From Gemmatimonadota bacterium (GTDB taxonomy: Bacteria; Gemmatimonadota; Gemmatimonadetes; Longimicrobiales; Gaopeijiaceae): a DNA stretch of 55,953 bases. This document shows, piece by piece, positions 1 to 55,953 of the stretch; the first letter of the stretch is position 1, and the number at the start of each line of letters is the position of its first letter. The notes beneath the pieces are model-generated. The model was not told where the DNA came from. It searched no databases and saw nothing but the letters and a program-made list of their open reading frames with translations. Where the stretch lies: positions 1-55,953 of the forward strand of contig VYAQ01000226.1 in NCBI GenBank assembly GCA_009844885.1. Direction: 5' to 3'. A program made the translations under genes and the position numbers.

Positions 1-754
1 CGACGAACCCCCGCATTCCGTCTACCCCGTATTGCAGCCGGTCCAGCACGATCGCGATCGACGGTCCGGTCAGCGCGTACGGCCCCCCGAAGCCGCGCAG
101 CACGTCGATCCGCTCCTTCGGCCCGACCGCAAACCCTACGCGCAGCCCCGCAAGCCCCCACGACTTGGACATCGTGCGGATCATCACCACGCGCGGGATC
201 TGCAGCAGCGCCGCCGTGTGATCCTCGTCCGCGAACTCCGCGTACGCCGAATCCACCAGCAGCACCACCTGGGGCGGCAGCGCGTCCGCCAGCCGCAGCA
301 GCTCCCGCGTCGTGAACGCGCGGCCCGTGGGATTGTCCGGCGTCAACACCGCCACCACACCCGTCCGATCATTCACCGCAGCCAGGATCTCGTCGTGCGG
401 CAGCGTCCCCCATTCGTACTCGACCGGCACGAGCGTCCCCCGCGCCATCCGCGCGCACGCCGGGATCATCTCGAAGGTGGGCGTGGGGAACACCATCTCC
501 TGTTCGGGCCCCAGAAACGCGCGGAACACGCGATCGATGGCGTCGTCCCCGCCCGTCGTGGCCAGCACGTTCGCGGGATCGGTGCCGAGGTAGGCCGCGT
601 AGGCCTCCTCCAGCGGCCTGGGGTCCGCGTACTTGCGCAGCACCCCGGGCCCGACCCGCTCCAGCACGTCGAAGCACTCCCGCGGGGGCGGTTCACCCTC
701 GTTCATGCTGAGGTCGATGACGTCCCGCGACGCTCCTTTCATGGCCCCGCTCAT
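1..754 (-). CDS. hisC: Histidinol-phosphate aminotransferase, 3'-truncated by window edge
   Basis: PLP-dependent fold-type-I aminotransferase that converts imidazole-acetol phosphate and glutamate to histidinol phosphate in cytoplasmic histidine biosynthesis. About 251 N-terminal residues are present and the gene runs off base 1. A hand translation of the reverse strand starts MSGAMKGASRDVIDLSMNEG. It contains LTPDNPTGRAF near residue 140 (the Asn-Pro-x-Gly loop), LVDSAYAEF near 168 (cofactor-site Asp and Tyr) and the Schiff-base lysine K197 in TMSKSWGLAGLRVG. These motifs are those of the HisC/Cobyric aminotransferase group, and the position directly behind hisG supports HisC. The ATG overlaps the hisG TGA as ATGA, so translation is probably coupled and the gene is under the same attenuator. 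Recognition is firm; substrate assignment rests partly on context. Confidence 0.88.
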   Translation of the reverse strand, partial: MSGAMKGASRDVIDLSMNEGEPPPRECFDVLERVGPGVLRKYADPRPLEEAYAAYLGTDPANVLATTGGDDAIDRVFRAFLGPEQEMVFPTPTFEMIPACARMARGTLVPVEYEWGTLPHDEILAAVNDRTGVVAVLTPDNPTGRAFTTRELLRLADALPPQVVLLVDSAYAEFADEDHTAALLQIPRVVMIRTMSKSWGLAGLRVGFAVGPKERIDVLRGFGGPYALTGPSIAIVLDRLQYGVDGMRGFV

Positions 755-1626
755 GGCACGATCTGCTGCGGTTCCGACACGACCAGGTCGGTGCCGCCCC
801 GCGTCTTCACCTCGAGCAGCAGGGCCGGCAGCGCCGTCCTCGGCACCGCCGCGCGCACCGCGTAGGCGGTCTCGCCGTGCAGCCGCGACACCGTGGGCTC
901 GCGCATGCAGGGCAGAATCGAGATGACCCGCTCGAGATCGCGCTCCGAGACGTTGAGCTCCAGCATCACCCGCCGCCGCGCCTCGAGAACCGACTTGAGG
1001 AGGAGGACGAGATCGTCGATCCGGGCCCGGCTGGCCGGGTCGTCCAGGGCTGCCGGGTTGGCGTAGAGACGGGTCGAGGAGAGCATCAGCGTGTCCGCGA
1101 CAATCAGGCCGTTTCCGCGCAGCGTCGCTCCCGTCGCGGTGTTGTCGACGATGAGGTCCGCGTCCTCCGGCGGGAAGACCTCGGTGGCCCCGTACGACCG
1201 CACCACGTCGGCCTCGAAGGGCTGGTCCGCCGCCCACTCCTTCACCAGCCGCACGTACTCGGTCGCCACGACCAGGCGGCGCCCGGCCGGAAATACCCCC
1301 CCGTCGAGCAGCGACGCGGGCGCCGCCGCGACGACCTTCACCGGGTCGAGCCCGGTATCGAGCAGTTCGACCAGGTCGGCGTCCAGCTCGGCCACCCAGT
1401 CCGCCCCGGCGAAACCGATGTCGCGCGAACCCGCATCGAGCATCTTCACCACGTTCTGCGGCTTGAGCAGCTTGGCCTCGAAGCCGGGCCACGACAGCAC
1501 CGGCCGATAGTTGCGCGACCCCAGCTGGACATCGATCCCCGCCTCGGCCAGCAGCGCGAAGACCCCGACCTGCATGTGTCCCTTGGGCAAGCCGATGTGG
1601 ATCGGGGGGCAGTCTGAACCGCTCAT
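751..1626 (-). CDS. hisG: ATP phosphoribosyltransferase, long form
   Basis: Catalyses the first committed step of histidine synthesis, ATP plus PRPP to phosphoribosyl-ATP. The protein of about 291 residues has the long HisG architecture: the opening IHIGLPKGHMQ strand, a periplasmic-binding-like catalytic fold with DLIVDNTATGATLRGNGL (the PRPP-binding Asp/Thr loop) near residues 150-167, and a C-terminal ACT-like regulatory part ending LLLEVKTRGGTDLVVSEPQQIVP. Long-form enzymes are inhibited by histidine directly and need no HisZ. The reading frame can be extended 17 codons upstream, but the ATG giving MSGSDCPPIHIGLPKGH matches the family start; a GGAGA lies about 10 bases before it. It is first in the operon, behind the leader and terminator at 1676-1809, and overlaps hisC by four bases. 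Confidence 0.93.
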   Translation of the reverse strand: MSGSDCPPIHIGLPKGHMQVGVFALLAEAGIDVQLGSRNYRPVLSWPGFEAKLLKPQNVVKMLDAGSRDIGFAGADWVAELDADLVELLDTGLDPVKVVAAAPASLLDGGVFPAGRRLVVATEYVRLVKEWAADQPFEADVVRSYGATEVFPPEDADLIVDNTATGATLRGNGLIVADTLMLSSTRLYANPAALDDPASRARIDDLVLLLKSVLEARRRVMLELNVSERDLERVISILPCMREPTVSRLHGETAYAVRAAVPRTALPALLLEVKTRGGTDLVVSEPQQIVP

Positions 1627-1675
1627 TTCCGGTCGTCGTCTCCTCGCCGGCCCGCCCCGGAACCGGCCGGCGCAC

Positions 1676-1708
1676 AAAAAAGCGCCGACCCCCCCGAGGA
1701 AGCCGGCG
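1676..1708 (-). terminator. Histidine operon attenuator terminator
   Basis: On the minus strand the arm CGCCGGCTTCC (1708-1698) can pair with GGGGGTCGGCG (1693-1683), counting G-T wobbles, to leave a loop of about four bases. It is followed by a C and six T residues (1681-1676). This is an intrinsic terminator placed 50 bases before hisG and 35 bases after the stop codon of the His-rich leader peptide. The 5' arm can alternatively pair with GGGAGAGGCG (1762-1753) inside the leader reading frame, giving GGGAG/CTTCC and GGCG/CGCC helices around a small internal loop. That alternative would be the antiterminator. A small CCGTAC-GAAA-GCACGG hairpin lies between the two. The pairings were made by eye. 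Confidence 0.85.
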
Positions 1709-1743
1709 TTTTGGGTATTCCGTGCTTTCGTACGGCTACACCG

Positions 1744-1809
1744 TCACGCGGCCGCCTCTCCCAGGTGGCCGTGATGATGATGCGCTGCGTAGCGGGCACA
1801 AGTATTCAT
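1744..1809 (-). CDS. hisL: His operon leader peptide (21 aa)
   Basis: A short reading frame on the minus strand, ATG at 1809 and TGA ending at 1744, encodes MNTCARYAAHHHHGHLG followed by EAAA. Four consecutive histidine codons plus a fifth two codons later, located directly upstream of hisG and its terminator, are the signature of a ribosome-mediated attenuator. When charged tRNA-His is scarce the ribosome should stall at codons 10-15. This leaves the following GGGAGAGGCG segment free to sequester the terminator arm. When His is plentiful the ribosome reaches the nearby stop codon, masks that segment and the terminator forms. The peptide itself is not expected to have a function. The symbol is used by analogy to enterobacterial hisL. 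Confidence 0.87.
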   Translation of the reverse strand: MNTCARYAAHHHHGHLGEAAA

Positions 1810-1818
1810 AGGGCCCTA

Positions 1819-1848
1819 ATTGTCATAACGACCGCCGCCGGATGTCAA
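1819..1848 (-). promoter_or_regulatory. Probable sigma-70-type promoter of the his operon
   Basis: A perfect TTGACA (1848-1843) is followed after 18 bases by GACAAT (1824-1819), which matches the -10 consensus at four of six positions. A start of transcription about seven bases downstream would fall near 1812, only two to four bases before the leader peptide ATG at 1809. The leader transcript would then be nearly leaderless. TATGAC, three bases earlier, is an alternative -10 but gives a 15-base spacer. The -35 element is clear; the -10 choice is uncertain. Confidence 0.6.
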
Positions 1849-1955
1849 GCGGGACCACGTAGCGGCGGGCGCTGATTTGTCGCCCGCGCGGCAGCGCAGT
1901 AAGCTGTTTCGTCCAAACCGACGCCCGACGCGCACGCCCCCAACCCCATGCGCCC

Positions 1956-2180
1956 ATGAAGACCCCGCGCTCGCACTACCTTCCCCGCACCCGCAACGGC
2001 CGGATCGCGACCATTGCCTTCATCGTCGCGATGGTGCTGGCCCAGCCTCCCATCGTTCACGGCCTGGTCAACCGGACCGAGCCCTGGATCCTGGGTATGC
2101 CCTTCATCTTCGCGTACCTGCTTGCCGCGTACACGGTCGGCATCGCCGTGCTGATCTGGGCCCACCGGAAGGGGCTGTAG
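1956..2180 (+). CDS. DUF3311-type small membrane protein
   Basis: A 74-residue protein with two predicted membrane segments: residues about 17-37 (ATIAFIVAMVLAQPPIVHG) and about 44-68 (ILGMPFIFAYLLAAYTVGIAVLIW). It ends in a basic tail, HRKGL. Size, topology and position directly before a sodium:solute symporter are those of the DUF3311 family, whose members are commonly encoded next to SSS permeases and may be a small permease subunit; the role is not established. The stop codon is one base from the GTG of the symporter gene. A four-codon mini-frame (ATG CGC CCA TGA) ends inside its start codon. Confidence 0.75.
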   Translation: MKTPRSHYLPRTRNGRIATIAFIVAMVLAQPPIVHGLVNRTEPWILGMPFIFAYLLAAYTVGIAVLIWAHRKGL

Positions 2181-2181
2181 C

Positions 2182-3666
2182 GTGGAGCCCTGGGTCGTCT
2201 CCACCGGGCTGATCTTCGTCTACCTGATCGCGACCATCGTGATCGGGATCCTTGCCAACCGGAAGGGCACGGCGAACATGGAGGACTTCTTCCTCTATGG
2301 GCGCCAGGCCGGGTTCATCGTGCTGTACCTGACCGTGGTGGCCACGTTTCACTCCGCGTTCGCGTTCCTCGGCTCCGGCGGGTTCTTCTACACCCACGGG
2401 ATCGGGTTCTGGATGGCGGGGACCTGGACGGTCCTCGTGGGAGGGATCACCTACACGCTCGGAACGCGAATCTGGGCGCTGGGCAAGAAATTCGGCTACA
2501 TCACGCCCGCGGACCTGCTTGCGGACTTCTACGAGAGCGAGCCGGTGCGGGTGATCGTGGCGGTGGTGTCGGTGATCTTCACGCTGATCTACATCCAGGT
2601 GCAGGCGCAGGGGCTGGGCATCATCCTGTCCGTCGCGACCGGGGACCGCATTCCGTTCGCGTGGGCGTCGGGCCTGCTCCTGGTCGTGGCCGCCGGGTAC
2701 CTCATGGTCGGGGGCCTGAGGGCGGTCTACTGGACCGACGTCATCCAGGGGATCTGGATGTACATCGCCGTGTGGGCGGGAAGCCTGCTCCTGACCTACA
2801 AGCTCTTCGGCGGGCCGGTCGCCCTCTGGCAGAGGCTGGCCGCCGAGCGTCCGGACCTCCTCTCGCTGCCCGGCCCGGAGGGATTCTTCACGCCCGGGAT
2901 CTGGGTGGGCATGACCGTCGCGCTCTCCTTCGGGATCATCCTCCAGCCGCACATGATGATCCGGTACTTCACGGCTGCGTCGGCCAAAACCATGAAGCTG
3001 CTGGGCGCCACCACCCCGATCTACCTGATGACGCTTTTCATTCCGGCCGCGTTCGTCGGACTCGGCGGGGCGCTCATCCTGCCCGAGCTGGAGACGGCCG
3101 ACCGCATCTTCCCGGAACTGCTCGCCGCCTACGCGCCCGCGTGGCTCACCGGTCTGATCCTGGCCGGGGCGACCGCGGCCGCGATGTCCACGCTGGACTC
3201 GATTCTGCACTCCAACATGACCGTGCTGACACGCGACGTGTACCAGCGCTACATCGCCCGCGACCGCAGCGACCGGCACTACCTCGCGTTCGGACGCTGG
3301 CTGGTGGTGGCGCTGCTCGGCGTCGGCTGGGTGCTCACGGTCTACAACTTCGACTTCCTCGTGACCCTCGTGACGCTGTCCGGAGTGGGCGCACTGCAGC
3401 TCTTGCCGGCCGTGCTGGGTGTGTGCTATCCCGGACGCCGCCTTACGACCTCCGCCGGGGTGGTCACGGGAATCTGCGCCGGCCTGTTCACCGTCTACCT
3501 GACCCAGGTGGTGTGGCCGCAACCGCTTGGCATCCATGCCGCGCTGTGGTCGCTGGTGGCCAACTTCGTGGTCACGATCGGTGTGTCACGCGTCACGCGG
3601 CCGCCTTCGGCGGCGACCGTCGAGAGGGTCCACGGCGAGGTGGAGCGCTTCGTGTACGGCGACTGA
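2182..3666 (+). CDS. Sodium:solute symporter family permease
   Basis: A 494-residue inner-membrane transporter of the SSS family (TC 2.A.21, LeuT fold), expected to couple sodium influx to uptake of a small solute such as an amino acid, carboxylate or sugar. Many hydrophobic segments are visible from the N-terminus (LIFVYLIATIVIGILANR) to about residue 470. The usual YLxxRxxGFxxL-like region appears as FFLYGRQAGFIVLYLTVVAT near residue 36, and the family-typical ATAAAMSTLDSILH segment near 329-342. A short basic cytoplasmic tail ends the protein. It starts with GTG one base after the DUF3311 stop, so the two are almost certainly co-translated. The substrate cannot be inferred from sequence or neighbours. 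Confidence 0.88.
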   Translation: MEPWVVSTGLIFVYLIATIVIGILANRKGTANMEDFFLYGRQAGFIVLYLTVVATFHSAFAFLGSGGFFYTHGIGFWMAGTWTVLVGGITYTLGTRIWALGKKFGYITPADLLADFYESEPVRVIVAVVSVIFTLIYIQVQAQGLGIILSVATGDRIPFAWASGLLLVVAAGYLMVGGLRAVYWTDVIQGIWMYIAVWAGSLLLTYKLFGGPVALWQRLAAERPDLLSLPGPEGFFTPGIWVGMTVALSFGIILQPHMMIRYFTAASAKTMKLLGATTPIYLMTLFIPAAFVGLGGALILPELETADRIFPELLAAYAPAWLTGLILAGATAAAMSTLDSILHSNMTVLTRDVYQRYIARDRSDRHYLAFGRWLVVALLGVGWVLTVYNFDFLVTLVTLSGVGALQLLPAVLGVCYPGRRLTTSAGVVTGICAGLFTVYLTQVVWPQPLGIHAALWSLVANFVVTIGVSRVTRPPSAATVERVHGEVERFVYGD

Positions 3667-3684
3667 GCCGGTGCATCCACCGGC

Positions 3685-3742
3685 ATCGACGACCTTGAAA
3701 AGGGCCTCGATGACCGTGAAAAAGGCTTCGATTACCGCGAAA
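3685..3742 (+). repeat. Short 21-bp tandem repeat in intergenic DNA
   Basis: Two 21-base units (3691-3711 and 3712-3732) share the pattern GACCxTGAAAAxGGCxTCGAT with few mismatches. They are followed by a degraded third unit (TACCGCGAAA) and preceded by the matching tail CATCGAC. The array lies 18 bases after the symporter stop codon, in the gap before the gene at 3922. The same gap has a CCCAAA/TTTGGG hairpin (3800-3819) and a tandem TTGCGCAC at 3841-3858. None forms a clear terminator or promoter. Confidence 0.6.
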
Positions 3743-3921
3743 TCCACCCCCTGACGCCGTTCAAGTGGCCAACGGGGGTGCTTGACGGACCCGCAGCGTC
3801 CCAAAAGCCGAGATTTGGGCTCAAAATCGTATACACATGCTTGCGCACTCTTGCGCACCAAGGGTGCAGGCCCCATTTTCGCCCCGTTCCCCAACCAGTC
3901 CACTCCAAAGAGGAGAGAAAC

Positions 3922-4293
3922 GTGGACAAGAATTGGGTAGTAGGGTCCGTTGTCGCGGGCATCGCGATGTTCGTGGTCAACCTGATCCTGGGGGCGATCA
4001 ATGTCGACCTGCTGTCCGCCTCCATGGGAGCCGCGTTCACCGCGAACTCGATCGTGGGGCACCTGTTCGCGGGTGCCGTGCTTGCCACGGTGCTCGGGTG
4101 GAACGGCGCGAGCGATGCCGCTGGCGCGGGCAAGGCAGGAGCGACATTCGGTGTCCTCCTCGGCCTTGCCGGCCAGATCGGTGGCATGGGGTTCGACGTC
4201 ATGGGCCTCATCGGCGCCATTCTGACCGGCGCCATCGTCTACGGCGTCAGCGGCGCCGTCATGACGATGGTACCCACGGGGGGGGGCGACTAG
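3922..4293 (+). CDS. Small integral membrane protein, unknown function
   Basis: A 123-residue protein rich in Gly and Ala with about four hydrophobic segments: VVGSVVAGIAMFVVNLILGAI (residues about 6-26), a region around GHLFAGAVLATVLGW, GATFGVLLGLAGQIGGMGF and GLIGAILTGAIVYGVSGAVM. The reading frame is open further upstream, but the GTG giving VDKNWVVG is preceded by AGGAG at good spacing and places the first helix at the N-terminus. It resembles the many short DUF-type membrane proteins of unknown role; I do not recognise a named family. It stands alone between the symporter and a convergent phosphoesterase gene. Confidence 0.7.
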   Translation: MDKNWVVGSVVAGIAMFVVNLILGAINVDLLSASMGAAFTANSIVGHLFAGAVLATVLGWNGASDAAGAGKAGATFGVLLGLAGQIGGMGFDVMGLIGAILTGAIVYGVSGAVMTMVPTGGGD

Positions 4294-4470
4294 ACCTTTC
4301 ACGACCTGAAGGCCGGAATCGGCCCGACGGTTCAACGACGACCGCTCTCTGAGCCGGACCGCCGCCGCGGGTGCTAGGAGCCCCCGGGATGGCGGATGCG
4401 GAAGCCAGGTCCGCAACCGGTTCCGGGGGCGGTCGTGCCTTGTGGCGTACGTTTGCGGCGGGCCGCGGGG

Positions 4471-5481
4471 CTACACGTCCAGCCGTTCGTCGATGTCGTA
4501 TCCGGCCGCGGCCCACCCGGAAGCCTCCCGCCCGCTGTCGAAGGTCACGTCGACGCGCCCCAGCCGCATGCCGCCCCAGCCGACCTGGTTCACCACCGTG
4601 AACCCCGTCTCGCCCTGAGACCCTGCCCCGTCCCGTCCGAAGACCACCGCTTCGTCGAGGAACGTGTGCGTGTGGCCGCCCAGGATCAGGTCGATGTCGG
4701 GTACCGCTTCCGCAAGGGTCCGGTCGCTCGGGCGGTCCGGATCGGCGTACCTGTATCCGAGGTGTGACACGCAGATCACCAGTGAACATCCCTGGTCGCG
4801 CAGTTGGCGGCAGGCGTTACGCGCCGCCTCGACAGGGTCGGTGTACCGCACGCCTTCATGCAAACTGGCGAGCACGAGATTCTCGAACGCGATGCCCAGC
4901 CCGAAGATCCCCACCTTGACGCCGTCGAATTCTCGTACTGTGTATGGCCGGACGTGCCCGGCCAGCGCCGATGCGCTCACATCGTAGTTGGCCGACACGA
5001 ATTCGAAGTCCGCCTCGGGGAGCATCGCCACGAGCCCGTCCACCCCGTTGTCGAAGTCGTGGTTACCCAGGGTGGCGACGTCGTAACCCATGGCGGTCAT
5101 CGCGCGGAACTCGATTTCCCCGCCGAAGAAGTTGAAGTAGGGCGTACCCTGGAAGATGTCCCCGGAATCAAGCAGCAGAACGTGCTCGTTCGTCTCGCGC
5201 ACCCGGCGAATCAGCGTGGCGCGCCGGGCCGCTCCTCCCAGTCCGGCAAAGCGCCCACCATCCATCGGAAAGGGGTCCATGCGGGAATGGGTGTCGTTGG
5301 TATGAAGGACGACCAGGCGGAAATCGTCGTCGATCAGGGGCCCGTAGCGGTGGGGGTTGCGGGTCGCCGCCGACAGCGGACGCGGGCCGGCCAACCCGGC
5401 GATGCCGTCCAGGCCCGCAAAGCCGCCAAGCCCGACGGCCCCTCCCAGCCCCAGCGACCGCACGAAATCACGACGGTTCAT
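4471..5481 (-). CDS. Tat-exported 5'-nucleotidase catalytic (metallophosphoesterase) subunit
   Basis: Calcineurin-like metallophosphoesterase related to the N-terminal domain of UshA/5'-nucleotidases, which hydrolyse nucleotides or nucleotide sugars in the periplasm. The 336-residue protein begins [20 protein letters not shown], a twin-arginine signal. Metal-site motifs appear in order: [10 protein letters not shown] (DxH), [10 protein letters not shown] (GD), [11 protein letters not shown] (GNHD), VICVSHLGY (His) and [10 protein letters not shown] (GHxH). The family C-terminal substrate domain is absent here and is encoded by the immediately upstream gene. That gene's TGA overlaps this ATG as ATGA, which fixes the start at 5481 rather than three codons earlier. 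The Tat signal implies folding with metal before export, whereas the partner is a Sec lipoprotein. Confidence 0.88.
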
Positions 5482-6272
5482 CGGGTACACTCCTCGTGTT
5501 CACTGTCCGCCGCGCGGCGGACGCGTCCGTCCAACTCCGGGACAACAATGTCGCGCTCGCGCAGGTACGCGACGAAGACGTCCCGGATCAGCACGTCCAG
5601 GTCTTCGCGCCCCTGGGCACCCGCCTCCCACAACACGGTCCACGTGCCGCCTCCGTCCACCAGGTAGTCGACCGTGGCGAGGCGGTAGGTGCGCCCCGGA
5701 TCGATGGGCTGTCCACCGACCCGCACGTTCACCGCGTCGTCGCCGTTCAGCTCCATCGTCCACCCCGCGACCGGCTCGCCGCAGCTCTCGGCGATCTCGT
5801 CCGCCAAGCGCTCCAGCTGGGACCCCGACAGCGAGAGTACGGTGACGTAGTTCTCGAAGGGCAGCAGTTCGTATGCGTGCCGCATCAGGATCGGGCCCTC
5901 GGCGATGGGGACCCTCAGCCCTCCATCGTTGAGGAGGGCGACGTGCACCGGCTCGCCGGTGAGATCCTGCGCGACGTCGAGCAGCGCGTCGGCGACGAGG
6001 TTCTCGAGCGTGCCCTCGGGATCGGCCTTGCGGAAGCCTCCGACCGCGTGCGCAAGCACCTCGGCGAGCTGCTGCCCCAGCCGGTCCCGGTACGGTGCGA
6101 TCAGAGCCTCGATGTCGGCCGCGGGTTCGATGCTGTCGCCCACCACCGTGAAGTCCACCGGGGCCGCGGCGACCGGCAGGACGCGGGGGGCCGTCTGCGG
6201 CGCGTGCTCGGGTGCAGTGCAGCCTGCCAGGATCACGGCGGCGGCGAGCATCGGTCGGGTCGATTTCAGCAT
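5478..6272 (-). CDS. 5'-nucleotidase C-terminal-domain lipoprotein
   Basis: A lipoprotein of about 264 residues carrying the substrate-binding domain normally fused behind the phosphoesterase in 5'-nucleotidases. The signal [18 protein letters not shown] ends in a lipobox cysteine. Domain hallmarks follow: [30 protein letters not shown] (the N-x-G-G-x-R motif), [18 protein letters not shown] and [17 protein letters not shown]. An in-frame ATG five codons earlier (6287) is possible; neither has a good ribosome site, and 6272 gives the more typical n-region. The protein probably docks with the coupled Tat-exported catalytic protein at the membrane to form a complete nucleotidase. Confidence 0.82.
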
Positions 6273-6383
6273 GACGATGCTGAACATCGCGTCACCGGGT
6301 GTTGCGCGCCACGGCGAATACCGCATCGTTGCACGACACCGTGTCACCGCCACCATTCCCCTCCCACCAACACGAGCGCTCCC

Positions 6384-7565
6384 ATGTCCCTTGCCCATTC
6401 GCTCGACGGCGTCCGCGTCCTCGACCTCTCCCGTCTCCTGCCGGGACCCTTCCTGACCATGGTCCTCGCCGATCTCGGCGCCGATGTGGTCAAGGTCGAG
6501 GAGCCGCGCGCAGGCGATTACATGCGCGACTTCCCCCCCCGCGGCGAGGGGATGTCGGGCCGCTACCTGACGGTCAACCGCAACAAGCGATCGGTGAAGA
6601 TGGACCTGAAGGACGACCAGGAGCGCGAGCGGTTCCTGCAAATGGCCACGCGAGCCGACGTCGTGGTCGAGAGCTTCCGCCCGGGCGTGATGGAACGGCT
6701 CGGCGTCGGGTACGAGGCCCTGCGGGGGCGGAACGCCGGCATCATCCTGTGCTCCATCTCGGGTTACGGACAGACCGGGCCGTACCGGGACCGCGCCGGC
6801 CACGACATCAACTACCTGGCGCTCGCGGGAGTGCTCGCGATGAGCGGCGCGGCGCCCGACGGCCCTCCCGGGATGGCGGGCGTGCAGATCGCGGACATGG
6901 CGGGGGGCGCGATGTGGGGCGCGCTCGGCATACTCGCCGCGCTGATCCAGCGCGACCGCACGGGAACGGGGACCCATCTGGACATCTCAATGACCGAAGG
7001 CGCTCTGGCGCTCCTCGCCAGCGAGTTCGGGATCCTGGACGCGGAACCCGAGGTGCCCACCCGCGGCACCGGCCTCCTCAACGGCGGGGCAGCGCGCTAC
7101 GGTGTGTACAGGACGAGCGACGGCAAGTACCTGAGCGTAGGGGCGCTCGAGCCGCAGTTCCTGTCGAGGCTGGCTGCGGCGGCAAAGTTGGAGCTGCCGC
7201 GCGGGCCCGAAACCGGGGCGGCGGACGCGGGGGTGCCAGGCGAAGACGAGTTCCGCCGCCAGCTCACCCGGGTCATCGCATCGAAGACACGCGCCGAGTG
7301 GGTGCGCGTCCTCGCGGAATACGACTGTTGCTGCGAGCCCGTGCTGGAACTGGACGAGGTGACCGAGCACCCCCTGCACCGCCAACGCGAACTCTTCTTC
7401 GAAATCGGTGACAGCGGGCTGCCCGGTTCACTCCAGGTGCGTACGCCTCTCGGAATGCCCGCCGCCCGTCGCCCCGCCCCGGCGCTGGGCCAACACAACG
7501 ATGAGGTGTTTCGGGAGTATGGGGTGCGGGCGATACGGATGTCCTCCGATCAATCGGGACGGTGA
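6384..7565 (+). CDS. CaiB/BaiF (class III) CoA-transferase / racemase family protein
   Basis: A 393-residue cytoplasmic enzyme of the class III CoA-transferase family, which moves CoA between carboxylic acids or, in the alpha-methylacyl-CoA racemase branch, epimerises 2-methylacyl-CoA. The N-terminal [35 protein letters not shown] is typical. [14 protein letters not shown] and [19 protein letters not shown] resemble the racemase catalytic His and Asp regions, and the CoA-binding [13 protein letters not shown] segment is present. [16 protein letters not shown] is another family block. Racemase versus transferase cannot be settled from sequence alone, though the racemase-like blocks favour the former. 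The last 16 bases overlap the convergent coiled-coil gene. Confidence 0.87.
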
Positions 7566-8176
7566 ACCGGGCTTCGGTCCGGCGTTGCGAAGCGGTCGAT
7601 CCGCTTCGCCAACCCGGCCGCGACCTGCTCGGTGTGCTCCCGCGACTCCTCCGCAACGCGGTCGATCCGCTTCCCCAACCCGGCCGCAACCTGGTCGGTG
7701 TGTTCCCGCGACTCCTTCCCAACGCGATCGATCCGCTCGCCCAACACCATCACAGCCTGGTCGGTGTGCTCCCGAGCCTCCTCCGCAACTTGGTCGATCC
7801 GCTTCGCCAACCCGGCCGCAACCTGGTCGGTGTGCTCGCGCGACTCCTCCGCAACGGTGTCGATCCGCTTCGCCAGCGCAATCACAGCCTGATCGGTGTG
7901 CTCGCGCGACTCCTGCGCAACGCGGTCGATTCGATGTTCGACGCGGTCGATGCGCTCCTCGACACGGTCGATCCGGGCAGTGAACCGCGTCTCGGACCGA
8001 TCGATCCGGGCAGCGAGCCGGGCTTCCAGGCTTCGCATCTCATCCCGGATCGCATTGCCCATGTCCCGCATGGCCTCTGCCATCCTGCTCGTCGCTTCAT
8101 CCAGCCGCTGCTCGGTGTGGCCTGCCACGAGGCTGTGCCAGACCCTTCTGACGACTCCGGCTTCCGTCACGTTCAT
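7550..8176 (-). CDS. Coiled-coil protein with five 22-residue tandem repeats
   Basis: A 208-residue protein of unknown function. The N-terminal third ([20 protein letters not shown], then [20 protein letters not shown]) is helical with no signal peptide or membrane segment. Residues about 57-84 carry seven-residue [14 protein letters not shown] repeats. Residues 85-194 are five 22-residue repeats of the form [22 protein letters not shown]. A 22-residue period is two hendecads, which suits a long parallel coiled coil. A GGAGG precedes the ATG at 8176, so the 12-codon upstream extension is not used. It converges on the CoA-transferase gene with a 16-base overlap. Structural scaffold or phasin-like roles are possible but unsupported. 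Confidence 0.72.
7595..7924 (-). repeat. Five 66-bp coding tandem repeats
   Basis: The repeat units are exactly 66 bases (22 codons) with no gap between units, spanning residues 85-194 of the coiled-coil protein. EHTDQ or EHTEQ occurs in every unit, followed nine residues later by K/E-RID. Units differ mainly at the position after RID and in the VAAGL/AVIAL/AVMVL segment. This looks like expansion by slippage or recombination with later selection. Confidence 0.88.
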
Positions 8177-8218
8177 CGCGTCGTTCCTCCCGCTCCCCCC
8201 TCCGGGCGCCACCTCGGA

Positions 8219-8248
8219 ATTCTATTGGCCGGCGCCGGTAAACATCAA
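8219..8248 (-). promoter_or_regulatory. Probable promoter of the coiled-coil gene
   Basis: TTGATG (8248-8243) and TAGAAT (8224-8219) are separated by 18 bases on the minus strand, matching the -35 and -10 consensus at four and five of six positions. Transcription would start near 8212, leaving an untranslated leader of about 36 bases with GGAGG before the ATG at 8176. The intergenic segment also contains the small palindrome CCGGCGCCGG within the spacer. Confidence 0.5.
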
Positions 8249-8318
8249 GCCGATACCCGGCATTCAAGGTCGCGGCTCCAATGGGACACAGGGATAGCGA
8301 AATGGGCCAGAGTGTCGC

Positions 8319-9443
8319 CTAACCCCCCCACACCTCCTCGAACACCCGGAGATAGTTCTCGCCCAGGAACTTGATGATTACCTCGTCCGAGTGGCCGCGC
8401 GCGGCCAGCGCTTCGGTCAGGCGCGGCACCTTCGAGATGTCCTCGAGGCCGGCCGGGGCCATCTCCTTGCCGTAGTGATCGCTGCCCAGCCCGACATGGT
8501 CGGGGCCCATCACGTCCAGTGCCGTCTCAATGTCCCGCACCACGCTGTCCAGGTCGCGGTGCGCCACGTGGATCAGACCCAGGACGCCGCGGTTGGCCGC
8601 CAGCGCGTCCAGCATCCAGCGGTCGCGGGGCAGTTCGAGGCGGGGGCGGGGCAGCTTGCCGTCCAGCAGATCCTGTGCCTCGGGCGCCGTGTCGGCGAAC
8701 ATGGTGGGCGTGGTATGCGAGAGGATGACGGGATTGCGGGTAAGCTCGAGGATCTCGCTGAAGCCGGCTTCGCCGATGTGCACCAGGTCGATGACGATCC
8801 CGAGCGCGTCCATTCGCTGGACGACCTCCTTGCCGAGCGCGGTCAGGCCGCCGCGCCGGTCCGCCGCCCAGCAGCCATCGGCGAAGATGTTGCGGCGGGT
8901 GTGCGTCAGGCTCCCGGAGCGCAGGCCGAGGCGGTAGTACAGGTCCAGGAAGCGCGGGTCGGTGCACAGGGCCTCGCATCCCTCGAAGGTGAGGACCAGC
9001 GCCACCCTTCCCTCCGCCTTGGCGCGGCGGATGTCGCCGACTGTCGTGGCGAGCACGAGTTCGTCGTGGCGGTCGACCTGCTCATGCAGATTCCACACCA
9101 TCTCCATGCCCCGCCGTACGGGGTCGCGCAGCCAGTCGTCGTCCAGGTAGATCGCGCAGAGCTGGGCGGTGACCCCGCCCTCCTGCCAGCGCGGCAGGTC
9201 GTACTGGCCCATGGGGCCGAACCAGACCGTGTGGGCGCCCATGCCGAAACGGACCAGAGGGTTGTGCTCCAGTCCCGGCGGCGGCTCCCAGTCGAGACCG
9301 GGCACCTCGACGCGGTCGCCGAGGCTCATCTTGCCCTCGGTGATGGGGATCAGGATGTCGCTATGGCCGTCGACGACGATGGCGCGGCGGTGGAGCGCTT
9401 CGGGATGTTGGCGGTCGGTGGCCGCACGACCCTGCGGCGTCAC
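8319..9443 (-). CDS. Membrane-dipeptidase-type (M19) metallopeptidase
   Basis: A zinc peptidase of the renal-dipeptidase family, which cleaves dipeptides including those with a C-terminal D-residue. The 374-residue protein has the binuclear-site motifs in order: VVDGHSDILI (HxD), LVLTFEGCEAL (bridging Glu), LVHIGEAGF (His), PVILSHTTP (His) and HVGLGSDHYG (Asp). No signal peptide is visible at the N-terminus (VTPQGRAATDRQHPEALHRR), so it is probably cytoplasmic, unlike the genes before it. The GTG start overlaps the TGA of the S15 hydrolase gene as GTGA. It is the last gene of a four-gene operon of hydrolases and probably finishes breakdown of imported dipeptides or dipeptide-like compounds. 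Confidence 0.87.
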   Translation of the reverse strand: MTPQGRAATDRQHPEALHRRAIVVDGHSDILIPITEGKMSLGDRVEVPGLDWEPPPGLEHNPLVRFGMGAHTVWFGPMGQYDLPRWQEGGVTAQLCAIYLDDDWLRDPVRRGMEMVWNLHEQVDRHDELVLATTVGDIRRAKAEGRVALVLTFEGCEALCTDPRFLDLYYRLGLRSGSLTHTRRNIFADGCWAADRRGGLTALGKEVVQRMDALGIVIDLVHIGEAGFSEILELTRNPVILSHTTPTMFADTAPEAQDLLDGKLPRPRLELPRDRWMLDALAANRGVLGLIHVAHRDLDSVVRDIETALDVMGPDHVGLGSDHYGKEMAPAGLEDISKVPRLTEALAARGHSDEVIIKFLGENYLRVFEEVWGG

Positions 9444-11263
9444 TGCGAGCCTCCGCCGAGCCCGCCTTCCACCACCGGCAGTTCGATACGCGAGCCGTCC
9501 GCACCGCCGCGGAACACCGTCAGCGTGGCATCGCCGTCGGTGGGCACCGGATCGAACATGCCGGCGTCGGCCCCCGCGATCGCAATCCGGATCCGGTGCC
9601 CCGCGCGGACCAGTGCGGCGATGGGCCAGAGCCGGAAGCTCACCGTCACGGCCTCCCCCGGCGGCATCGGCTCGGCGTCGGCACGCGCGAACGAGTGGTA
9701 TGGCTCCTCGCCCTCGAAGTACGGGTTGGGCACGGCGTTGCGGTGGATCAGCCGCAGTCCGCCTTCGGTCACGTAGCGGCTCCGGCCCTCCGGATCGACG
9801 TCCTCGAGATAGACGAAGAGCGAGCCGTCCTCCCGGTCCGACGCGAGGTTCAGCGTGATGACCGGGTAGCCGGCGATCTGGAGGTCGGATTCGAGAGGGT
9901 CGGTGGTGTAGGTGAGCATGCGGGCGTCCATGTCGGCGCGGTTGTCGAGGTTGAGGATCGGGGTACCCATCTGGGCCGCCCAGCGGTTGTCGGGGCCGGT
10001 GGTGACGTCCGGATCGACCGCGTAGTCGTCGCTGCCGCCCGTCACGGCCTCCGCATCCGCGGTCAGGTGCCCCTCCGAGTCCATGTGGAACGTCGTGGTC
10101 GTGGTTCCAGGCGGCGGCCAGACCTCGGTGTCGTGATACGCTTCCTCGCCGAGGTTGAAGAAGCGCATGGCCGGCCAGTCGTCGACGCCGTTGTCGGCGC
10201 CCTTCAGGTGGTGGTCGAAGAAGAGGCGCCGAAGCTCCATCTGCTCGTCCAGCGACGGCTGGGGCGGCAAGGGTGCCGCACTCACGGCATAGGGGCTGGC
10301 GCTGTAGCCGCCGCCGTGCGTGGACGCCAGGACGAGCACCTTCTGGGGGTTGGAGAAGTGCCGGAAGCGCAGCAGCGTCCCGTCCGCGGTGCCCGCGTCC
10401 ATCCAGCTGACCAGGACCAGCATCGGAACCGCCGACGCCTCGATCTCGGCCTTCCAGTGGATCGGACCGATCTCGGCCCAGGTCTGGTCCCCCCCGACCA
10501 CGTCGTCGCGGTATTCCGTGGCCAGCACCACCTGGAACACGTCGGGGTTGGCCGCGTGTTCGGCAACGGCGGCGGCCAACAGCGAGCCGTCCTCGTCTTC
10601 GTCGACACGCGCCACGCCGGCGCCCATCGCTTCTGCGTTGTTGTCGTCCATGTGGCCGACCACATCGCCCCAGGTCTCGATGAAGCCACGGGCGAGCAGG
10701 CCGTAGGGGCGGATGGGGCTGGGATAGGCATCGAAGTCCGACCATCCCGGAATGACGGCATTTACGGCGGGGTGGTTGACGGCAGCAAGCAGTTCGGCGG
10801 TGGTGCCCGTGTACGAGGTCCCGTAGGCGCCGACCGTACCGTCCGACCATTCGCGCGCCACCACCCAGTCCACCACGTCGTACGCGTCGAGGACCTCCTG
10901 GCGTCCGTACTCCACGGGCCGCGTGCCGAACGAGGCGCCGCTGCCGCGCGCATCCACCTTGACCAGCGCGTAGCCGTGGGCGAGGAAATGGCTATCCAGG
11001 CCAGACAGGGTGTTGATGCGCTCGCCCGTGTCGGGGTCCTCCAGGCCGCGCCGGTAGCGTGTCAGCGTGAGGAGGGCGGGGTGCGGCGGCTCGTGGTCCT
11101 CCGCCGGGAGGTAGACGTCGGCGGCGAGCCGCGTGCCGTCCTCGGCGGCGATGTAGTGGGCGGATACGTCCGGCTCGGGTGCCCTCTCCGCGGCGGGATC
11201 GCAGGCAAGGAGGACTCCGGCCAGGATGGCGGCCGCCTGAAGCGGCGAACCTCTCCCCGTCAC
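9440..11263 (-). CDS. CocE/NonD-type S15 hydrolase, lipoprotein
   Basis: A 607-residue alpha/beta hydrolase of the X-Pro dipeptidyl-peptidase (S15)/CocE family, acting on esters or X-Pro amides outside the cytoplasm. The start MTGRGSPLQAAAILAGVLLACD has a lipobox cysteine at about residue 21. The alpha/beta core includes VKVDARGSGASFG, the nucleophile elbow VGAYGTSYTG, VSWMDAGTADGT (Asp) and LASTHGGGYS (His). The C-terminal half has the jelly-roll PepX_C features (ITLNLASDREDGSLFVYLED, VRAGHRIRIAIAGAD). The GTG overlaps the amidohydrolase stop, and its own stop overlaps the M19 start, both as GTGA. Natural substrate unknown. Confidence 0.86.
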   Translation of the reverse strand: MTGRGSPLQAAAILAGVLLACDPAAERAPEPDVSAHYIAAEDGTRLAADVYLPAEDHEPPHPALLTLTRYRRGLEDPDTGERINTLSGLDSHFLAHGYALVKVDARGSGASFGTRPVEYGRQEVLDAYDVVDWVVAREWSDGTVGAYGTSYTGTTAELLAAVNHPAVNAVIPGWSDFDAYPSPIRPYGLLARGFIETWGDVVGHMDDNNAEAMGAGVARVDEDEDGSLLAAAVAEHAANPDVFQVVLATEYRDDVVGGDQTWAEIGPIHWKAEIEASAVPMLVLVSWMDAGTADGTLLRFRHFSNPQKVLVLASTHGGGYSASPYAVSAAPLPPQPSLDEQMELRRLFFDHHLKGADNGVDDWPAMRFFNLGEEAYHDTEVWPPPGTTTTTFHMDSEGHLTADAEAVTGGSDDYAVDPDVTTGPDNRWAAQMGTPILNLDNRADMDARMLTYTTDPLESDLQIAGYPVITLNLASDREDGSLFVYLEDVDPEGRSRYVTEGGLRLIHRNAVPNPYFEGEEPYHSFARADAEPMPPGEAVTVSFRLWPIAALVRAGHRIRIAIAGADAGMFDPVPTDGDATLTVFRGGADGSRIELPVVEGGLGGGSQ

Positions 11264-12675
11264 CGTGCGACCTTCATCGAGCTGATGATCGGAGCCACGG
11301 GCAGTGCGTCCAGGTCGACCTCCCTGCCCTCCTTGATCACCATGTGAATCGTCCGGTAGTTGTAGGCACTCTCAAGGGGATCGGCGTCGAGGATCACGAT
11401 GTCGGCCCACCTGCCCGGCTGCAGCGTCCCGATCTGGTCGTCGAGCCGGTACGCGCTCGCGACATTGCTCGTGGTCGACTTGAGCACCTCCATCGGGTCC
11501 ATCCCCAACTCCTCCAGCGCCACCAGGGCGTTGAAGTGCCCCTCGCCCAGCTTGACGCGCGAATCGACCGTGTCGGACGCGAGCGTGCGGGACTCGGCCA
11601 GCAGCACCGGGTTCTGGATCCCGGCGTCGGTCGACATGAGCAGCTTCGCCCCCGCGTCGATCATGTTCCGACGGTTGATCGCGCCGATCTTCATGTACGG
11701 CGTGAGCGTGCCCGTCGGATTGTGCTTCTCCAGCGCTGCCAGGCGGCGCGCGGTGATCGGCAGCACCGAGCACGCGATCCCGCGGTCGACCATCTTCCGG
11801 ATCGACTCCATCGGGATCGGGATTTCGGGGCCGGATATCCCGCAGTGGGTGATGATGTCGACCCCCGCCTCGATCGCCATGTCGAAGCTCTCGACCGAGG
11901 TCGTGTGGGTCTGCACGGTCATCCCGGCACGGTGCCCCTCCTCGGCGATCACGCGCTGCACGCGCTCCGAGAACGAGATCAGGTTCATGTCGACGTGGCC
12001 GCTGCCGCCGTACTTGAGAAAATCCATTCCCAGCGTCGTGTAGTTGCGGATCACGTCGGCAACCGAATCGGGCGTCATCCACAGCAGTTCGCGCCCGGTG
12101 TTTTCCTCCCACGCCTCGTTGATGCGCTTGACGAAGGCCTGGCTCACATACGGCGCGTGCGACTCGCGGAAGTCCGGCCCCAGCGGACCGCTGAACCCGA
12201 TGATGTTGCCGGCGATGTACATCCGGCTGCCCGGTGCCTCGCCCGCGTTGATCATGTCGCGTGCCTTCGCCAGTGCCGCGCGCGGTCCCCAGGTGTCGAA
12301 GACGGTCGTCTGCCCGGTCTTCAGGGTGATCTGGGCCGCCTCGAGCACGATCTCGTGAAGCCGGTGCTCATGCAGGATGAGGGTCTCGAGGTCGAGGTTG
12401 AGGAAGAGATGGAGGTTGCCGTCCATCAGCCCGGGGATGACGTACTTGCCCCCGGCATCGATCGTGGCCGCCCCCGCGGGGACAGGGGTCGAGGCGGCGG
12501 GCCCTGCGGCCGTGATGCGTCCGTCGGCGAACACGACGACGCCGTCTTCGATCGGTGCGGCGCCGGTGCCGTCGATCACGGTGCCGCCGGTGATCGCTAC
12601 CGTCTGGGCCGCGGCGGCCGGGGCGAGCGCGGCGGTGAGAAACAGTGCAAGCGCGTTGGCTCGGTGGGTGGACAT
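11260..12675 (-). CDS. Secreted amidohydrolase, metal site variant (NxH)
   Basis: A 471-residue amidohydrolase-superfamily protein with a Sec signal (MSTHRANALALFLTAALAPA, cleavage after AAAQ). Members hydrolyse cyclic amides, peptides or related C-N bonds with one or two metals. The composite beta-domain (TVAITGGTVIDGTG... and GTLQPGRWADIVILDADPL) and TIM-barrel landmarks are present: FLKYGGSGHVDM, TVQTHTTS, ITHCG and LLMSTDAG. The first metal motif, normally HxH after GLIDxH, reads GLMDGNLHL, so the first His is Asn87 and only His89 remains. AAGGAG precedes the ATG. It lies 30 bases after the beta-lactamase-like gene and overlaps the S15 gene by four bases. Confidence 0.85.
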   Translation of the reverse strand: MSTHRANALALFLTAALAPAAAAQTVAITGGTVIDGTGAAPIEDGVVVFADGRITAAGPAASTPVPAGAATIDAGGKYVIPGLMDGNLHLFLNLDLETLILHEHRLHEIVLEAAQITLKTGQTTVFDTWGPRAALAKARDMINAGEAPGSRMYIAGNIIGFSGPLGPDFRESHAPYVSQAFVKRINEAWEENTGRELLWMTPDSVADVIRNYTTLGMDFLKYGGSGHVDMNLISFSERVQRVIAEEGHRAGMTVQTHTTSVESFDMAIEAGVDIITHCGISGPEIPIPMESIRKMVDRGIACSVLPITARRLAALEKHNPTGTLTPYMKIGAINRRNMIDAGAKLLMSTDAGIQNPVLLAESRTLASDTVDSRVKLGEGHFNALVALEELGMDPMEVLKSTTSNVASAYRLDDQIGTLQPGRWADIVILDADPLESAYNYRTIHMVIKEGREVDLDALPVAPIISSMKVAR

Positions 12676-12705
12676 GGCTGACTCCTTTGATCCTTCGGCA
12701 ATGCC

Positions 12706-14250
12706 TCAGTCGGCTCTTGGCACCATGCGGGCGCCCTGGGCGATATAGCTCATGCGCCCGTCCGGACGCGGGTCGAGAAAGCTCATGATCGCCGCGGTCG
12801 GGTTCCCCTCGGGGTCCGGGAAGGTGAACGCGTCGTTCCCAACCGGCATCAGGGGTATCTGCGGCGTCGGCTCCATCGGCGTGTCGTCGTAGAAGGGGAA
12901 CCTGGCCCACAGGGAGACGCCGAGGGTACCGGCCAACTGGCCGGGCATCTCCGCGATCTCGTAGATCTGGGCGACGTTCTCGTAACGGCCCGCGTAGCGC
13001 GCGATATCGACCTCCCCGTCGACGATGGGCCGGACCACGGGGGCGGGTGGCGCCACGCCGGCGGCTTCTTCCAGCCACTTGGCGGAGAGCTCGCTGGTCA
13101 GCCCACCGCTGTGCGACGAGTTGCCGAGGACCGCGACCACCACGTTGCTCTCCGGGTGCGCGATCAGGTTCGCCAGGATGCCGGGCCCGCCGCCGCCGTG
13201 CGACACGAACCCGCCTTCCGACAGCATCCAGCCCAGGCCGAACGCGATCGGCGCGCCCTCACCACGCACCCGCGTGGTCTCGGCCCGCATGGCTCGGGCG
13301 CTCGCGGGCGTGAGGATCGTGGCGCCGTTCGGGCCGGTGCCGTCGGCCATGTGGGCGGCCGCGAAAGTGACCAGCGCGCTGGCGGACATCATCGCCGTGG
13401 CCCCGGCCGGCGCAAAGCTTATGGGCAGGAAGGCGAACGAGGTCCGCACCGGCTCGCCGGTCTCGGGGCTGGTGAAGTGGCCGACGCTGGCTCGGTGCAG
13501 CAACGCGTCCTCGGGCAGGACGGCGGCGTGCTCCATGCCGAGCGGCTGGAAGATCCGCTCCTTCACGAGGTCGTACCAGCTGCGCTCCCGGATCCGCTGA
13601 CACAGGTAGCCGGCGATCACCGTGGCCGTGTTGCAGTACGAGGCGTCGGCGCCGGGCTCGTGGATCTTGCCCATGCCCGCAAAGCGCGGGATCGCCTTCT
13701 CGATGATCTCCTCGTCGTGGCCCTGCTCGGGCACCATCTCGCCGTCGATGCCGCTCGTGTGGTTGACCAGCATCCCCACCGTGATGCGCGCCAGGTGGTC
13801 CGGGTCGGCGAGGCGCAGCTCGGGCAGATAGGTCGAGACGGGCGCGTCCAGCTCGACCAGCCCGTCGTCCACCATCTGCATGAGCAGGGTCGTGTTGAAG
13901 ATCTTGGTGATCGACCCGATGTGCATGACGGTCTCGGGGGTCATCGTGACGCCGCTGCTGACGTTCACGAGCCCCGCGGCGGCAGTGCGGATCTCGCCGT
14001 TGGCGAAGACGGCCGCGCTGACGCCGACCACCCCGTGGCGGGCCAGCGCCTCCTCGAGGTCGGCCTGGAGGGCCGGGTCGGTTCCGGGGGGAGCGACCCC
14101 GGGCCGGGTGCGCGCCGGCGAGTCCGGGGCGCAGGACGTGACGCCGACGACGGAGGGCACGGCCGCCGCGACCGCGGCTTTCTTCAGGAAGTCCCTGCGG
14201 GTGGCCGTGGGGTCTACGCTGGCGTGGATCGCCTTGTTGCGGATGAGCAT
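12706..14250 (-). CDS. Tat-exported serine beta-lactamase-like hydrolase
   Basis: A 514-residue penicillin-binding-protein/class C beta-lactamase-like serine hydrolase (COG1680 type), which may act as an esterase, D-aminopeptidase or D,D-peptidase. A twin-arginine signal, TATRRDFLKKAAVAAAVPS, occupies residues about 15-36 and is followed by a cysteine (VTSC) that could be a lipobox. Catalytic motifs are HIGSITKIF (SxxK), SYCNTATVIAG (YxN) and SHGGGGPG (HxG). The ATG at 14250 has AGGAG six bases upstream, whereas the frame extends 43 codons further without support. A possible promoter is TTGGCG (14345-14340), 18 bases, TATTCT (14321-14316). It is first in the four-gene hydrolase operon. Confidence 0.86.
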   Translation of the reverse strand: MLIRNKAIHASVDPTATRRDFLKKAAVAAAVPSVVGVTSCAPDSPARTRPGVAPPGTDPALQADLEEALARHGVVGVSAAVFANGEIRTAAAGLVNVSSGVTMTPETVMHIGSITKIFNTTLLMQMVDDGLVELDAPVSTYLPELRLADPDHLARITVGMLVNHTSGIDGEMVPEQGHDEEIIEKAIPRFAGMGKIHEPGADASYCNTATVIAGYLCQRIRERSWYDLVKERIFQPLGMEHAAVLPEDALLHRASVGHFTSPETGEPVRTSFAFLPISFAPAGATAMMSASALVTFAAAHMADGTGPNGATILTPASARAMRAETTRVRGEGAPIAFGLGWMLSEGGFVSHGGGGPGILANLIAHPESNVVVAVLGNSSHSGGLTSELSAKWLEEAAGVAPPAPVVRPIVDGEVDIARYAGRYENVAQIYEIAEMPGQLAGTLGVSLWARFPFYDDTPMEPTPQIPLMPVGNDAFTFPDPEGNPTAAIMSFLDPRPDGRMSYIAQGARMVPRAD

Positions 14251-14364
14251 GGCATGCTCCTGGGCTGCGGCCGTGAACGCGTGCGCCGGACCCTTGCCGG
14301 CGCGCCGGGACTGCCAGAATAGGTTCCGGCGGGGATCACCGCCAATGGCCGCGGGGGTTGACGG

Positions 14365-14395
14365 CATATGACCAGTCACCGAGACTGGTCATATG
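14365..14395. promoter_or_regulatory. 13-bp-arm palindromic operator overlapping the antitoxin start
   Basis: A perfect inverted repeat: arm CATATGACCAGTC (14365-14377), loop ACCGA, arm GACTGGTCATATG (14383-14395). The last three bases are the ATG of the antitoxin gene. A TTGACG at 14358-14363 just outside the left arm would be the -35 of a promoter whose -10 (GAGACT at 14381-14386, weak) lies inside the palindrome, with transcription starting at or next to the ATG. This is the layout expected for autorepression by a Phd/YefM-type antitoxin dimer. Binding is inferred; the palindrome is observed. Confidence 0.75.
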
Positions 14396-14719
14396 GAAAC
14401 CATGAACGCGTCGTACTTCAAGGCCCGCTGCCTCAAGATACTCGACCGCGTCCGGGAAACGGGCGAGCGCATCGTGATTCTCAAGCGGGGAGAGCCCGTG
14501 GCGGAGCTCGGACCCCCCAGCCGTACCGAGTCGCAGTACCCACAAGCGGAGCTGAAGGGCACGGCCACGGTCATCGGCGACATCGTCGGGCCGGTCGTGC
14601 CGGAGCACCACTGGGACAGCCTGGCGGGTGCCGGCGCCACCCCGGGCGGTCCGACGCCCGCCGAGGCCGCGGATGAGGCCGGCGCGCGCAAGCCGGGGCA
14701 GTGGAAGGGCGGCGAGTGA
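14393..14719 (+). CDS. Phd/YefM-family antitoxin
   Basis: A 108-residue protein whose N-terminal 45 residues (METMNASYFKARCLKILDRV, then RETGERIVILKRGEPVAELG) match the Phd/YefM DNA-binding fold: a short strand, a helix and a KRGEPVA strand-turn. The C-terminal part, rich in Pro, Gly and Ala, would be the disordered toxin-neutralising tail. It is longer than the usual 75-90 residues. The ATG lies within the palindrome just upstream; a second ATG three codons later is also possible. Its TGA overlaps the GTG of the PIN toxin gene. Expected to repress its own operon together with the toxin. Confidence 0.82.
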   Translation: METMNASYFKARCLKILDRVRETGERIVILKRGEPVAELGPPSRTESQYPQAELKGTATVIGDIVGPVVPEHHWDSLAGAGATPGGPTPAEAADEAGARKPGQWKGGE

Positions 14720-15132
14720 CCGCGCTCCCGGATACCCGCGTCCTGCTGGACACACACATCCTGATCTGGTGGCTTCAGGGCGATGGCCCGCTATCTCGCC
14801 AACAACGACAGATTCTCGACGCGGCCAACGCGGACTCCCCACTGCGCGTATCCGACATCTCGCTCTGGGAGATCGCGACCCTCCACAGCGTGGGCCGCAT
14901 ACGGCTCACCATTCCGCCCAGGGAGTGGCTTGAGAAGGCGGTCGCGCCGCCGCTCGTTCGGCGCTACGGCATCTCCCCGGCGATCGCGGCCGAGGTGGCT
15001 ACCTTGCCCGACTCCTTTCACCGGGACCCCGCCGACCGTATTCTCGTTGCGACCGCGCGGATCATGGGAGCGACGCTGCTTACGCACGACCGACACATCG
15101 TCGACTCCGGACTGGTGCCTACGCTGACCTGA
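14716..15132 (+). CDS. PIN-domain toxin (VapC-like ribonuclease)
   Basis: A 138-residue PIN-domain protein, a metal-dependent endoribonuclease that would cleave tRNA, rRNA or mRNA when the antitoxin is lost. The acidic residues are in place: VLLDTHILIWWL (Asp12), SDISLWEIATL (Glu), HRDPADRILVATA (Asp) and LLTHDRHI (Asp). The THILIWW opening is typical of VapC partners of Phd-like antitoxins. The GTG at 14716 overlaps the antitoxin TGA and follows GGAAGG at good spacing; an earlier in-frame GTG at 14701 is less likely. The pair probably works as a type II toxin-antitoxin module. Confidence 0.87.
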   Translation: MTALPDTRVLLDTHILIWWLQGDGPLSRQQRQILDAANADSPLRVSDISLWEIATLHSVGRIRLTIPPREWLEKAVAPPLVRRYGISPAIAAEVATLPDSFHRDPADRILVATARIMGATLLTHDRHIVDSGLVPTLT

Positions 15133-15202
15133 GAAGGTCGGTCGCCGCTCCCGCAGCCACCGCGCCGCGCGCGCAGCCACCACGCAGCGAAGGGATAGAC
15201 AC

Positions 15203-16777
15203 GTGCAGACGAGACGGATTGGAGCCACCTCCCGCCGCCGCTTCCTCAAGGCCGGGGCCGCCGCGCTGAGCGGCGCGATGATCGTCCCGGAGCGCATCCT
15301 CGCCGATCCCTACGCACCGCTGGAACCGCACGCCGATTCCTCGCGGCCCGGTTCCCGGCGTGGGGCGGCCGCTCTCTCATCCCCAATCAGAGTCCGGGGC
15401 GTAGTGCGCTCGCAGGGCGTGGGACTCTCCCGCGTGCCGGTTTCCGACGGGGTGCAGGTCGTCGACACAGCGAGCGACGGCTCCTTCGAGCTCGTCACGA
15501 CGTCCGACCGGGGATTCGTCTGGTTCACGACGCCTTCGGGCTACCGGATCCCGCTCAACGCCCCGGGTACCGCCCGCTTCTACCAACCGCTGTCCGACGG
15601 GCGGGAGCAGTCGGCGGTCTTCGAGCTCGAGCCCGATCCGGTGCCCCACGACAACCACACGCTCCTGCTCCTCGGGGACATTCAGACGGAAGATCCCACG
15701 GAGATGGAGTGGTTCCTGTCGCAGTCGGTGCCGGACCTGCGCGAGACGGTTGCGGGGCTCGGCGGCGAGCATGCGTTCGGCATTTCGTGCGGCGACATCA
15801 TGTTCGACAACCTCGAACTCTACCCGGACTACGAGCGCGGGGTCGGCGAGGTCGGCATCCCCTTCTTCCAGGTCGTCGGCAACCACGACCTCGACATGGA
15901 CAACCTGACCGACCAGGCCTCGACCGAGACCTTCAGCCGGCATTTCGGGCCCCGGTACTACTCCTTCAACAGCGGGGCCGTGCACTACGTGGTGCTCGAC
16001 GATGTGTTCTGGCACGGGAGCGGCTACATCGGCTACCTGGGGGCCGATGCGCTGGCGTGGCTGGAGCGGGATCTGGCCCGGGTCGAGCCGGGGTCGCCGG
16101 TGATCGTGGCGACGCATATTCCCGTGCTCGGCAGCCAGCACCTGCGCCGCGGCGAGGAACGGCCGGGCACGTCGCTCGCGATCATGAACCGCGAGGCGCT
16201 CTACCGGCTGCTGGAGCCGTTCGAGGCGCACATCCTCACCGGGCACACGCACGAGTGCGAGCACGTGTTCGAGCAGGGCACGCACGAGCACGTGACTGCG
16301 GCGGTATGCGGCGCGTGGTGGAGCGGCCCGATCTGCCATGACGGCACCCCGAACGGCTATTGCGTGTACACGGTGCGCGGCGAAGAGGTGACGTGGCGCT
16401 ACAAGGCGACAGGGCGCCCGGACGGCCATCAGATGCGGCTCCAGCTGCGCGGCGGCGACCCGTCGGCCCCCGGCGCCCCTTCGTCACCCGGCGAACTGGT
16501 CGCCAACATCTGGAACTGGGATCCGGAGTGGACGGTTCGCTGGTTCGCGGACGGTGAGCCCAGGGGTGCAATGCCCAGGCGACGCGGCCTCGATCCGCTG
16601 AGCGCGGAGCTGCACTCGGGACCCGACCTGCCTCCGCGGCGGACCTGGGTGGAGCCGGTCCCGACCGATCACATCTTCGGGGTACGGCTGACGGGCGAGG
16701 AGAGCGTTATCGTGGTCGAGGCCATGGATCGGTTCGGGCGCGTTTTCGCTGATGCATGGCGGCGGCAAGCTCCATGA
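15203..16777 (+). CDS. Tat-exported calcineurin-like phosphoesterase
   Basis: A 524-residue metallophosphoesterase with a three-part layout: an N-terminal beta domain (residues about 60-140, RVRGVVRSQGVGLSRVPVSD), a calcineurin core and a C-terminal beta domain. A Tat signal SRRRFLKAGAAALSG is near the start. Core motifs are LLLGDIQTEDP (D-x-Q, common in this subgroup in place of DxH), GISCGDIMFDN (GD), QVVGNHDLDMDN (GNHD), VIVATHIPV (His) and LTGHTHECEH (GHxH). Substrate unknown; cyclic-nucleotide or phosphoester hydrolysis is only a family-level guess. It starts with GTG after GAAGGGA and its stop overlaps the start of the DUF5916 gene, so the two should act together at the cell envelope. 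Confidence 0.84.
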   Translation: MQTRRIGATSRRRFLKAGAAALSGAMIVPERILADPYAPLEPHADSSRPGSRRGAAALSSPIRVRGVVRSQGVGLSRVPVSDGVQVVDTASDGSFELVTTSDRGFVWFTTPSGYRIPLNAPGTARFYQPLSDGREQSAVFELEPDPVPHDNHTLLLLGDIQTEDPTEMEWFLSQSVPDLRETVAGLGGEHAFGISCGDIMFDNLELYPDYERGVGEVGIPFFQVVGNHDLDMDNLTDQASTETFSRHFGPRYYSFNSGAVHYVVLDDVFWHGSGYIGYLGADALAWLERDLARVEPGSPVIVATHIPVLGSQHLRRGEERPGTSLAIMNREALYRLLEPFEAHILTGHTHECEHVFEQGTHEHVTAAVCGAWWSGPICHDGTPNGYCVYTVRGEEVTWRYKATGRPDGHQMRLQLRGGDPSAPGAPSSPGELVANIWNWDPEWTVRWFADGEPRGAMPRRRGLDPLSAELHSGPDLPPRRTWVEPVPTDHIFGVRLTGEESVIVVEAMDRFGRVFADAWRRQAP

Positions 16778-19446
16778 TCCTCGATTCCGCACTTCTCCTT
16801 GCCGCCGCGGTCGGCGCGCAGTCCCCCCAGCAGGTCGGGTTGGGCGCCGACTCGACGCTGACGCACAGCGACGGCGTGGTGCCGCCCACCGTGACCGCGG
16901 TGCGGGCCGAGCCGCCCCCCGTCCTCGACGGTGTCCTGGACGAGGCAGTGTGGCAGAACGCCATCCCCGTCACGGGATTCCGGCGGGATCGGCCCGGCGA
17001 CGGGCTCCCAGCGGCCGAGAAGACCGAGGTGCGGGTCGCCTACACCGACGACGCGCTATACGTCGGGGCGCGCATGTACGACCGCGACCCGTCCCGGATA
17101 TCCCTGCTCCGGGGTCGGCGCGACTCGTTCATGCAGCCCAACGACCTTTTCCTGATCCAGCTCGACTCATACCACGATCACCGCACGACCTTCGTCTTCG
17201 GGGTGACCCCGGCGGGAGGACGCAACGACCTGGTCGCGCCCAACGACGGCTTCCAGGGGATGGACGCGGGCTGGGATCCGGTGTGGGACGCCGCGACCCG
17301 AGTGGATTCGCTGGGGTGGGTGGCCGAGATGCGCATTCCCTTCTCGCAGCTCCGCTTCCGGGAAGGTGACCGCCAGGTCTGGGGGGTCAACTTCCGCCGC
17401 GACATCCTGCATGCGGGCGAGGCGGTGGATTGGGCGTGGAGACCGTCCACGGAGAGCGGGCTGGCTTCGTCGTTCGGACACCTGCTGGGGCTGGAGGGAG
17501 TGCGCAGACCCTCGCGCCTGGAAGTCCTTCCGTACGCGGTCACACGCGCGAGCTTCGACCAGCGCGCGGATCCGGCAAGCCCCTTCGACGATGGCTCCGT
17601 CTACGGGGGCGCCGTGGGACTGGACCTGAAATACGGGCTCACCGGCGGGCTTACACTGGACGCCACCGTGAACCCCGACTTCGGACAGGTAGAGGCGGAC
17701 CCGGCGGTGGTGAACCTGACCGCCTTCGAGACTTTCTTCGAGGAGCGCCGGCCGTTCTTCGTCGAGGGCGCGGGTCTCTTCGGGTTTGGTGGGCTCGAGG
17801 GATTGCGCTTCTTCTATTCGCGTCGGATCGGTCAGCGTCCGGCGATCCTGGTCGGCGGCGCACGAGGGTCCTTCGTCGATCAGCCGACGCAGTCGACCAT
17901 TCTCGGCGCGGCCAAGATTTCGGGCCGGACCGATTCCGGGTGGGTCGTCGCCTTCATGAACGCGACCACGCAACGCGAACACGCCCGCATCACCGAGGGT
18001 GCCGGCGCGCCGGTCACCGAGGTCCCGGTGGACCCGCTGTCGAACATCACGGCGCTGCGTCTCCGTCGAGACATGAGGGACGGCGACAGCTACGTCGGCA
18101 TGATCGCGACCGGAGTGGACCGCGATTTGAACGACACGAGATTCGTCTTTCACCGCGACCACGCCTATACCGGCGGCGTGGATTTCCTCCATCGGTTCGC
18201 AAACCGAACCTATGCACTGCAGGGCTGGGTGGGCGGCTCACACATAAGCGGCAGCCCAATCGCGATGCAACGGGCGCAACGATCATCCGTGCGATACTAC
18301 CAGCGGCCCGACCAGGACTATGTGAGCTTCGACCCCGACCGTACCTCGCTGGGCGGGTATGCGGGTGAGTTGGCGCTGCGCAAGATCGCGGGCGAGTGGC
18401 TCTACGGCTTCGAGGCGAGCATGATCTCACCCGGCTTCGAGATGAACGACGCCGGCTTCCAGACGATCGCGGACATCTACTCGCTCACCCTCGGCGGAAC
18501 GCGGCGCTGGGTGGAGCCCGGGCGGTACTTCAGATCCGCCAGCCTGACGCTTGGCGGGTCCGAACGCCGGAACTTCGGCAACCTGGTCTTTCAGCGCGAG
18601 ATCTCACTGCGTGGCAACGGCCAGACGGTGGGCTTCCATTCCTTTCGCGGCTCGCTGCGCTACGGAATGGAGACCCTCGACCACCGCACAACGCGAGGCG
18701 GTCCCGCCATGGTCAGTCCCGCGAACTGGGGCGGCAACCTCTGGTTCAACACCGACGGGCGAAAACGGGTCTCGGGCGGCCTCTCGGTCAACTTCTCCGG
18801 CGACGCCGAGGGCTCGTATTCGATCGGGGGCGGCCCGACCCTTTTCGGCCGCGGCGAAGGCCTGTTCAGCTGGAGCATACGGCCCACCCTGCGGACGAGC
18901 AGGAGCGCGGCCTTCTACGTCACGCAGGGCGAAGACCCCGCCGCGCACACGACCTTCGGCCGCAGGTACATCTTTGCCGAACTGGAGCAGCACTCGCTCG
19001 ACGTGACGATCCGCATGGACCTCGCGCTCACCCCGCGCATGACGCTGCAGGTCTACGGCCAGCCTTTCATCGCGATTGGCGACTACGAGAACTTCACGGC
19101 ACTCCGCGAACCCAGGACCTACGACTTCCTGCGCTATGGCCAGGGCGCTGCCACGATCGGGCGCTCACTGGCCACCGACCGCTACATCGCCGACGCCGAC
19201 GGCACGGGGCCCGCCGAACCGATCCGCTTCACCAACCCCGACTTCCGCACGCGTTCCTTCCGGAGCAACGTGGTGCTGCGCTGGGAATACCTGCCGGGCT
19301 CGACCCTGTTCCTGGTATGGAGCCAGGATCGGCGCGACTGGTTTCGCGACCCGGACTTCGACGGCGTGGGCAGCCTGCGGGGCCTCTTCTCGGACCCGAT
19401 GCGCAACGTCTTCCTGATCAAGGCGAGCTACTGGCTGGACTTCTGA
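16774..19446 (+). CDS. DUF5916 outer-membrane protein with CBM9-like N-terminus
   Basis: An 890-residue exported protein. After a signal peptide (MILDSALLLAAAVGAQS) it has a carbohydrate-binding-family-9-like domain (residues about 38-215: PPVLDGVLDEAVWQNAIPV, VRVAYTDDALYVGARMYD, WVAEMRIPFSQLRF). A long DUF5916 region of alternating beta strands follows, including VNPDFGQVEADPAVVNLTAF, FFEERRPFFVEGAG and FFYSRRIG, and it ends in an aromatic ILIKASYWLDF-like strand as outer-membrane barrels do. The role is unknown; the CBM9-like part suggests ligand binding at the surface. I chose the ATG that overlaps the phosphoesterase TGA as ATGA; another ATG six codons earlier exists. Confidence 0.85.
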   Translation: MILDSALLLAAAVGAQSPQQVGLGADSTLTHSDGVVPPTVTAVRAEPPPVLDGVLDEAVWQNAIPVTGFRRDRPGDGLPAAEKTEVRVAYTDDALYVGARMYDRDPSRISLLRGRRDSFMQPNDLFLIQLDSYHDHRTTFVFGVTPAGGRNDLVAPNDGFQGMDAGWDPVWDAATRVDSLGWVAEMRIPFSQLRFREGDRQVWGVNFRRDILHAGEAVDWAWRPSTESGLASSFGHLLGLEGVRRPSRLEVLPYAVTRASFDQRADPASPFDDGSVYGGAVGLDLKYGLTGGLTLDATVNPDFGQVEADPAVVNLTAFETFFEERRPFFVEGAGLFGFGGLEGLRFFYSRRIGQRPAILVGGARGSFVDQPTQSTILGAAKISGRTDSGWVVAFMNATTQREHARITEGAGAPVTEVPVDPLSNITALRLRRDMRDGDSYVGMIATGVDRDLNDTRFVFHRDHAYTGGVDFLHRFANRTYALQGWVGGSHISGSPIAMQRAQRSSVRYYQRPDQDYVSFDPDRTSLGGYAGELALRKIAGEWLYGFEASMISPGFEMNDAGFQTIADIYSLTLGGTRRWVEPGRYFRSASLTLGGSERRNFGNLVFQREISLRGNGQTVGFHSFRGSLRYGMETLDHRTTRGGPAMVSPANWGGNLWFNTDGRKRVSGGLSVNFSGDAEGSYSIGGGPTLFGRGEGLFSWSIRPTLRTSRSAAFYVTQGEDPAAHTTFGRRYIFAELEQHSLDVTIRMDLALTPRMTLQVYGQPFIAIGDYENFTALREPRTYDFLRYGQGAATIGRSLATDRYIADADGTGPAEPIRFTNPDFRTRSFRSNVVLRWEYLPGSTLFLVWSQDRRDWFRDPDFDGVGSLRGLFSDPMRNVFLIKASYWLDF

Positions 19447-19666
19447 GGGGCTTCCGGCCATCGCCCAGCCACCGCGCGGCGACCGTCCCGCCTTTCACAA
19501 GTGACGGGAAGGCCATATGTTGCCGGAAGCGGGCGAACCGGTCCTCCGGGATTTCCTGGGCGGCGGTCCCACCGCCCCAGCCCGCCAGCATGATCAGGGC
19601 CAGCAGCGGGAGGCTAGACGGTGAGAGGGTGCGCCGAGGGTTCGAGCGGGGCTGGGGCCTGATCAT
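19418..19666 (-). pseudogene. Truncated 5' fragment of an S9/DPP-IV-like peptidase gene
   Basis: The minus strand encodes a signal-peptide-like start (MIRPQPRSNPRRTLSPSSLP, then LLALIMLAGWGGGTAAQE) followed by PEDRFARFRQHMAFPSLVKG and GTVAARWLGDGRK. That pattern resembles the beginning of exported DPP-IV-type S9 peptidases. After the GDGRK segment (about 19450) the frame continues only to LRSPASSSP and stops inside the 3' end of the DUF5916 gene. The other 600 or more residues of such an enzyme are missing. It looks like the remnant of a gene cut by a rearrangement that placed the DUF5916 gene beside it. The remaining bases up to 19795 show no other gene, only the leader of the SusC gene with AGGAGG at its end. 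Confidence 0.5.
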
Positions 19667-19795
19667 GTCCGAACACTACGCGGCAATGGCGGAATCGGCC
19701 ACCCCGTTTGCCCATGTCTGTATGCAAATCGGTACGCAAGCCGCGAAACGGGACACATCCCCCACGTTGTACGCAATCAGCAAAGGAGGAGCCTC

Positions 19796-22783
19796 ATGAG
19801 ATTGCGCTACGGCATCATGGCGGGCCTGTTCATGCTTCTGGGCACGGGAGAAGCCCTCGCCCAGACGCGTGTCCTCACGGGCTCCGTCACCGACGCCACC
19901 ACCGGACAGCCCATTTCGGGCGCGGCCATCGCCGTCACGGGGACGACCCTCGGCACCTTCACACAAGACGACGGCAACTTCGCCGTCTCCGTGGGAGCCG
20001 GCGAGGTCCTTCTCGAGATCAGCATGCTGGGATACCAGCCGGCATCGGTCACCGTACCCGAGGGCACGAACAACATCAGCATCGACCTGAGGGTCGACGT
20101 CCTCAACCTCGACGAGATCGTGGTGACGGGACAGGCCACCGGAATCTCCAGGAGGAACCTCGCAAACGCGGTCTCGACGGTGAGTGCGAGGGACCTCGAG
20201 AGGGTGCCCTCCGCCTCGGTTGAGCAGGCGCTCCGCGGCAAGGTCGCCGGAGCGAACATCCAGTCCAACTCGGGGGCCCCGGGAGGGGGCATGCAGCTCC
20301 AGCTCAGGGGCGTATCCACGATTCTCGGCAATCACACGCCGCTGTACGTGGTGGACGGTGTGATCGTGAGCGACGAGACGATTCCATCCGGGGTGCACAC
20401 GGTCACCGTCTCCTCCTCGAACCCCGTGCGCGGAGGCTCGCAGGACAACTCCGCGAACCGGATCGCCGACCTGAACCCCTACGACATCGAGAGCATCGAG
20501 GTCCTCAAGGGCGCGTCGGCGGCGGCCATCTACGGGTCGAAGGCTAACAACGGCGTGGTGATCATCCGCACCAAGAGGGGCCGGGTCGGGGCGCCGCAGT
20601 TCAACGTCACGCAGCGCTTCGGCTTCTCACAGCTGTCCAACAAGCTGGGTCTCCGCGAGTTCACCTCGATGGAAGAAGCGGTCGAGTTCTTCGGTCCGCA
20701 GGCGAGAGACCACTGGCAGGCCGGGAGGTTCTTCGATCACGAGGAGCTCCTCGCGGGGAACGAGCCCCTCTCCCGCGAGACTTCCGCAAGCGTGAGCGGT
20801 GGCACCCAGGACACGCGCTACTACGCCTCCGGTCTGGTCAAGCACGATGGCGGCATCATCGACAACACCTTCTACAACAAGGAGTCGCTGAAGCTCAACA
20901 TCGACCAGACACTGGGCGAACGGGTCTCGTTCAGCCTCAACACCAACGCGATTCACACGCTGGCGGGCCGCGGCATCACGAACAACGACAATCGGAGCAT
21001 CAGCTATTACATGACGCTCCCCTCCACGCCCAGCTTCGTGGATCTGCGCGCCGTCTGCGCCGACGGAAGCCGCCAGGCCGACATCGACAACTGTCCGAGC
21101 GGCACCGGCACCTACCCCAGGAATCCCTTCGCGGCGTCGAACATCCTGGAAACGGCTTCGCTCGTCCGCAACGACGAGGAGGTGTGGCGGTTCGTGGGAT
21201 CCGGGAACCTGACCTTCGACGCCATCACGTCGGCCACCCACAACCTGCGGCTGAGCGCCACCGGCGGCATCGACTTCTACAACCAGAAGAACGAGCTGTT
21301 CTCGCCGCCCGAGTCGCAGTTCGAGCCCAACGACGGGCTCCCGGGCACGTCGGTCCTCGGATCGGCCTACAGCCAGTACATGAACGCCAACATGAACGCG
21401 GTCTACACGTTCAACTCAGACGCCTTCCAGTCGACCATGTCCTTCGGCACGCAGTACGAGATTCGCGACCTGGACGCCAGCAGCACCATCGCCAAGAACC
21501 TCATCGGCGGCCTGCAGAACATCGACCGGGGGACGGCAACCGAGGTCCGGCAGAACCGTGAACGGGTCGTCGACTTCGGCATCTTCGCACAGGAAGAGAT
21601 GCTGATGCTGGATGAGCGCCTCCTCCTCACGGCGGGGATGCGCGTCGACCGCAGTTCCAACAACTCCGACACCGACAAGTTCCACTTCTACCCGAAGGTC
21701 GCGGCCTCCTACCGGATCCCGATCGGGAACGACCTGCTCGAAGAAGTGAAGTTCCGCGGCGCATGGGGCCAGTCGGGCAACCAGCCGGTCTACGGCCAGA
21801 AGTTCACCGAGTACGAGGGCCGGAACATCGGCGGCCTGCCGGCGCTGCGGGTGCAGGGCGCCACGGCGGCGACCGACCTGCGTCCCGAGCGGCAGACCGA
21901 GATCGAGGGCGGCATCGACGCCACCCTGTTCGAAGACCGGTCGACGCTCGAATTCACGTACTTCAGGAAGAACGTGACGGACGTGATCCTGGAGCGGTCC
22001 CTCGCACCGTCAACGGGTTTCCAGGAGGCGATCTTCAACGGCGGAGAGATCCAGATCTGGGGAATCGAGACCGCGCTTACCGTGGTGCCGTTCTTCAGCA
22101 GCAACCTGCAGTGGACCTCGCGCGCGACGTTCAGCATGGACCGCAGCGAGGTGATCGCGCTACCGGTGCCGCGCTTCACCGTCCAGGGCTTCGGGTACTT
22201 CTACGGAACCACGGCGGTCGAGGTGGGCAGATCGCTGACGCTGCTATGGGGCAACGGCCCCGACCCCGAGACCGGTGAGGTCGGTGTGGGCCCCCTCGCA
22301 GAATCCAACGCGGACTTCCGCATGGGCTTCTCCAACGACGTCAGCATCGGGCGGTTCAACGTCTATTCGACGCTGGACTGGCAGAAGGGCGGCACGGCCA
22401 ACAACCTCACCCAGTTCCTCTTCGACCTCACCCGGAACACCGAGGACTGCAACAACCTGGACAACGGCGAGAGCGTGTGCGTGAAGCGCAACCGGGAGTT
22501 CCCCCAGAACACGGGGACGTACTTCCAGGACGCCTCCTTCGTGAAGCTGCGGGAACTGACCGTGAGCTACGACCTGCCGCAGGACATGGTGGCGGGGATC
22601 TGGAGCGGCGCCCGGCACATTCGGCTGAACCTGAGCGGCCGCAACCTGCTGACCCTCACCGACTACGCCGGCCTCGATCCCGAGGTGAGCAACTTCGGAA
22701 GCGAAGCGGTCGGACGTGGCCAGGACGTGGCGCCCTACCCACCGAGCCGGACCTTCTGGCTCTCGGTGGACGTGGGCTTCTGA
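19796..22783 (+). CDS. SusC/RagA-family TonB-dependent receptor
   Basis: A 995-residue outer-membrane importer that would pair with the SusD lipoprotein encoded next to it and use TonB energy. Order of parts: Sec signal (MRLRYGIMAGLFMLLGTGEA), carboxypeptidase-D-like beta domain (residues about 26-105, LTGSVTDATTGQPISGAAIA), LDEIVVTGQ linker, then plug domain with SVEQALRGKVAGANI, LYVVDGVIVSD and IESIEVLKGASAAAIYGSKA. The barrel ends in FWLSVDVGF with a terminal Phe. AAAGGAGGAG precedes the ATG. It heads an apparent operon of five genes that continues with two S9-like proteins, so a peptide ligand is the most reasonable guess. It differs clearly from the two SusC proteins at 39-47 kb. Confidence 0.92.
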   Translation: MRLRYGIMAGLFMLLGTGEALAQTRVLTGSVTDATTGQPISGAAIAVTGTTLGTFTQDDGNFAVSVGAGEVLLEISMLGYQPASVTVPEGTNNISIDLRVDVLNLDEIVVTGQATGISRRNLANAVSTVSARDLERVPSASVEQALRGKVAGANIQSNSGAPGGGMQLQLRGVSTILGNHTPLYVVDGVIVSDETIPSGVHTVTVSSSNPVRGGSQDNSANRIADLNPYDIESIEVLKGASAAAIYGSKANNGVVIIRTKRGRVGAPQFNVTQRFGFSQLSNKLGLREFTSMEEAVEFFGPQARDHWQAGRFFDHEELLAGNEPLSRETSASVSGGTQDTRYYASGLVKHDGGIIDNTFYNKESLKLNIDQTLGERVSFSLNTNAIHTLAGRGITNNDNRSISYYMTLPSTPSFVDLRAVCADGSRQADIDNCPSGTGTYPRNPFAASNILETASLVRNDEEVWRFVGSGNLTFDAITSATHNLRLSATGGIDFYNQKNELFSPPESQFEPNDGLPGTSVLGSAYSQYMNANMNAVYTFNSDAFQSTMSFGTQYEIRDLDASSTIAKNLIGGLQNIDRGTATEVRQNRERVVDFGIFAQEEMLMLDERLLLTAGMRVDRSSNNSDTDKFHFYPKVAASYRIPIGNDLLEEVKFRGAWGQSGNQPVYGQKFTEYEGRNIGGLPALRVQGATAATDLRPERQTEIEGGIDATLFEDRSTLEFTYFRKNVTDVILERSLAPSTGFQEAIFNGGEIQIWGIETALTVVPFFSSNLQWTSRATFSMDRSEVIALPVPRFTVQGFGYFYGTTAVEVGRSLTLLWGNGPDPETGEVGVGPLAESNADFRMGFSNDVSIGRFNVYSTLDWQKGGTANNLTQFLFDLTRNTEDCNNLDNGESVCVKRNREFPQNTGTYFQDASFVKLRELTVSYDLPQDMVAGIWSGARHIRLNLSGRNLLTLTDYAGLDPEVSNFGSEAVGRGQDVAPYPPSRTFWLSVDVGF

Positions 22784-22808
22784 CAACGTGAACGGGAGAA
22801 TGAGACCG

Positions 22809-24182
22809 ATGATCAGACAAATGGGCCGTCTGCTGACGGCGGGTCTCTTCGCAACCGTGTTCACGGCTTGCGAACTGACCGTACCGGACTACAACAACCC
22901 CAGTGTGGAGGACCTGCAGACCAATCCGAACAGCGCCGCAATCGCCGCCGCTGCGCAGGGCCTTCTCTTCGACACCCGCCTCACCGCGGCCGACATGGTG
23001 CATTGGGTCGGCGCCTTCGGCCGCGAGGTATACCCCATGGCGCCCACCGGGTCCTCGCTGCCCGGCAGCGTGCGCGACCCCTGGACCCAGACCCTCTTCG
23101 TAGGCACGCAGGTGTGGGCCGAGGCGTACAGGAACATGCGCAACGCCAACCTGCTTCTGGACGCGCTGGCTGCCGCCGAACTGCCGGAGCCCGACAAGGC
23201 TGCGGTTCGCGGCTTCACCAAGACCATCCAGGCATACGACCTGCTGCACATCGCGGTGACGCGCCGGCATCTGGGCGCACCAGTCGCGGTGGGCTCCGAT
23301 CCGAACGAGCCCCCGGCGCCGATCGTGGGCGAAAGCGAGGTCTACGGCCACGTGATCAGCCTGCTCGACGAGGCGCGCGGCGACCTGCAAGCCGCTTCCT
23401 CCTTCCCCTTCGGCGTCACAGCGGGACTTTCCAACTTCTCGTCGCCGGGCGACTTCATCCGCCTCAACCGTGCGATCAAGGCGCGCGCGGAGGTGCACCG
23501 CAACAACTGGTCAGGCGCGCTCCAGGCGGTGGCGGAGTCCTTCGCCGGGAACAACATGCCGCTCGACTACGGGGCGCAACACAGCTGGTCGGTCAACTCG
23601 GGCGACCTGGTCAACCCGGCCAACCGTCCCGACCTCCTGTGGGCCAACACGCGTTTCCGCAACGAGGCCCAGGCGCGCGCGGACGGGTCGCCGGATCTGC
23701 GCTTCCAGAACAAGTTCAAGGTGGTGGGAGCGTATCAGCTGCTGGAGGTGACCTCGGATCTGCAGTACACGCTGTACGAGAACCCGAGCGCGCCGTTCGT
23801 CTGGGTCAAGAACGAGGAGTTGATCCTCATCCGCGCCGAGGCGAACCTTGCGATGGGCAACCGGGCGGCGGCGATCGAGGACATCAACTTCGTCCGCATG
23901 AACTCGGGCGGCCTCGAGCCGCTGCCGGACCCCTATCCGGGATCTGACGACGACCTGCTCGACGAGCTGCTGTACAACAAGCGGTTCTCGCTGGTCTTCG
24001 AGTGGGGGCACACGTGGATCGACATGAACCGTTACGACAAGCTGCTGGAAATCCCCGTGGTGGGTGCGCCCAGCGCCGACCAGCGGCTTCACAGCGCGAT
24101 GCCCTACCCGCTGAGCGAGTGCCTCCCGCGCGAGCCGGAAGTCCCGCCGGGATGCATGACCCAGCAGGGCGTCATCCCGTAG
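22809..24182 (+). CDS. SusD/RagB-family substrate-binding lipoprotein
   Basis: A lipoprotein of about 457 residues that would cap the SusC barrel at the cell surface and deliver ligand. The signal MIRQMGRLLTAGLFATVFTA is followed by the lipobox cysteine in TACELTVPDYNNPSVEDL, and PDYNNP is typical of this group. TPR-like helices follow (AYRNMRNANLLLDALAAAEL, GFTKTIQAYDLLHIAVTR), then the SusD C-terminal landmarks LILIRAEANLAMGNRAAAIE and LLDELLYNKRFSLVFEWGHTWIDM in the same order as family members. An ATG three codons upstream is the alternative start. The gene begins 25 bases after the SusC stop; its 3' end overlaps the next small lipoprotein gene. Confidence 0.88.
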   Translation: MIRQMGRLLTAGLFATVFTACELTVPDYNNPSVEDLQTNPNSAAIAAAAQGLLFDTRLTAADMVHWVGAFGREVYPMAPTGSSLPGSVRDPWTQTLFVGTQVWAEAYRNMRNANLLLDALAAAELPEPDKAAVRGFTKTIQAYDLLHIAVTRRHLGAPVAVGSDPNEPPAPIVGESEVYGHVISLLDEARGDLQAASSFPFGVTAGLSNFSSPGDFIRLNRAIKARAEVHRNNWSGALQAVAESFAGNNMPLDYGAQHSWSVNSGDLVNPANRPDLLWANTRFRNEAQARADGSPDLRFQNKFKVVGAYQLLEVTSDLQYTLYENPSAPFVWVKNEELILIRAEANLAMGNRAAAIEDINFVRMNSGGLEPLPDPYPGSDDDLLDELLYNKRFSLVFEWGHTWIDMNRYDKLLEIPVVGAPSADQRLHSAMPYPLSECLPREPEVPPGCMTQQGVIP

Positions 24183-24583
24183 GAGCGGCCGGCCTCCGGC
24201 TTGTCGCCGCTTTTCTCGCCGCGGCGGTCGCCGGATGCGCTTCGAGTTCGGAGCGCTCCGGCGAACCGCCCGGCGTGGGCGACGAGGCGGCCCGGCAGGG
24301 TGCGCCCGAGAGCAAGCTGCACGTAAACAACCGGAATTGGCTCGACATGCGCATCTACGCGCTCCGGGGCTCCGAGCGCATCACCCTGCTCTCGGTCACG
24401 AGCATGAGAACCGACTCGGTGCCGCTGCCGGCGAGGCTGCTCACCGCCGGCGGGTTCCGGCTTCTGGCCGATCCCGTGGGCGCCGACCCCTACCGGAGCA
24501 ACACGATCTACCTCCGCCCCGGCCAGACGGTCTGGTGGCGACTCGAGAACACTCTGAACCAGTCCAGCCTCTGGGTCTACTGA
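24152..24583 (+). CDS. Small lipoprotein, probable SusCD accessory protein
   Basis: A 143-residue lipoprotein of unknown function. The signal GLRLVAAFLAAAVAGC ends with the lipobox cysteine near residue 29. The mature part is a short beta-rich domain: LHVNNRNWLDMRIYALRGSE, RITLLSVTS, GFRLLADPVGADPYRSNTIY and LRPGQTVWWRLEN. The ATG lies 31 bases inside the susD-like gene in another frame; no later in-frame start would keep the signal peptide. The frame stops 22 bases before the first S9-like gene. Position between SusD and S9-like genes suggests a third component of the uptake complex, but this is inference only. Confidence 0.65.
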   Translation: MHDPAGRHPVGAAGLRLVAAFLAAAVAGCASSSERSGEPPGVGDEAARQGAPESKLHVNNRNWLDMRIYALRGSERITLLSVTSMRTDSVPLPARLLTAGGFRLLADPVGADPYRSNTIYLRPGQTVWWRLENTLNQSSLWVY

Positions 24584-24605
24584 AAACCGACACAAGGAGC
24601 AACCA

Positions 24606-26552
24606 ATGAACAGCCATCGGACACTGGCGGCGGCCCTCTGCCTGACAGCCGCCGCGGCCACAGGAGCCCATGCCCAGAAGGCCGACATCCTCACCATCGA
24701 CCAGCTGCTCTCCATCGAGTCCGTCGTCTCCGGCTCGCCCACCTGGTCGCCCAACGGCTCGGGGATCCTTTTCCAGTCCTCGCTGTCCGGTGGGCTGATG
24801 ACGATCTCTCCGGACGGCGGCTTCCCCACCCGCCTGCCGATCGAGATGGGCACCTCGGGCCACTTCCTGGCCTCCCAGATGCCCGGCTGGTCGCCGTCCG
24901 GCAAGTGGATCTCGTACGTGTCGGACAAGGGCGGCTCGCCCGAGATCTGGATCTGGTCGGCCGAGGACGGCTCGGAGGCACAGCTGACCAACCTGGGCGC
25001 GCGCATCAACTCGATGACCTGGTCGCCCGACGAGCGCTCGATCGCGTTCGCCGGCGACCGCTACGGCAACTACGACATCTGGACCGTCGAGGTGGCCACG
25101 AAGCGCGTCCAGCGCATCACGAACAACAAGCTCTACGAGGTCTTCCCGACCTGGACGCCGGACTCGGAGCGGATCCTGTACGTGCGCCTCGACGACACCT
25201 GGGAGGACCACGACGTGATCGAGGTCGCCCCGGACGGATCGGGCGCGCGCACCGTGCTCCAGGACACGGACTTCTTCGACTACGGCGCCGGAACGACCTT
25301 CGCCTACCCGCGCGTATCGCCCGACGGCACCCAAGTGCTGTTCCGCTCGCACCGCAGTGGCTGGATCAACTACTGGCTCGCTCCGATCGGGGGTGGAGAG
25401 CCCCGCCCGATCGCCGCCGCCGAGGCCGACCAGAGCAGCGCCACGTGGTCGCCGGACGGCAGCATGATCGCGTACACCGAGAACCACAACGGCCATCACG
25501 ACCTGCGCGTGGTTGCCGCGGACGGAGGGAAGCCACGCGTGCTGGCGTCGCCGGGCGGGATGGGCGGCGCTTCCGCAGGCGGCGTCGCGTCGAATCCCTC
25601 GTGGTCGCCCGACGGACGGTCGATCTCGTACCTGATGGCCGACCTTGTTACTCCTCAGGATCTGTATGTGGTTTCCTTGGAGGACGGCGAGAGTCGCCAA
25701 CTCACCTCGTCCATGCCGGCCGGGGGCTTCGGGGCGCGGTTGATCCTGCCGGAGAAGGTTCACTACCCCAGCACGGACGGGTATTCGATCCCCGCCTACC
25801 TGTATCGTCCGGTGGGAGTCCCGGCGGGTCAGCGCGCGCCCGGCATTTTGTGGATCCACGGCGGCCCCACGTCGCAATTCCACGACACCTTCCAGCAGCA
25901 CGTGCAGTTCTTCGCGCAGCGGGGGTACGCGGTGCTGCTGCCGAACATCCGCGGCAGTTCGGGATACGGGAAGGCCTTCGCCGACGGCAACAACGACTGC
26001 TGGGGCCACTGCGACCTGGAAGACGTCGTCGCGGGGGTGGACTTCCTGAAGACGCAGCCCGAGGTCGACCCGGACCGGATCGGTCTGACAGGCACCAGCT
26101 ACGGCGGCGTGATGAGCATGTACGCCGCGTCGTTCGCGCCCGACGTGTTCCGCGCGATCATTCCCGGCTCGGGCTACGGCGACTGGATCCACTTCTACCA
26201 CGGCGAGAACGAGCTGCGGCACATCAAGCTCCTGGAGCACGAGCTGGGGCCCTTCGAGACGAGCCAGGACGTGTGGCGCAACAGCTCGGCGATCTTCGAG
26301 ATCGACAAGGTGTCAACGCCGATCTTCATGGTGCACGGCGAGGGGCGGTATCCGGGGTCGGACCAGTCGGAGATCTTCGCGCAGGCGCTGGAGAACTTCT
26401 ACAAGCCGTTCGAGTACACGACCTATCCGAACGAGAACTACTACGTGTACGGCAAGGCCAACCGCCGTCAGATGTTGTTCGACATGCTGGACTTCTTCCG
26501 TCGTTACCTGAACGACGAAATGGTGGACGCGGGCGAAAGGATGGACCGATGA
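24606..26552 (+). CDS. Exported S9 (prolyl-oligopeptidase-like) protein, atypical triad
   Basis: A 648-residue protein with a Sec signal (MNSHRTLAAALCLTAAAATG), a beta-propeller of PD40/WD40-like units (many WSPDG or WSPDE repeats, residues about 45-370) and a C-terminal alpha/beta hydrolase (residues about 390-640: ILWIHGGPTSQF, LLPNIRGSSGYG, GLTGTSYGGVMS). This is the layout of acylaminoacyl-peptidase/DPP-type S9 enzymes that trim peptides. The nucleophile Ser498 is present. At the expected Asp site the HGxxD motif reads HGEGR (Arg581), and at the His site YPGEGH reads YPNENY (Tyr612). It may be inactive, use other residues, or be a peptide-binding protein. AAGGAG precedes the ATG; the stop overlaps the next gene as ATGA. 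Confidence 0.86.
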   Translation: MNSHRTLAAALCLTAAAATGAHAQKADILTIDQLLSIESVVSGSPTWSPNGSGILFQSSLSGGLMTISPDGGFPTRLPIEMGTSGHFLASQMPGWSPSGKWISYVSDKGGSPEIWIWSAEDGSEAQLTNLGARINSMTWSPDERSIAFAGDRYGNYDIWTVEVATKRVQRITNNKLYEVFPTWTPDSERILYVRLDDTWEDHDVIEVAPDGSGARTVLQDTDFFDYGAGTTFAYPRVSPDGTQVLFRSHRSGWINYWLAPIGGGEPRPIAAAEADQSSATWSPDGSMIAYTENHNGHHDLRVVAADGGKPRVLASPGGMGGASAGGVASNPSWSPDGRSISYLMADLVTPQDLYVVSLEDGESRQLTSSMPAGGFGARLILPEKVHYPSTDGYSIPAYLYRPVGVPAGQRAPGILWIHGGPTSQFHDTFQQHVQFFAQRGYAVLLPNIRGSSGYGKAFADGNNDCWGHCDLEDVVAGVDFLKTQPEVDPDRIGLTGTSYGGVMSMYAASFAPDVFRAIIPGSGYGDWIHFYHGENELRHIKLLEHELGPFETSQDVWRNSSAIFEIDKVSTPIFMVHGEGRYPGSDQSEIFAQALENFYKPFEYTTYPNENYYVYGKANRRQMLFDMLDFFRRYLNDEMVDAGERMDR

Positions 26553-28618
26553 GACACATGGACACCCTGTTTTCCGGCCTTGCGGCCTGCCGCCTGAGCG
26601 CGGTGAAGCGGCCTCTGCCTCGCCCGGCGCTGCCCCTGGCGGCGCTTGTGCTCGCGGCCAGCCTGGCCTGCCAGTACGAAGCCCCGGCTGCAGGGGATGC
26701 GGCCGGTGCCGCGGTATCGGCCGCCTCGGCCTTTGCCGCCGACGCGATCTCCGCGCCCGAGCTGGTCGACCTGACCGCGGCGGTGGGCGGCACCCATCCG
26801 CCCAAGTGGTCGCCGGACGGCTCGCGGATCACGTTCGTCTCCGGCGGCGGCCTGGGCTCGGTCAGCACGGAGGACGGCGCCTTCGAGATCCTGACCGAGG
26901 ACCTGTCGCTGAGCGGCGTGGGGTCGCTGGGGGCGCCGCAGCCCACCTGGTCGCCCGACGGGCGCTGGATCGCCTACACGTCGGACAAGAGTGGAGCGCC
27001 GGACATCTGGCTGTGGTCGGCCGTGGAGGGCGACGGCATGCGCGTCGGCGTCGACGTGCAGCTGACCGGGTTGTCGGCGCGGGCCAACGGACTGGCCTGG
27101 TCGCCCGACGGCACCCGGATCGCGTTTTCCGGCGACCGTTTCGGCAACATGGACATCTGGACGGTCTCGGTGCCGGACGGCAAGGTAAGCCGCCTGACCG
27201 ACGACCCGCTTTATGAGGGCTATCCCAGCTGGACGCCCGATGGAAGCCGGCTGCTTTACGTGCGCATGGACGACCGCTGGGTGGACCACGATGTGATCGA
27301 GGTGGACCCCGACGGCAAGAACCCGCGCACGGTCGTGCAGGACCGGGGCTTTTTCGACTACCGCGCCGGGCGGGCGTTCGCCTCGGCGCAGGTGTCGCCC
27401 GACGGGGAGACCGTGCTGTTTCGTTCGCAGAGCAGCGGCTGGCTGAACTTCTGGGTCGTGCCGCGCGACGGCAGCGGCGAGCCCCGCCAGATCGCGGCCT
27501 CCGACTACGACCAGAGTGACGCGCGCTGGTCGCCCGACGGCAGCTGGATCAGCTACACCGAGAACCGCGACGGGGTGCATTCGCTGCGGCTGGTCTCGGC
27601 GGACGGCACGAAGAGCAAGGTGCTGGTCGAGCCCGAAGTCGGCGCCGCGCTGCGGCCCGAGTGGTCGCCCGACGGCAGCCGGATCAGCTACACGATGGAG
27701 ACGCCCACGCGGCCGGCCGAGCTGTTCGTGATGGACGTCGAGTCGGGCGAGAGCCGCCAGCTTCACAGCACGGTCGCGGCGGGGTCGGCCGAGCAGCTGC
27801 ACATGCCCGAGAAGGTGGCCTATCCCAGCAGCGACGGCCTCACGATACCGGCGTACCTGCACCGGCCGCCGGACGCGGAGCCGGGTGAGCGGTTCCCCGG
27901 CGTGATGTGGATCCACGGCGGGCCCACGTCACAATTCGACGACCAGTTTCGGAGACACCAGCAGGTGCACTTCTTCGCCCAGCGTGGCTACGTCGTCCTC
28001 ATGCCCAACATCCGGGGAAGCTCGGGGTACGGCCTGGAATTCGAGGACCTCAACAACGGCTGCTGGGGCCACTGCGACCTGGAAGACGTGCTCGCGGGCG
28101 TGGATTACCTCAAGACCCTGCCCGACGTGGACCCCGACCGGATCGCGGTGACCGGGACCAGCTACGGCGGCATCATGACGATGGACGCGGTGGCGTTCGC
28201 GCCCGGCGTTTTCCAGGCCGCGATCGCCCTGTCGGGCTACGGCGACATGACCGACTTCCACACCAGGGTGCACGAGCTGCAGCACATCAAGCTGCTCGAG
28301 TACGAGCTGGGCCCCTACCCCGAAAACCGGGACGTCTACCTGAACAGCTCGGCCATCCTGAAGGCGCACGAGGTGACCACGCCCACCTTCGTGATCCAGG
28401 GCGAGGGGGTCGCGGCCGAATGGCGGCTGCGGGAGGACCAGCCGCAGGCCTCGCTCGACTTCGCGCGCAAGCTCGACCAGCACTACAAGATCGTGCGCTA
28501 CAAGGCATACCCGGGCGAAGGCTACTACGTGTACGGGCGGGACAACACGATCCAGAAGCTCCACGACATGCTGGACTTCTTCGAGGAGTTCCTGGTGACG
28601 GAGATCGGCGGGATGTAA
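26549..28618 (+). CDS. S9-like propeller hydrolase lipoprotein, atypical triad
   Basis: A 689-residue paralogue of the preceding protein with long shared blocks (IWIHGGPTSQF-like, LMPNIRGSSGYG, NNGCWGHCDLEDVLAGVDYL). Instead of a cleavable signal it has LAALVLAASLACQYEAPA, a lipobox, so it is probably membrane-anchored. The propeller (repeated WSPDG) is followed by the alpha/beta hydrolase with Ser538 in VTGTSYGGIMTM. The Asp site reads QGEGV (Val621) and the His site YPGEGY (Tyr659), so it shares the triad changes of its neighbour. The ATG overlaps the previous TGA. The conserved cysteine pair CWGHC in both proteins may form a disulfide or bind a metal. Confidence 0.86.
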   Translation: MRHMDTLFSGLAACRLSAVKRPLPRPALPLAALVLAASLACQYEAPAAGDAAGAAVSAASAFAADAISAPELVDLTAAVGGTHPPKWSPDGSRITFVSGGGLGSVSTEDGAFEILTEDLSLSGVGSLGAPQPTWSPDGRWIAYTSDKSGAPDIWLWSAVEGDGMRVGVDVQLTGLSARANGLAWSPDGTRIAFSGDRFGNMDIWTVSVPDGKVSRLTDDPLYEGYPSWTPDGSRLLYVRMDDRWVDHDVIEVDPDGKNPRTVVQDRGFFDYRAGRAFASAQVSPDGETVLFRSQSSGWLNFWVVPRDGSGEPRQIAASDYDQSDARWSPDGSWISYTENRDGVHSLRLVSADGTKSKVLVEPEVGAALRPEWSPDGSRISYTMETPTRPAELFVMDVESGESRQLHSTVAAGSAEQLHMPEKVAYPSSDGLTIPAYLHRPPDAEPGERFPGVMWIHGGPTSQFDDQFRRHQQVHFFAQRGYVVLMPNIRGSSGYGLEFEDLNNGCWGHCDLEDVLAGVDYLKTLPDVDPDRIAVTGTSYGGIMTMDAVAFAPGVFQAAIALSGYGDMTDFHTRVHELQHIKLLEYELGPYPENRDVYLNSSAILKAHEVTTPTFVIQGEGVAAEWRLREDQPQASLDFARKLDQHYKIVRYKAYPGEGYYVYGRDNTIQKLHDMLDFFEEFLVTEIGGM

Positions 28619-28641
28619 GGTTCGGTATACATAAGGACGAT

Positions 28642-29487
28642 TTACGACTGTTCAAAATGTCCCGGCGGAGGCGTGATCGGGAACTCGACGATCGCGTCGA
28701 CGATCCCGCGCGCCACGCGGTCGGGTTGTCCGATGATCAGTTCGCGGTCGCCGGCGTTGGTGAGGAAGCCGGTCTCGATGATCGCCGCGATGGTCATGGG
28801 GTGCAGCGCGTGCTCGTAGCGCCGGAAGTTGAAGGCGTAGTAGTTGCGCATGCGCCGGGTTGTGTCCGGAAGCCGCCGGAGGCCGGTCGCCGCGCCGTAG
28901 GTCCGCCTGAGCAGGTCTACGAAACCGGAGGCCCGTCCGGTCGCGTCGCGGCTCGGGGCCGCCACCCGGTAGCCTCTGGCGTTCCTGTCGTTGCTCGCGT
29001 CGGCGTGTATGGCCAGGAAGAGGTGGGCGCGGTAGCCCGGGGGTACCACGGCCGGCAGGATGTCGACCACGTAGCCCAGTTCTTCCAGCATGGCGCCCGT
29101 GCGGCGGACGATCTCGAGGTTGACCTCCCATTCGGCGATGCCGTTCCAGTTGCCACCGTTGCCACGCAGTCGCGACAACTCCCGGGGGGCTTCGTGCGCC
29201 CGCCAGTGACCCACCTGCAGGCCGATGCGCACGGGTCCATCCGGGGCGCGCCACTCTTCGGGAGTGGGGATGGGCCCGGGATAGCGGTTGCGGTAGCGCC
29301 ACCGCCTGCGCTGCTGGGGCGGCGGCTCCTGGACTCGCTGGACAACCGGGGTGTCCTGCGCGAGGGCGACCGCCAGCATCTCATCGGTGGCGGGCTCGGC
29401 ACCACCGCCAGACACGACTCCACCGGCAGACACACCCAAGGCGATCAGGCCCAATGCGCCAACCCCTGCCGACACGATGATCTTCAC
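28642..29487 (-). CDS. N-acetylmuramoyl-L-alanine amidase (Amidase_3)
   Basis: A zinc amidase that cleaves the bond between N-acetylmuramic acid and the stem peptide during cell-wall turnover or division. The 281-residue protein has an N-terminal hydrophobic segment (MKIIVSAGVGALGLIALGVS), a linker rich in Gln, Arg and Pro, then the Amidase_3 domain (residues about 86-275). Motifs: RIGLQVGHWR (first His), GIAEWEVNLEIVRR (Glu), LFLAIHADASND (second His) and AAIIETGFLTNAGDREL (catalytic Glu). The GTG is preceded by AAGGAG. It converges on the S9 operon with a gap of 23 bases and stands alone. Confidence 0.85.
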   Translation of the reverse strand: MKIIVSAGVGALGLIALGVSAGGVVSGGGAEPATDEMLAVALAQDTPVVQRVQEPPPQQRRRWRYRNRYPGPIPTPEEWRAPDGPVRIGLQVGHWRAHEAPRELSRLRGNGGNWNGIAEWEVNLEIVRRTGAMLEELGYVVDILPAVVPPGYRAHLFLAIHADASNDRNARGYRVAAPSRDATGRASGFVDLLRRTYGAATGLRRLPDTTRRMRNYYAFNFRRYEHALHPMTIAAIIETGFLTNAGDRELIIGQPDRVARGIVDAIVEFPITPPPGHFEQS

Positions 29488-29601
29488 GAACAGACTCCTT
29501 GCCGAGGGTGGCCCGGTGCGCCGACACGATCAGGTCCCATGGTGGGTCCACGGGAGCACCGGTCGCAAGCCCTGCGGCCCAGGGAGGTTGCCCGAAAGGG
29601 C

Positions 29602-29913
29602 CTAGAGTGACGCCAGCCGCTCGAAGGTGTCCGGGTACTTTCGGGCCATGAGGATCAAGGCCGTCGCCGAGGGCGGCGGCTTCGACCTGCCCTGTTCCCA
29701 ACCCTCCAGAGTCCGCACAGGCGTGCGCAGCAGGGACGCGAAGACCGCGCGTGACAGCTCGAGCTCCTCCCGGATGCCTCTGATCCCTTCGGGCGATAGC
29801 CTCGGCAACGGTCCCGGTACCCAGGTCGTCCGGAGCGTGCGCTTTCCTGCCCGGTGCTCCTGCACTTCGCGAAGTGCCTCGAGCACCTCAGCCGCGATAT
29901 TCCGTTCACCCAT
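29602..29913 (-). CDS. HTH antitoxin-like regulator (HigA/NadS type), orphan
   Basis: A 103-residue protein whose C-terminal half is a helix-turn-helix of the Xre/HigA2 (NadS) type: LSPEGIRGIREELELSRAVF, then ASLLRTPVRTLEGWEQGRSK and PPSATALILMARKYPD. Proteins like this normally neutralise a RelE/HigB-type toxin encoded just upstream, but the upstream gene here is a secreted protein and no toxin is visible within 3 kb on this strand. It could be an orphan antitoxin or a stand-alone repressor. The ATG is four bases after the stop of the secreted-protein gene, with GGGGAG inside that gene, so the two are co-transcribed. Confidence 0.76.
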   Translation of the reverse strand: MGERNIAAEVLEALREVQEHRAGKRTLRTTWVPGPLPRLSPEGIRGIREELELSRAVFASLLRTPVRTLEGWEQGRSKPPPSATALILMARKYPDTFERLASL

Positions 29914-29916
29914 TCT

Positions 29917-30729
29917 CTATCTCCCCGGCCTCAACTGACGCTCCCGGTCCCTCTTCAGATCCCCGATGAGGTCGCGAATCTGGTCCAACAGGCCCTTGCT
30001 CTCCGAGCCGGTCGCGCCGGTTACGACGACCTGGTCGAGTACGATGGAACCTACGGCCCCGTCCGCCGTGGCCGAGGTGATCGTCGTGACGTGAAGGTTG
30101 AGTCCGTGGTTGACCCGCAGGCCGAAGACGCCGTCAGTGGCCAGACCGTCCCGCGGCCCGCTCCACAACAACTCGCCGTTGACCGAGAAGCGTAACTCGT
30201 CGCCCGTGGCTTCGAGCGCAAGCACGTTCTTCGCCGTCGCAGAGCCCTCCGGTTTGGTGGCGTACGAGACGATCGCGGGGTGGGCCGTCCAGTCGTGGAC
30301 GACCGGTGTCTCGGTCCCCGCTCGGCTCTTCACGAGGAACTCGCCGCCCTCGCGCAGCAGGAAGTACGTGTAGCGCTGATCCGGGCCCTGAAGGTCCGAG
30401 CCGCCGATAAAGAAGCCGAACGCCTCGCGTCGCCCCTGCGGGTCGAATAGGAAGGTCTCCGACTCGATGCGGAAGTCTCCTGTAGCGACCGAATCGGGGT
30501 GCCAGGCGATCATCGCCGGGCCGGTCGTGACGTGGTAGCCGGGAGTCATGGTGACGAGATAGAGGTCGTCCATGCTGGCGCCCTCGCGGTCGAAGCGGAC
30601 CTGCCAGCCTTCGGGGAAGGGCAGTCCTTCGTCGTCCTGGGCGACGGCGGGGAGGGCGGTGAGCGCAGAGACTACTGCGGCAATGGCGACCGCGACCGGC
30701 GCGGCGGGCAAGTGGCTCGTTCTGAACAT
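29917..30729 (-). CDS. Secreted protein, possible LamG/DUF1080-like beta-sandwich
   Basis: A 270-residue protein with a signal peptide (AAPVAVAIAAVVSALTALPA, cleavage after AVAQ). The mature part looks like a concanavalin-type beta sandwich: WQVRFDREGASMDDLYLVTM, DFRIESETFLFDPQGRREAF, NVLALEATGDELRFSVNGEL and TDGVFGLRVNHGLNLHVTTI. The phrase FSVNGELLWSG resembles DUF1080/LamG proteins, but no catalytic residues can be named. A polar C-terminal helix (LLDQIRDLIGDLKRDRERQL) follows. AGGACG precedes the ATG. It is followed at once by the HTH gene. Function unknown; carbohydrate binding is a family-level guess. Confidence 0.65.
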   Translation of the reverse strand: MFRTSHLPAAPVAVAIAAVVSALTALPAVAQDDEGLPFPEGWQVRFDREGASMDDLYLVTMTPGYHVTTGPAMIAWHPDSVATGDFRIESETFLFDPQGRREAFGFFIGGSDLQGPDQRYTYFLLREGGEFLVKSRAGTETPVVHDWTAHPAIVSYATKPEGSATAKNVLALEATGDELRFSVNGELLWSGPRDGLATDGVFGLRVNHGLNLHVTTITSATADGAVGSIVLDQVVVTGATGSESKGLLDQIRDLIGDLKRDRERQLRPGR

Positions 30730-30874
30730 GTAGCGTCCTGGGATCGAAATTGCGGAATCATGGAGATGTCGGCGGGGCAGGAGTCCGTTTGCGCCTCTCC
30801 TGAGTCGACCCCGTCAGTCAGCCCAGTTTGGTGGCGTCGACCGCTTGGGACAAGCCCTCCAGACGACGCAGGGG

Positions 30875-32077
30875 TCATCGCGGGGGCATCAGCCTCCGCC
30901 CTACCACATAGGGCACACCCAGTGCATCGTCACGGGTTCCCCAGACGTGAGTCGCTGTTGCGTCCGTGGCCTGCATGGCTTCAGGCAGCAGAACGCGGCG
31001 GGGTTCGCCAGACGAGTCGCCGCGCGGAATCGTGTAGTACACCCTCAGCGTGTCGACCCTCTCGAAGGTCTTGAGCCACACATCGTCCGAGGCGGAAAGG
31101 AAGAAGCTCGCCGCAGCCGGCAGGTACTCGGGTTTGTAGAGCGCCTCCTCAAATGCCTCCAGATAGCTGAGCTGTTCGGCGCGTAACATCCCGGGGCGTG
31201 GGAACGCCCCTATCCAGCCGTCTACTATTTCCTGAACCCACTCCGGGGTGAGATTGTGCGGCTGGAACTGCAGCCGTCGTTCCCAAAGCGTATCGCCCTT
31301 GGCATTCAGCTCGAGGAGACCGAGAGAACCTGGCGGTCCGCCGGATCGACGCATGACCAGGATCTTCCCATGCGCGAACGCCGTACGGTCATCGTCACCG
31401 AAGTATTGTGCCGTGAAGGTATTACTGTCATCCATGATGACGGCAAGCAGTTGATTGCGTGTGTCCTGCCAGAAGATCTCCTCGGGTGGCAGCCACTGCC
31501 CCGCATCGGAGCGCCGGACGAGCAGGAGAGGCTGGCGCACCATCGGGGGGCCTCCCAGCAACCCCGCCATCCTGGACGCGGAGTACAGTGGCCTGACCAC
31601 GTATCCTCCGTCGGTCGTGGGTGTTTCGATGCCCACGCGCGTATCCTGATAGCGTAGCGCTGTCGTCGTCCCGATCTCCGTGCCCTCCAGCACCCCGTCC
31701 GCGGTGTAGTGTGTGAACCGCGTCCCCCAGCCCTCCTGCACCGAGAACCCACCATCCTCGTTGAAGTAGATTCGCGCCGGCCGGTTGAACTCGCCGGGCC
31801 CCTCACCCTTCCTGCCCACCACGAACTGCAGGGATCCATCCGGATTCCACACGCTGACCTGGGTCTCCATCGGATCGACGACGAGGATTCTGTTCCTGTA
31901 GGGATCGGCCCGGAGAAAGGCCCAGTTGAACAGCACGCCCTGTTCGGCCGTGCCGGTGAACCTGTGTTCGAGTTCGGTGACCCATTCCGCGTGCTCCCGG
32001 GTGTCGGAGTCGTCTCCTCCGCAGGCGGCGCACGCGAGCAGCAGAAAGCCCGCAGTCGTCCGCAGGTCTCTTACCAT
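30875..32077 (-). CDS. Six-bladed beta-propeller lipoprotein
   Basis: A 400-residue lipoprotein with signal VRDLRTTAGFLLLACAACGG (lipobox cysteine in LLACAAC). The mature part resembles the 6-bladed beta-propeller (NHL/TolB-like) family of exported proteins: NRILVVDPMETQVSVWNPDG, LQFVVGRKGEGPGEFNRPA, FTHYTADGVLEGTEIGTTTA and later SASDDVWLKTFERVDTLRVY. The GRKGEGPGEF signature is typical. Ligand unknown. Its ATG overlaps the end of addA (ATGGTAA), so it is the last gene of the long SusC-SusD-SusC-DHS-addB-addA run. That is a curious partner for cytoplasmic DNA-repair genes. Confidence 0.78.
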   Translation of the reverse strand: MVRDLRTTAGFLLLACAACGGDDSDTREHAEWVTELEHRFTGTAEQGVLFNWAFLRADPYRNRILVVDPMETQVSVWNPDGSLQFVVGRKGEGPGEFNRPARIYFNEDGGFSVQEGWGTRFTHYTADGVLEGTEIGTTTALRYQDTRVGIETPTTDGGYVVRPLYSASRMAGLLGGPPMVRQPLLLVRRSDAGQWLPPEEIFWQDTRNQLLAVIMDDSNTFTAQYFGDDDRTAFAHGKILVMRRSGGPPGSLGLLELNAKGDTLWERRLQFQPHNLTPEWVQEIVDGWIGAFPRPGMLRAEQLSYLEAFEEALYKPEYLPAAASFFLSASDDVWLKTFERVDTLRVYYTIPRGDSSGEPRRVLLPEAMQATDATATHVWGTRDDALGVPYVVGRRLMPPR

Positions 32078-35000
32078 GACTCCGTCCGCCCCTGCGCTGT
32101 GAAGACGAGCACCCGTTCGCCGACCTTTTCCTCCGTCAGTTGCTCCCAGCACTCGGCGTAGAGATCGACCTGGGCACGATAGCGGCCCGACCGCTCCTCG
32201 AAGTCGGGATCATCGCCCATGTCTGTCTTGTAGTCGGCGACGACCCAACGGTTCCCGTCCTTGAAGACGAGGTCGATCACGCCCTCGAGCACATCGGGCC
32301 GGTTCGGTTCCCCGCGACTCAACGCGAAGGGGACTTCGCTGTGGCGCTCGCTGCTGGCCATCGCCCGCGCCCAGATGTCGGAGCCGCGCACCGCCTCGAC
32401 GAGCGCCATCAGCGCCTCCAGTTCGGTCGGCTCGCCCGCCGCGTCAACCGGGCGCTCGTACTCGATCAACAGGCCGCGCGCGTACTGCGCCAGGGCCTCG
32501 CCTCGGGTGCCCTCGCCAGCTGCCGCCAGCACATCATGGACCACGCTGCCCCACTCGTAGCCGCCGCTGGTCGGGTCGAGGGAGGAGGGGTCGAAGCGGT
32601 CGGTTCGCACGGCGGGGTCGTGCGCGGAGGGATCACGCACGGCAGGATCACGGGCGGGCGCTCCCTTGGCCCTCGCCGTCACGGTCTCCAACCGGTAGCC
32701 GGGTTCACGGGTGCGCGCTGCCGCCGACGCCACTTCCGCCAGCGACTCCGTCAGGTCGATCTCCGGGTCCAGCCGGTCCGGCTCGGGGGGCAGCCCTCGG
32801 GGCAACTGGATGCCCATCCCCAGGCCGGCCACCCACTCCTCCAACACCTTCCAGGGCGACGAATCCCGCCCGCGCAGCCCCGAGCCCCGCGCGATCCACA
32901 ACTCGTCCCGGGCACGGGTGGCGGCCACGTACAGAAGGCGCGTCTTCTCCGCTTCTTCGAACGTGGCCTCCACTTTCCGGTCCTCCTCCCAGGTTGCCGG
33001 CTGGGTGATGATCTCGGTCGCGTATCCCCGCTTGACCACGATCGGGATTGTCCCGCGCGCGGCCCCCGTCTCGTCCCGGGCGACGCGCATCCGCGGCTTG
33101 CGGTCGAATTCACCAAAGGGCGCGGCGAGGAAGACCACATTCGCTTCCAGGCCCTTGGCCCGATGGAGGTTCATCACCCGGACGCAGTCGCCCCGCCCCG
33201 GCACCAGCGGCGCCTCCGCGTCCTCCCAGTCCAGCGCGGTCGCCAGGGCGTCGACGGCACCCGCGATCGACGTGTCGCCCTCCAGCGCCCGGGCACGCAC
33301 CGCATCGAGGAGGTAGGAGAGCGCCCCGGCGCGCAGTCCTCCCAGATTGCCCGCAGCGGCCAGGGGGAAAAGCCCGGTCTCGCCGATCACGCGTTCGGCG
33401 GTAACGTCCGCCGGCTCGCGCAACGCCCGCTTCCACCACCCGTGCAGCACGTTGATCGCGTCCGCCACCTCGTCGTCACCCACGGACGGACGGTTGATCC
33501 TGAAGCGGCCGCCGCGGTCCCGGTACGCCACCAGCCGGTCCAGCGTGATCCCGAACAGCGGGCCCGTCAGCACGCCGAGGACCCGAGGCTGATTCGCCGG
33601 ATCCTCCAGACAGCGGAAGAGGAGAAGGAGAGCAGCCAGTTCGTCCTCGAAGCCCACCCCGGCACCCGACACGTCGACGGGGAGGTTTCGGTCCTCAAGG
33701 GCCCGGGCATAGACCGAGAGGTACTTGCGGTTCCGGGTGAGGATCAGGAAGTCGTCTGCTTTGCGTTCGCCTGCCGCCACGCGGCGCGCGATCTCGGTGG
33801 CAATCCGGCCGGCGTCGTCCCGCGCGACCTCGTCCTGCCTGCTGCCCGAGACCGAGTACGTTGCCAGGACACCCATCCCCTCGCGCTGCGTCAGCAGGGG
33901 GGCAAAGGCTGCCTGGCGGTCGCTGTCGTCCTTCCCGAACCGGTCCTCCCGGTCGAAGACCCCCTTCACCAGCGCCTCGATGCCGCCGAGCGAGCGGAAG
34001 TTGGCTTCGAGGACCAGCACCTCGCCGAAATCCTCGAAGCGCTCCTTGACGAGCTGGTAGAGCGCGATGTCGGCGCGCCGGAAGCGGTAGATGCTCTGCT
34101 TGGGATCTCCGACCACGAAGAGCGCACCGGGGCGAGGCACCACGGTGCGCCAGTCGTCGCCGGTCTCCGGGTCGCTGGCGAGCAGGAGCAGAATCTCCGC
34201 CTGCAGGGGGTCGGTGTCCTGGAATTCGTCGACAAGAAGACGTGGATAGCGTCGGCCCAGGTCGCGGCGAGCCTCGGGATTGTTGCGGAGCAGAGCCGCC
34301 GAGAGGACCAGCAGGTCCTGGAAGTTGATCTGGCCGCGGTCCTTGCGCTGGCCCGCAAAGGCCGCGGCCGCGTGCCGGGCGACGTCGATGGCGACCGGAT
34401 AGCGGTAGGCCCACCATTGGCGCAGCACCCTGTCCGCCGGCCCTCCGGCCTCCGCAAACTTGCAGAAATCCTCGAAAAGCCGCTTGGCCTGTGCCTTGCC
34501 CGCCCCGTCGTCCGCCCACCGTTTCTGAACCAGTCCACTCTTCTTCAGGTGCACCCGGGCCAGCGCGTCGAAGAAGGCCCTCGGATCGCTCCAGTCCAGA
34601 GTGCGGCGCCAGTACAGGAGCGTGCGGATCCGCTTGCCGAAGTTGTCCCATCCGTCCGGCGGCGTGCGGCCCCGCATCAGTCCCTGGGCGCGGTCGAGGA
34701 GTTGTTCGAATTCGGCCCGCACCGCGCGGACGGCCCGGGCGTCGGGTGACTCCACGCGGTCGAAGCCGTAGTCGACATCCGGGTTTTCGACCAGCTCCCG
34801 GAATGTGTCCTGCAAGTGGTCGGCCGCGATACCGAGCCGGTCGAGCTCCTCCAGGCGGGGATCCCCATCCGTGGCCAGGCGCTCCAGGTACTCGACCCAG
34901 GCGCTGCGCTGCATGCGCTCCGCCTCCGACTCCAGCACTTCGCGAAAACCGGGGTCGAGTCCTGCCTCAAGGGGCCGTTCGCGGAGCAGCCTGGCACAGA

Positions 35001-35334
35001 AGGCGTGGATGGTGCCCAGGAAGGCGTGATCGATGTCGCGGACCGCGGCCTCGAGCGCATCCAGATCCGGGTGCCCGGATGCGAGCTTCGCCGCCTCCTG
35101 TTCCAGCACCACCTGGAACTTCTGGCGCAGCTCGGCCGCCGCCTTGCGCGTGAAGGTGACTGCGGCGATCTGGTCGACCGTGCACGCCCGGCTCCGCACC
35201 AGCGCGACCATGCGGTCCACCAGCGACGTGGTCTTCCCCGAGCCAGCCCCCGCTTCGACGAGCAGGTTGCGTTCCAGGTCCCTGCCAATCCGATCCCGGG
35301 CGGCCTGGTCCGGAGGGAGGGTCAACCCGTTCAC
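32071..35334 (-). CDS. addA: AddA-type helicase-nuclease subunit
   Basis: UvrD-family helicase fused to a RecB-type nuclease, one half of the AddAB enzyme that resects double-strand breaks for homologous recombination. The protein of about 1087 residues has motif Ia/Walker A LLVEAGAGSGKTTSLV near residue 24, AAVTFTRKAAAELR, Walker B LLVDEFQDTDPLQ, GDPKQSIYRFRRADI, LEANFRS, VMNLHRAKGLEANVV and LLYVAATRARDELWI. The nuclease block GVIDLVFKDGNRWVVADYKTD is near the C-terminus. The GTG giving VNGLTLPPDQ overlaps the addB stop as GTGA and has AGGAG upstream; the longer open frame is not used. Acts in the cytoplasm with AddB. Confidence 0.9.
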   Translation of the reverse strand: MNGLTLPPDQAARDRIGRDLERNLLVEAGAGSGKTTSLVDRMVALVRSRACTVDQIAAVTFTRKAAAELRQKFQVVLEQEAAKLASGHPDLDALEAAVRDIDHAFLGTIHAFCARLLRERPLEAGLDPGFREVLESEAERMQRSAWVEYLERLATDGDPRLEELDRLGIAADHLQDTFRELVENPDVDYGFDRVESPDARAVRAVRAEFEQLLDRAQGLMRGRTPPDGWDNFGKRIRTLLYWRRTLDWSDPRAFFDALARVHLKKSGLVQKRWADDGAGKAQAKRLFEDFCKFAEAGGPADRVLRQWWAYRYPVAIDVARHAAAAFAGQRKDRGQINFQDLLVLSAALLRNNPEARRDLGRRYPRLLVDEFQDTDPLQAEILLLLASDPETGDDWRTVVPRPGALFVVGDPKQSIYRFRRADIALYQLVKERFEDFGEVLVLEANFRSLGGIEALVKGVFDREDRFGKDDSDRQAAFAPLLTQREGMGVLATYSVSGSRQDEVARDDAGRIATEIARRVAAGERKADDFLILTRNRKYLSVYARALEDRNLPVDVSGAGVGFEDELAALLLLFRCLEDPANQPRVLGVLTGPLFGITLDRLVAYRDRGGRFRINRPSVGDDEVADAINVLHGWWKRALREPADVTAERVIGETGLFPLAAAGNLGGLRAGALSYLLDAVRARALEGDTSIAGAVDALATALDWEDAEAPLVPGRGDCVRVMNLHRAKGLEANVVFLAAPFGEFDRKPRMRVARDETGAARGTIPIVVKRGYATEIITQPATWEEDRKVEATFEEAEKTRLLYVAATRARDELWIARGSGLRGRDSSPWKVLEEWVAGLGMGIQLPRGLPPEPDRLDPEIDLTESLAEVASAAARTREPGYRLETVTARAKGAPARDPAVRDPSAHDPAVRTDRFDPSSLDPTSGGYEWGSVVHDVLAAAGEGTRGEALAQYARGLLIEYERPVDAAGEPTELEALMALVEAVRGSDIWARAMASSERHSEVPFALSRGEPNRPDVLEGVIDLVFKDGNRWVVADYKTDMGDDPDFEERSGRYRAQVDLYAECWEQLTEEKVGERVLVFTAQGRTESW

Positions 35335-38300
35335 TCGTCCTCCCAGTTGCGCACTCGCCGGAGGGACGCCAGCTCCGGCAGATCCTTCAGATTGCGGGCC
35401 GTCCAGTCGGCGAAGCGGCACGACACCTGCCCCCAGTTGCCGCTCCGCACCCCGCACACCTCGCCGTAGTCACAGAAGCGGCAGTCGTTCCTGGCGTTGT
35501 CGGTCGCCGGGAAGTCCCCCGCGGCGACGCCTTCGAGCAGGGTGGCGACAAGGAGTCCGCCGGTCTCCAGCTCTTCCGTCTCGAACGCCCACACGCGGTT
35601 CTCGCCGCGGCGGGTCGGGAAGTGGTACTCCATCCCGCTGACAGTCCTGTCCAGGACGCTGGCGGCCGCCAGAGTGTAGATCACGTGCTGCACCCGGCGG
35701 CCACCGTCGTAGATCCCCGACTTTCCGCCGTACCCGTGGTCGGTGCCGGTCTTGTAGTCGACCACCCGCAGCTCGGCCCCGTGGTCGTCGAGCCTGTCGA
35801 TGTAGCCGCGCACCTGCACGGGTTGCGCGTCCGCTTCGATCGCCACGGGATCGTCCGTCATCCCGAAGGGCATCTCCAGGCCGATCCATGGCGGTGGTTC
35901 GCTGCGAATCATCTCGACGAAGGACCGGGCGTCGTCGCGCAGCGCCGCCATCTCCCACTCGTGGACGGCATGACTGGGCGCGGGCACCTGCCACAGCTTC
36001 CGCGCCCCCTCGGCGTCGACAAGCGACAGGGCCAACGCGAGAAAACCCTCTTCTTCGGGGTCCAGTCCCCGTTCCCGCGCCAACTCCAGTGTGTGCTGGT
36101 AGACCGCGTGCAGGAGACTGCCCCGCTCGAGCGGGTTGAGCCAGCGGTGGGCATCGAACTCCGGGTCGTCGGGCGGATAGGCGCGCAGGACATAGCTGAA
36201 CAGGAAGCGGCGCGGACAGGCGCCCAGGCTTCCCAGTCCGCTCGCGGAGAACGTGTGACCCGACAGTTCCTGGTACGAGAGCGGAGGCGAATGCGTGCCC
36301 AGAAAGCCCGTATGCACCGACGCGAGGTCGCTGCGCAAACCCTCCGCTGCCGCCATCCCCAGGCCCAGTCGGGGGTAGGCACGCCCAACCGCCTCGAGTC
36401 CGTTGAGCAGCCTGCCATCGGCAGAGGCGAGGGCGCGCAGCCAGACATCTCCCGCGTCCACATCCGTGGTTAGTTCGGCTCGCGGAAGGCGTGACTCGCT
36501 GGCGCCCAGGTGAGTCTCGAGGTGCTCGAAGTTGAGGGTCCGGTCACCCTCGCGCAGCCGCAGGGCCTGGAGCAGTTCCGGCGCGGGTGCGAGTTCGCGC
36601 GCTTCGGCCGGATCCCAGCGCGAGAAGCTGAGGGTCAGCGTCCCGCGGAGACGCGCGATCAGTTGGGCGAAGTTGAAACGGGCCTCTGCAATCCGGTCGC
36701 GTGCGAGGGGGAGTTCGCCGCGTCCCAGATGCCACCGTTCCCTGTCCAGCAGCAACGGATCCTCCATGGTGGACCCGGGAAAGCGCCCAGAGTCCATTCC
36801 CACGACGAAGGTGTACGGCCGACCCGTGGCTCCGCCGTGGGCGAAGTCGGTCAGGTACAGGTGGCCCGCGGCCGAACTCCAGGGGGCCATTCCTTCGGCC
36901 CTTGGCGCCGGAATGCGGATCTGGAGGAAGGACTTGACGATGGCAGCGGCCGACGGGTAGTCGGTCGGTCGGGTCAGCGTCGCCTCGATCCGGTCGAGCT
37001 GGCGCAGCAGCCGGTCCCGGGCGGTGTCGTCGGTGTCGGTGCCCGGGGCGACGCGCGCGAGGATGCTCTTGACGCCGGTCGCGACCCGGGCGGGGGACAC
37101 GGTGCCGTCGACCGGAGGAGTCGCTTCCAGTAGCGGCCGAATGAGCGCTTGCAGGGCGAGCAGGTTCTCGCGCCTCCGCTGCTTGAGCCGCTCGAAGCTC
37201 TCCTCGTTCTGCAAGGGGCGCCGCTTCAAGCCGTCCAAACCCTCGATGGCCCGCTCAACGCGGGCGATGTGGCGCTCCCTGCCCCACCCGATGCGCAGCC
37301 GCCTCAGTTCGCGGGCGAGACCGGGACCCCGGAGCCGGTCGCCCGGCGGGGGCGGCTGCACGTCCCCGGCCTCGATCAGGGCGCGAAGGCGCGATTCATG
37401 GAAGTCGTTCTCGATCCACTGGAAATAGGTCGTCACAACGCGGCCGGGGCGCGTGCGCTCGACGGGGAGGCCCACCGCAAAGGTGACCGGTATGTCCAGT
37501 GACTCCGCCAGCGCATGCAGCGCCGACCCGTACAGGGAGGGATCCGCGGCGATCACCTCGACCTCGTCCCAGCGCGCGCCCAGGTCGATTGCGCGGCGCA
37601 GAACCCCCCGCACTTCATCCTGGACGGACCCCGCCGCGAAGAGTTCGATACGCGGCCGCGGCCCTTCGCAGCGTTCGACGGCGTGCAGGTAGCTCCCGGC
37701 CGCGGCGGGTGGCGCCACGTCCCAGAGGATGCCCTTCGGTACCCGCATTCCCTCGACCGGGTCCGTCCTGAGGAGGGTCGCGCCCCGGTTCTGCAAGGCG
37801 CGCGCGAAGCGTCCCGCGAGGCCACGGTCGGGGAGGCCCGGCAGCAGGAAGGTCGGATCGCTCAGGGGCGGCGCGGCGGTATCGTCTTCCAGAATCCGCG
37901 TGGCGGTCCGCAGCACCATCGCATTGTCTGCGAGGTTGCCGGCTTCGAGGAGTTCCTCGTACCGGCGGAGCACGGCCGTGATGAGCGCCTGCCGATCCGT
38001 GGCCCCCGCGGGGCGCTCGATCGAGGAGGAATCGATGCCTCCCAGGCGCAGGGCCGCCACCGAGTGACGGACCGCGTCGCGGAAGCCGACCTTCTCGCGG
38101 AGCGTCGGAAAACGGAAGTCGCGCCCCGCTGCAAGCGCCTCGTCGATGGCCCTCTCCACCAGCGCGTGCTCGTCGAAGGAGTCGATCACCTTGCGACCCG
38201 TGGCCGACAGTGTACGCGCAACGATTTTTGATGCGAGGGGTCGTAACGTGTTGACCTCAAAGCCCACCCACGACCGGCCGCGCAACGCGACCTGCCGCAG

Positions 38301-38474
38301 CAACTCCTTGCCCTCGCCGCGCGTGCGGGCGATCAGGATCTTGCGGGCCCGCCCGCCGTGCCGTGCGATGCGCTCCAGCTCCTGCACGAGAATGCAGGCC
38401 GTGGCGTGATCGCCGGCGGGCGGCGGCACCGCACGGCCGCGGCCCTCCTCGAAGTCGAGGTAGAGCTGGCTCAC
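35331..38474 (-). CDS. addB: AddB-type nuclease subunit
   Basis: A 1047-residue partner of AddA. The N-terminal inactivated helicase region lacks a clear Walker A (ILIARTRGEGKELLRQVA). The C-terminus has a PD-(D/E)XK nuclease, VRGYIDRLDDHGAELRVVDYKTG, surrounded by cysteines that would hold an iron-sulfur cluster: ACPRRFLFSY upstream and NDCRFCDYGEVCG downstream, as in AddB and related nucleases. The start is a GTG overlapping the stop of the DHS-like gene as GTGA, and its own stop overlaps addA. The tight coupling supports a stoichiometric AddAB complex. Confidence 0.87.
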   Translation of the reverse strand: MSQLYLDFEEGRGRAVPPPAGDHATACILVQELERIARHGGRARKILIARTRGEGKELLRQVALRGRSWVGFEVNTLRPLASKIVARTLSATGRKVIDSFDEHALVERAIDEALAAGRDFRFPTLREKVGFRDAVRHSVAALRLGGIDSSSIERPAGATDRQALITAVLRRYEELLEAGNLADNAMVLRTATRILEDDTAAPPLSDPTFLLPGLPDRGLAGRFARALQNRGATLLRTDPVEGMRVPKGILWDVAPPAAAGSYLHAVERCEGPRPRIELFAAGSVQDEVRGVLRRAIDLGARWDEVEVIAADPSLYGSALHALAESLDIPVTFAVGLPVERTRPGRVVTTYFQWIENDFHESRLRALIEAGDVQPPPPGDRLRGPGLARELRRLRIGWGRERHIARVERAIEGLDGLKRRPLQNEESFERLKQRRRENLLALQALIRPLLEATPPVDGTVSPARVATGVKSILARVAPGTDTDDTARDRLLRQLDRIEATLTRPTDYPSAAAIVKSFLQIRIPAPRAEGMAPWSSAAGHLYLTDFAHGGATGRPYTFVVGMDSGRFPGSTMEDPLLLDRERWHLGRGELPLARDRIAEARFNFAQLIARLRGTLTLSFSRWDPAEARELAPAPELLQALRLREGDRTLNFEHLETHLGASESRLPRAELTTDVDAGDVWLRALASADGRLLNGLEAVGRAYPRLGLGMAAAEGLRSDLASVHTGFLGTHSPPLSYQELSGHTFSASGLGSLGACPRRFLFSYVLRAYPPDDPEFDAHRWLNPLERGSLLHAVYQHTLELARERGLDPEEEGFLALALSLVDAEGARKLWQVPAPSHAVHEWEMAALRDDARSFVEMIRSEPPPWIGLEMPFGMTDDPVAIEADAQPVQVRGYIDRLDDHGAELRVVDYKTGTDHGYGGKSGIYDGGRRVQHVIYTLAAASVLDRTVSGMEYHFPTRRGENRVWAFETEELETGGLLVATLLEGVAAGDFPATDNARNDCRFCDYGEVCGVRSGNWGQVSCRFADWTARNLKDLPELASLRRVRNWEDE

Positions 38475-39664
38475 GTGGGGCCGCCCGCCAGGCCACGGTG
38501 GGCCGGGGGCCCCGGGCCGAGAGGCTGTCGCGCCGGGGGCTCCGGAGCAAGAGGCCGTCGCGCCAGGGACTCCGGCCCGTGCGGTTCTCCCGTGAACAGC
38601 CGTCCCAGCCGCCGCGCCTCGCGCCGCCGCCAGATGCCCCGGTGGTAGGCGTCGCTGGCCAGCAGGGAGAGTGTGATGGTGGCCTCTCCGTACACCATGC
38701 GTTCCCGCGCGGTCTCGACCTTGCCCCAGGTGGTGGCCTCGCGCAGGGTGGAGCCCGAGAGGCCGCCGTCGCGTACATCCGCCACCGTGAGCTGAACGGC
38801 GTATTTGTGCATGGGGATGTCGGCCGGGCCGGGATCGCCGCCCTCCTCTCCACCCCCCTCCACCAGCATCCGCGCGGCCACCACCGCATCCTGCGCGAAG
38901 TTCTTCGGCACACCCCCGCCCACCATCAGCAGACCCGTCTCGGGCGCCGCCAGCTTGATCCTCGCGAGCTCGTGGAAGTCTTTGGCGGAGTCGAAGGCGA
39001 TGTGCGGCAGCCCGGCCGCGGACGCCCTCGCCCGGTGCGCGATCGCCCCAAACCCCGCGGACGAATCGCTCAGCGCCGGCACGAAGACCGGCACGTCCTT
39101 GCGGTACGCGGATAGCACAATCGAGCGGGCGTCGCCATGGCTGCGCGCCAGGTACTGGCCCATCTCCCGCACCACTTCGCGGCTGGAATACGCGCGCGCT
39201 GCCATCCCGTCCAGGACCTGGGCCACGGTCTCGTCACAGACCTGCAGCTCGGCTTCGTCGATGTAGGTGTCGTAGATGCGGTCGATGCCCAGTTCCCTGA
39301 GCTCCTCGTCGCTCGCCACCGGCGCCTCGACCGAACCCGGCGCCATGTAGTGGCGGAAGCCCAGCGCCTCGAAGAAGTCCTGGTCCACCACGATCGCGCC
39401 CGTCGCCACGATCACGTCGACCATGTCACACTCCACCAGGGTCAGCAGCGCCTCCTTGAGCCCGGCCGAGACGAGCGAGCCGGCAAGGGTGAGGATGACC
39501 ACGCCGCGGGGCTCCTCGAGCATCTCCGCGAAGACGTCGGCGCCTTCGGCGAGGTTGCGGGCCTGGAAGGCTGCGCTCCGGTAGGTGTCGACGACCGCGC
39601 GGCCGTCGAAGGCGGTGACGTCGATGTGCTCGACCGGCCTGGCGAGCAGCCGGCTCTTCGCCAC
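38471..39664 (-). CDS. Deoxyhypusine-synthase-family enzyme
   Basis: A 397-residue NAD-dependent enzyme of the deoxyhypusine synthase fold. In eukaryotes and archaea it transfers an aminobutyl group from spermidine to eIF5A. Bacteria lack eIF5A, and bacterial homologues are generally thought to be homospermidine synthase-like polyamine enzymes. Recognisable blocks are VVILTLAGSLVSAGLKEALLTL, DVIVATGAIVVDQDFFEALG, SIVLSAYRKDVPVFVPALSD, the active-site-like LLMVGGGVPKNFAQD (Lys) and YAVQLTVADVRDGGLSGSTL. A disordered Pro/Gly/Arg tail (residues about 355-397) is unusual. Start is GTG, three bases after the SusC stop, with no clear ribosome site; the stop overlaps addB. Confidence 0.83.
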   Translation of the reverse strand: MAKSRLLARPVEHIDVTAFDGRAVVDTYRSAAFQARNLAEGADVFAEMLEEPRGVVILTLAGSLVSAGLKEALLTLVECDMVDVIVATGAIVVDQDFFEALGFRHYMAPGSVEAPVASDEELRELGIDRIYDTYIDEAELQVCDETVAQVLDGMAARAYSSREVVREMGQYLARSHGDARSIVLSAYRKDVPVFVPALSDSSAGFGAIAHRARASAAGLPHIAFDSAKDFHELARIKLAAPETGLLMVGGGVPKNFAQDAVVAARMLVEGGGEEGGDPGPADIPMHKYAVQLTVADVRDGGLSGSTLREATTWGKVETARERMVYGEATITLSLLASDAYHRGIWRRREARRLGRLFTGEPHGPESLARRPLAPEPPARQPLGPGPPAHRGLAGGPT

Positions 39665-39667
39665 CTG

Positions 39668-42607
39668 CTAAAACACCACCTCGACGCCGAGCCGGTACGT
39701 GCGGTTCGGCGACAGCGTGATGCTGCTTTCGCTGCCGAGGGCCAGCCCGCTGCCGAACGTCAGGCCGTTGAGCTCGCCGTCGACCAGGGCGTTGCGCGAC
39801 CAGATCCAGAGATTACGGCCGGAGGCGTACACGGTCGCGCGGTTGGCGTTGATGCGCGCGGCGATCCCCTCGGGCAGCGCGTAGCGCACCGAAACCTCGC
39901 GCAGCTTGAAGTAGTCGCCGTCGTAGACGAATGCGCTGCGGGCGTTGCTCTGGCTGTAGCGGCCGCGCTCCGTGCCGTCGGCGTTGTACTGCACGGGGAA
40001 CGCGTACGCGCATCCGGCCGCCGCCCCGTCCTCGGCGCCGCAGCGAGCCAATTCCCGGCGATAGACGCCGTTGAAGGTCGCCCACACCGAGCCCCAGTCG
40101 AAGACCTCGTGGCCGCCGGCCCAGTCGGCCAGCGCGGAGATTGTGAGGTCGTTGGCCACCGAGATGGTCGTGTTGATGCCGCCGCTCTTGTCGGGTGTCG
40201 GGAATCCGCCGGTGAACTGGCGCTCCGAGGCATCGAAAAGCCCGTCGCCGTTGGTGTCCGAGGGCATCGTCACCCACCAGGCCCCCACCGGCCCGCCGCG
40301 GCAGGTGTCCTCGTTGCCCTCCTCCGACATCATCCAGCAGCCGGTGACCCGCTTCTGGGACCCGTCGACGGAGAAGTCGGGGACTCCGCCCATATCGGCG
40401 ATCTTGTTGTCGTTGTACGCGAAGGTGCCGCCGAGCGACCAGGCCAGCATCCGGTGGTTGATCAGCTGGACGTTAACCGCCACTTCGACGCCCCGGTTCA
40501 GGATCTCGCCCACATTCTGCTGCTGGGTGCCCAGGCCGGTGACCGGCTGGCGGGGCACGCTGAAGAGCGCGTCGGTGGTCCGCGCCTCATAGAACGTGGC
40601 GTTGAGCCCGATGCGGTCGGACCAGAGCGCGGCATCGATTCCCGCCTCGATGGTGGAGGTCTTCTCGGGTCTCAGTTCGAGGTTGCCGGGGTTCGCGAAG
40701 CGCGGGGCCGACTCGCCCCGAAAGGGACGTGCGGAGAACGTCCGGTCCTTGCTGAAGGCGCCCGGGAACTTGCCCGTCTGCCCGTAGGCCGCCCGGACCT
40801 TGAGTTCGTCGACGAGCGGAATCCCGATGTCGTCCGACAGCATGTACGACGCGGTCGCCTTGGGATACAACTCGAAGTCGATGTCGTCTCCGAAGCTCGA
40901 CCCCGCATCCATCCGGAAGCCGCCTCCCAGGTACACCTTGTCCCACAAGCTCACCTGCTCGTCGAGGTACACGCCCCCGTTGAACACCTCGACGTTGCCC
41001 TCGTATGCGCTGATGAGCGCCGCGGCGTCGAAGTCGTTGGTTCCCGGGAGCGCGAAGGTCCGCCCGTAGCCGTTGATGAGGCTCATGTCCTCGCGGAAAC
41101 CCTGCACGCCCACGGTGAGCGTGGAGGCGAGCCAGCCGTCCGTGTTCTCCCAGGCGTGGGTCACGCCTCCGTCCATGGAGACGGAGACGAAGGTCCGGTC
41201 GCGCCGCGTGATCTCGCCGGTGGGATCGTCCACCGTGAAGCCGATGGGCTGAAGCACGCGTTGCGCGTTGGTCCGGTGGTCCACGCCCACCTTGAGCCTG
41301 GTGGAGAGGCCGTCCCGGATGTTCCAGCCCAGCCCGCCCGCGAAGATGGCCCGGTTGACCGCCTCGTCGATGTCCGGCATGAGGAAGATGCGCAGCGCCT
41401 CGTGCAGGTCCGACGTCCCGGAGAAGAAGAGGGCGTCGCCGACCTCGAAGGTGGTCAGCGGGTCATTGATCGCCGCACCGTTGTAGAGGCGCTGGAAGTT
41501 GTGGCGGACGAAGCTCCCCGAGAACTCGAGGGTGAAGTCGTCGCTCAGCGAAGCCTGCATGCCGCCGCGAAGATTGTAGTTCGTGCTGCCGTCCTTGGGC
41601 TGCGTCCCCGTGCGGTCCTCGAGGCGGCCGCTGACGCTGTAGGTGACGTCCGCGGTTCCCCCGGAAACCCCGGCGTAGTAGCTCTGTACGCTGCCCTGCT
41701 GGAAGTAGTTGTCCCGCATGAAGGTCTCGGCGACCTCGCCGGACTCCACGCGTTCCGGGAAGATCAATCGCGTGTCCAGGATGTTCCACAGCTCGGGCTG
41801 TTCGATGCCCTGCTCGACCCTGGCCGTGAATCGCGGGGCCCCGGGTGTCCCCTTTTTGGTGAAGATCTGGATGACCCCGGTGGCCGCATCCGAACCGTAG
41901 AGGGTCGATGCCGCGCCGCCCTTGGTAACCTCGATCCGCTCGATGTCGCTGATGAGCAGGTCGGCCAGCGCCGACGACTGCTCCCCGCCGGTCCCGAACG
42001 CGGTGGCGTGGTCGTTGTCCACGCGTACGCCGTCCACGTAGATGACCGGGGTCTGCGGGTTGAAGACCGAGGAGATGCCCCGGAAGTTGATCAGCGAACC
42101 CGTGCCCGGTTGCGCCGAGGTCGCGCTTATGGTCGCTCCGGCCACACGGCCCTGGAGGACCTGGTCGATGGACTGGACCGGGGCCAGTTCGAAGTCCTCG
42201 GCACTGAGCACCTCGACCGAGGTTCCCAGCGCGCGCCGCGTGGTCTCGGCACCCACGCCCGTGACCACGATCTCGTTGAGCGCGATCGCCGTGGACACCA
42301 ACTCGATGTCGACCGTCACCGTCTGGCCGGCGGCCAAATTCACGGTTCGCTCGGCATCCTCGTAGCCGATCAGGGTCACCCGCACGACATGCTCGCCGGC
42401 GGGCACGTTCAACATGACGTAGCGCCCGGACGAATTGGTGATCTGCCCGATTCCGGTTCCCGCGACCAGGACCTGGGCGTTGGAGAGCGACCGCCCGGAG
42501 GCGCCGTCCAGGATCTGACCCTGGACGACGCCCGTCTGGGCTGCGGCCGGCGCCGCGCCGACCGTCAAAGCCAATAGGGCCGCAAGCGCGGCAATGCCTC
42601 TGATCAA
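39668..42607 (-). CDS. SusC/RagA TonB-dependent receptor, second copy of tandem pair
   Basis: A 979-residue outer-membrane receptor with signal peptide (MIRGIAALAALLALTVGAAP), carboxypeptidase-like domain (GVVQGQILDGASGRSLSNAQ), plug (LNEIVVTGVGAETTRRALGT; TPVIYVDGVRVDN; IERIEVTKGGAASTLYGSDA) and barrel ending RLGVEVVF. It is closely related to the protein at 44119-47076, sharing long identical stretches through plug and barrel, including the barrel cysteines in RVTGCW and DTCRGG. It starts with TTG seven bases after the SusD stop, so translation is probably coupled. No separate SusD follows. Likely takes up the same or a related ligand as its twin. Confidence 0.92.
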   Translation of the reverse strand: MIRGIAALAALLALTVGAAPAAAQTGVVQGQILDGASGRSLSNAQVLVAGTGIGQITNSSGRYVMLNVPAGEHVVRVTLIGYEDAERTVNLAAGQTVTVDIELVSTAIALNEIVVTGVGAETTRRALGTSVEVLSAEDFELAPVQSIDQVLQGRVAGATISATSAQPGTGSLINFRGISSVFNPQTPVIYVDGVRVDNDHATAFGTGGEQSSALADLLISDIERIEVTKGGAASTLYGSDAATGVIQIFTKKGTPGAPRFTARVEQGIEQPELWNILDTRLIFPERVESGEVAETFMRDNYFQQGSVQSYYAGVSGGTADVTYSVSGRLEDRTGTQPKDGSTNYNLRGGMQASLSDDFTLEFSGSFVRHNFQRLYNGAAINDPLTTFEVGDALFFSGTSDLHEALRIFLMPDIDEAVNRAIFAGGLGWNIRDGLSTRLKVGVDHRTNAQRVLQPIGFTVDDPTGEITRRDRTFVSVSMDGGVTHAWENTDGWLASTLTVGVQGFREDMSLINGYGRTFALPGTNDFDAAALISAYEGNVEVFNGGVYLDEQVSLWDKVYLGGGFRMDAGSSFGDDIDFELYPKATASYMLSDDIGIPLVDELKVRAAYGQTGKFPGAFSKDRTFSARPFRGESAPRFANPGNLELRPEKTSTIEAGIDAALWSDRIGLNATFYEARTTDALFSVPRQPVTGLGTQQQNVGEILNRGVEVAVNVQLINHRMLAWSLGGTFAYNDNKIADMGGVPDFSVDGSQKRVTGCWMMSEEGNEDTCRGGPVGAWWVTMPSDTNGDGLFDASERQFTGGFPTPDKSGGINTTISVANDLTISALADWAGGHEVFDWGSVWATFNGVYRRELARCGAEDGAAAGCAYAFPVQYNADGTERGRYSQSNARSAFVYDGDYFKLREVSVRYALPEGIAARINANRATVYASGRNLWIWSRNALVDGELNGLTFGSGLALGSESSITLSPNRTYRLGVEVVF

Positions 42608-42614
42608 GCCGGCC

Positions 42615-44090
42615 CTAGTTGAACGGCGACGCGTTGTTCGCCACCAGCACCTTGTTCATGTCCACGTGCATCGTCACCTCCATCTTGACCAGCGGCGCAC
42701 CCGGATCCACGCCGTCGTACAGGTCGAGAGGCGAATAGATGTCCATCGCGTAGCGCGGATTCTGCGGGATGTACCCGGGGACGATCGGGAGAGTTCCCGG
42801 ATCTCCCTCGCTGATGTTGTCGTTCTGGTCGATCTCGCGGAGCATCATCGGGAGCTTGATCCCGAGATCCGCGAGGCGGCGGCCCTCGAGCAGGAGGATC
42901 TCCTGCCGGGCCAGCCACAGCGCGTGCCACACCTCGGCCTCGCTGCCCAGGCCGGCAATGCTGTCCGCACTCAACGACGTGCCGGAGATGTACGGAATCT
43001 GCAGCCCGTCGCTCGGACGGTTGAGCACCAGTCCGGCCCTGTAGGGACTATCGGCGTCGGCCCTTATCACGATCTCCTCACTCCGCGGGCGCAGGCTGAG
43101 GTCCGCGTTCCGTCGCTCGTCGATGTCGTCGAAGGACACCATGCCCCGGCTCTTCGCCACGGTAACCGCGCTCGCCAGGTGGCTCCGCGCCTCACCGACG
43201 TTGCCCGACGCCAGCGCGGCCTCGGCGAGGATCAGGTGCATCTCCTCGGCCTTGGCGATCGGGATGGCCGTATCACGCTCCGTGTACTTCGGGTCCAGGA
43301 AGTCCAGCCTTGGCAAGGGCTGCATTTCCTGGAGCGCGCGGAGCACGAGGAAGAAGACCGACGTGTTGGCGAGGAACTGCTCGTCGTACGGTGGCGCGTA
43401 GAGGAAATCGGAAGACGCTCCGAGCACCGCGTTCGCCGCCGAGGCGGCCGCGCCCGCGTCACCCAGGAGCCGGTGGGCCCTCGCCAGCGCCGCGTTGGCC
43501 TGCGCCCCGAAGCCGGTTCCCGCCTGCAGGTCGCTGATCGCCTTGGTCAGGGCGACATCGGCAGGCTGCGGTGTGCCGTCCTCCTCGTGCGGCACATGGG
43601 AAAAGACCTCACCCATGGTCAGGAAAGCCATGCCCCGGTAGTAGTGTGCCTCGGCCACGAGTGCCGGCGGCGCGCCTGGATCGTTGGGCGCGATCTCGTC
43701 GATGACGAAGTCCGCCAGTGAGCGCAGCTCCTGCACGTTCCAGTACACGCCGCTGGCACTGGTCCCGGTACCGTTCACGTAGTCCGGGGTAACCAGGTTC
43801 GGTTCGTCCATGTCCACGGGAATGCCCGTGCCATGGATGGAGTAGTTGTCGCTGATGACCTCGGCCGCGACCACGTACGCGTTGATCATCCGCGCGAACT
43901 GCGCCCGCAGTCCGGGCAGCAGCGCCTCAGTGGGATTGGTGGCCTCGGCCAGGTCGTCGTCGGTGGTCGTAGGGTTGTTCACCCGGGTCGGGTCGATGGC
44001 GTCGCAGGCGGCAACCGCCAGAAGCGCGAGGAGCAACGCGGCAACAGAGCGACCGCCCGCTCCGAAGATCGACATGTTCTGCTTTTTCAT
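42615..44090 (-). CDS. SusD-like lipoprotein between two SusC genes
   Basis: A 491-residue RagB/SusD-like lipoprotein. Signal SVAALLLALLAVAACDAIDP has the lipobox cysteine. TPR-like helices follow (PALVAEAHYYRGMAFLTMGE with a typical S-H-V-P-H segment; ANAALARAHRLLGDAGAAAS; AEEMHLILAEAALASGNVGE). The C-terminal LWLARQEILLLEGRRLADLG matches the region where SusD proteins carry the RxxELxxEGxRxxDL pattern. Start is ATG with AAGGAG upstream, 28 bases after the first SusC. It would cap the receptor encoded on either side; which one, or both, cannot be told. Confidence 0.83.
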   Translation of the reverse strand: MKKQNMSIFGAGGRSVAALLLALLAVAACDAIDPTRVNNPTTTDDDLAEATNPTEALLPGLRAQFARMINAYVVAAEVISDNYSIHGTGIPVDMDEPNLVTPDYVNGTGTSASGVYWNVQELRSLADFVIDEIAPNDPGAPPALVAEAHYYRGMAFLTMGEVFSHVPHEEDGTPQPADVALTKAISDLQAGTGFGAQANAALARAHRLLGDAGAAASAANAVLGASSDFLYAPPYDEQFLANTSVFFLVLRALQEMQPLPRLDFLDPKYTERDTAIPIAKAEEMHLILAEAALASGNVGEARSHLASAVTVAKSRGMVSFDDIDERRNADLSLRPRSEEIVIRADADSPYRAGLVLNRPSDGLQIPYISGTSLSADSIAGLGSEAEVWHALWLARQEILLLEGRRLADLGIKLPMMLREIDQNDNISEGDPGTLPIVPGYIPQNPRYAMDIYSPLDLYDGVDPGAPLVKMEVTMHVDMNKVLVANNASPFN

Positions 44091-44118
44091 TTGTCTGGTC
44101 TCCTTAGGTCACAGCGGT

Positions 44119-47076
44119 CTAGAACACGACCTCGACACCGAACCTGAAGGTCCGGTTCGGGGACAGGGTGATGCTGCTCTCGCTTCCCAGCCGCAATCCG
44201 CCGCCGCTCAGTCCGTTCAGCTCTCCGTCGATCATCTGGTTCCTGGACCAGATCCACAGATTACGGCCGTTGGCGTAGACCGTCGCACGGCCCGCCCCCA
44301 CGGTGCCGGCCCAGTCCTCCGGCAGACGGTACCGCAGCGAGACCTCCCGGAGCTTGAAGTAGTCGCCGTCGTAGAGGAAGCCGCTCCGGGCAGCGCTCTG
44401 GCTGTACTTCCCGCGTACCGTGCCGTCGGCGCGGTACTGCGTCGGGAATGCGTAGGCGCACCCTTCCGCGGCCCCTTCCTCCATGCCGCAGCGAATCAGC
44501 TCGCGGCGATAGATGCCGTTGAAGGTCGCCCATACCGACCCGTAGTCGAACACATCGTGACCACCGGCCCAGTCCGCCAGGGCGCTGATGGTCAGGTCGT
44601 TGCCGATCGAGACCGTGGTGTTGGCGCTGCCGCTCTTGTCGGCCAACGGGAATGTTCCGGTGAACGTCCGCTCTGAGCCGTCGGGCAGCCCGTCACCGTT
44701 CGTGTCCACCGGCGTCGTCAAGTACCAGGCCCCCACGGGCCCGCCGCGGCAGGTACTGTCGTCGTTCGGGTCGCTCTGCGTCCAGCAGCCGGTGACGCGT
44801 TTCTGGCCACCCTCCGCGTTGAAGTCCGGAACCCCGCCCATGTCCGTCACTTCGTTGTGGTTGTAGTTGAACGTCCCGCCGATGCTCCAGGCCAGCGACT
44901 GCGTGTTGAGCAACTGCAGGTTCAGCGCCACTTCCACGCCCCGGTTCAGGATCTCGCCAACGTTCTCCTGCTGGATGCCCTGGCCGGTGACCGGCTGACG
45001 CGGCACGTCGAAGAGCGCGTCGGTGGTGCGGGCCTCGTACGCGGTGAAGTCCAGGCCGACGCGGTTGTTCCATAGCGCCGCGTCGATTCCGGCCTCGATC
45101 GTGGAGGTCTTCTCCGGCCGCAGATCCTCGTTGCCGGGGTTGGAGAACCTCGGGGCCGACTCGCCGCGGAAGGAGGAGGCCGAGAATGTGCGGTCCTTCA
45201 GGAAGGCACCGGGGAACTTGCCCGTCTGCCCGTAGGCGGCGCGAACCTTGAGCTCGTCCACGAGGGGCAGTCCGAAGTCGTCCGAAAGGATGTACGACCC
45301 GGTGGCCTTGGGGTAGAACTCCGTGTCGATATTGTCGCCGAAGCTGGAACCCGCGTCGATCCGGAAGCCGCCGCCCAGGTACAGCTTGTCCCAGAGGCTG
45401 ACCTGTTCGTCGACGTAGAAGCCGCCGTTGAAGACCTCGCTGTTCCCCTCGCCCGCGGTGATGACAGCGGCGGCGTCGAAGTCGAAGGTGCCGGGAAGCG
45501 CGAAGGTGCGTCCGTTGCCCCAGATGATGCTCAGTTCCTCCCGGAATCCCTGCACGCCCACGGTCGTCGACGATCCGACGGTCCCGCCGGCGCTCTCCCA
45601 GCCGTAGGTCAGGCCGCCGTCCAGAGACACCGAGGTGAAGGAGCGGTCCCAGCGGCGGAGGTTGCCCGTGGGCTCGCCCGCTGTGAAGCCGATGGGCTGG
45701 TAGGTACGCTGCTGGTTGTTCCGGTTGTCGGTGCCCAGCGTCATCCTGAACGACAGGTCGTCCATGATGTTCCAGCGGGCCCCCGCCGAGAAGATGAAGC
45801 GGTTGACCGCCTCGTCGATCTGGGGGAGCAGGAAGATGTCCAGGGCCTCGTGCAGCGTCGACGCGCCCGAGAAGAAGAGCGCGTCCCCGACCTCGAAGGT
45901 GGTGAGCGGGTCGGCGATGGCAGACCCGTTGTAGAGCCGCTCGAAGTTGTGGCGGACGTAGTTCCCCGAGAACTCCAGGGTGAAGTCTTCGCTGAGCGAC
46001 GCCTGCAGGCCGCCACGGATGTTGTAGTTGGTGCTGGCGTCCCTGGGCTGCGTGCCGGTGAGATCCTCCAGACGGCCGCTAACACTGTAGGTGACGTCGG
46101 CGGTTCCCCCGGTCACACCCACGTAGTAGTTCTGGGCCTGGCCGTTCTTGAAGTAGAGATCCCGCATGAACCGCTCGGTGATCTCGCCGGACTCGACGCG
46201 CTCGGGGAAGATCACGCCCATGTCGAAGATGTACTTGAGCTCGGGCATCTCGATCCCCCGCTCCATGCGCGCGGTGATCCTCGGCGCCCCCGGGGTTCCC
46301 TTCTTGGTGAAGATCTGGATCACGCCTGTGGCCGCATCCGATCCGAAGAGCGTCGATGCCGCTCCGCCCTTCGTGACCTCGATGCGCTCGATGTCGCTTA
46401 CGAGAATGTCCGCGAGCGCGGACGACTGCTCGCCGCCGGTTCCGGCCGCGGTGGACTGACTGTTGTCGACGCGCACGCCGTCGACGTAGATGACCGGGGT
46501 CTGGGCGCCGAACACCGACGAGACGCCGCGGAAGTTGATCAGGGATCCGGTTCCCGGCTGCGCCGAGGTGGCGTTCACCGAGGCGCCCGCGACCCGCCCC
46601 TGAAGGAGCTGGTCGACGGATTGCACGGGCGCCAGTTCGAAGTCCTCCGCGGCGAGCACCTCGACCGAGGTGCCCAGCGCACGTCGCGTAGTCTCGGCAC
46701 CCACGCCCGTGACGACGATTTCGTTGAGCGAGATCGCGGTCGAGGACATCTGGATGTCGGCGGTGGCCGTCCCCCCGGCCGTGACCGTGACCGTCTGTGT
46801 CGCTTCGTCGAATCCGATCAGCGTGGCCTGGACCGTGTGTTCGCCGGCGGGCACGTTCAGAAGCACGTAACGCCCGGACGAGTTCGTGAGCTGTCCAATC
46901 CCGGTACCGGTGATCAGAATCTGGACGTTGGAGAGCGGCCGCATCGAAGCCGCATCCACGACCTGCCCCTGCACGACCCCCGTCTGGGCCAGGGCAGGAG
47001 CCGCGGCGGCGGCCGTCAGCGCCACAAGCGCCAACACGCCCCCCGCCACACTGCTTGCAAGTCGACTGAATTGCAT
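44119..47076 (-). CDS. SusC/RagA TonB-dependent receptor, first copy of tandem pair
   Basis: A 985-residue outer-membrane receptor. Signal MQFSRLASSVAGGVLALVAL runs to ALAQ; then a carboxypeptidase-like domain (GVVQGQVVDAASMRPLSNVQ), LNEIVVTGVGAETTRRALGT, the plug (INFRGVSSVFGAQTPVIYVD) and a barrel ending RFGVEVVF. It is first in the long minus-strand run that continues to the propeller gene at 30875. The frame is open for 46 more codons, but GGAAGG just before the ATG at 47076 and the signal peptide fix the start. The 171 bases up to gyrB have no convincing promoter; a TTGACC (47174-47169) lacks a clear -10. Confidence 0.92.
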   Translation of the reverse strand: MQFSRLASSVAGGVLALVALTAAAAAPALAQTGVVQGQVVDAASMRPLSNVQILITGTGIGQLTNSSGRYVLLNVPAGEHTVQATLIGFDEATQTVTVTAGGTATADIQMSSTAISLNEIVVTGVGAETTRRALGTSVEVLAAEDFELAPVQSVDQLLQGRVAGASVNATSAQPGTGSLINFRGVSSVFGAQTPVIYVDGVRVDNSQSTAAGTGGEQSSALADILVSDIERIEVTKGGAASTLFGSDAATGVIQIFTKKGTPGAPRITARMERGIEMPELKYIFDMGVIFPERVESGEITERFMRDLYFKNGQAQNYYVGVTGGTADVTYSVSGRLEDLTGTQPRDASTNYNIRGGLQASLSEDFTLEFSGNYVRHNFERLYNGSAIADPLTTFEVGDALFFSGASTLHEALDIFLLPQIDEAVNRFIFSAGARWNIMDDLSFRMTLGTDNRNNQQRTYQPIGFTAGEPTGNLRRWDRSFTSVSLDGGLTYGWESAGGTVGSSTTVGVQGFREELSIIWGNGRTFALPGTFDFDAAAVITAGEGNSEVFNGGFYVDEQVSLWDKLYLGGGFRIDAGSSFGDNIDTEFYPKATGSYILSDDFGLPLVDELKVRAAYGQTGKFPGAFLKDRTFSASSFRGESAPRFSNPGNEDLRPEKTSTIEAGIDAALWNNRVGLDFTAYEARTTDALFDVPRQPVTGQGIQQENVGEILNRGVEVALNLQLLNTQSLAWSIGGTFNYNHNEVTDMGGVPDFNAEGGQKRVTGCWTQSDPNDDSTCRGGPVGAWYLTTPVDTNGDGLPDGSERTFTGTFPLADKSGSANTTVSIGNDLTISALADWAGGHDVFDYGSVWATFNGIYRRELIRCGMEEGAAEGCAYAFPTQYRADGTVRGKYSQSAARSGFLYDGDYFKLREVSLRYRLPEDWAGTVGAGRATVYANGRNLWIWSRNQMIDGELNGLSGGGLRLGSESSITLSPNRTFRFGVEVVF

Positions 47077-47247
47077 GGTTTCCTTCCTTGTCTTGGTGAC
47101 TCGAGTTTGCTGGATGCGCCTCGCTTCCCGGCGCCTCCGAAAGGTGGTGGAGCTTCCGCCCCAGATACGGTCAATGCCTGGGTTCGTTGCACATCTCCTT
47201 TCTCCGTCTCTCAATCGGCGGCTTCAAACGCCGGGGAGACAACTTAC

Positions 47248-49194
<1,947 letters not shown>

Positions 49195-49212
49195 TCAAAT
49201 GGTTTCGTCGAT

Positions 49213-49545
49213 TCACTCGACCGTTTCAGCCAGCCGGAAGCGGATATCGCCGATGGGCGCATCCGCGCGGACCGAATTCAGCCGTTCAAGAATCATCCCC
49301 TTCATCATCGAAAGCTCATTGAGCCACGCGCTCGAGAGCACCTCCACCACCAGCGTGTCGCCCCGAACCTCGACCGGCCTGGTGACCCCGCTCACCCTGT
49401 CCCCCACCGTGCCGGGCCAATCGTCCAGGGCGCCGAGCCGCGCCAGCGACTCTCCAAGGCCCGACTCGGCCAGGTAGCCCTCCAGAACCTCGCCGACCGC
49501 CTTGAACGCGGCTCCGCGCGCGCGGCTCTTCGCCTCGATACTCAC
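49213..49545 (-). CDS. DUF721/DciA-like protein
   Basis: A 110-residue protein of the DUF721 (DciA) family. DciA loads the replicative helicase DnaB in the many bacteria that lack DnaC or DnaI. Family features are GEVLEGYLAESGLGESLARL, the WPGTVGDRVSGVTRPVEVRG segment (Trp and Val-Gly) and TLVVEVLSSAWLNELSMMKG followed by ILERLN. These form the KH-like fold in which the conserved Trp and Ser-Ala-Trp-Leu-x-E-Leu sit. GTG start overlaps the recF stop as GTGA. Its place between recF and gyrB, the common order near replication genes, supports the assignment. Confidence 0.85.
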   Translation of the reverse strand: MSIEAKSRARGAAFKAVGEVLEGYLAESGLGESLARLGALDDWPGTVGDRVSGVTRPVEVRGDTLVVEVLSSAWLNELSMMKGMILERLNSVRADAPIGDIRFRLAETVE

Positions 49546-50699
49546 GCCTCGATCGTTCCCTCGCGTATACTCCACCGCGCCAGCGAGGGTCCTCTCAGCC
49601 GCACATCCGACTCCTTGGGCGCTGTAAGAATCACCTGGCCGGTGCACTCGTCCTGCAAGAGCGCCATGACCCGCTCCGACCGGCGCTCGTCCAGCTCGGC
49701 GAAAGCGTCGTCGAGGAGGAGAATCGGGTCGACCCCGCGCTGGCTCCGGATCGTCGCCGCCTCGGTGAGGCGCAGCGCCAGTGCCGCCGTGCGGCGCTGC
49801 CCCCCGGATCCGAAGGTCCGGACGGGAAGGGCCCTCTGCTTCGACGCGATGGCGAAAACCAGATCGTCGCGGTGCGGCCCGCACGTGGTGACGCCGCGCC
49901 GCAGATCCGTGCCCCAGCTCTCCTCCAGCCGGGCATGGAACCGTTCACGGATCGTGTCCTCGCCAGGCACGGACGCGTCCTCGGCCCCGGTGCCTTCATC
50001 GTTCGCGCCACCGCTTCCGCGCAACGGCAGATCGGGCCGGTAGGACATGGTCACCGGATCGCGACCCGAGATGGCCGAACAGTACCGCGTGAAAGTCCCG
50101 GCCCGCTCCGCGACCCATTCGGCGCGCGCCCGCGTCACGCGCGCACCGCTTTCAACGAGCAGACCGTCCCATGCCCGCACGGCCATGGCCCCGGCGTCCG
50201 CCTTGAGGGCCGCGTTCCTCTGCGCGAGCGCCTTCCTGTACCCCGAGAGCGCTCCGACGTACCCTCCGACGTTGAGTGACAGGAGGATGTCCAGGAAACG
50301 CCGCCGCAACCGCGGGCCCCCGTTCACCAGATCCACGTCGGCCGGCGAGAAGACAACCGCCCCGAGGTGCCCCAGCGCTTCGGAGATCCGGACGGAATCG
50401 TTCCCGTCCACGGATACCCGCTTCCGCTTCCGCTTCCGGTCGAATCCCGCGGCAACCGTGGCCGGCCTGTCTCCCTGCACGGACCCTCTCAAGTGAAAGA
50501 CATCCTTCGCGAATTCCGTGAGTTCGCCGTCCCCCGCCCCACGGAAGGAGCGGAAGCTCTCCAGGTAATAGATCGCCTCCAGGAGATTGGTTTTCCCCTG
50601 CGCGTTCTCGCCGATTACCGCAACACCCTCCGGGGGGAAGCGCAGCTCCTGGATTCCGAGGTTGCGGAAGTGGCGCAACTCCAATTCACTCAGGACCAC
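49542..50699 (-). CDS. recF: DNA replication and repair protein RecF
   Basis: SMC-like ATPase of the RecFOR pathway that helps load RecA at single-strand gaps. The protein of about 385 residues starts VVLSELELRHFRNLGIQELR. Walker A is VIGENAQGKTNLLEAIYYLE, the signature RTFGSGGQRRTAALALRL and Walker B LLLDDAFAELDERRSERVM. An insertion of low complexity (GGANDEGTGAEDASVPGEDT) lies near residue 250. An in-frame GTG 14 codons earlier (50741) is the other candidate; a TATATT (50749-50744) just before it could be a -10 element, in which case that start would lie at or next to the 5' end of the transcript. The stop overlaps the DUF721 gene. Confidence 0.91.
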   Translation of the reverse strand: MVLSELELRHFRNLGIQELRFPPEGVAVIGENAQGKTNLLEAIYYLESFRSFRGAGDGELTEFAKDVFHLRGSVQGDRPATVAAGFDRKRKRKRVSVDGNDSVRISEALGHLGAVVFSPADVDLVNGGPRLRRRFLDILLSLNVGGYVGALSGYRKALAQRNAALKADAGAMAVRAWDGLLVESGARVTRARAEWVAERAGTFTRYCSAISGRDPVTMSYRPDLPLRGSGGANDEGTGAEDASVPGEDTIRERFHARLEESWGTDLRRGVTTCGPHRDDLVFAIASKQRALPVRTFGSGGQRRTAALALRLTEAATIRSQRGVDPILLLDDAFAELDERRSERVMALLQDECTGQVILTAPKESDVRLRGPSLARWSIREGTIEA

Positions 50700-50881
50700 G
50701 AACGCGGTTGGAACCAGTGGCGGGAAACTCCGGACATGCACTGAATATAACAGGATCGGACCTGCTTCCGACGGCCGTTCGACAGGGCCGCCGAACGACC
50801 CGCCAAACCGCGTGCCCGCGTCCGTCTCTAGCAGCCCGTGGACAAAATCCCCCCGGCATTCGAGCGGCGATCCACGGACTG

Positions 50882-51667
50882 CTACGATCCCTCGAAGTTC
50901 GCTTTCCGCTTCTCCAGAAACGCCGCCATCCCCTCCCTCATGTCGTCGGTGGACGCCAGCAGTCCAAACAGCGACGCCTCGAATTCGAGCGCGTGATCCA
51001 TGGTGCTCTCGACCGCACCGTAGGCCGAAGCCAGCGCCATCTCCACGGCAACCGGAGCGTTCCTGGCGATCCGCGCCGCCAGCGCACGTGCCCGGTCCAT
51101 CAGTTCGGCGTGGGGGACCACCATGTTGGCCAACCCCGTTGCCGCCGCCTTCTCGGCATCGACCATGTCGCCCGTCACGATCATCTCGATCGCCCGCCCC
51201 AGGCCCACCAGACGCGCGAGGCGCACCGTTCCGCCATAGCCGGGGATGATCCCCAACCCCACCTCCGGCAAACCGAAGCGAGCCCGGTCGCTTGCCACGC
51301 GGAGGTGGCAGGCCAGGGCGAGTTCGCACCCGCCGCCCAGCGCGTAGCCGCCGACCGCAGCGATCACCGGCCTGGGAAAGCGCTCGATCCGGCGAAGGAC
51401 CTGCTGGCCGGCACGGCTCACCTCCGTCCCGGTAAGGGTCCCCATCTCGGCGAGCACGCCGATATCCGCGCCGGCCACGAAGGCCTTGTCGCCCGCTCCG
51501 GTCAGGATCACGGCGCGCACACGCCGGTCGTCGCGCAGGCGGCCGAAGGCGGCATCGAGCTCGGCCACGACCTGCGGATTGAGGGCGTTCAGCTTCGCTT
51601 GCCGGTCGATGGTCACCGTCGCGGTGGACCCGGACACTTCGCTTCGTACGTACTGGCTTTCGCTCAT
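50882..51667 (-). CDS. Enoyl-CoA hydratase/isomerase family protein
   Basis: A 261-residue crotonase-fold enzyme that hydrates trans-2-enoyl-CoA in beta-oxidation or related pathways. Oxyanion-hole segments are FVAGADIGVLAEMG and AAVGGYALGGGCELALACHL; the two acid/base positions fit LPEVGLGIIPGYGGTVRLAR and the neighbouring Glu. The C-terminus ATDDMREGMAAFLEKRKANF is typical: the phrase REGMAAFLEKR is widely conserved. The ATG has GGAG about ten bases upstream; the 48-codon extension is not used. It is divergent from ssb and may serve with the 3-hydroxyacyl-CoA dehydrogenase at the right edge. Confidence 0.9.
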   Translation of the reverse strand: MSESQYVRSEVSGSTATVTIDRQAKLNALNPQVVAELDAAFGRLRDDRRVRAVILTGAGDKAFVAGADIGVLAEMGTLTGTEVSRAGQQVLRRIERFPRPVIAAVGGYALGGGCELALACHLRVASDRARFGLPEVGLGIIPGYGGTVRLARLVGLGRAIEMIVTGDMVDAEKAAATGLANMVVPHAELMDRARALAARIARNAPVAVEMALASAYGAVESTMDHALEFEASLFGLLASTDDMREGMAAFLEKRKANFEGS

Positions 51668-51859
51668 CGGGGGGCTGTCTCCACGGGGCTCGTTGAGGCC
51701 ACGGAGGAGGCCGTGGCGCGCGCGCTGGGAACCTATGTGTCTCGTTGGGACATCGCCAAGTCTGAACGGGACACAATCGGCCGGAGGGCGTAGCGGTACC
51801 GGCGGTCCCAACTTACCTTCCTTGTCCGAACGCCCAGAACCGCTTCTTCACGAGGAACC

Positions 51860-52291
51860 ATGGCGCGCTCTCTGAACAAGGTGACGCTGATCGGAAACAC
51901 CGGGAGTGACCCCGACGTGCGCACGACGCCATCGGGCACGCGCGTCGGCAAGCTCTCGCTGGCCACCAGCCGGTCCTTCTCCGACCGCTCGGGGCAGCAG
52001 CAGGAGCGGACCCAGTGGCACCGCCTCACGTTTTTCGGCCGACTGGTGGACGTCGTGGAGCAATGGGTCAAGAAGGGCGACCGGCTCTACGTCGAAGGGC
52101 GAATCGAGTACTCCCAGACGCAGGACGAACAGGGTGGCACGCGCTATTGGACCGACATCATCGTGAACGAGATGATCATGCTCGGTGCGGGTGCCGGCGG
52201 CCGGACGGACGCGCAGCCTCAGGCTCGCGGCGGGTACAGTCCGCCTGCCAGACAACCCATTACCGAACCCGAGGACGACTTGCCCTTCTAA
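51860..52291 (+). CDS. ssb: Single-stranded DNA-binding protein
   Basis: A 143-residue SSB that coats single-stranded DNA in replication and repair. The OB fold occupies residues 1-110 ([80 protein letters not shown]). A Gly/Gln/Pro-rich linker follows, and the partner-binding acidic tail EPEDDLPF is intact. GAGGAA precedes the ATG. It is followed by infA 38 bases downstream on the same strand, so the two may share a transcript. Confidence 0.94.
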
Positions 52292-52329
52292 CCGGGCGCA
52301 GACGGCATTTTCTGCCGGGGGACAGGATC

Positions 52330-52545
52330 TTGGCGAACGACGCAATCGAGATGGAGGGCACCGTAACCGAGGTTCTTCCCAACGCGAATTTCCGCGTGAA
52401 GCTGGAGAACGGACACGAGATACTGGCGTACCTGTCCGGAAAAATGCGGAAGTTCTACATCCGCGTCCTGGCCGGCGACCGCGTCAAGGTCGAGATGTCG
52501 CCGTACGACCTGACGCGAGGCAGGGTCACGTACCGCTACAAGTAA
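52330..52545 (+). CDS. infA: Translation initiation factor IF-1
   Basis: A 71-residue S1-like OB-fold protein that assists 30S initiation-complex formation. The sequence [20 protein letters not shown], then [20 protein letters not shown] and [20 protein letters not shown] matches IF-1 along its full length. No ATG or GTG is available at the conserved start position; the start is a TTG at 52330 (TTG GCG AAC GAC), aligning with MAKEDAIEMEG of other bacteria. The first ATG (52351) would delete seven conserved residues. A weak AGG lies six bases upstream. The TTG may limit expression. Confidence 0.92.
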
Positions 52546-52567
52546 GGCGCCTGGAGCCCGTGGACTC

Positions 52568-52873
52568 CTACTCCTCTTCTTCGCTCTTCCAGAGCCCGAG
52601 CAGGTAGGGATCGAAGCGCTCCGGACGCTCCAGATACTGCCCGGCCCAGTCGTCGAACTCGGGCAGATCGAGTTGCTCCCGGATTCTGGCGGTCGCGTAG
52701 CGGATGGCGTCGTTGTATGAGGCCGGCGCTACCCCCTTCGCCAAGCGCGCCTCGCTTTCGGCCAGCGCATAGATCTCTTCCGGATCGAGAGACAGGACGG
52801 CGTCAGCCACACGGGCGGAGCAATAGTCCCGGTACTTCGCCCTAAGTACATCATCCCCGTCTCGCTCGGCCAT
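52568..52873 (-). CDS. Hypothetical protein (101 aa)
   Basis: A 101-residue acidic soluble protein that I do not recognise. MAERDGDDVLRAKYRDYCSA opens a helical protein with ARVADAVLSLDPEEIYALAE, SYNDAIRYATARIREQLDLP and FDDWAGQYLERPERFDPYLL, ending in an acidic KSEEEE. No signal or membrane segment is present. GAGGGCGAC lies before the ATG. It converges on infA with a 22-base gap. A real gene is supported by the ribosome site, amphipathic composition and lack of a better frame, but function is unknown. Confidence 0.6.
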   Translation of the reverse strand: MAERDGDDVLRAKYRDYCSARVADAVLSLDPEEIYALAESEARLAKGVAPASYNDAIRYATARIREQLDLPEFDDWAGQYLERPERFDPYLLGLWKSEEEE

Positions 52874-53125
52874 TGTCGCCCTCGTGCCTTACCTCACGGT
52901 CCCCAAACGGCTTCGGAAACACGGCACCGGCGATCCCCTGGGGATTCAAGTCCAGGGACCCCGGTCAGCCAACTCCAACTTTCCGTTTCCGCCACGGTGC
53001 GTCAAGGTCGGCAGCCGCGGCGCGTGAGGTCCGTAGCCACCGTTGCGTCAAAGGGTCGGTGGCAAGGTACGCACCGGAGGGCGGTGCGCCGGGGACGGCA
53101 GGTAATGAAGGCGGCTGGTCCCGCG

Positions 53126-53347
53126 CTAAGGGTGCGCGAAGCCCGTGCCCGAGTCCGCGGAGTGGCCCACGGAGCGGTTGTGGCGGCCTTCGGTTTCTCT
53201 AAGTCGGTGATAGATCGAACGTCGCGTGAGACCGTACTGGACGACCCGGCTCAGGAAGTCCGGGTCCGAGCGTTGTACCTCCTCTGCTTCCGCAGCCAAG
53301 TCGTTCGGGAGACGAACGTTCAGTTGCACGGACCGCGTGTTCCACAT
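53126..53347 (-). CDS. Small ribbon-helix-helix-like protein
   Basis: A 73-residue protein beginning MWNTRSVQLNVRLPNDLAAE, then AEEVQRSDPDFLSRVVQYGL. A beta strand with alternating polar residues (RSVQLNVRLP) followed by two helices is the CopG/Arc ribbon-helix-helix pattern of small repressors and antitoxins. The 3' part (ETEGRHNRSVGHSADSGTGF) is low complexity and may be a tail or a false extension. No toxin partner is adjacent. The frame is open 51 codons further upstream but the ATG at 53347 fits the domain. A possible promoter is TTGTCG, 18 bases, TACATT on the minus strand just upstream. Confidence 0.5.
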   Translation of the reverse strand: MWNTRSVQLNVRLPNDLAAEAEEVQRSDPDFLSRVVQYGLTRRSIYHRLRETEGRHNRSVGHSADSGTGFAHP

Positions 53348-53919
53348 GCGCACCACACCCCTTAAGAATGGAAATGTAATTCTCGCCAATTTCAGCCGAC
53401 AAGCCCTGGGGAAGAGCGTGGCGCCGGCAGCGAGCGGGCAACCCTTCCGTCCGAAGGTCGGGCTTGAACCATACAAGGCTCGAACCCGGCCCGCAAGCAC
53501 GTTTCCGGTTCTGTATCCAAATCCCCTAAGTCGTTATATATCAATGTGTTACAAGAAAAAGCCACTTTCGTAATCCAGTTGTTTCCAGATGGCTTGAGGG
53601 ACCTTACCGTTGCGGTTACGACGCAAGCTAAGTGACAAGTTCATAAGCAGTTGGATGCCTCTTCCGAAGTCGGACCGGAAGGCGTCGATAAACAGATTTT
53701 TGCCAAAAAATCGTCATCGGAAAGCGCGGTCGAAAAACCCGTGAAACGCTCGCCTCGGCCGGTTTTCCCATGGTGGAACACCCCCGTAGTGGTCGGGAGC
53801 GCCCCCCCTTCACCCCCGTCAGCCTCCGTTCCCCGATCGGACGGTCCGCAGGGCCGCCCGCCACCACCTCGGCAGACCTGATTGCCGCCGGGGAGCCCGC
53901 TCGCCGGCAAGGCGGCGGT
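53348..53919. other. Intergenic segment of 572 bp with an A+T-rich core
   Basis: No convincing gene is seen on either strand. About 53505-53735 is clearly richer in A and T than the rest of the window. It includes TCGTTATATATCAATGTG, a run AAGAAAAAG, and the small palindrome GATTTTT-GCCA-AAAAATC (53695-53712). Two imperfect direct repeats, GGCTTGAACC and GGCTCGAACC, lie at about 53460-53485. The last 180 bases, up to the gene at 53920, are again GC-rich and featureless. Confidence 0.55.
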
Positions 53920-54897
53920 TCAGTGCACGGCGAGCCCGCTGCCCACCGCGTCGGAATCCCCGAACGAAAGCCGGTTCAGGGTCGCCCGTTCGCCGAAAGT
54001 GGACACAATGCCGCCGACGGCCCGGAATCGCTCGGGCTCGAAACGCGCGATCAGATGACTCAGGCCGCCGCGCATCCGTTGGAGGCTCGTCCGGAGTTCG
54101 TCGAAGTCCACGGGGATCCCGAAGCGCACCTGGCGTGATTCGGCCCGATCCGGGGCATCGGCGGGCGGGCGGCCAACCGGCAGGCCGGGAAAGACCTCGC
54201 GGAGGACGCCTTCCAGCATCTGCGCACCCTCGCGCGTCGACGCGCGGAATACCAGAGCGTTCGCCTCGTAGTCCAGGTGAACCCGCGTAACGGTCCCGCG
54301 GCCCGTGACGATACGGACGACGGTATTCTCGTGCAGGTCCAGGTCCTTGCATATGTCGCGGAAGCCGATCCGGAGCAGCGTCGGCCGCGTCAGCGACGAG
54401 AAACCACGGCGGTTGAGGACCCTGAGAGCCAGGTTGAAGCAATAGCGGCGGAATTCCTGGCTGTCAGCTTGATCAGCAGATCCGGGCCTCTCCGCCGAAG
54501 CCGGTTTGCGACCGGCTTGCGGGTCTTCCTCGTCGGCTGCCGCGAGGCTCCTCAAGTGGGTGAGCGTGGGGTCGTACACCCAGTCCAGGACCACAAGTTC
54601 GGACGCCAGATTCAGATACTTGATCCTCGCCGATCCCAAGTCGATCGCACGAACGGACGAGGCGAACCGACCTTCCAGGACCACCGCGAGTCCAATGTCC
54701 TGAATCCGCCCTCCCGGACGGTACAGCTCATGGGCACGCCGGTACTGCACGACGGCCCTCGTGAGCGCCAGTTCACAGATGCCCGGCACATCGGCCATCG
54801 CCTCTGGGCGGCTTTCCGTCGTTATCATCCGGTGCATGGCCTCGGCCGCTCCGTGAACGCGGGCTTGGGGAGGGGGCGGGGCCGGGATAATAACCAT
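53920..54897 (-). CDS. Hypothetical cytoplasmic protein (about 325 aa)
   Basis: Not recognised. The protein lacks signal and membrane segments. Visible parts: PGICELALTRAVVQYRRAHE, LYRPGGRIQDIGLAVVLEGR, RIKYLNLASELVVLDWVYDP, a charged linker (ADEEDPQAGRKPASAERPGS), then EFRRYCFNLALRVLNRRGFS, RIVTGRGTVTRVHLDYEANA and FPGLPVGRPPADAPDRAESR. LLRIGFRDICKDLDLHENTV could be a small helical DNA- or protein-binding element. The start is uncertain: GTG at 54942, ATG at 54897 or ATG at 54837. It is divergent from rpsU. Confidence 0.6.
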   Translation of the reverse strand: MVIIPAPPPPQARVHGAAEAMHRMITTESRPEAMADVPGICELALTRAVVQYRRAHELYRPGGRIQDIGLAVVLEGRFASSVRAIDLGSARIKYLNLASELVVLDWVYDPTLTHLRSLAAADEEDPQAGRKPASAERPGSADQADSQEFRRYCFNLALRVLNRRGFSSLTRPTLLRIGFRDICKDLDLHENTVVRIVTGRGTVTRVHLDYEANALVFRASTREGAQMLEGVLREVFPGLPVGRPPADAPDRAESRQVRFGIPVDFDELRTSLQRMRGGLSHLIARFEPERFRAVGGIVSTFGERATLNRLSFGDSDAVGSGLAVH

Positions 54898-54942
54898 ATG
54901 TTTACCCGGCGGGCAAGACACGTGGCCCACGCGTTCCGGCAC

Positions 54943-54972
54943 TTGTTTCCAACCCCCACTCGCGGCTATGAT
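54943..54972 (+). promoter_or_regulatory. Possible rpsU promoter
   Basis: TATGAT (54967-54972) matches five of six -10 bases, and TTGTTT lies 18 bases upstream (54943-54948), matching only the first three -35 bases. Transcription would begin near 54979, about 33 bases before the rpsU TTG. The element lies just outside or overlapping the start of the divergent gene at 53920-54897. Confidence 0.4.
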
Positions 54973-55011
54973 TAAGGTCTTGTCACGATTTTCTCAACGT
55001 GGGGTGATGAC

Positions 55012-55206
55012 TTGGAAGTCTTCGTCAAGGAAAACGAGAGCCTGGAACGGGCGCTTCGCAGATTCAAGCGAAAGGTGCAGAGGTCCGGGCTTTACTCGGA
55101 GCTCCGCAAGCGCCGCTTCTACGAGAAGCCGAGCGCACAGCGGAAGCGCCGGCGCGAGGCAGCCATCCGCCGGGAGCGGCGACGCCAGCGCCGGTCGCGG
55201 CGATAG
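55012..55206 (+). CDS. rpsU: 30S ribosomal protein S21
   Basis: A 64-residue, very basic ribosomal protein of the small subunit. [40 protein letters not shown] and the Arg-rich end [12 protein letters not shown] are the S21 pattern. The only start giving the conserved N-terminus is TTG at 55012 (TTG GAA GTC TTC); ATG and GTG codons just upstream are in other frames and give no S21 protein. GGGGTGAT is the nearest purine-rich stretch. The stop is two bases from the end of the convergent dehydrogenase gene. Confidence 0.92.
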
Positions 55207-55208
55207 CC

Positions 55209-55953
55209 TCAGACCTTTAGCGCCACCGGCCCCGCGGGCGTCCAGTCGTAGAACCCGGCCCCGCTCTTGCGCCCGTACCGTCCCATGGTCACGAGACGCT
55301 TCAGCAGCGGTGGAGCCGCGTAACGCTCTTCCCGATACTCGGCGTACATGATCTCCGCGACCTGGTAGAGCGTATCCAGGCCCACGAAGTCGCACAGCAC
55401 GAATGGGCCCATCGGGTGCCCGCAACCCAGGGTCAGGGCGGTGTCGATGTCTTCGACCGAGGCCACCCCGCGCTCCAGTTGCCGGATCGCGTCGAGCATG
55501 AACGGGACCAGAAGCAGGTTGACGACGAAGCCGGAGTTGTCCCTGGCCGTGATGGGCACCTTTCCGACCCGTTTGGCGAAGTCCCGCGCCGCCTCGAAGG
55601 TCTCGTCGCTGGTCGCGATGGTCCTGACGACCTCGACCAGCTTCATGACCGGCACGGGGTTGAAGAAGTGGATGCCGATGAAGCGGTCCGGCCGCGATGT
55701 GGCTGCGGCCATGTCGGTCACCGTCAGTGAGCTGGTGTTGGACGCGAAGATCGTCCTTTCGGGGCAAACGCCGTCCAGATAGCCGAAGAGGTCGTTCTTC
55801 GCCTCGAGCGACTCGACGATGGCTTCGATCACCATGTCGCGGTCGGCGAAATCGTCCAGCGAAGTGGTGAAGGCGATGCGCGCGAGCACCTCGTCGCGCC
55901 CGGCCGCATCGAGCTTCCCCTTCGAAACGGCCCGCTCGAGCGACTTGCCCACC
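55209..55953 (-). CDS. 3-hydroxyacyl-CoA dehydrogenase, N-terminus beyond window
   Basis: NAD-dependent enzyme of the 3-hydroxybutyryl-CoA/3-hydroxyacyl-CoA dehydrogenase family, oxidising L-3-hydroxyacyl-CoA in fatty-acid or butyrate-type metabolism. The last 248 or so codons are present. Motifs are MVIEAIVESLEAKNDLFGYL, TIFASNTSSLTVTDMAAATS, FIGIHFFNPVPVMKLVEVV (catalytic His of HFFNP), DNSGFVVNLLLVPFMLDAIR and ALTLGCGHPMGPFVLCDFVG, ending YGRKSGAGFYDW. The N-terminal GxGxxG nucleotide-binding part, about 40 residues, lies to the right of base 55953. Size and lack of a fused hydratase suggest a single-function enzyme of the Hbd/PaaH kind. Confidence 0.9.
   Translation of the reverse strand, partial: VGKSLERAVSKGKLDAAGRDEVLARIAFTTSLDDFADRDMVIEAIVESLEAKNDLFGYLDGVCPERTIFASNTSSLTVTDMAAATSRPDRFIGIHFFNPVPVMKLVEVVRTIATSDETFEAARDFAKRVGKVPITARDNSGFVVNLLLVPFMLDAIRQLERGVASVEDIDTALTLGCGHPMGPFVLCDFVGLDTLYQVAEIMYAEYREERYAAPPLLKRLVTMGRYGRKSGAGFYDWTPAGPVALKV

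Follow-up and report, generated by a model that had tools for sequence, protein, structure and literature searches.

Two neighbouring genes in a Gemmatimonadota genome encode proteins with the fold and the nucleophile motif of S9 serine peptidases, and in both of them the Asp and His of the catalytic triad appear to be missing. This raises the question of whether the two proteins, here called P1 and P2, can still act as S9 peptidases, and what the retained serine is for. The genes lie on contig VYAQ01000226.1 of assembly GCA_009844885.1 (positions 1 to 55,953, the whole 55,953-nucleotide stretch being referred to as the window). A preliminary description, made from the sequence alone, had proposed that the two proteins lost both residues and form a distinct subfamily, possibly of peptide receptors, of enzymes with a Ser-Tyr mechanism, or of transferases. 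All features described below are on the + strand.

P1 (24606..26552, 648 aa) and P2 (26549..28618, 689 aa) are arranged head to tail. The P2 start codon shares ATGA with the P1 stop, so the two are probably translated together. Pfam searches identified a WD40-like propeller and a Peptidase_S9 domain in each protein, well over the cut-off (PF00326, 132.6 bits in P1 and 126.9 bits in P2, against 22.6). Structure prediction, which the preliminary description had suggested as a check, returned the S9 fold for both. The AlphaFold2 model of P1 had a pLDDT of 91 and a pTM of 0.89, and that of P2 a pLDDT of 85 and a pTM of 0.84, with the N-terminal ~63 residues of P2 at low confidence. Foldseek matched the P1 model over almost its full length to S9 structures (8wt1, E 1e-44; 7c72, TM 0.81). 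P1 starts with an apparent Sec signal peptide, read by eye, with the cleavage site between GAHA and Q. With a domain over the curated threshold and an S9 fold, P1 and P2 belong to the S9 family by homology. Their best sequence and fold matches were S9C peptidases (acylaminoacyl peptidase / S9 carboxypeptidase; PDB 8wt1, 5yzm, 4hxe, 1ve6), with which they share the propeller plus alpha/beta-hydrolase fold, the G-x-S-Y-G-G elbow and the HGGP oxyanion motif. The best NCBIfam matches of P1 were Dpp5 (150.8 bits) and the Atxe2 lasso-peptide isopeptidase (154.5 bits), both far short of the curated thresholds, which are 900 bits for the former and 400 bits for the latter.

We then compared the triad positions. 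The GTSYGG motif was intact in both proteins, with Ser498 of P1 (26097..26099) and Ser538 of P2 (28160..28162) at the nucleophile position. The Asp position of HGxxD was occupied by Arg581 in P1 (26346..26348) and Val621 in P2 (28409..28411), and the catalytic His position of YPxExH by Tyr612 (26439..26441) and Tyr659 (28523..28525), exactly as numbered in the preliminary description. These losses were read from three concordant alignments, namely phmmer to 8wt1 (HSERDY..YPDANH of the structure against HGEGRY..YPNENY of P1), a profile alignment to five PDB chains, and a MAFFT alignment with nine canonical S9 proteins. The spacing from the Ser to the His position had been given as about 114 residues, which is correct for P1. 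In P2 it is 121, because the Asp loop is 7 residues longer.

To define the extent of the pattern, we drew relatives from the same genome, from a sample of 395 Gemmatimonadota genomes and from public species genomes. The alignment contained 83 sequences, 72 of which make up the subfamily proper, with identity down to about 45%. In this comparison of homologues, also proposed earlier, the Ser was present in 72/72 and the canonical His in 0/72 (Tyr in 67, Phe in 5). The Asp was lost in 72/72, and the HGxxD stretch varied in both letters and length. A Ser-Asp-His triad in the canonical places, as in active S9 serine peptidases, was thus found in neither P1, P2 nor any other member, and the strand 8 - helix F loop, where alpha/beta hydrolases carry the His, held Tyr or Phe in all 72. 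One explanation would be misalignment, with an ordinary Asp-His pair close by and a canonical enzyme after all. P2 and some relatives do carry acidic residues in their lengthened Asp loop; however, no conserved His after strand 8 and no conserved acidic residue in the Asp loop was found among the 72 sequences, and the three alignments agree, which makes this explanation extremely improbable. Migration of the acid to the end of strand 6 is likewise disfavoured, as no invariant acid was found there and Asp526 is Asn in 6/72. As judged from the alignments, the classical triad is shown to be dismantled, with the Ser kept, the Asp loop remodelled and the His replaced by Tyr or Phe, and the loss is real and general to the subfamily.

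The other S9 proteins of the genome provided a comparison. Among its best 30 S9-domain loci, P1 and P2 were the only ones without both Asp and His. The other 28 had the canonical pattern (in one of them, L122, the His columns were gapped and the Asp alone was seen). With the loss shared by 72/72 members and by none of 28 paralogues from the same genome, it goes beyond chance.

We constructed a phylogenetic tree without the trait columns. The subfamily and two divergent relatives formed one branch (support 100/98), apart from the nine canonical S9 proteins, in line with the distinct subfamily proposed earlier. P1 and P2 were placed in two separate old sub-lineages. The tree indicates that their changes were inherited from one ancestor and are not two independent cases. 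The earlier argument from two neighbours with the same changes is to be qualified accordingly. Recent tandem duplication as the source of the shared changes is ruled out by the tree.

Members were found in 47 of the 395 sampled Gemmatimonadota genomes, in several families of the phylum. Among 400 sampled Chloroflexota genomes the only positive one was that on which the search was centred, and the species scan gave a few Chloroflexi matches. The Chloroflexi members look like transfers because they are rare there, and those with a clear start had no signal peptide by eye. No member was found in 247 Bacteroidota genomes at E 1e-60, a search that included no positive control from that phylum. A 2014 survey of prokaryotic prolyl oligopeptidases reported the triad to be highly conserved in every subtype (PMC4522959). 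Our literature searches found no description of the subfamily.

A family that has lost two catalytic residues could be decaying, with no function retained in the cleft. We examined the columns that are invariant over the 72 sequences (59 of 648). These comprised structural Gly, Pro and Trp residues and also Ser498, His539, Tyr613, Lys600, Asp427 and Glu546. In the propeller, Trp199, Phe224, Asp225, Tyr226 and Gln276 were invariant. Phe224, Asp225 and Tyr226 belong to the FFDY motif (residues 223-226; 25272..25283), and the canonical S9 rows are gapped at 223-225. Tyr613 (26442..26444) adjoins the lost His and is replaced by Gly in most canonical S9 proteins. P1 and P2 thus differ from S9C peptidases both in lacking the triad Asp and His and in having His539, Tyr613 and the propeller FFDY. 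The codons of fixed residues varied synonymously (Ser AGC/AGT, His CAC/CAT, Tyr TAC/TAT) with no change of residue, which points to purifying selection on the residues. The loss of the canonical Asp and His is what a decaying pseudoenzyme would show, but active-site residues are among the few that stay invariant despite this synonymous variation, and the members are spread over 47/395 sampled genomes of the phylum. We therefore consider decay very improbable. The conservation of these residues was observed directly, and, on the view that all of them face the propeller-hydrolase cleft, it suggests strong selection on that cleft.

The invariant His539 of P1 (26220..26222), in the motif E-L-[RQ]-H, was present in 72/72 subfamily members and in 0/9 canonical S9 proteins, and was also missing from the other S9 paralogues of the genome that were examined. 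Its counterpart in P2, by alignment and model, is His579 (28283..28285). The preliminary description had missed this His. In the P1 model, His539 is located on a helix (537-547) that comes after strand 6, between strands 6 and 7. In the profile alignment, the counterpart of E-L-R-H539 in S9C enzymes was S-D-I-G-[LY]. The offset of His539 from a conserved Trp position was +11 in 16 sequences and +12 in 56, and the residue at W474+11 of the A. pernix acylaminoacyl peptidase is Phe485 (the fragment used is identical to the deposited chain). Phe485 contacts active-site ligands in docking (PMC4394528). By alignment, His539 is on the helix lining the S1 pocket, near the active-site pocket. The hhalign register for this helix differed by two residues, so the helix assignment is clear but the direction in which His539 points is less certain.

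These findings raise another explanation, in which the enzyme has been rewired. Ser498 would remain the nucleophile and His539 would serve as general base, coming from the helix between strands 6 and 7 and not from the loop after strand 8. The result would be a Ser-His dyad or, with E536, E546 or E610 as a possible acid, a triad, in either case of new topology. It is favoured by the restriction of an invariant His539 to the subfamily, by its helix carrying S1-pocket residues, with the His at the place of A. pernix Phe485, and by the two divergent relatives, in which His539 and the YYV motif are lost together. However, in a survey of alpha/beta hydrolases the His invariably came from the loop between strand 8 and helix F, and the acid alone migrated (PMC11878206). 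In addition, the two-residue difference in the hhalign register affects this residue, the role of a His in the S1 wall may be no more than substrate binding, and E536 is Val in 4/72. We regard a rewired enzyme as possible but unlikely. The broader claim, that the catalytic His has left the strand 8 loop for the S1 helix between strands 6 and 7 as a new alpha/beta hydrolase topology, fixed in this Gemmatimonadota subfamily and also found in a few Chloroflexi, is doubtful.

A further explanation is different chemistry on the kept Ser, with Ser498 paired with Tyr613, or assisted by Lys600, in an acyl transferase, lyase or esterase. Tyr613 and Lys600 are both invariant in 72/72. However, Lys600 is also present in 2/9 canonical S9 proteins, and we found no specific transferase feature. 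The Ser-Tyr mechanism proposed earlier, if it relies on Tyr612 in place of the His, is disfavoured by the Phe found there in 5/72; the invariant Tyr613 leaves room for a weaker form of the idea. We consider such chemistry improbable overall; a transferase role may exist, with no specific evidence either way.

We next analyzed the genes around P1 and P2. Upstream and in the same orientation are a SusC/RagA TonB-linked outer membrane transporter (19796..22783; 517 bits, cut-off 368), a SusD/RagB-like lipoprotein (22740..24182, start uncertain; 24.6 bits, cut-off 23.1) and a small putative lipoprotein with no Pfam match (24179..24583, start uncertain) that is syntenic in the genus. All 8 genus loci with flanks (L046-L053) preserved the arrangement SusC, SusD, small lipoprotein, P1, P2. 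Of about 20 more distant loci, 7 also had SusC/SusD genes close to a subfamily member; with about 16 SusC genes per genome, this proximity exceeds chance on a rough count. No such link was seen for the Palauibacter and Chloroflexi members. A Palauibacter-type member adjoins a DUF885 gene, and the Chloroflexi members adjoin M20, M42 or histidine kinase genes. These neighbourhoods rule out a universal SusC/SusD linkage, and the importer link is lineage-specific. Oligopeptides are among the substrates that SusCD systems can take up, as RagAB does, in keeping with the peptidase fold of P1 and P2. In this genus, the pair probably serves the SusC/SusD uptake system. The Chloroflexi members that lack a signal peptide suggest that the core function is independent of the importer.

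Two known groups offer comparisons for a hydrolase fold without its triad. DPP6 and DPP10, S9B pseudopeptidases, are S9 proteins that have turned non-enzymatic and also have a broken triad (PMC4350108). They are not close to P1 and P2 in sequence and are their mirror image: the Ser is lost in DPP6/DPP10, and for DPP10 retention of Asp and His has been demonstrated (PMC4350108), while P1, P2 and the rest of the subfamily show the opposite pattern. The gibberellin receptor GID1, an alpha/beta hydrolase derived from hormone-sensitive lipases, has lost the His and retained a ligand-binding Ser (PMC3531792). In the alignment, the subfamily has the same combination of a lost His and a kept Ser. However, GID1 is of a different family, keeps the Asp and has no propeller, and a receptor role for P1 and P2 would be an extension from these residues.

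The reading that we prefer, at about even confidence, is that P1 and P2 represent an S9C-type subfamily in which the triad was dismantled and the cleft was kept as a specific ligand-binding site, with no S9-type turnover. The classical triad is gone, and selection would have maintained the propeller-hydrolase cleft with other residues, newly fixed. A ligand, most likely peptides, would be held by Ser498, the oxyanion-hole region, His539, Tyr613 and the propeller residues D225, Y226, W199 and Q276, and would be bound without turnover by the S9 mechanism, much as GID1 holds its hormone. In the genus, the pair, encoded directly behind the SusC/SusD importer, would serve that uptake system. This binding-site reading is supported by the absence of both Asp and His, and the retention of the Ser, in all 72 sequences, the presence of S498, H539, Y613, D225, Y226 and Q276 among the 59 invariant columns, the high-confidence S9 fold, the lack of a conserved acid at the end of strand 6 that could stand in for the Asp, the precedents of GID1 and DPP6/DPP10, and the SusC/SusD adjacency. 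Several observations count against it. The Ser is never lost, unlike in DPP6/DPP10, and is kept even in the two divergent relatives without His539 and YYV. An invariant Ser with an invariant new His would also be expected of a rewired enzyme, and the SusC/SusD link is missing in the Palauibacter and Chloroflexi members. A role as peptide receptors, one of those first proposed for P1 and P2, is possible, and the two probably bind or process their target differently from S9 peptidases.

Homology-based annotation would name the members of this subfamily S9 family peptidases. This label is probably wrong for the whole subfamily, because a well-conserved group as a whole lacks two of its three catalytic residues. 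Judged from the conserved residues, the function is most likely the binding of ligands or peptides without classical hydrolysis, and catalysis by a relocated His is the main rival. If His539 is the base, the subfamily would be an exception to the fixed place of the His in alpha/beta hydrolases. If it is not, the subfamily would provide a clear-cut example from bacteria of a peptidase fold that has become a binding protein.

A small putative lipoprotein is encoded between SusD and P1, the first protein of the S9-fold pair (window 24179-24583). It had no match in Pfam or NCBIfam, and was found to be kept across the genus and also at the locus L106. Upstream of SusC lies a gene for a DUF5916 protein (16756-19446), with synteny in several genus loci. 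Consecutive M19 dipeptidase, amidohydrolase and beta-lactamase-family genes on the minus strand (8319-14379) form a stretch rich in hydrolases near P1 and P2. At 32071-38474, a UvrD-type helicase with a PD-(D/E)XK domain adjoins a second PD-(D/E)XK protein; together they look like an AddAB-type recombination pair.

S9-domain proteins were strongly expanded in the organism's own genome, which gave 49 Peptidase_S9 matches (39 at E 1e-23 or better). Two divergent clade members, at the loci L045:1483-3444 and L105:5087-7060, retained the elbow Ser, in the motifs GVSYGA and GTSYGG, respectively, and had lost both His539 and the YYV motif.

We also identified a CxxxC pair in P1 (C465-W-G-H-C469, window 25998-26012). 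The pair was present in most Gemmatimonadota members of the subfamily, with Cys469 found in 62 of the 72 aligned sequences. The Chloroflexi members lacked the pair, and the same members seem to be without signal peptides. The two cysteines possibly form a disulfide in exported forms of the subfamily.
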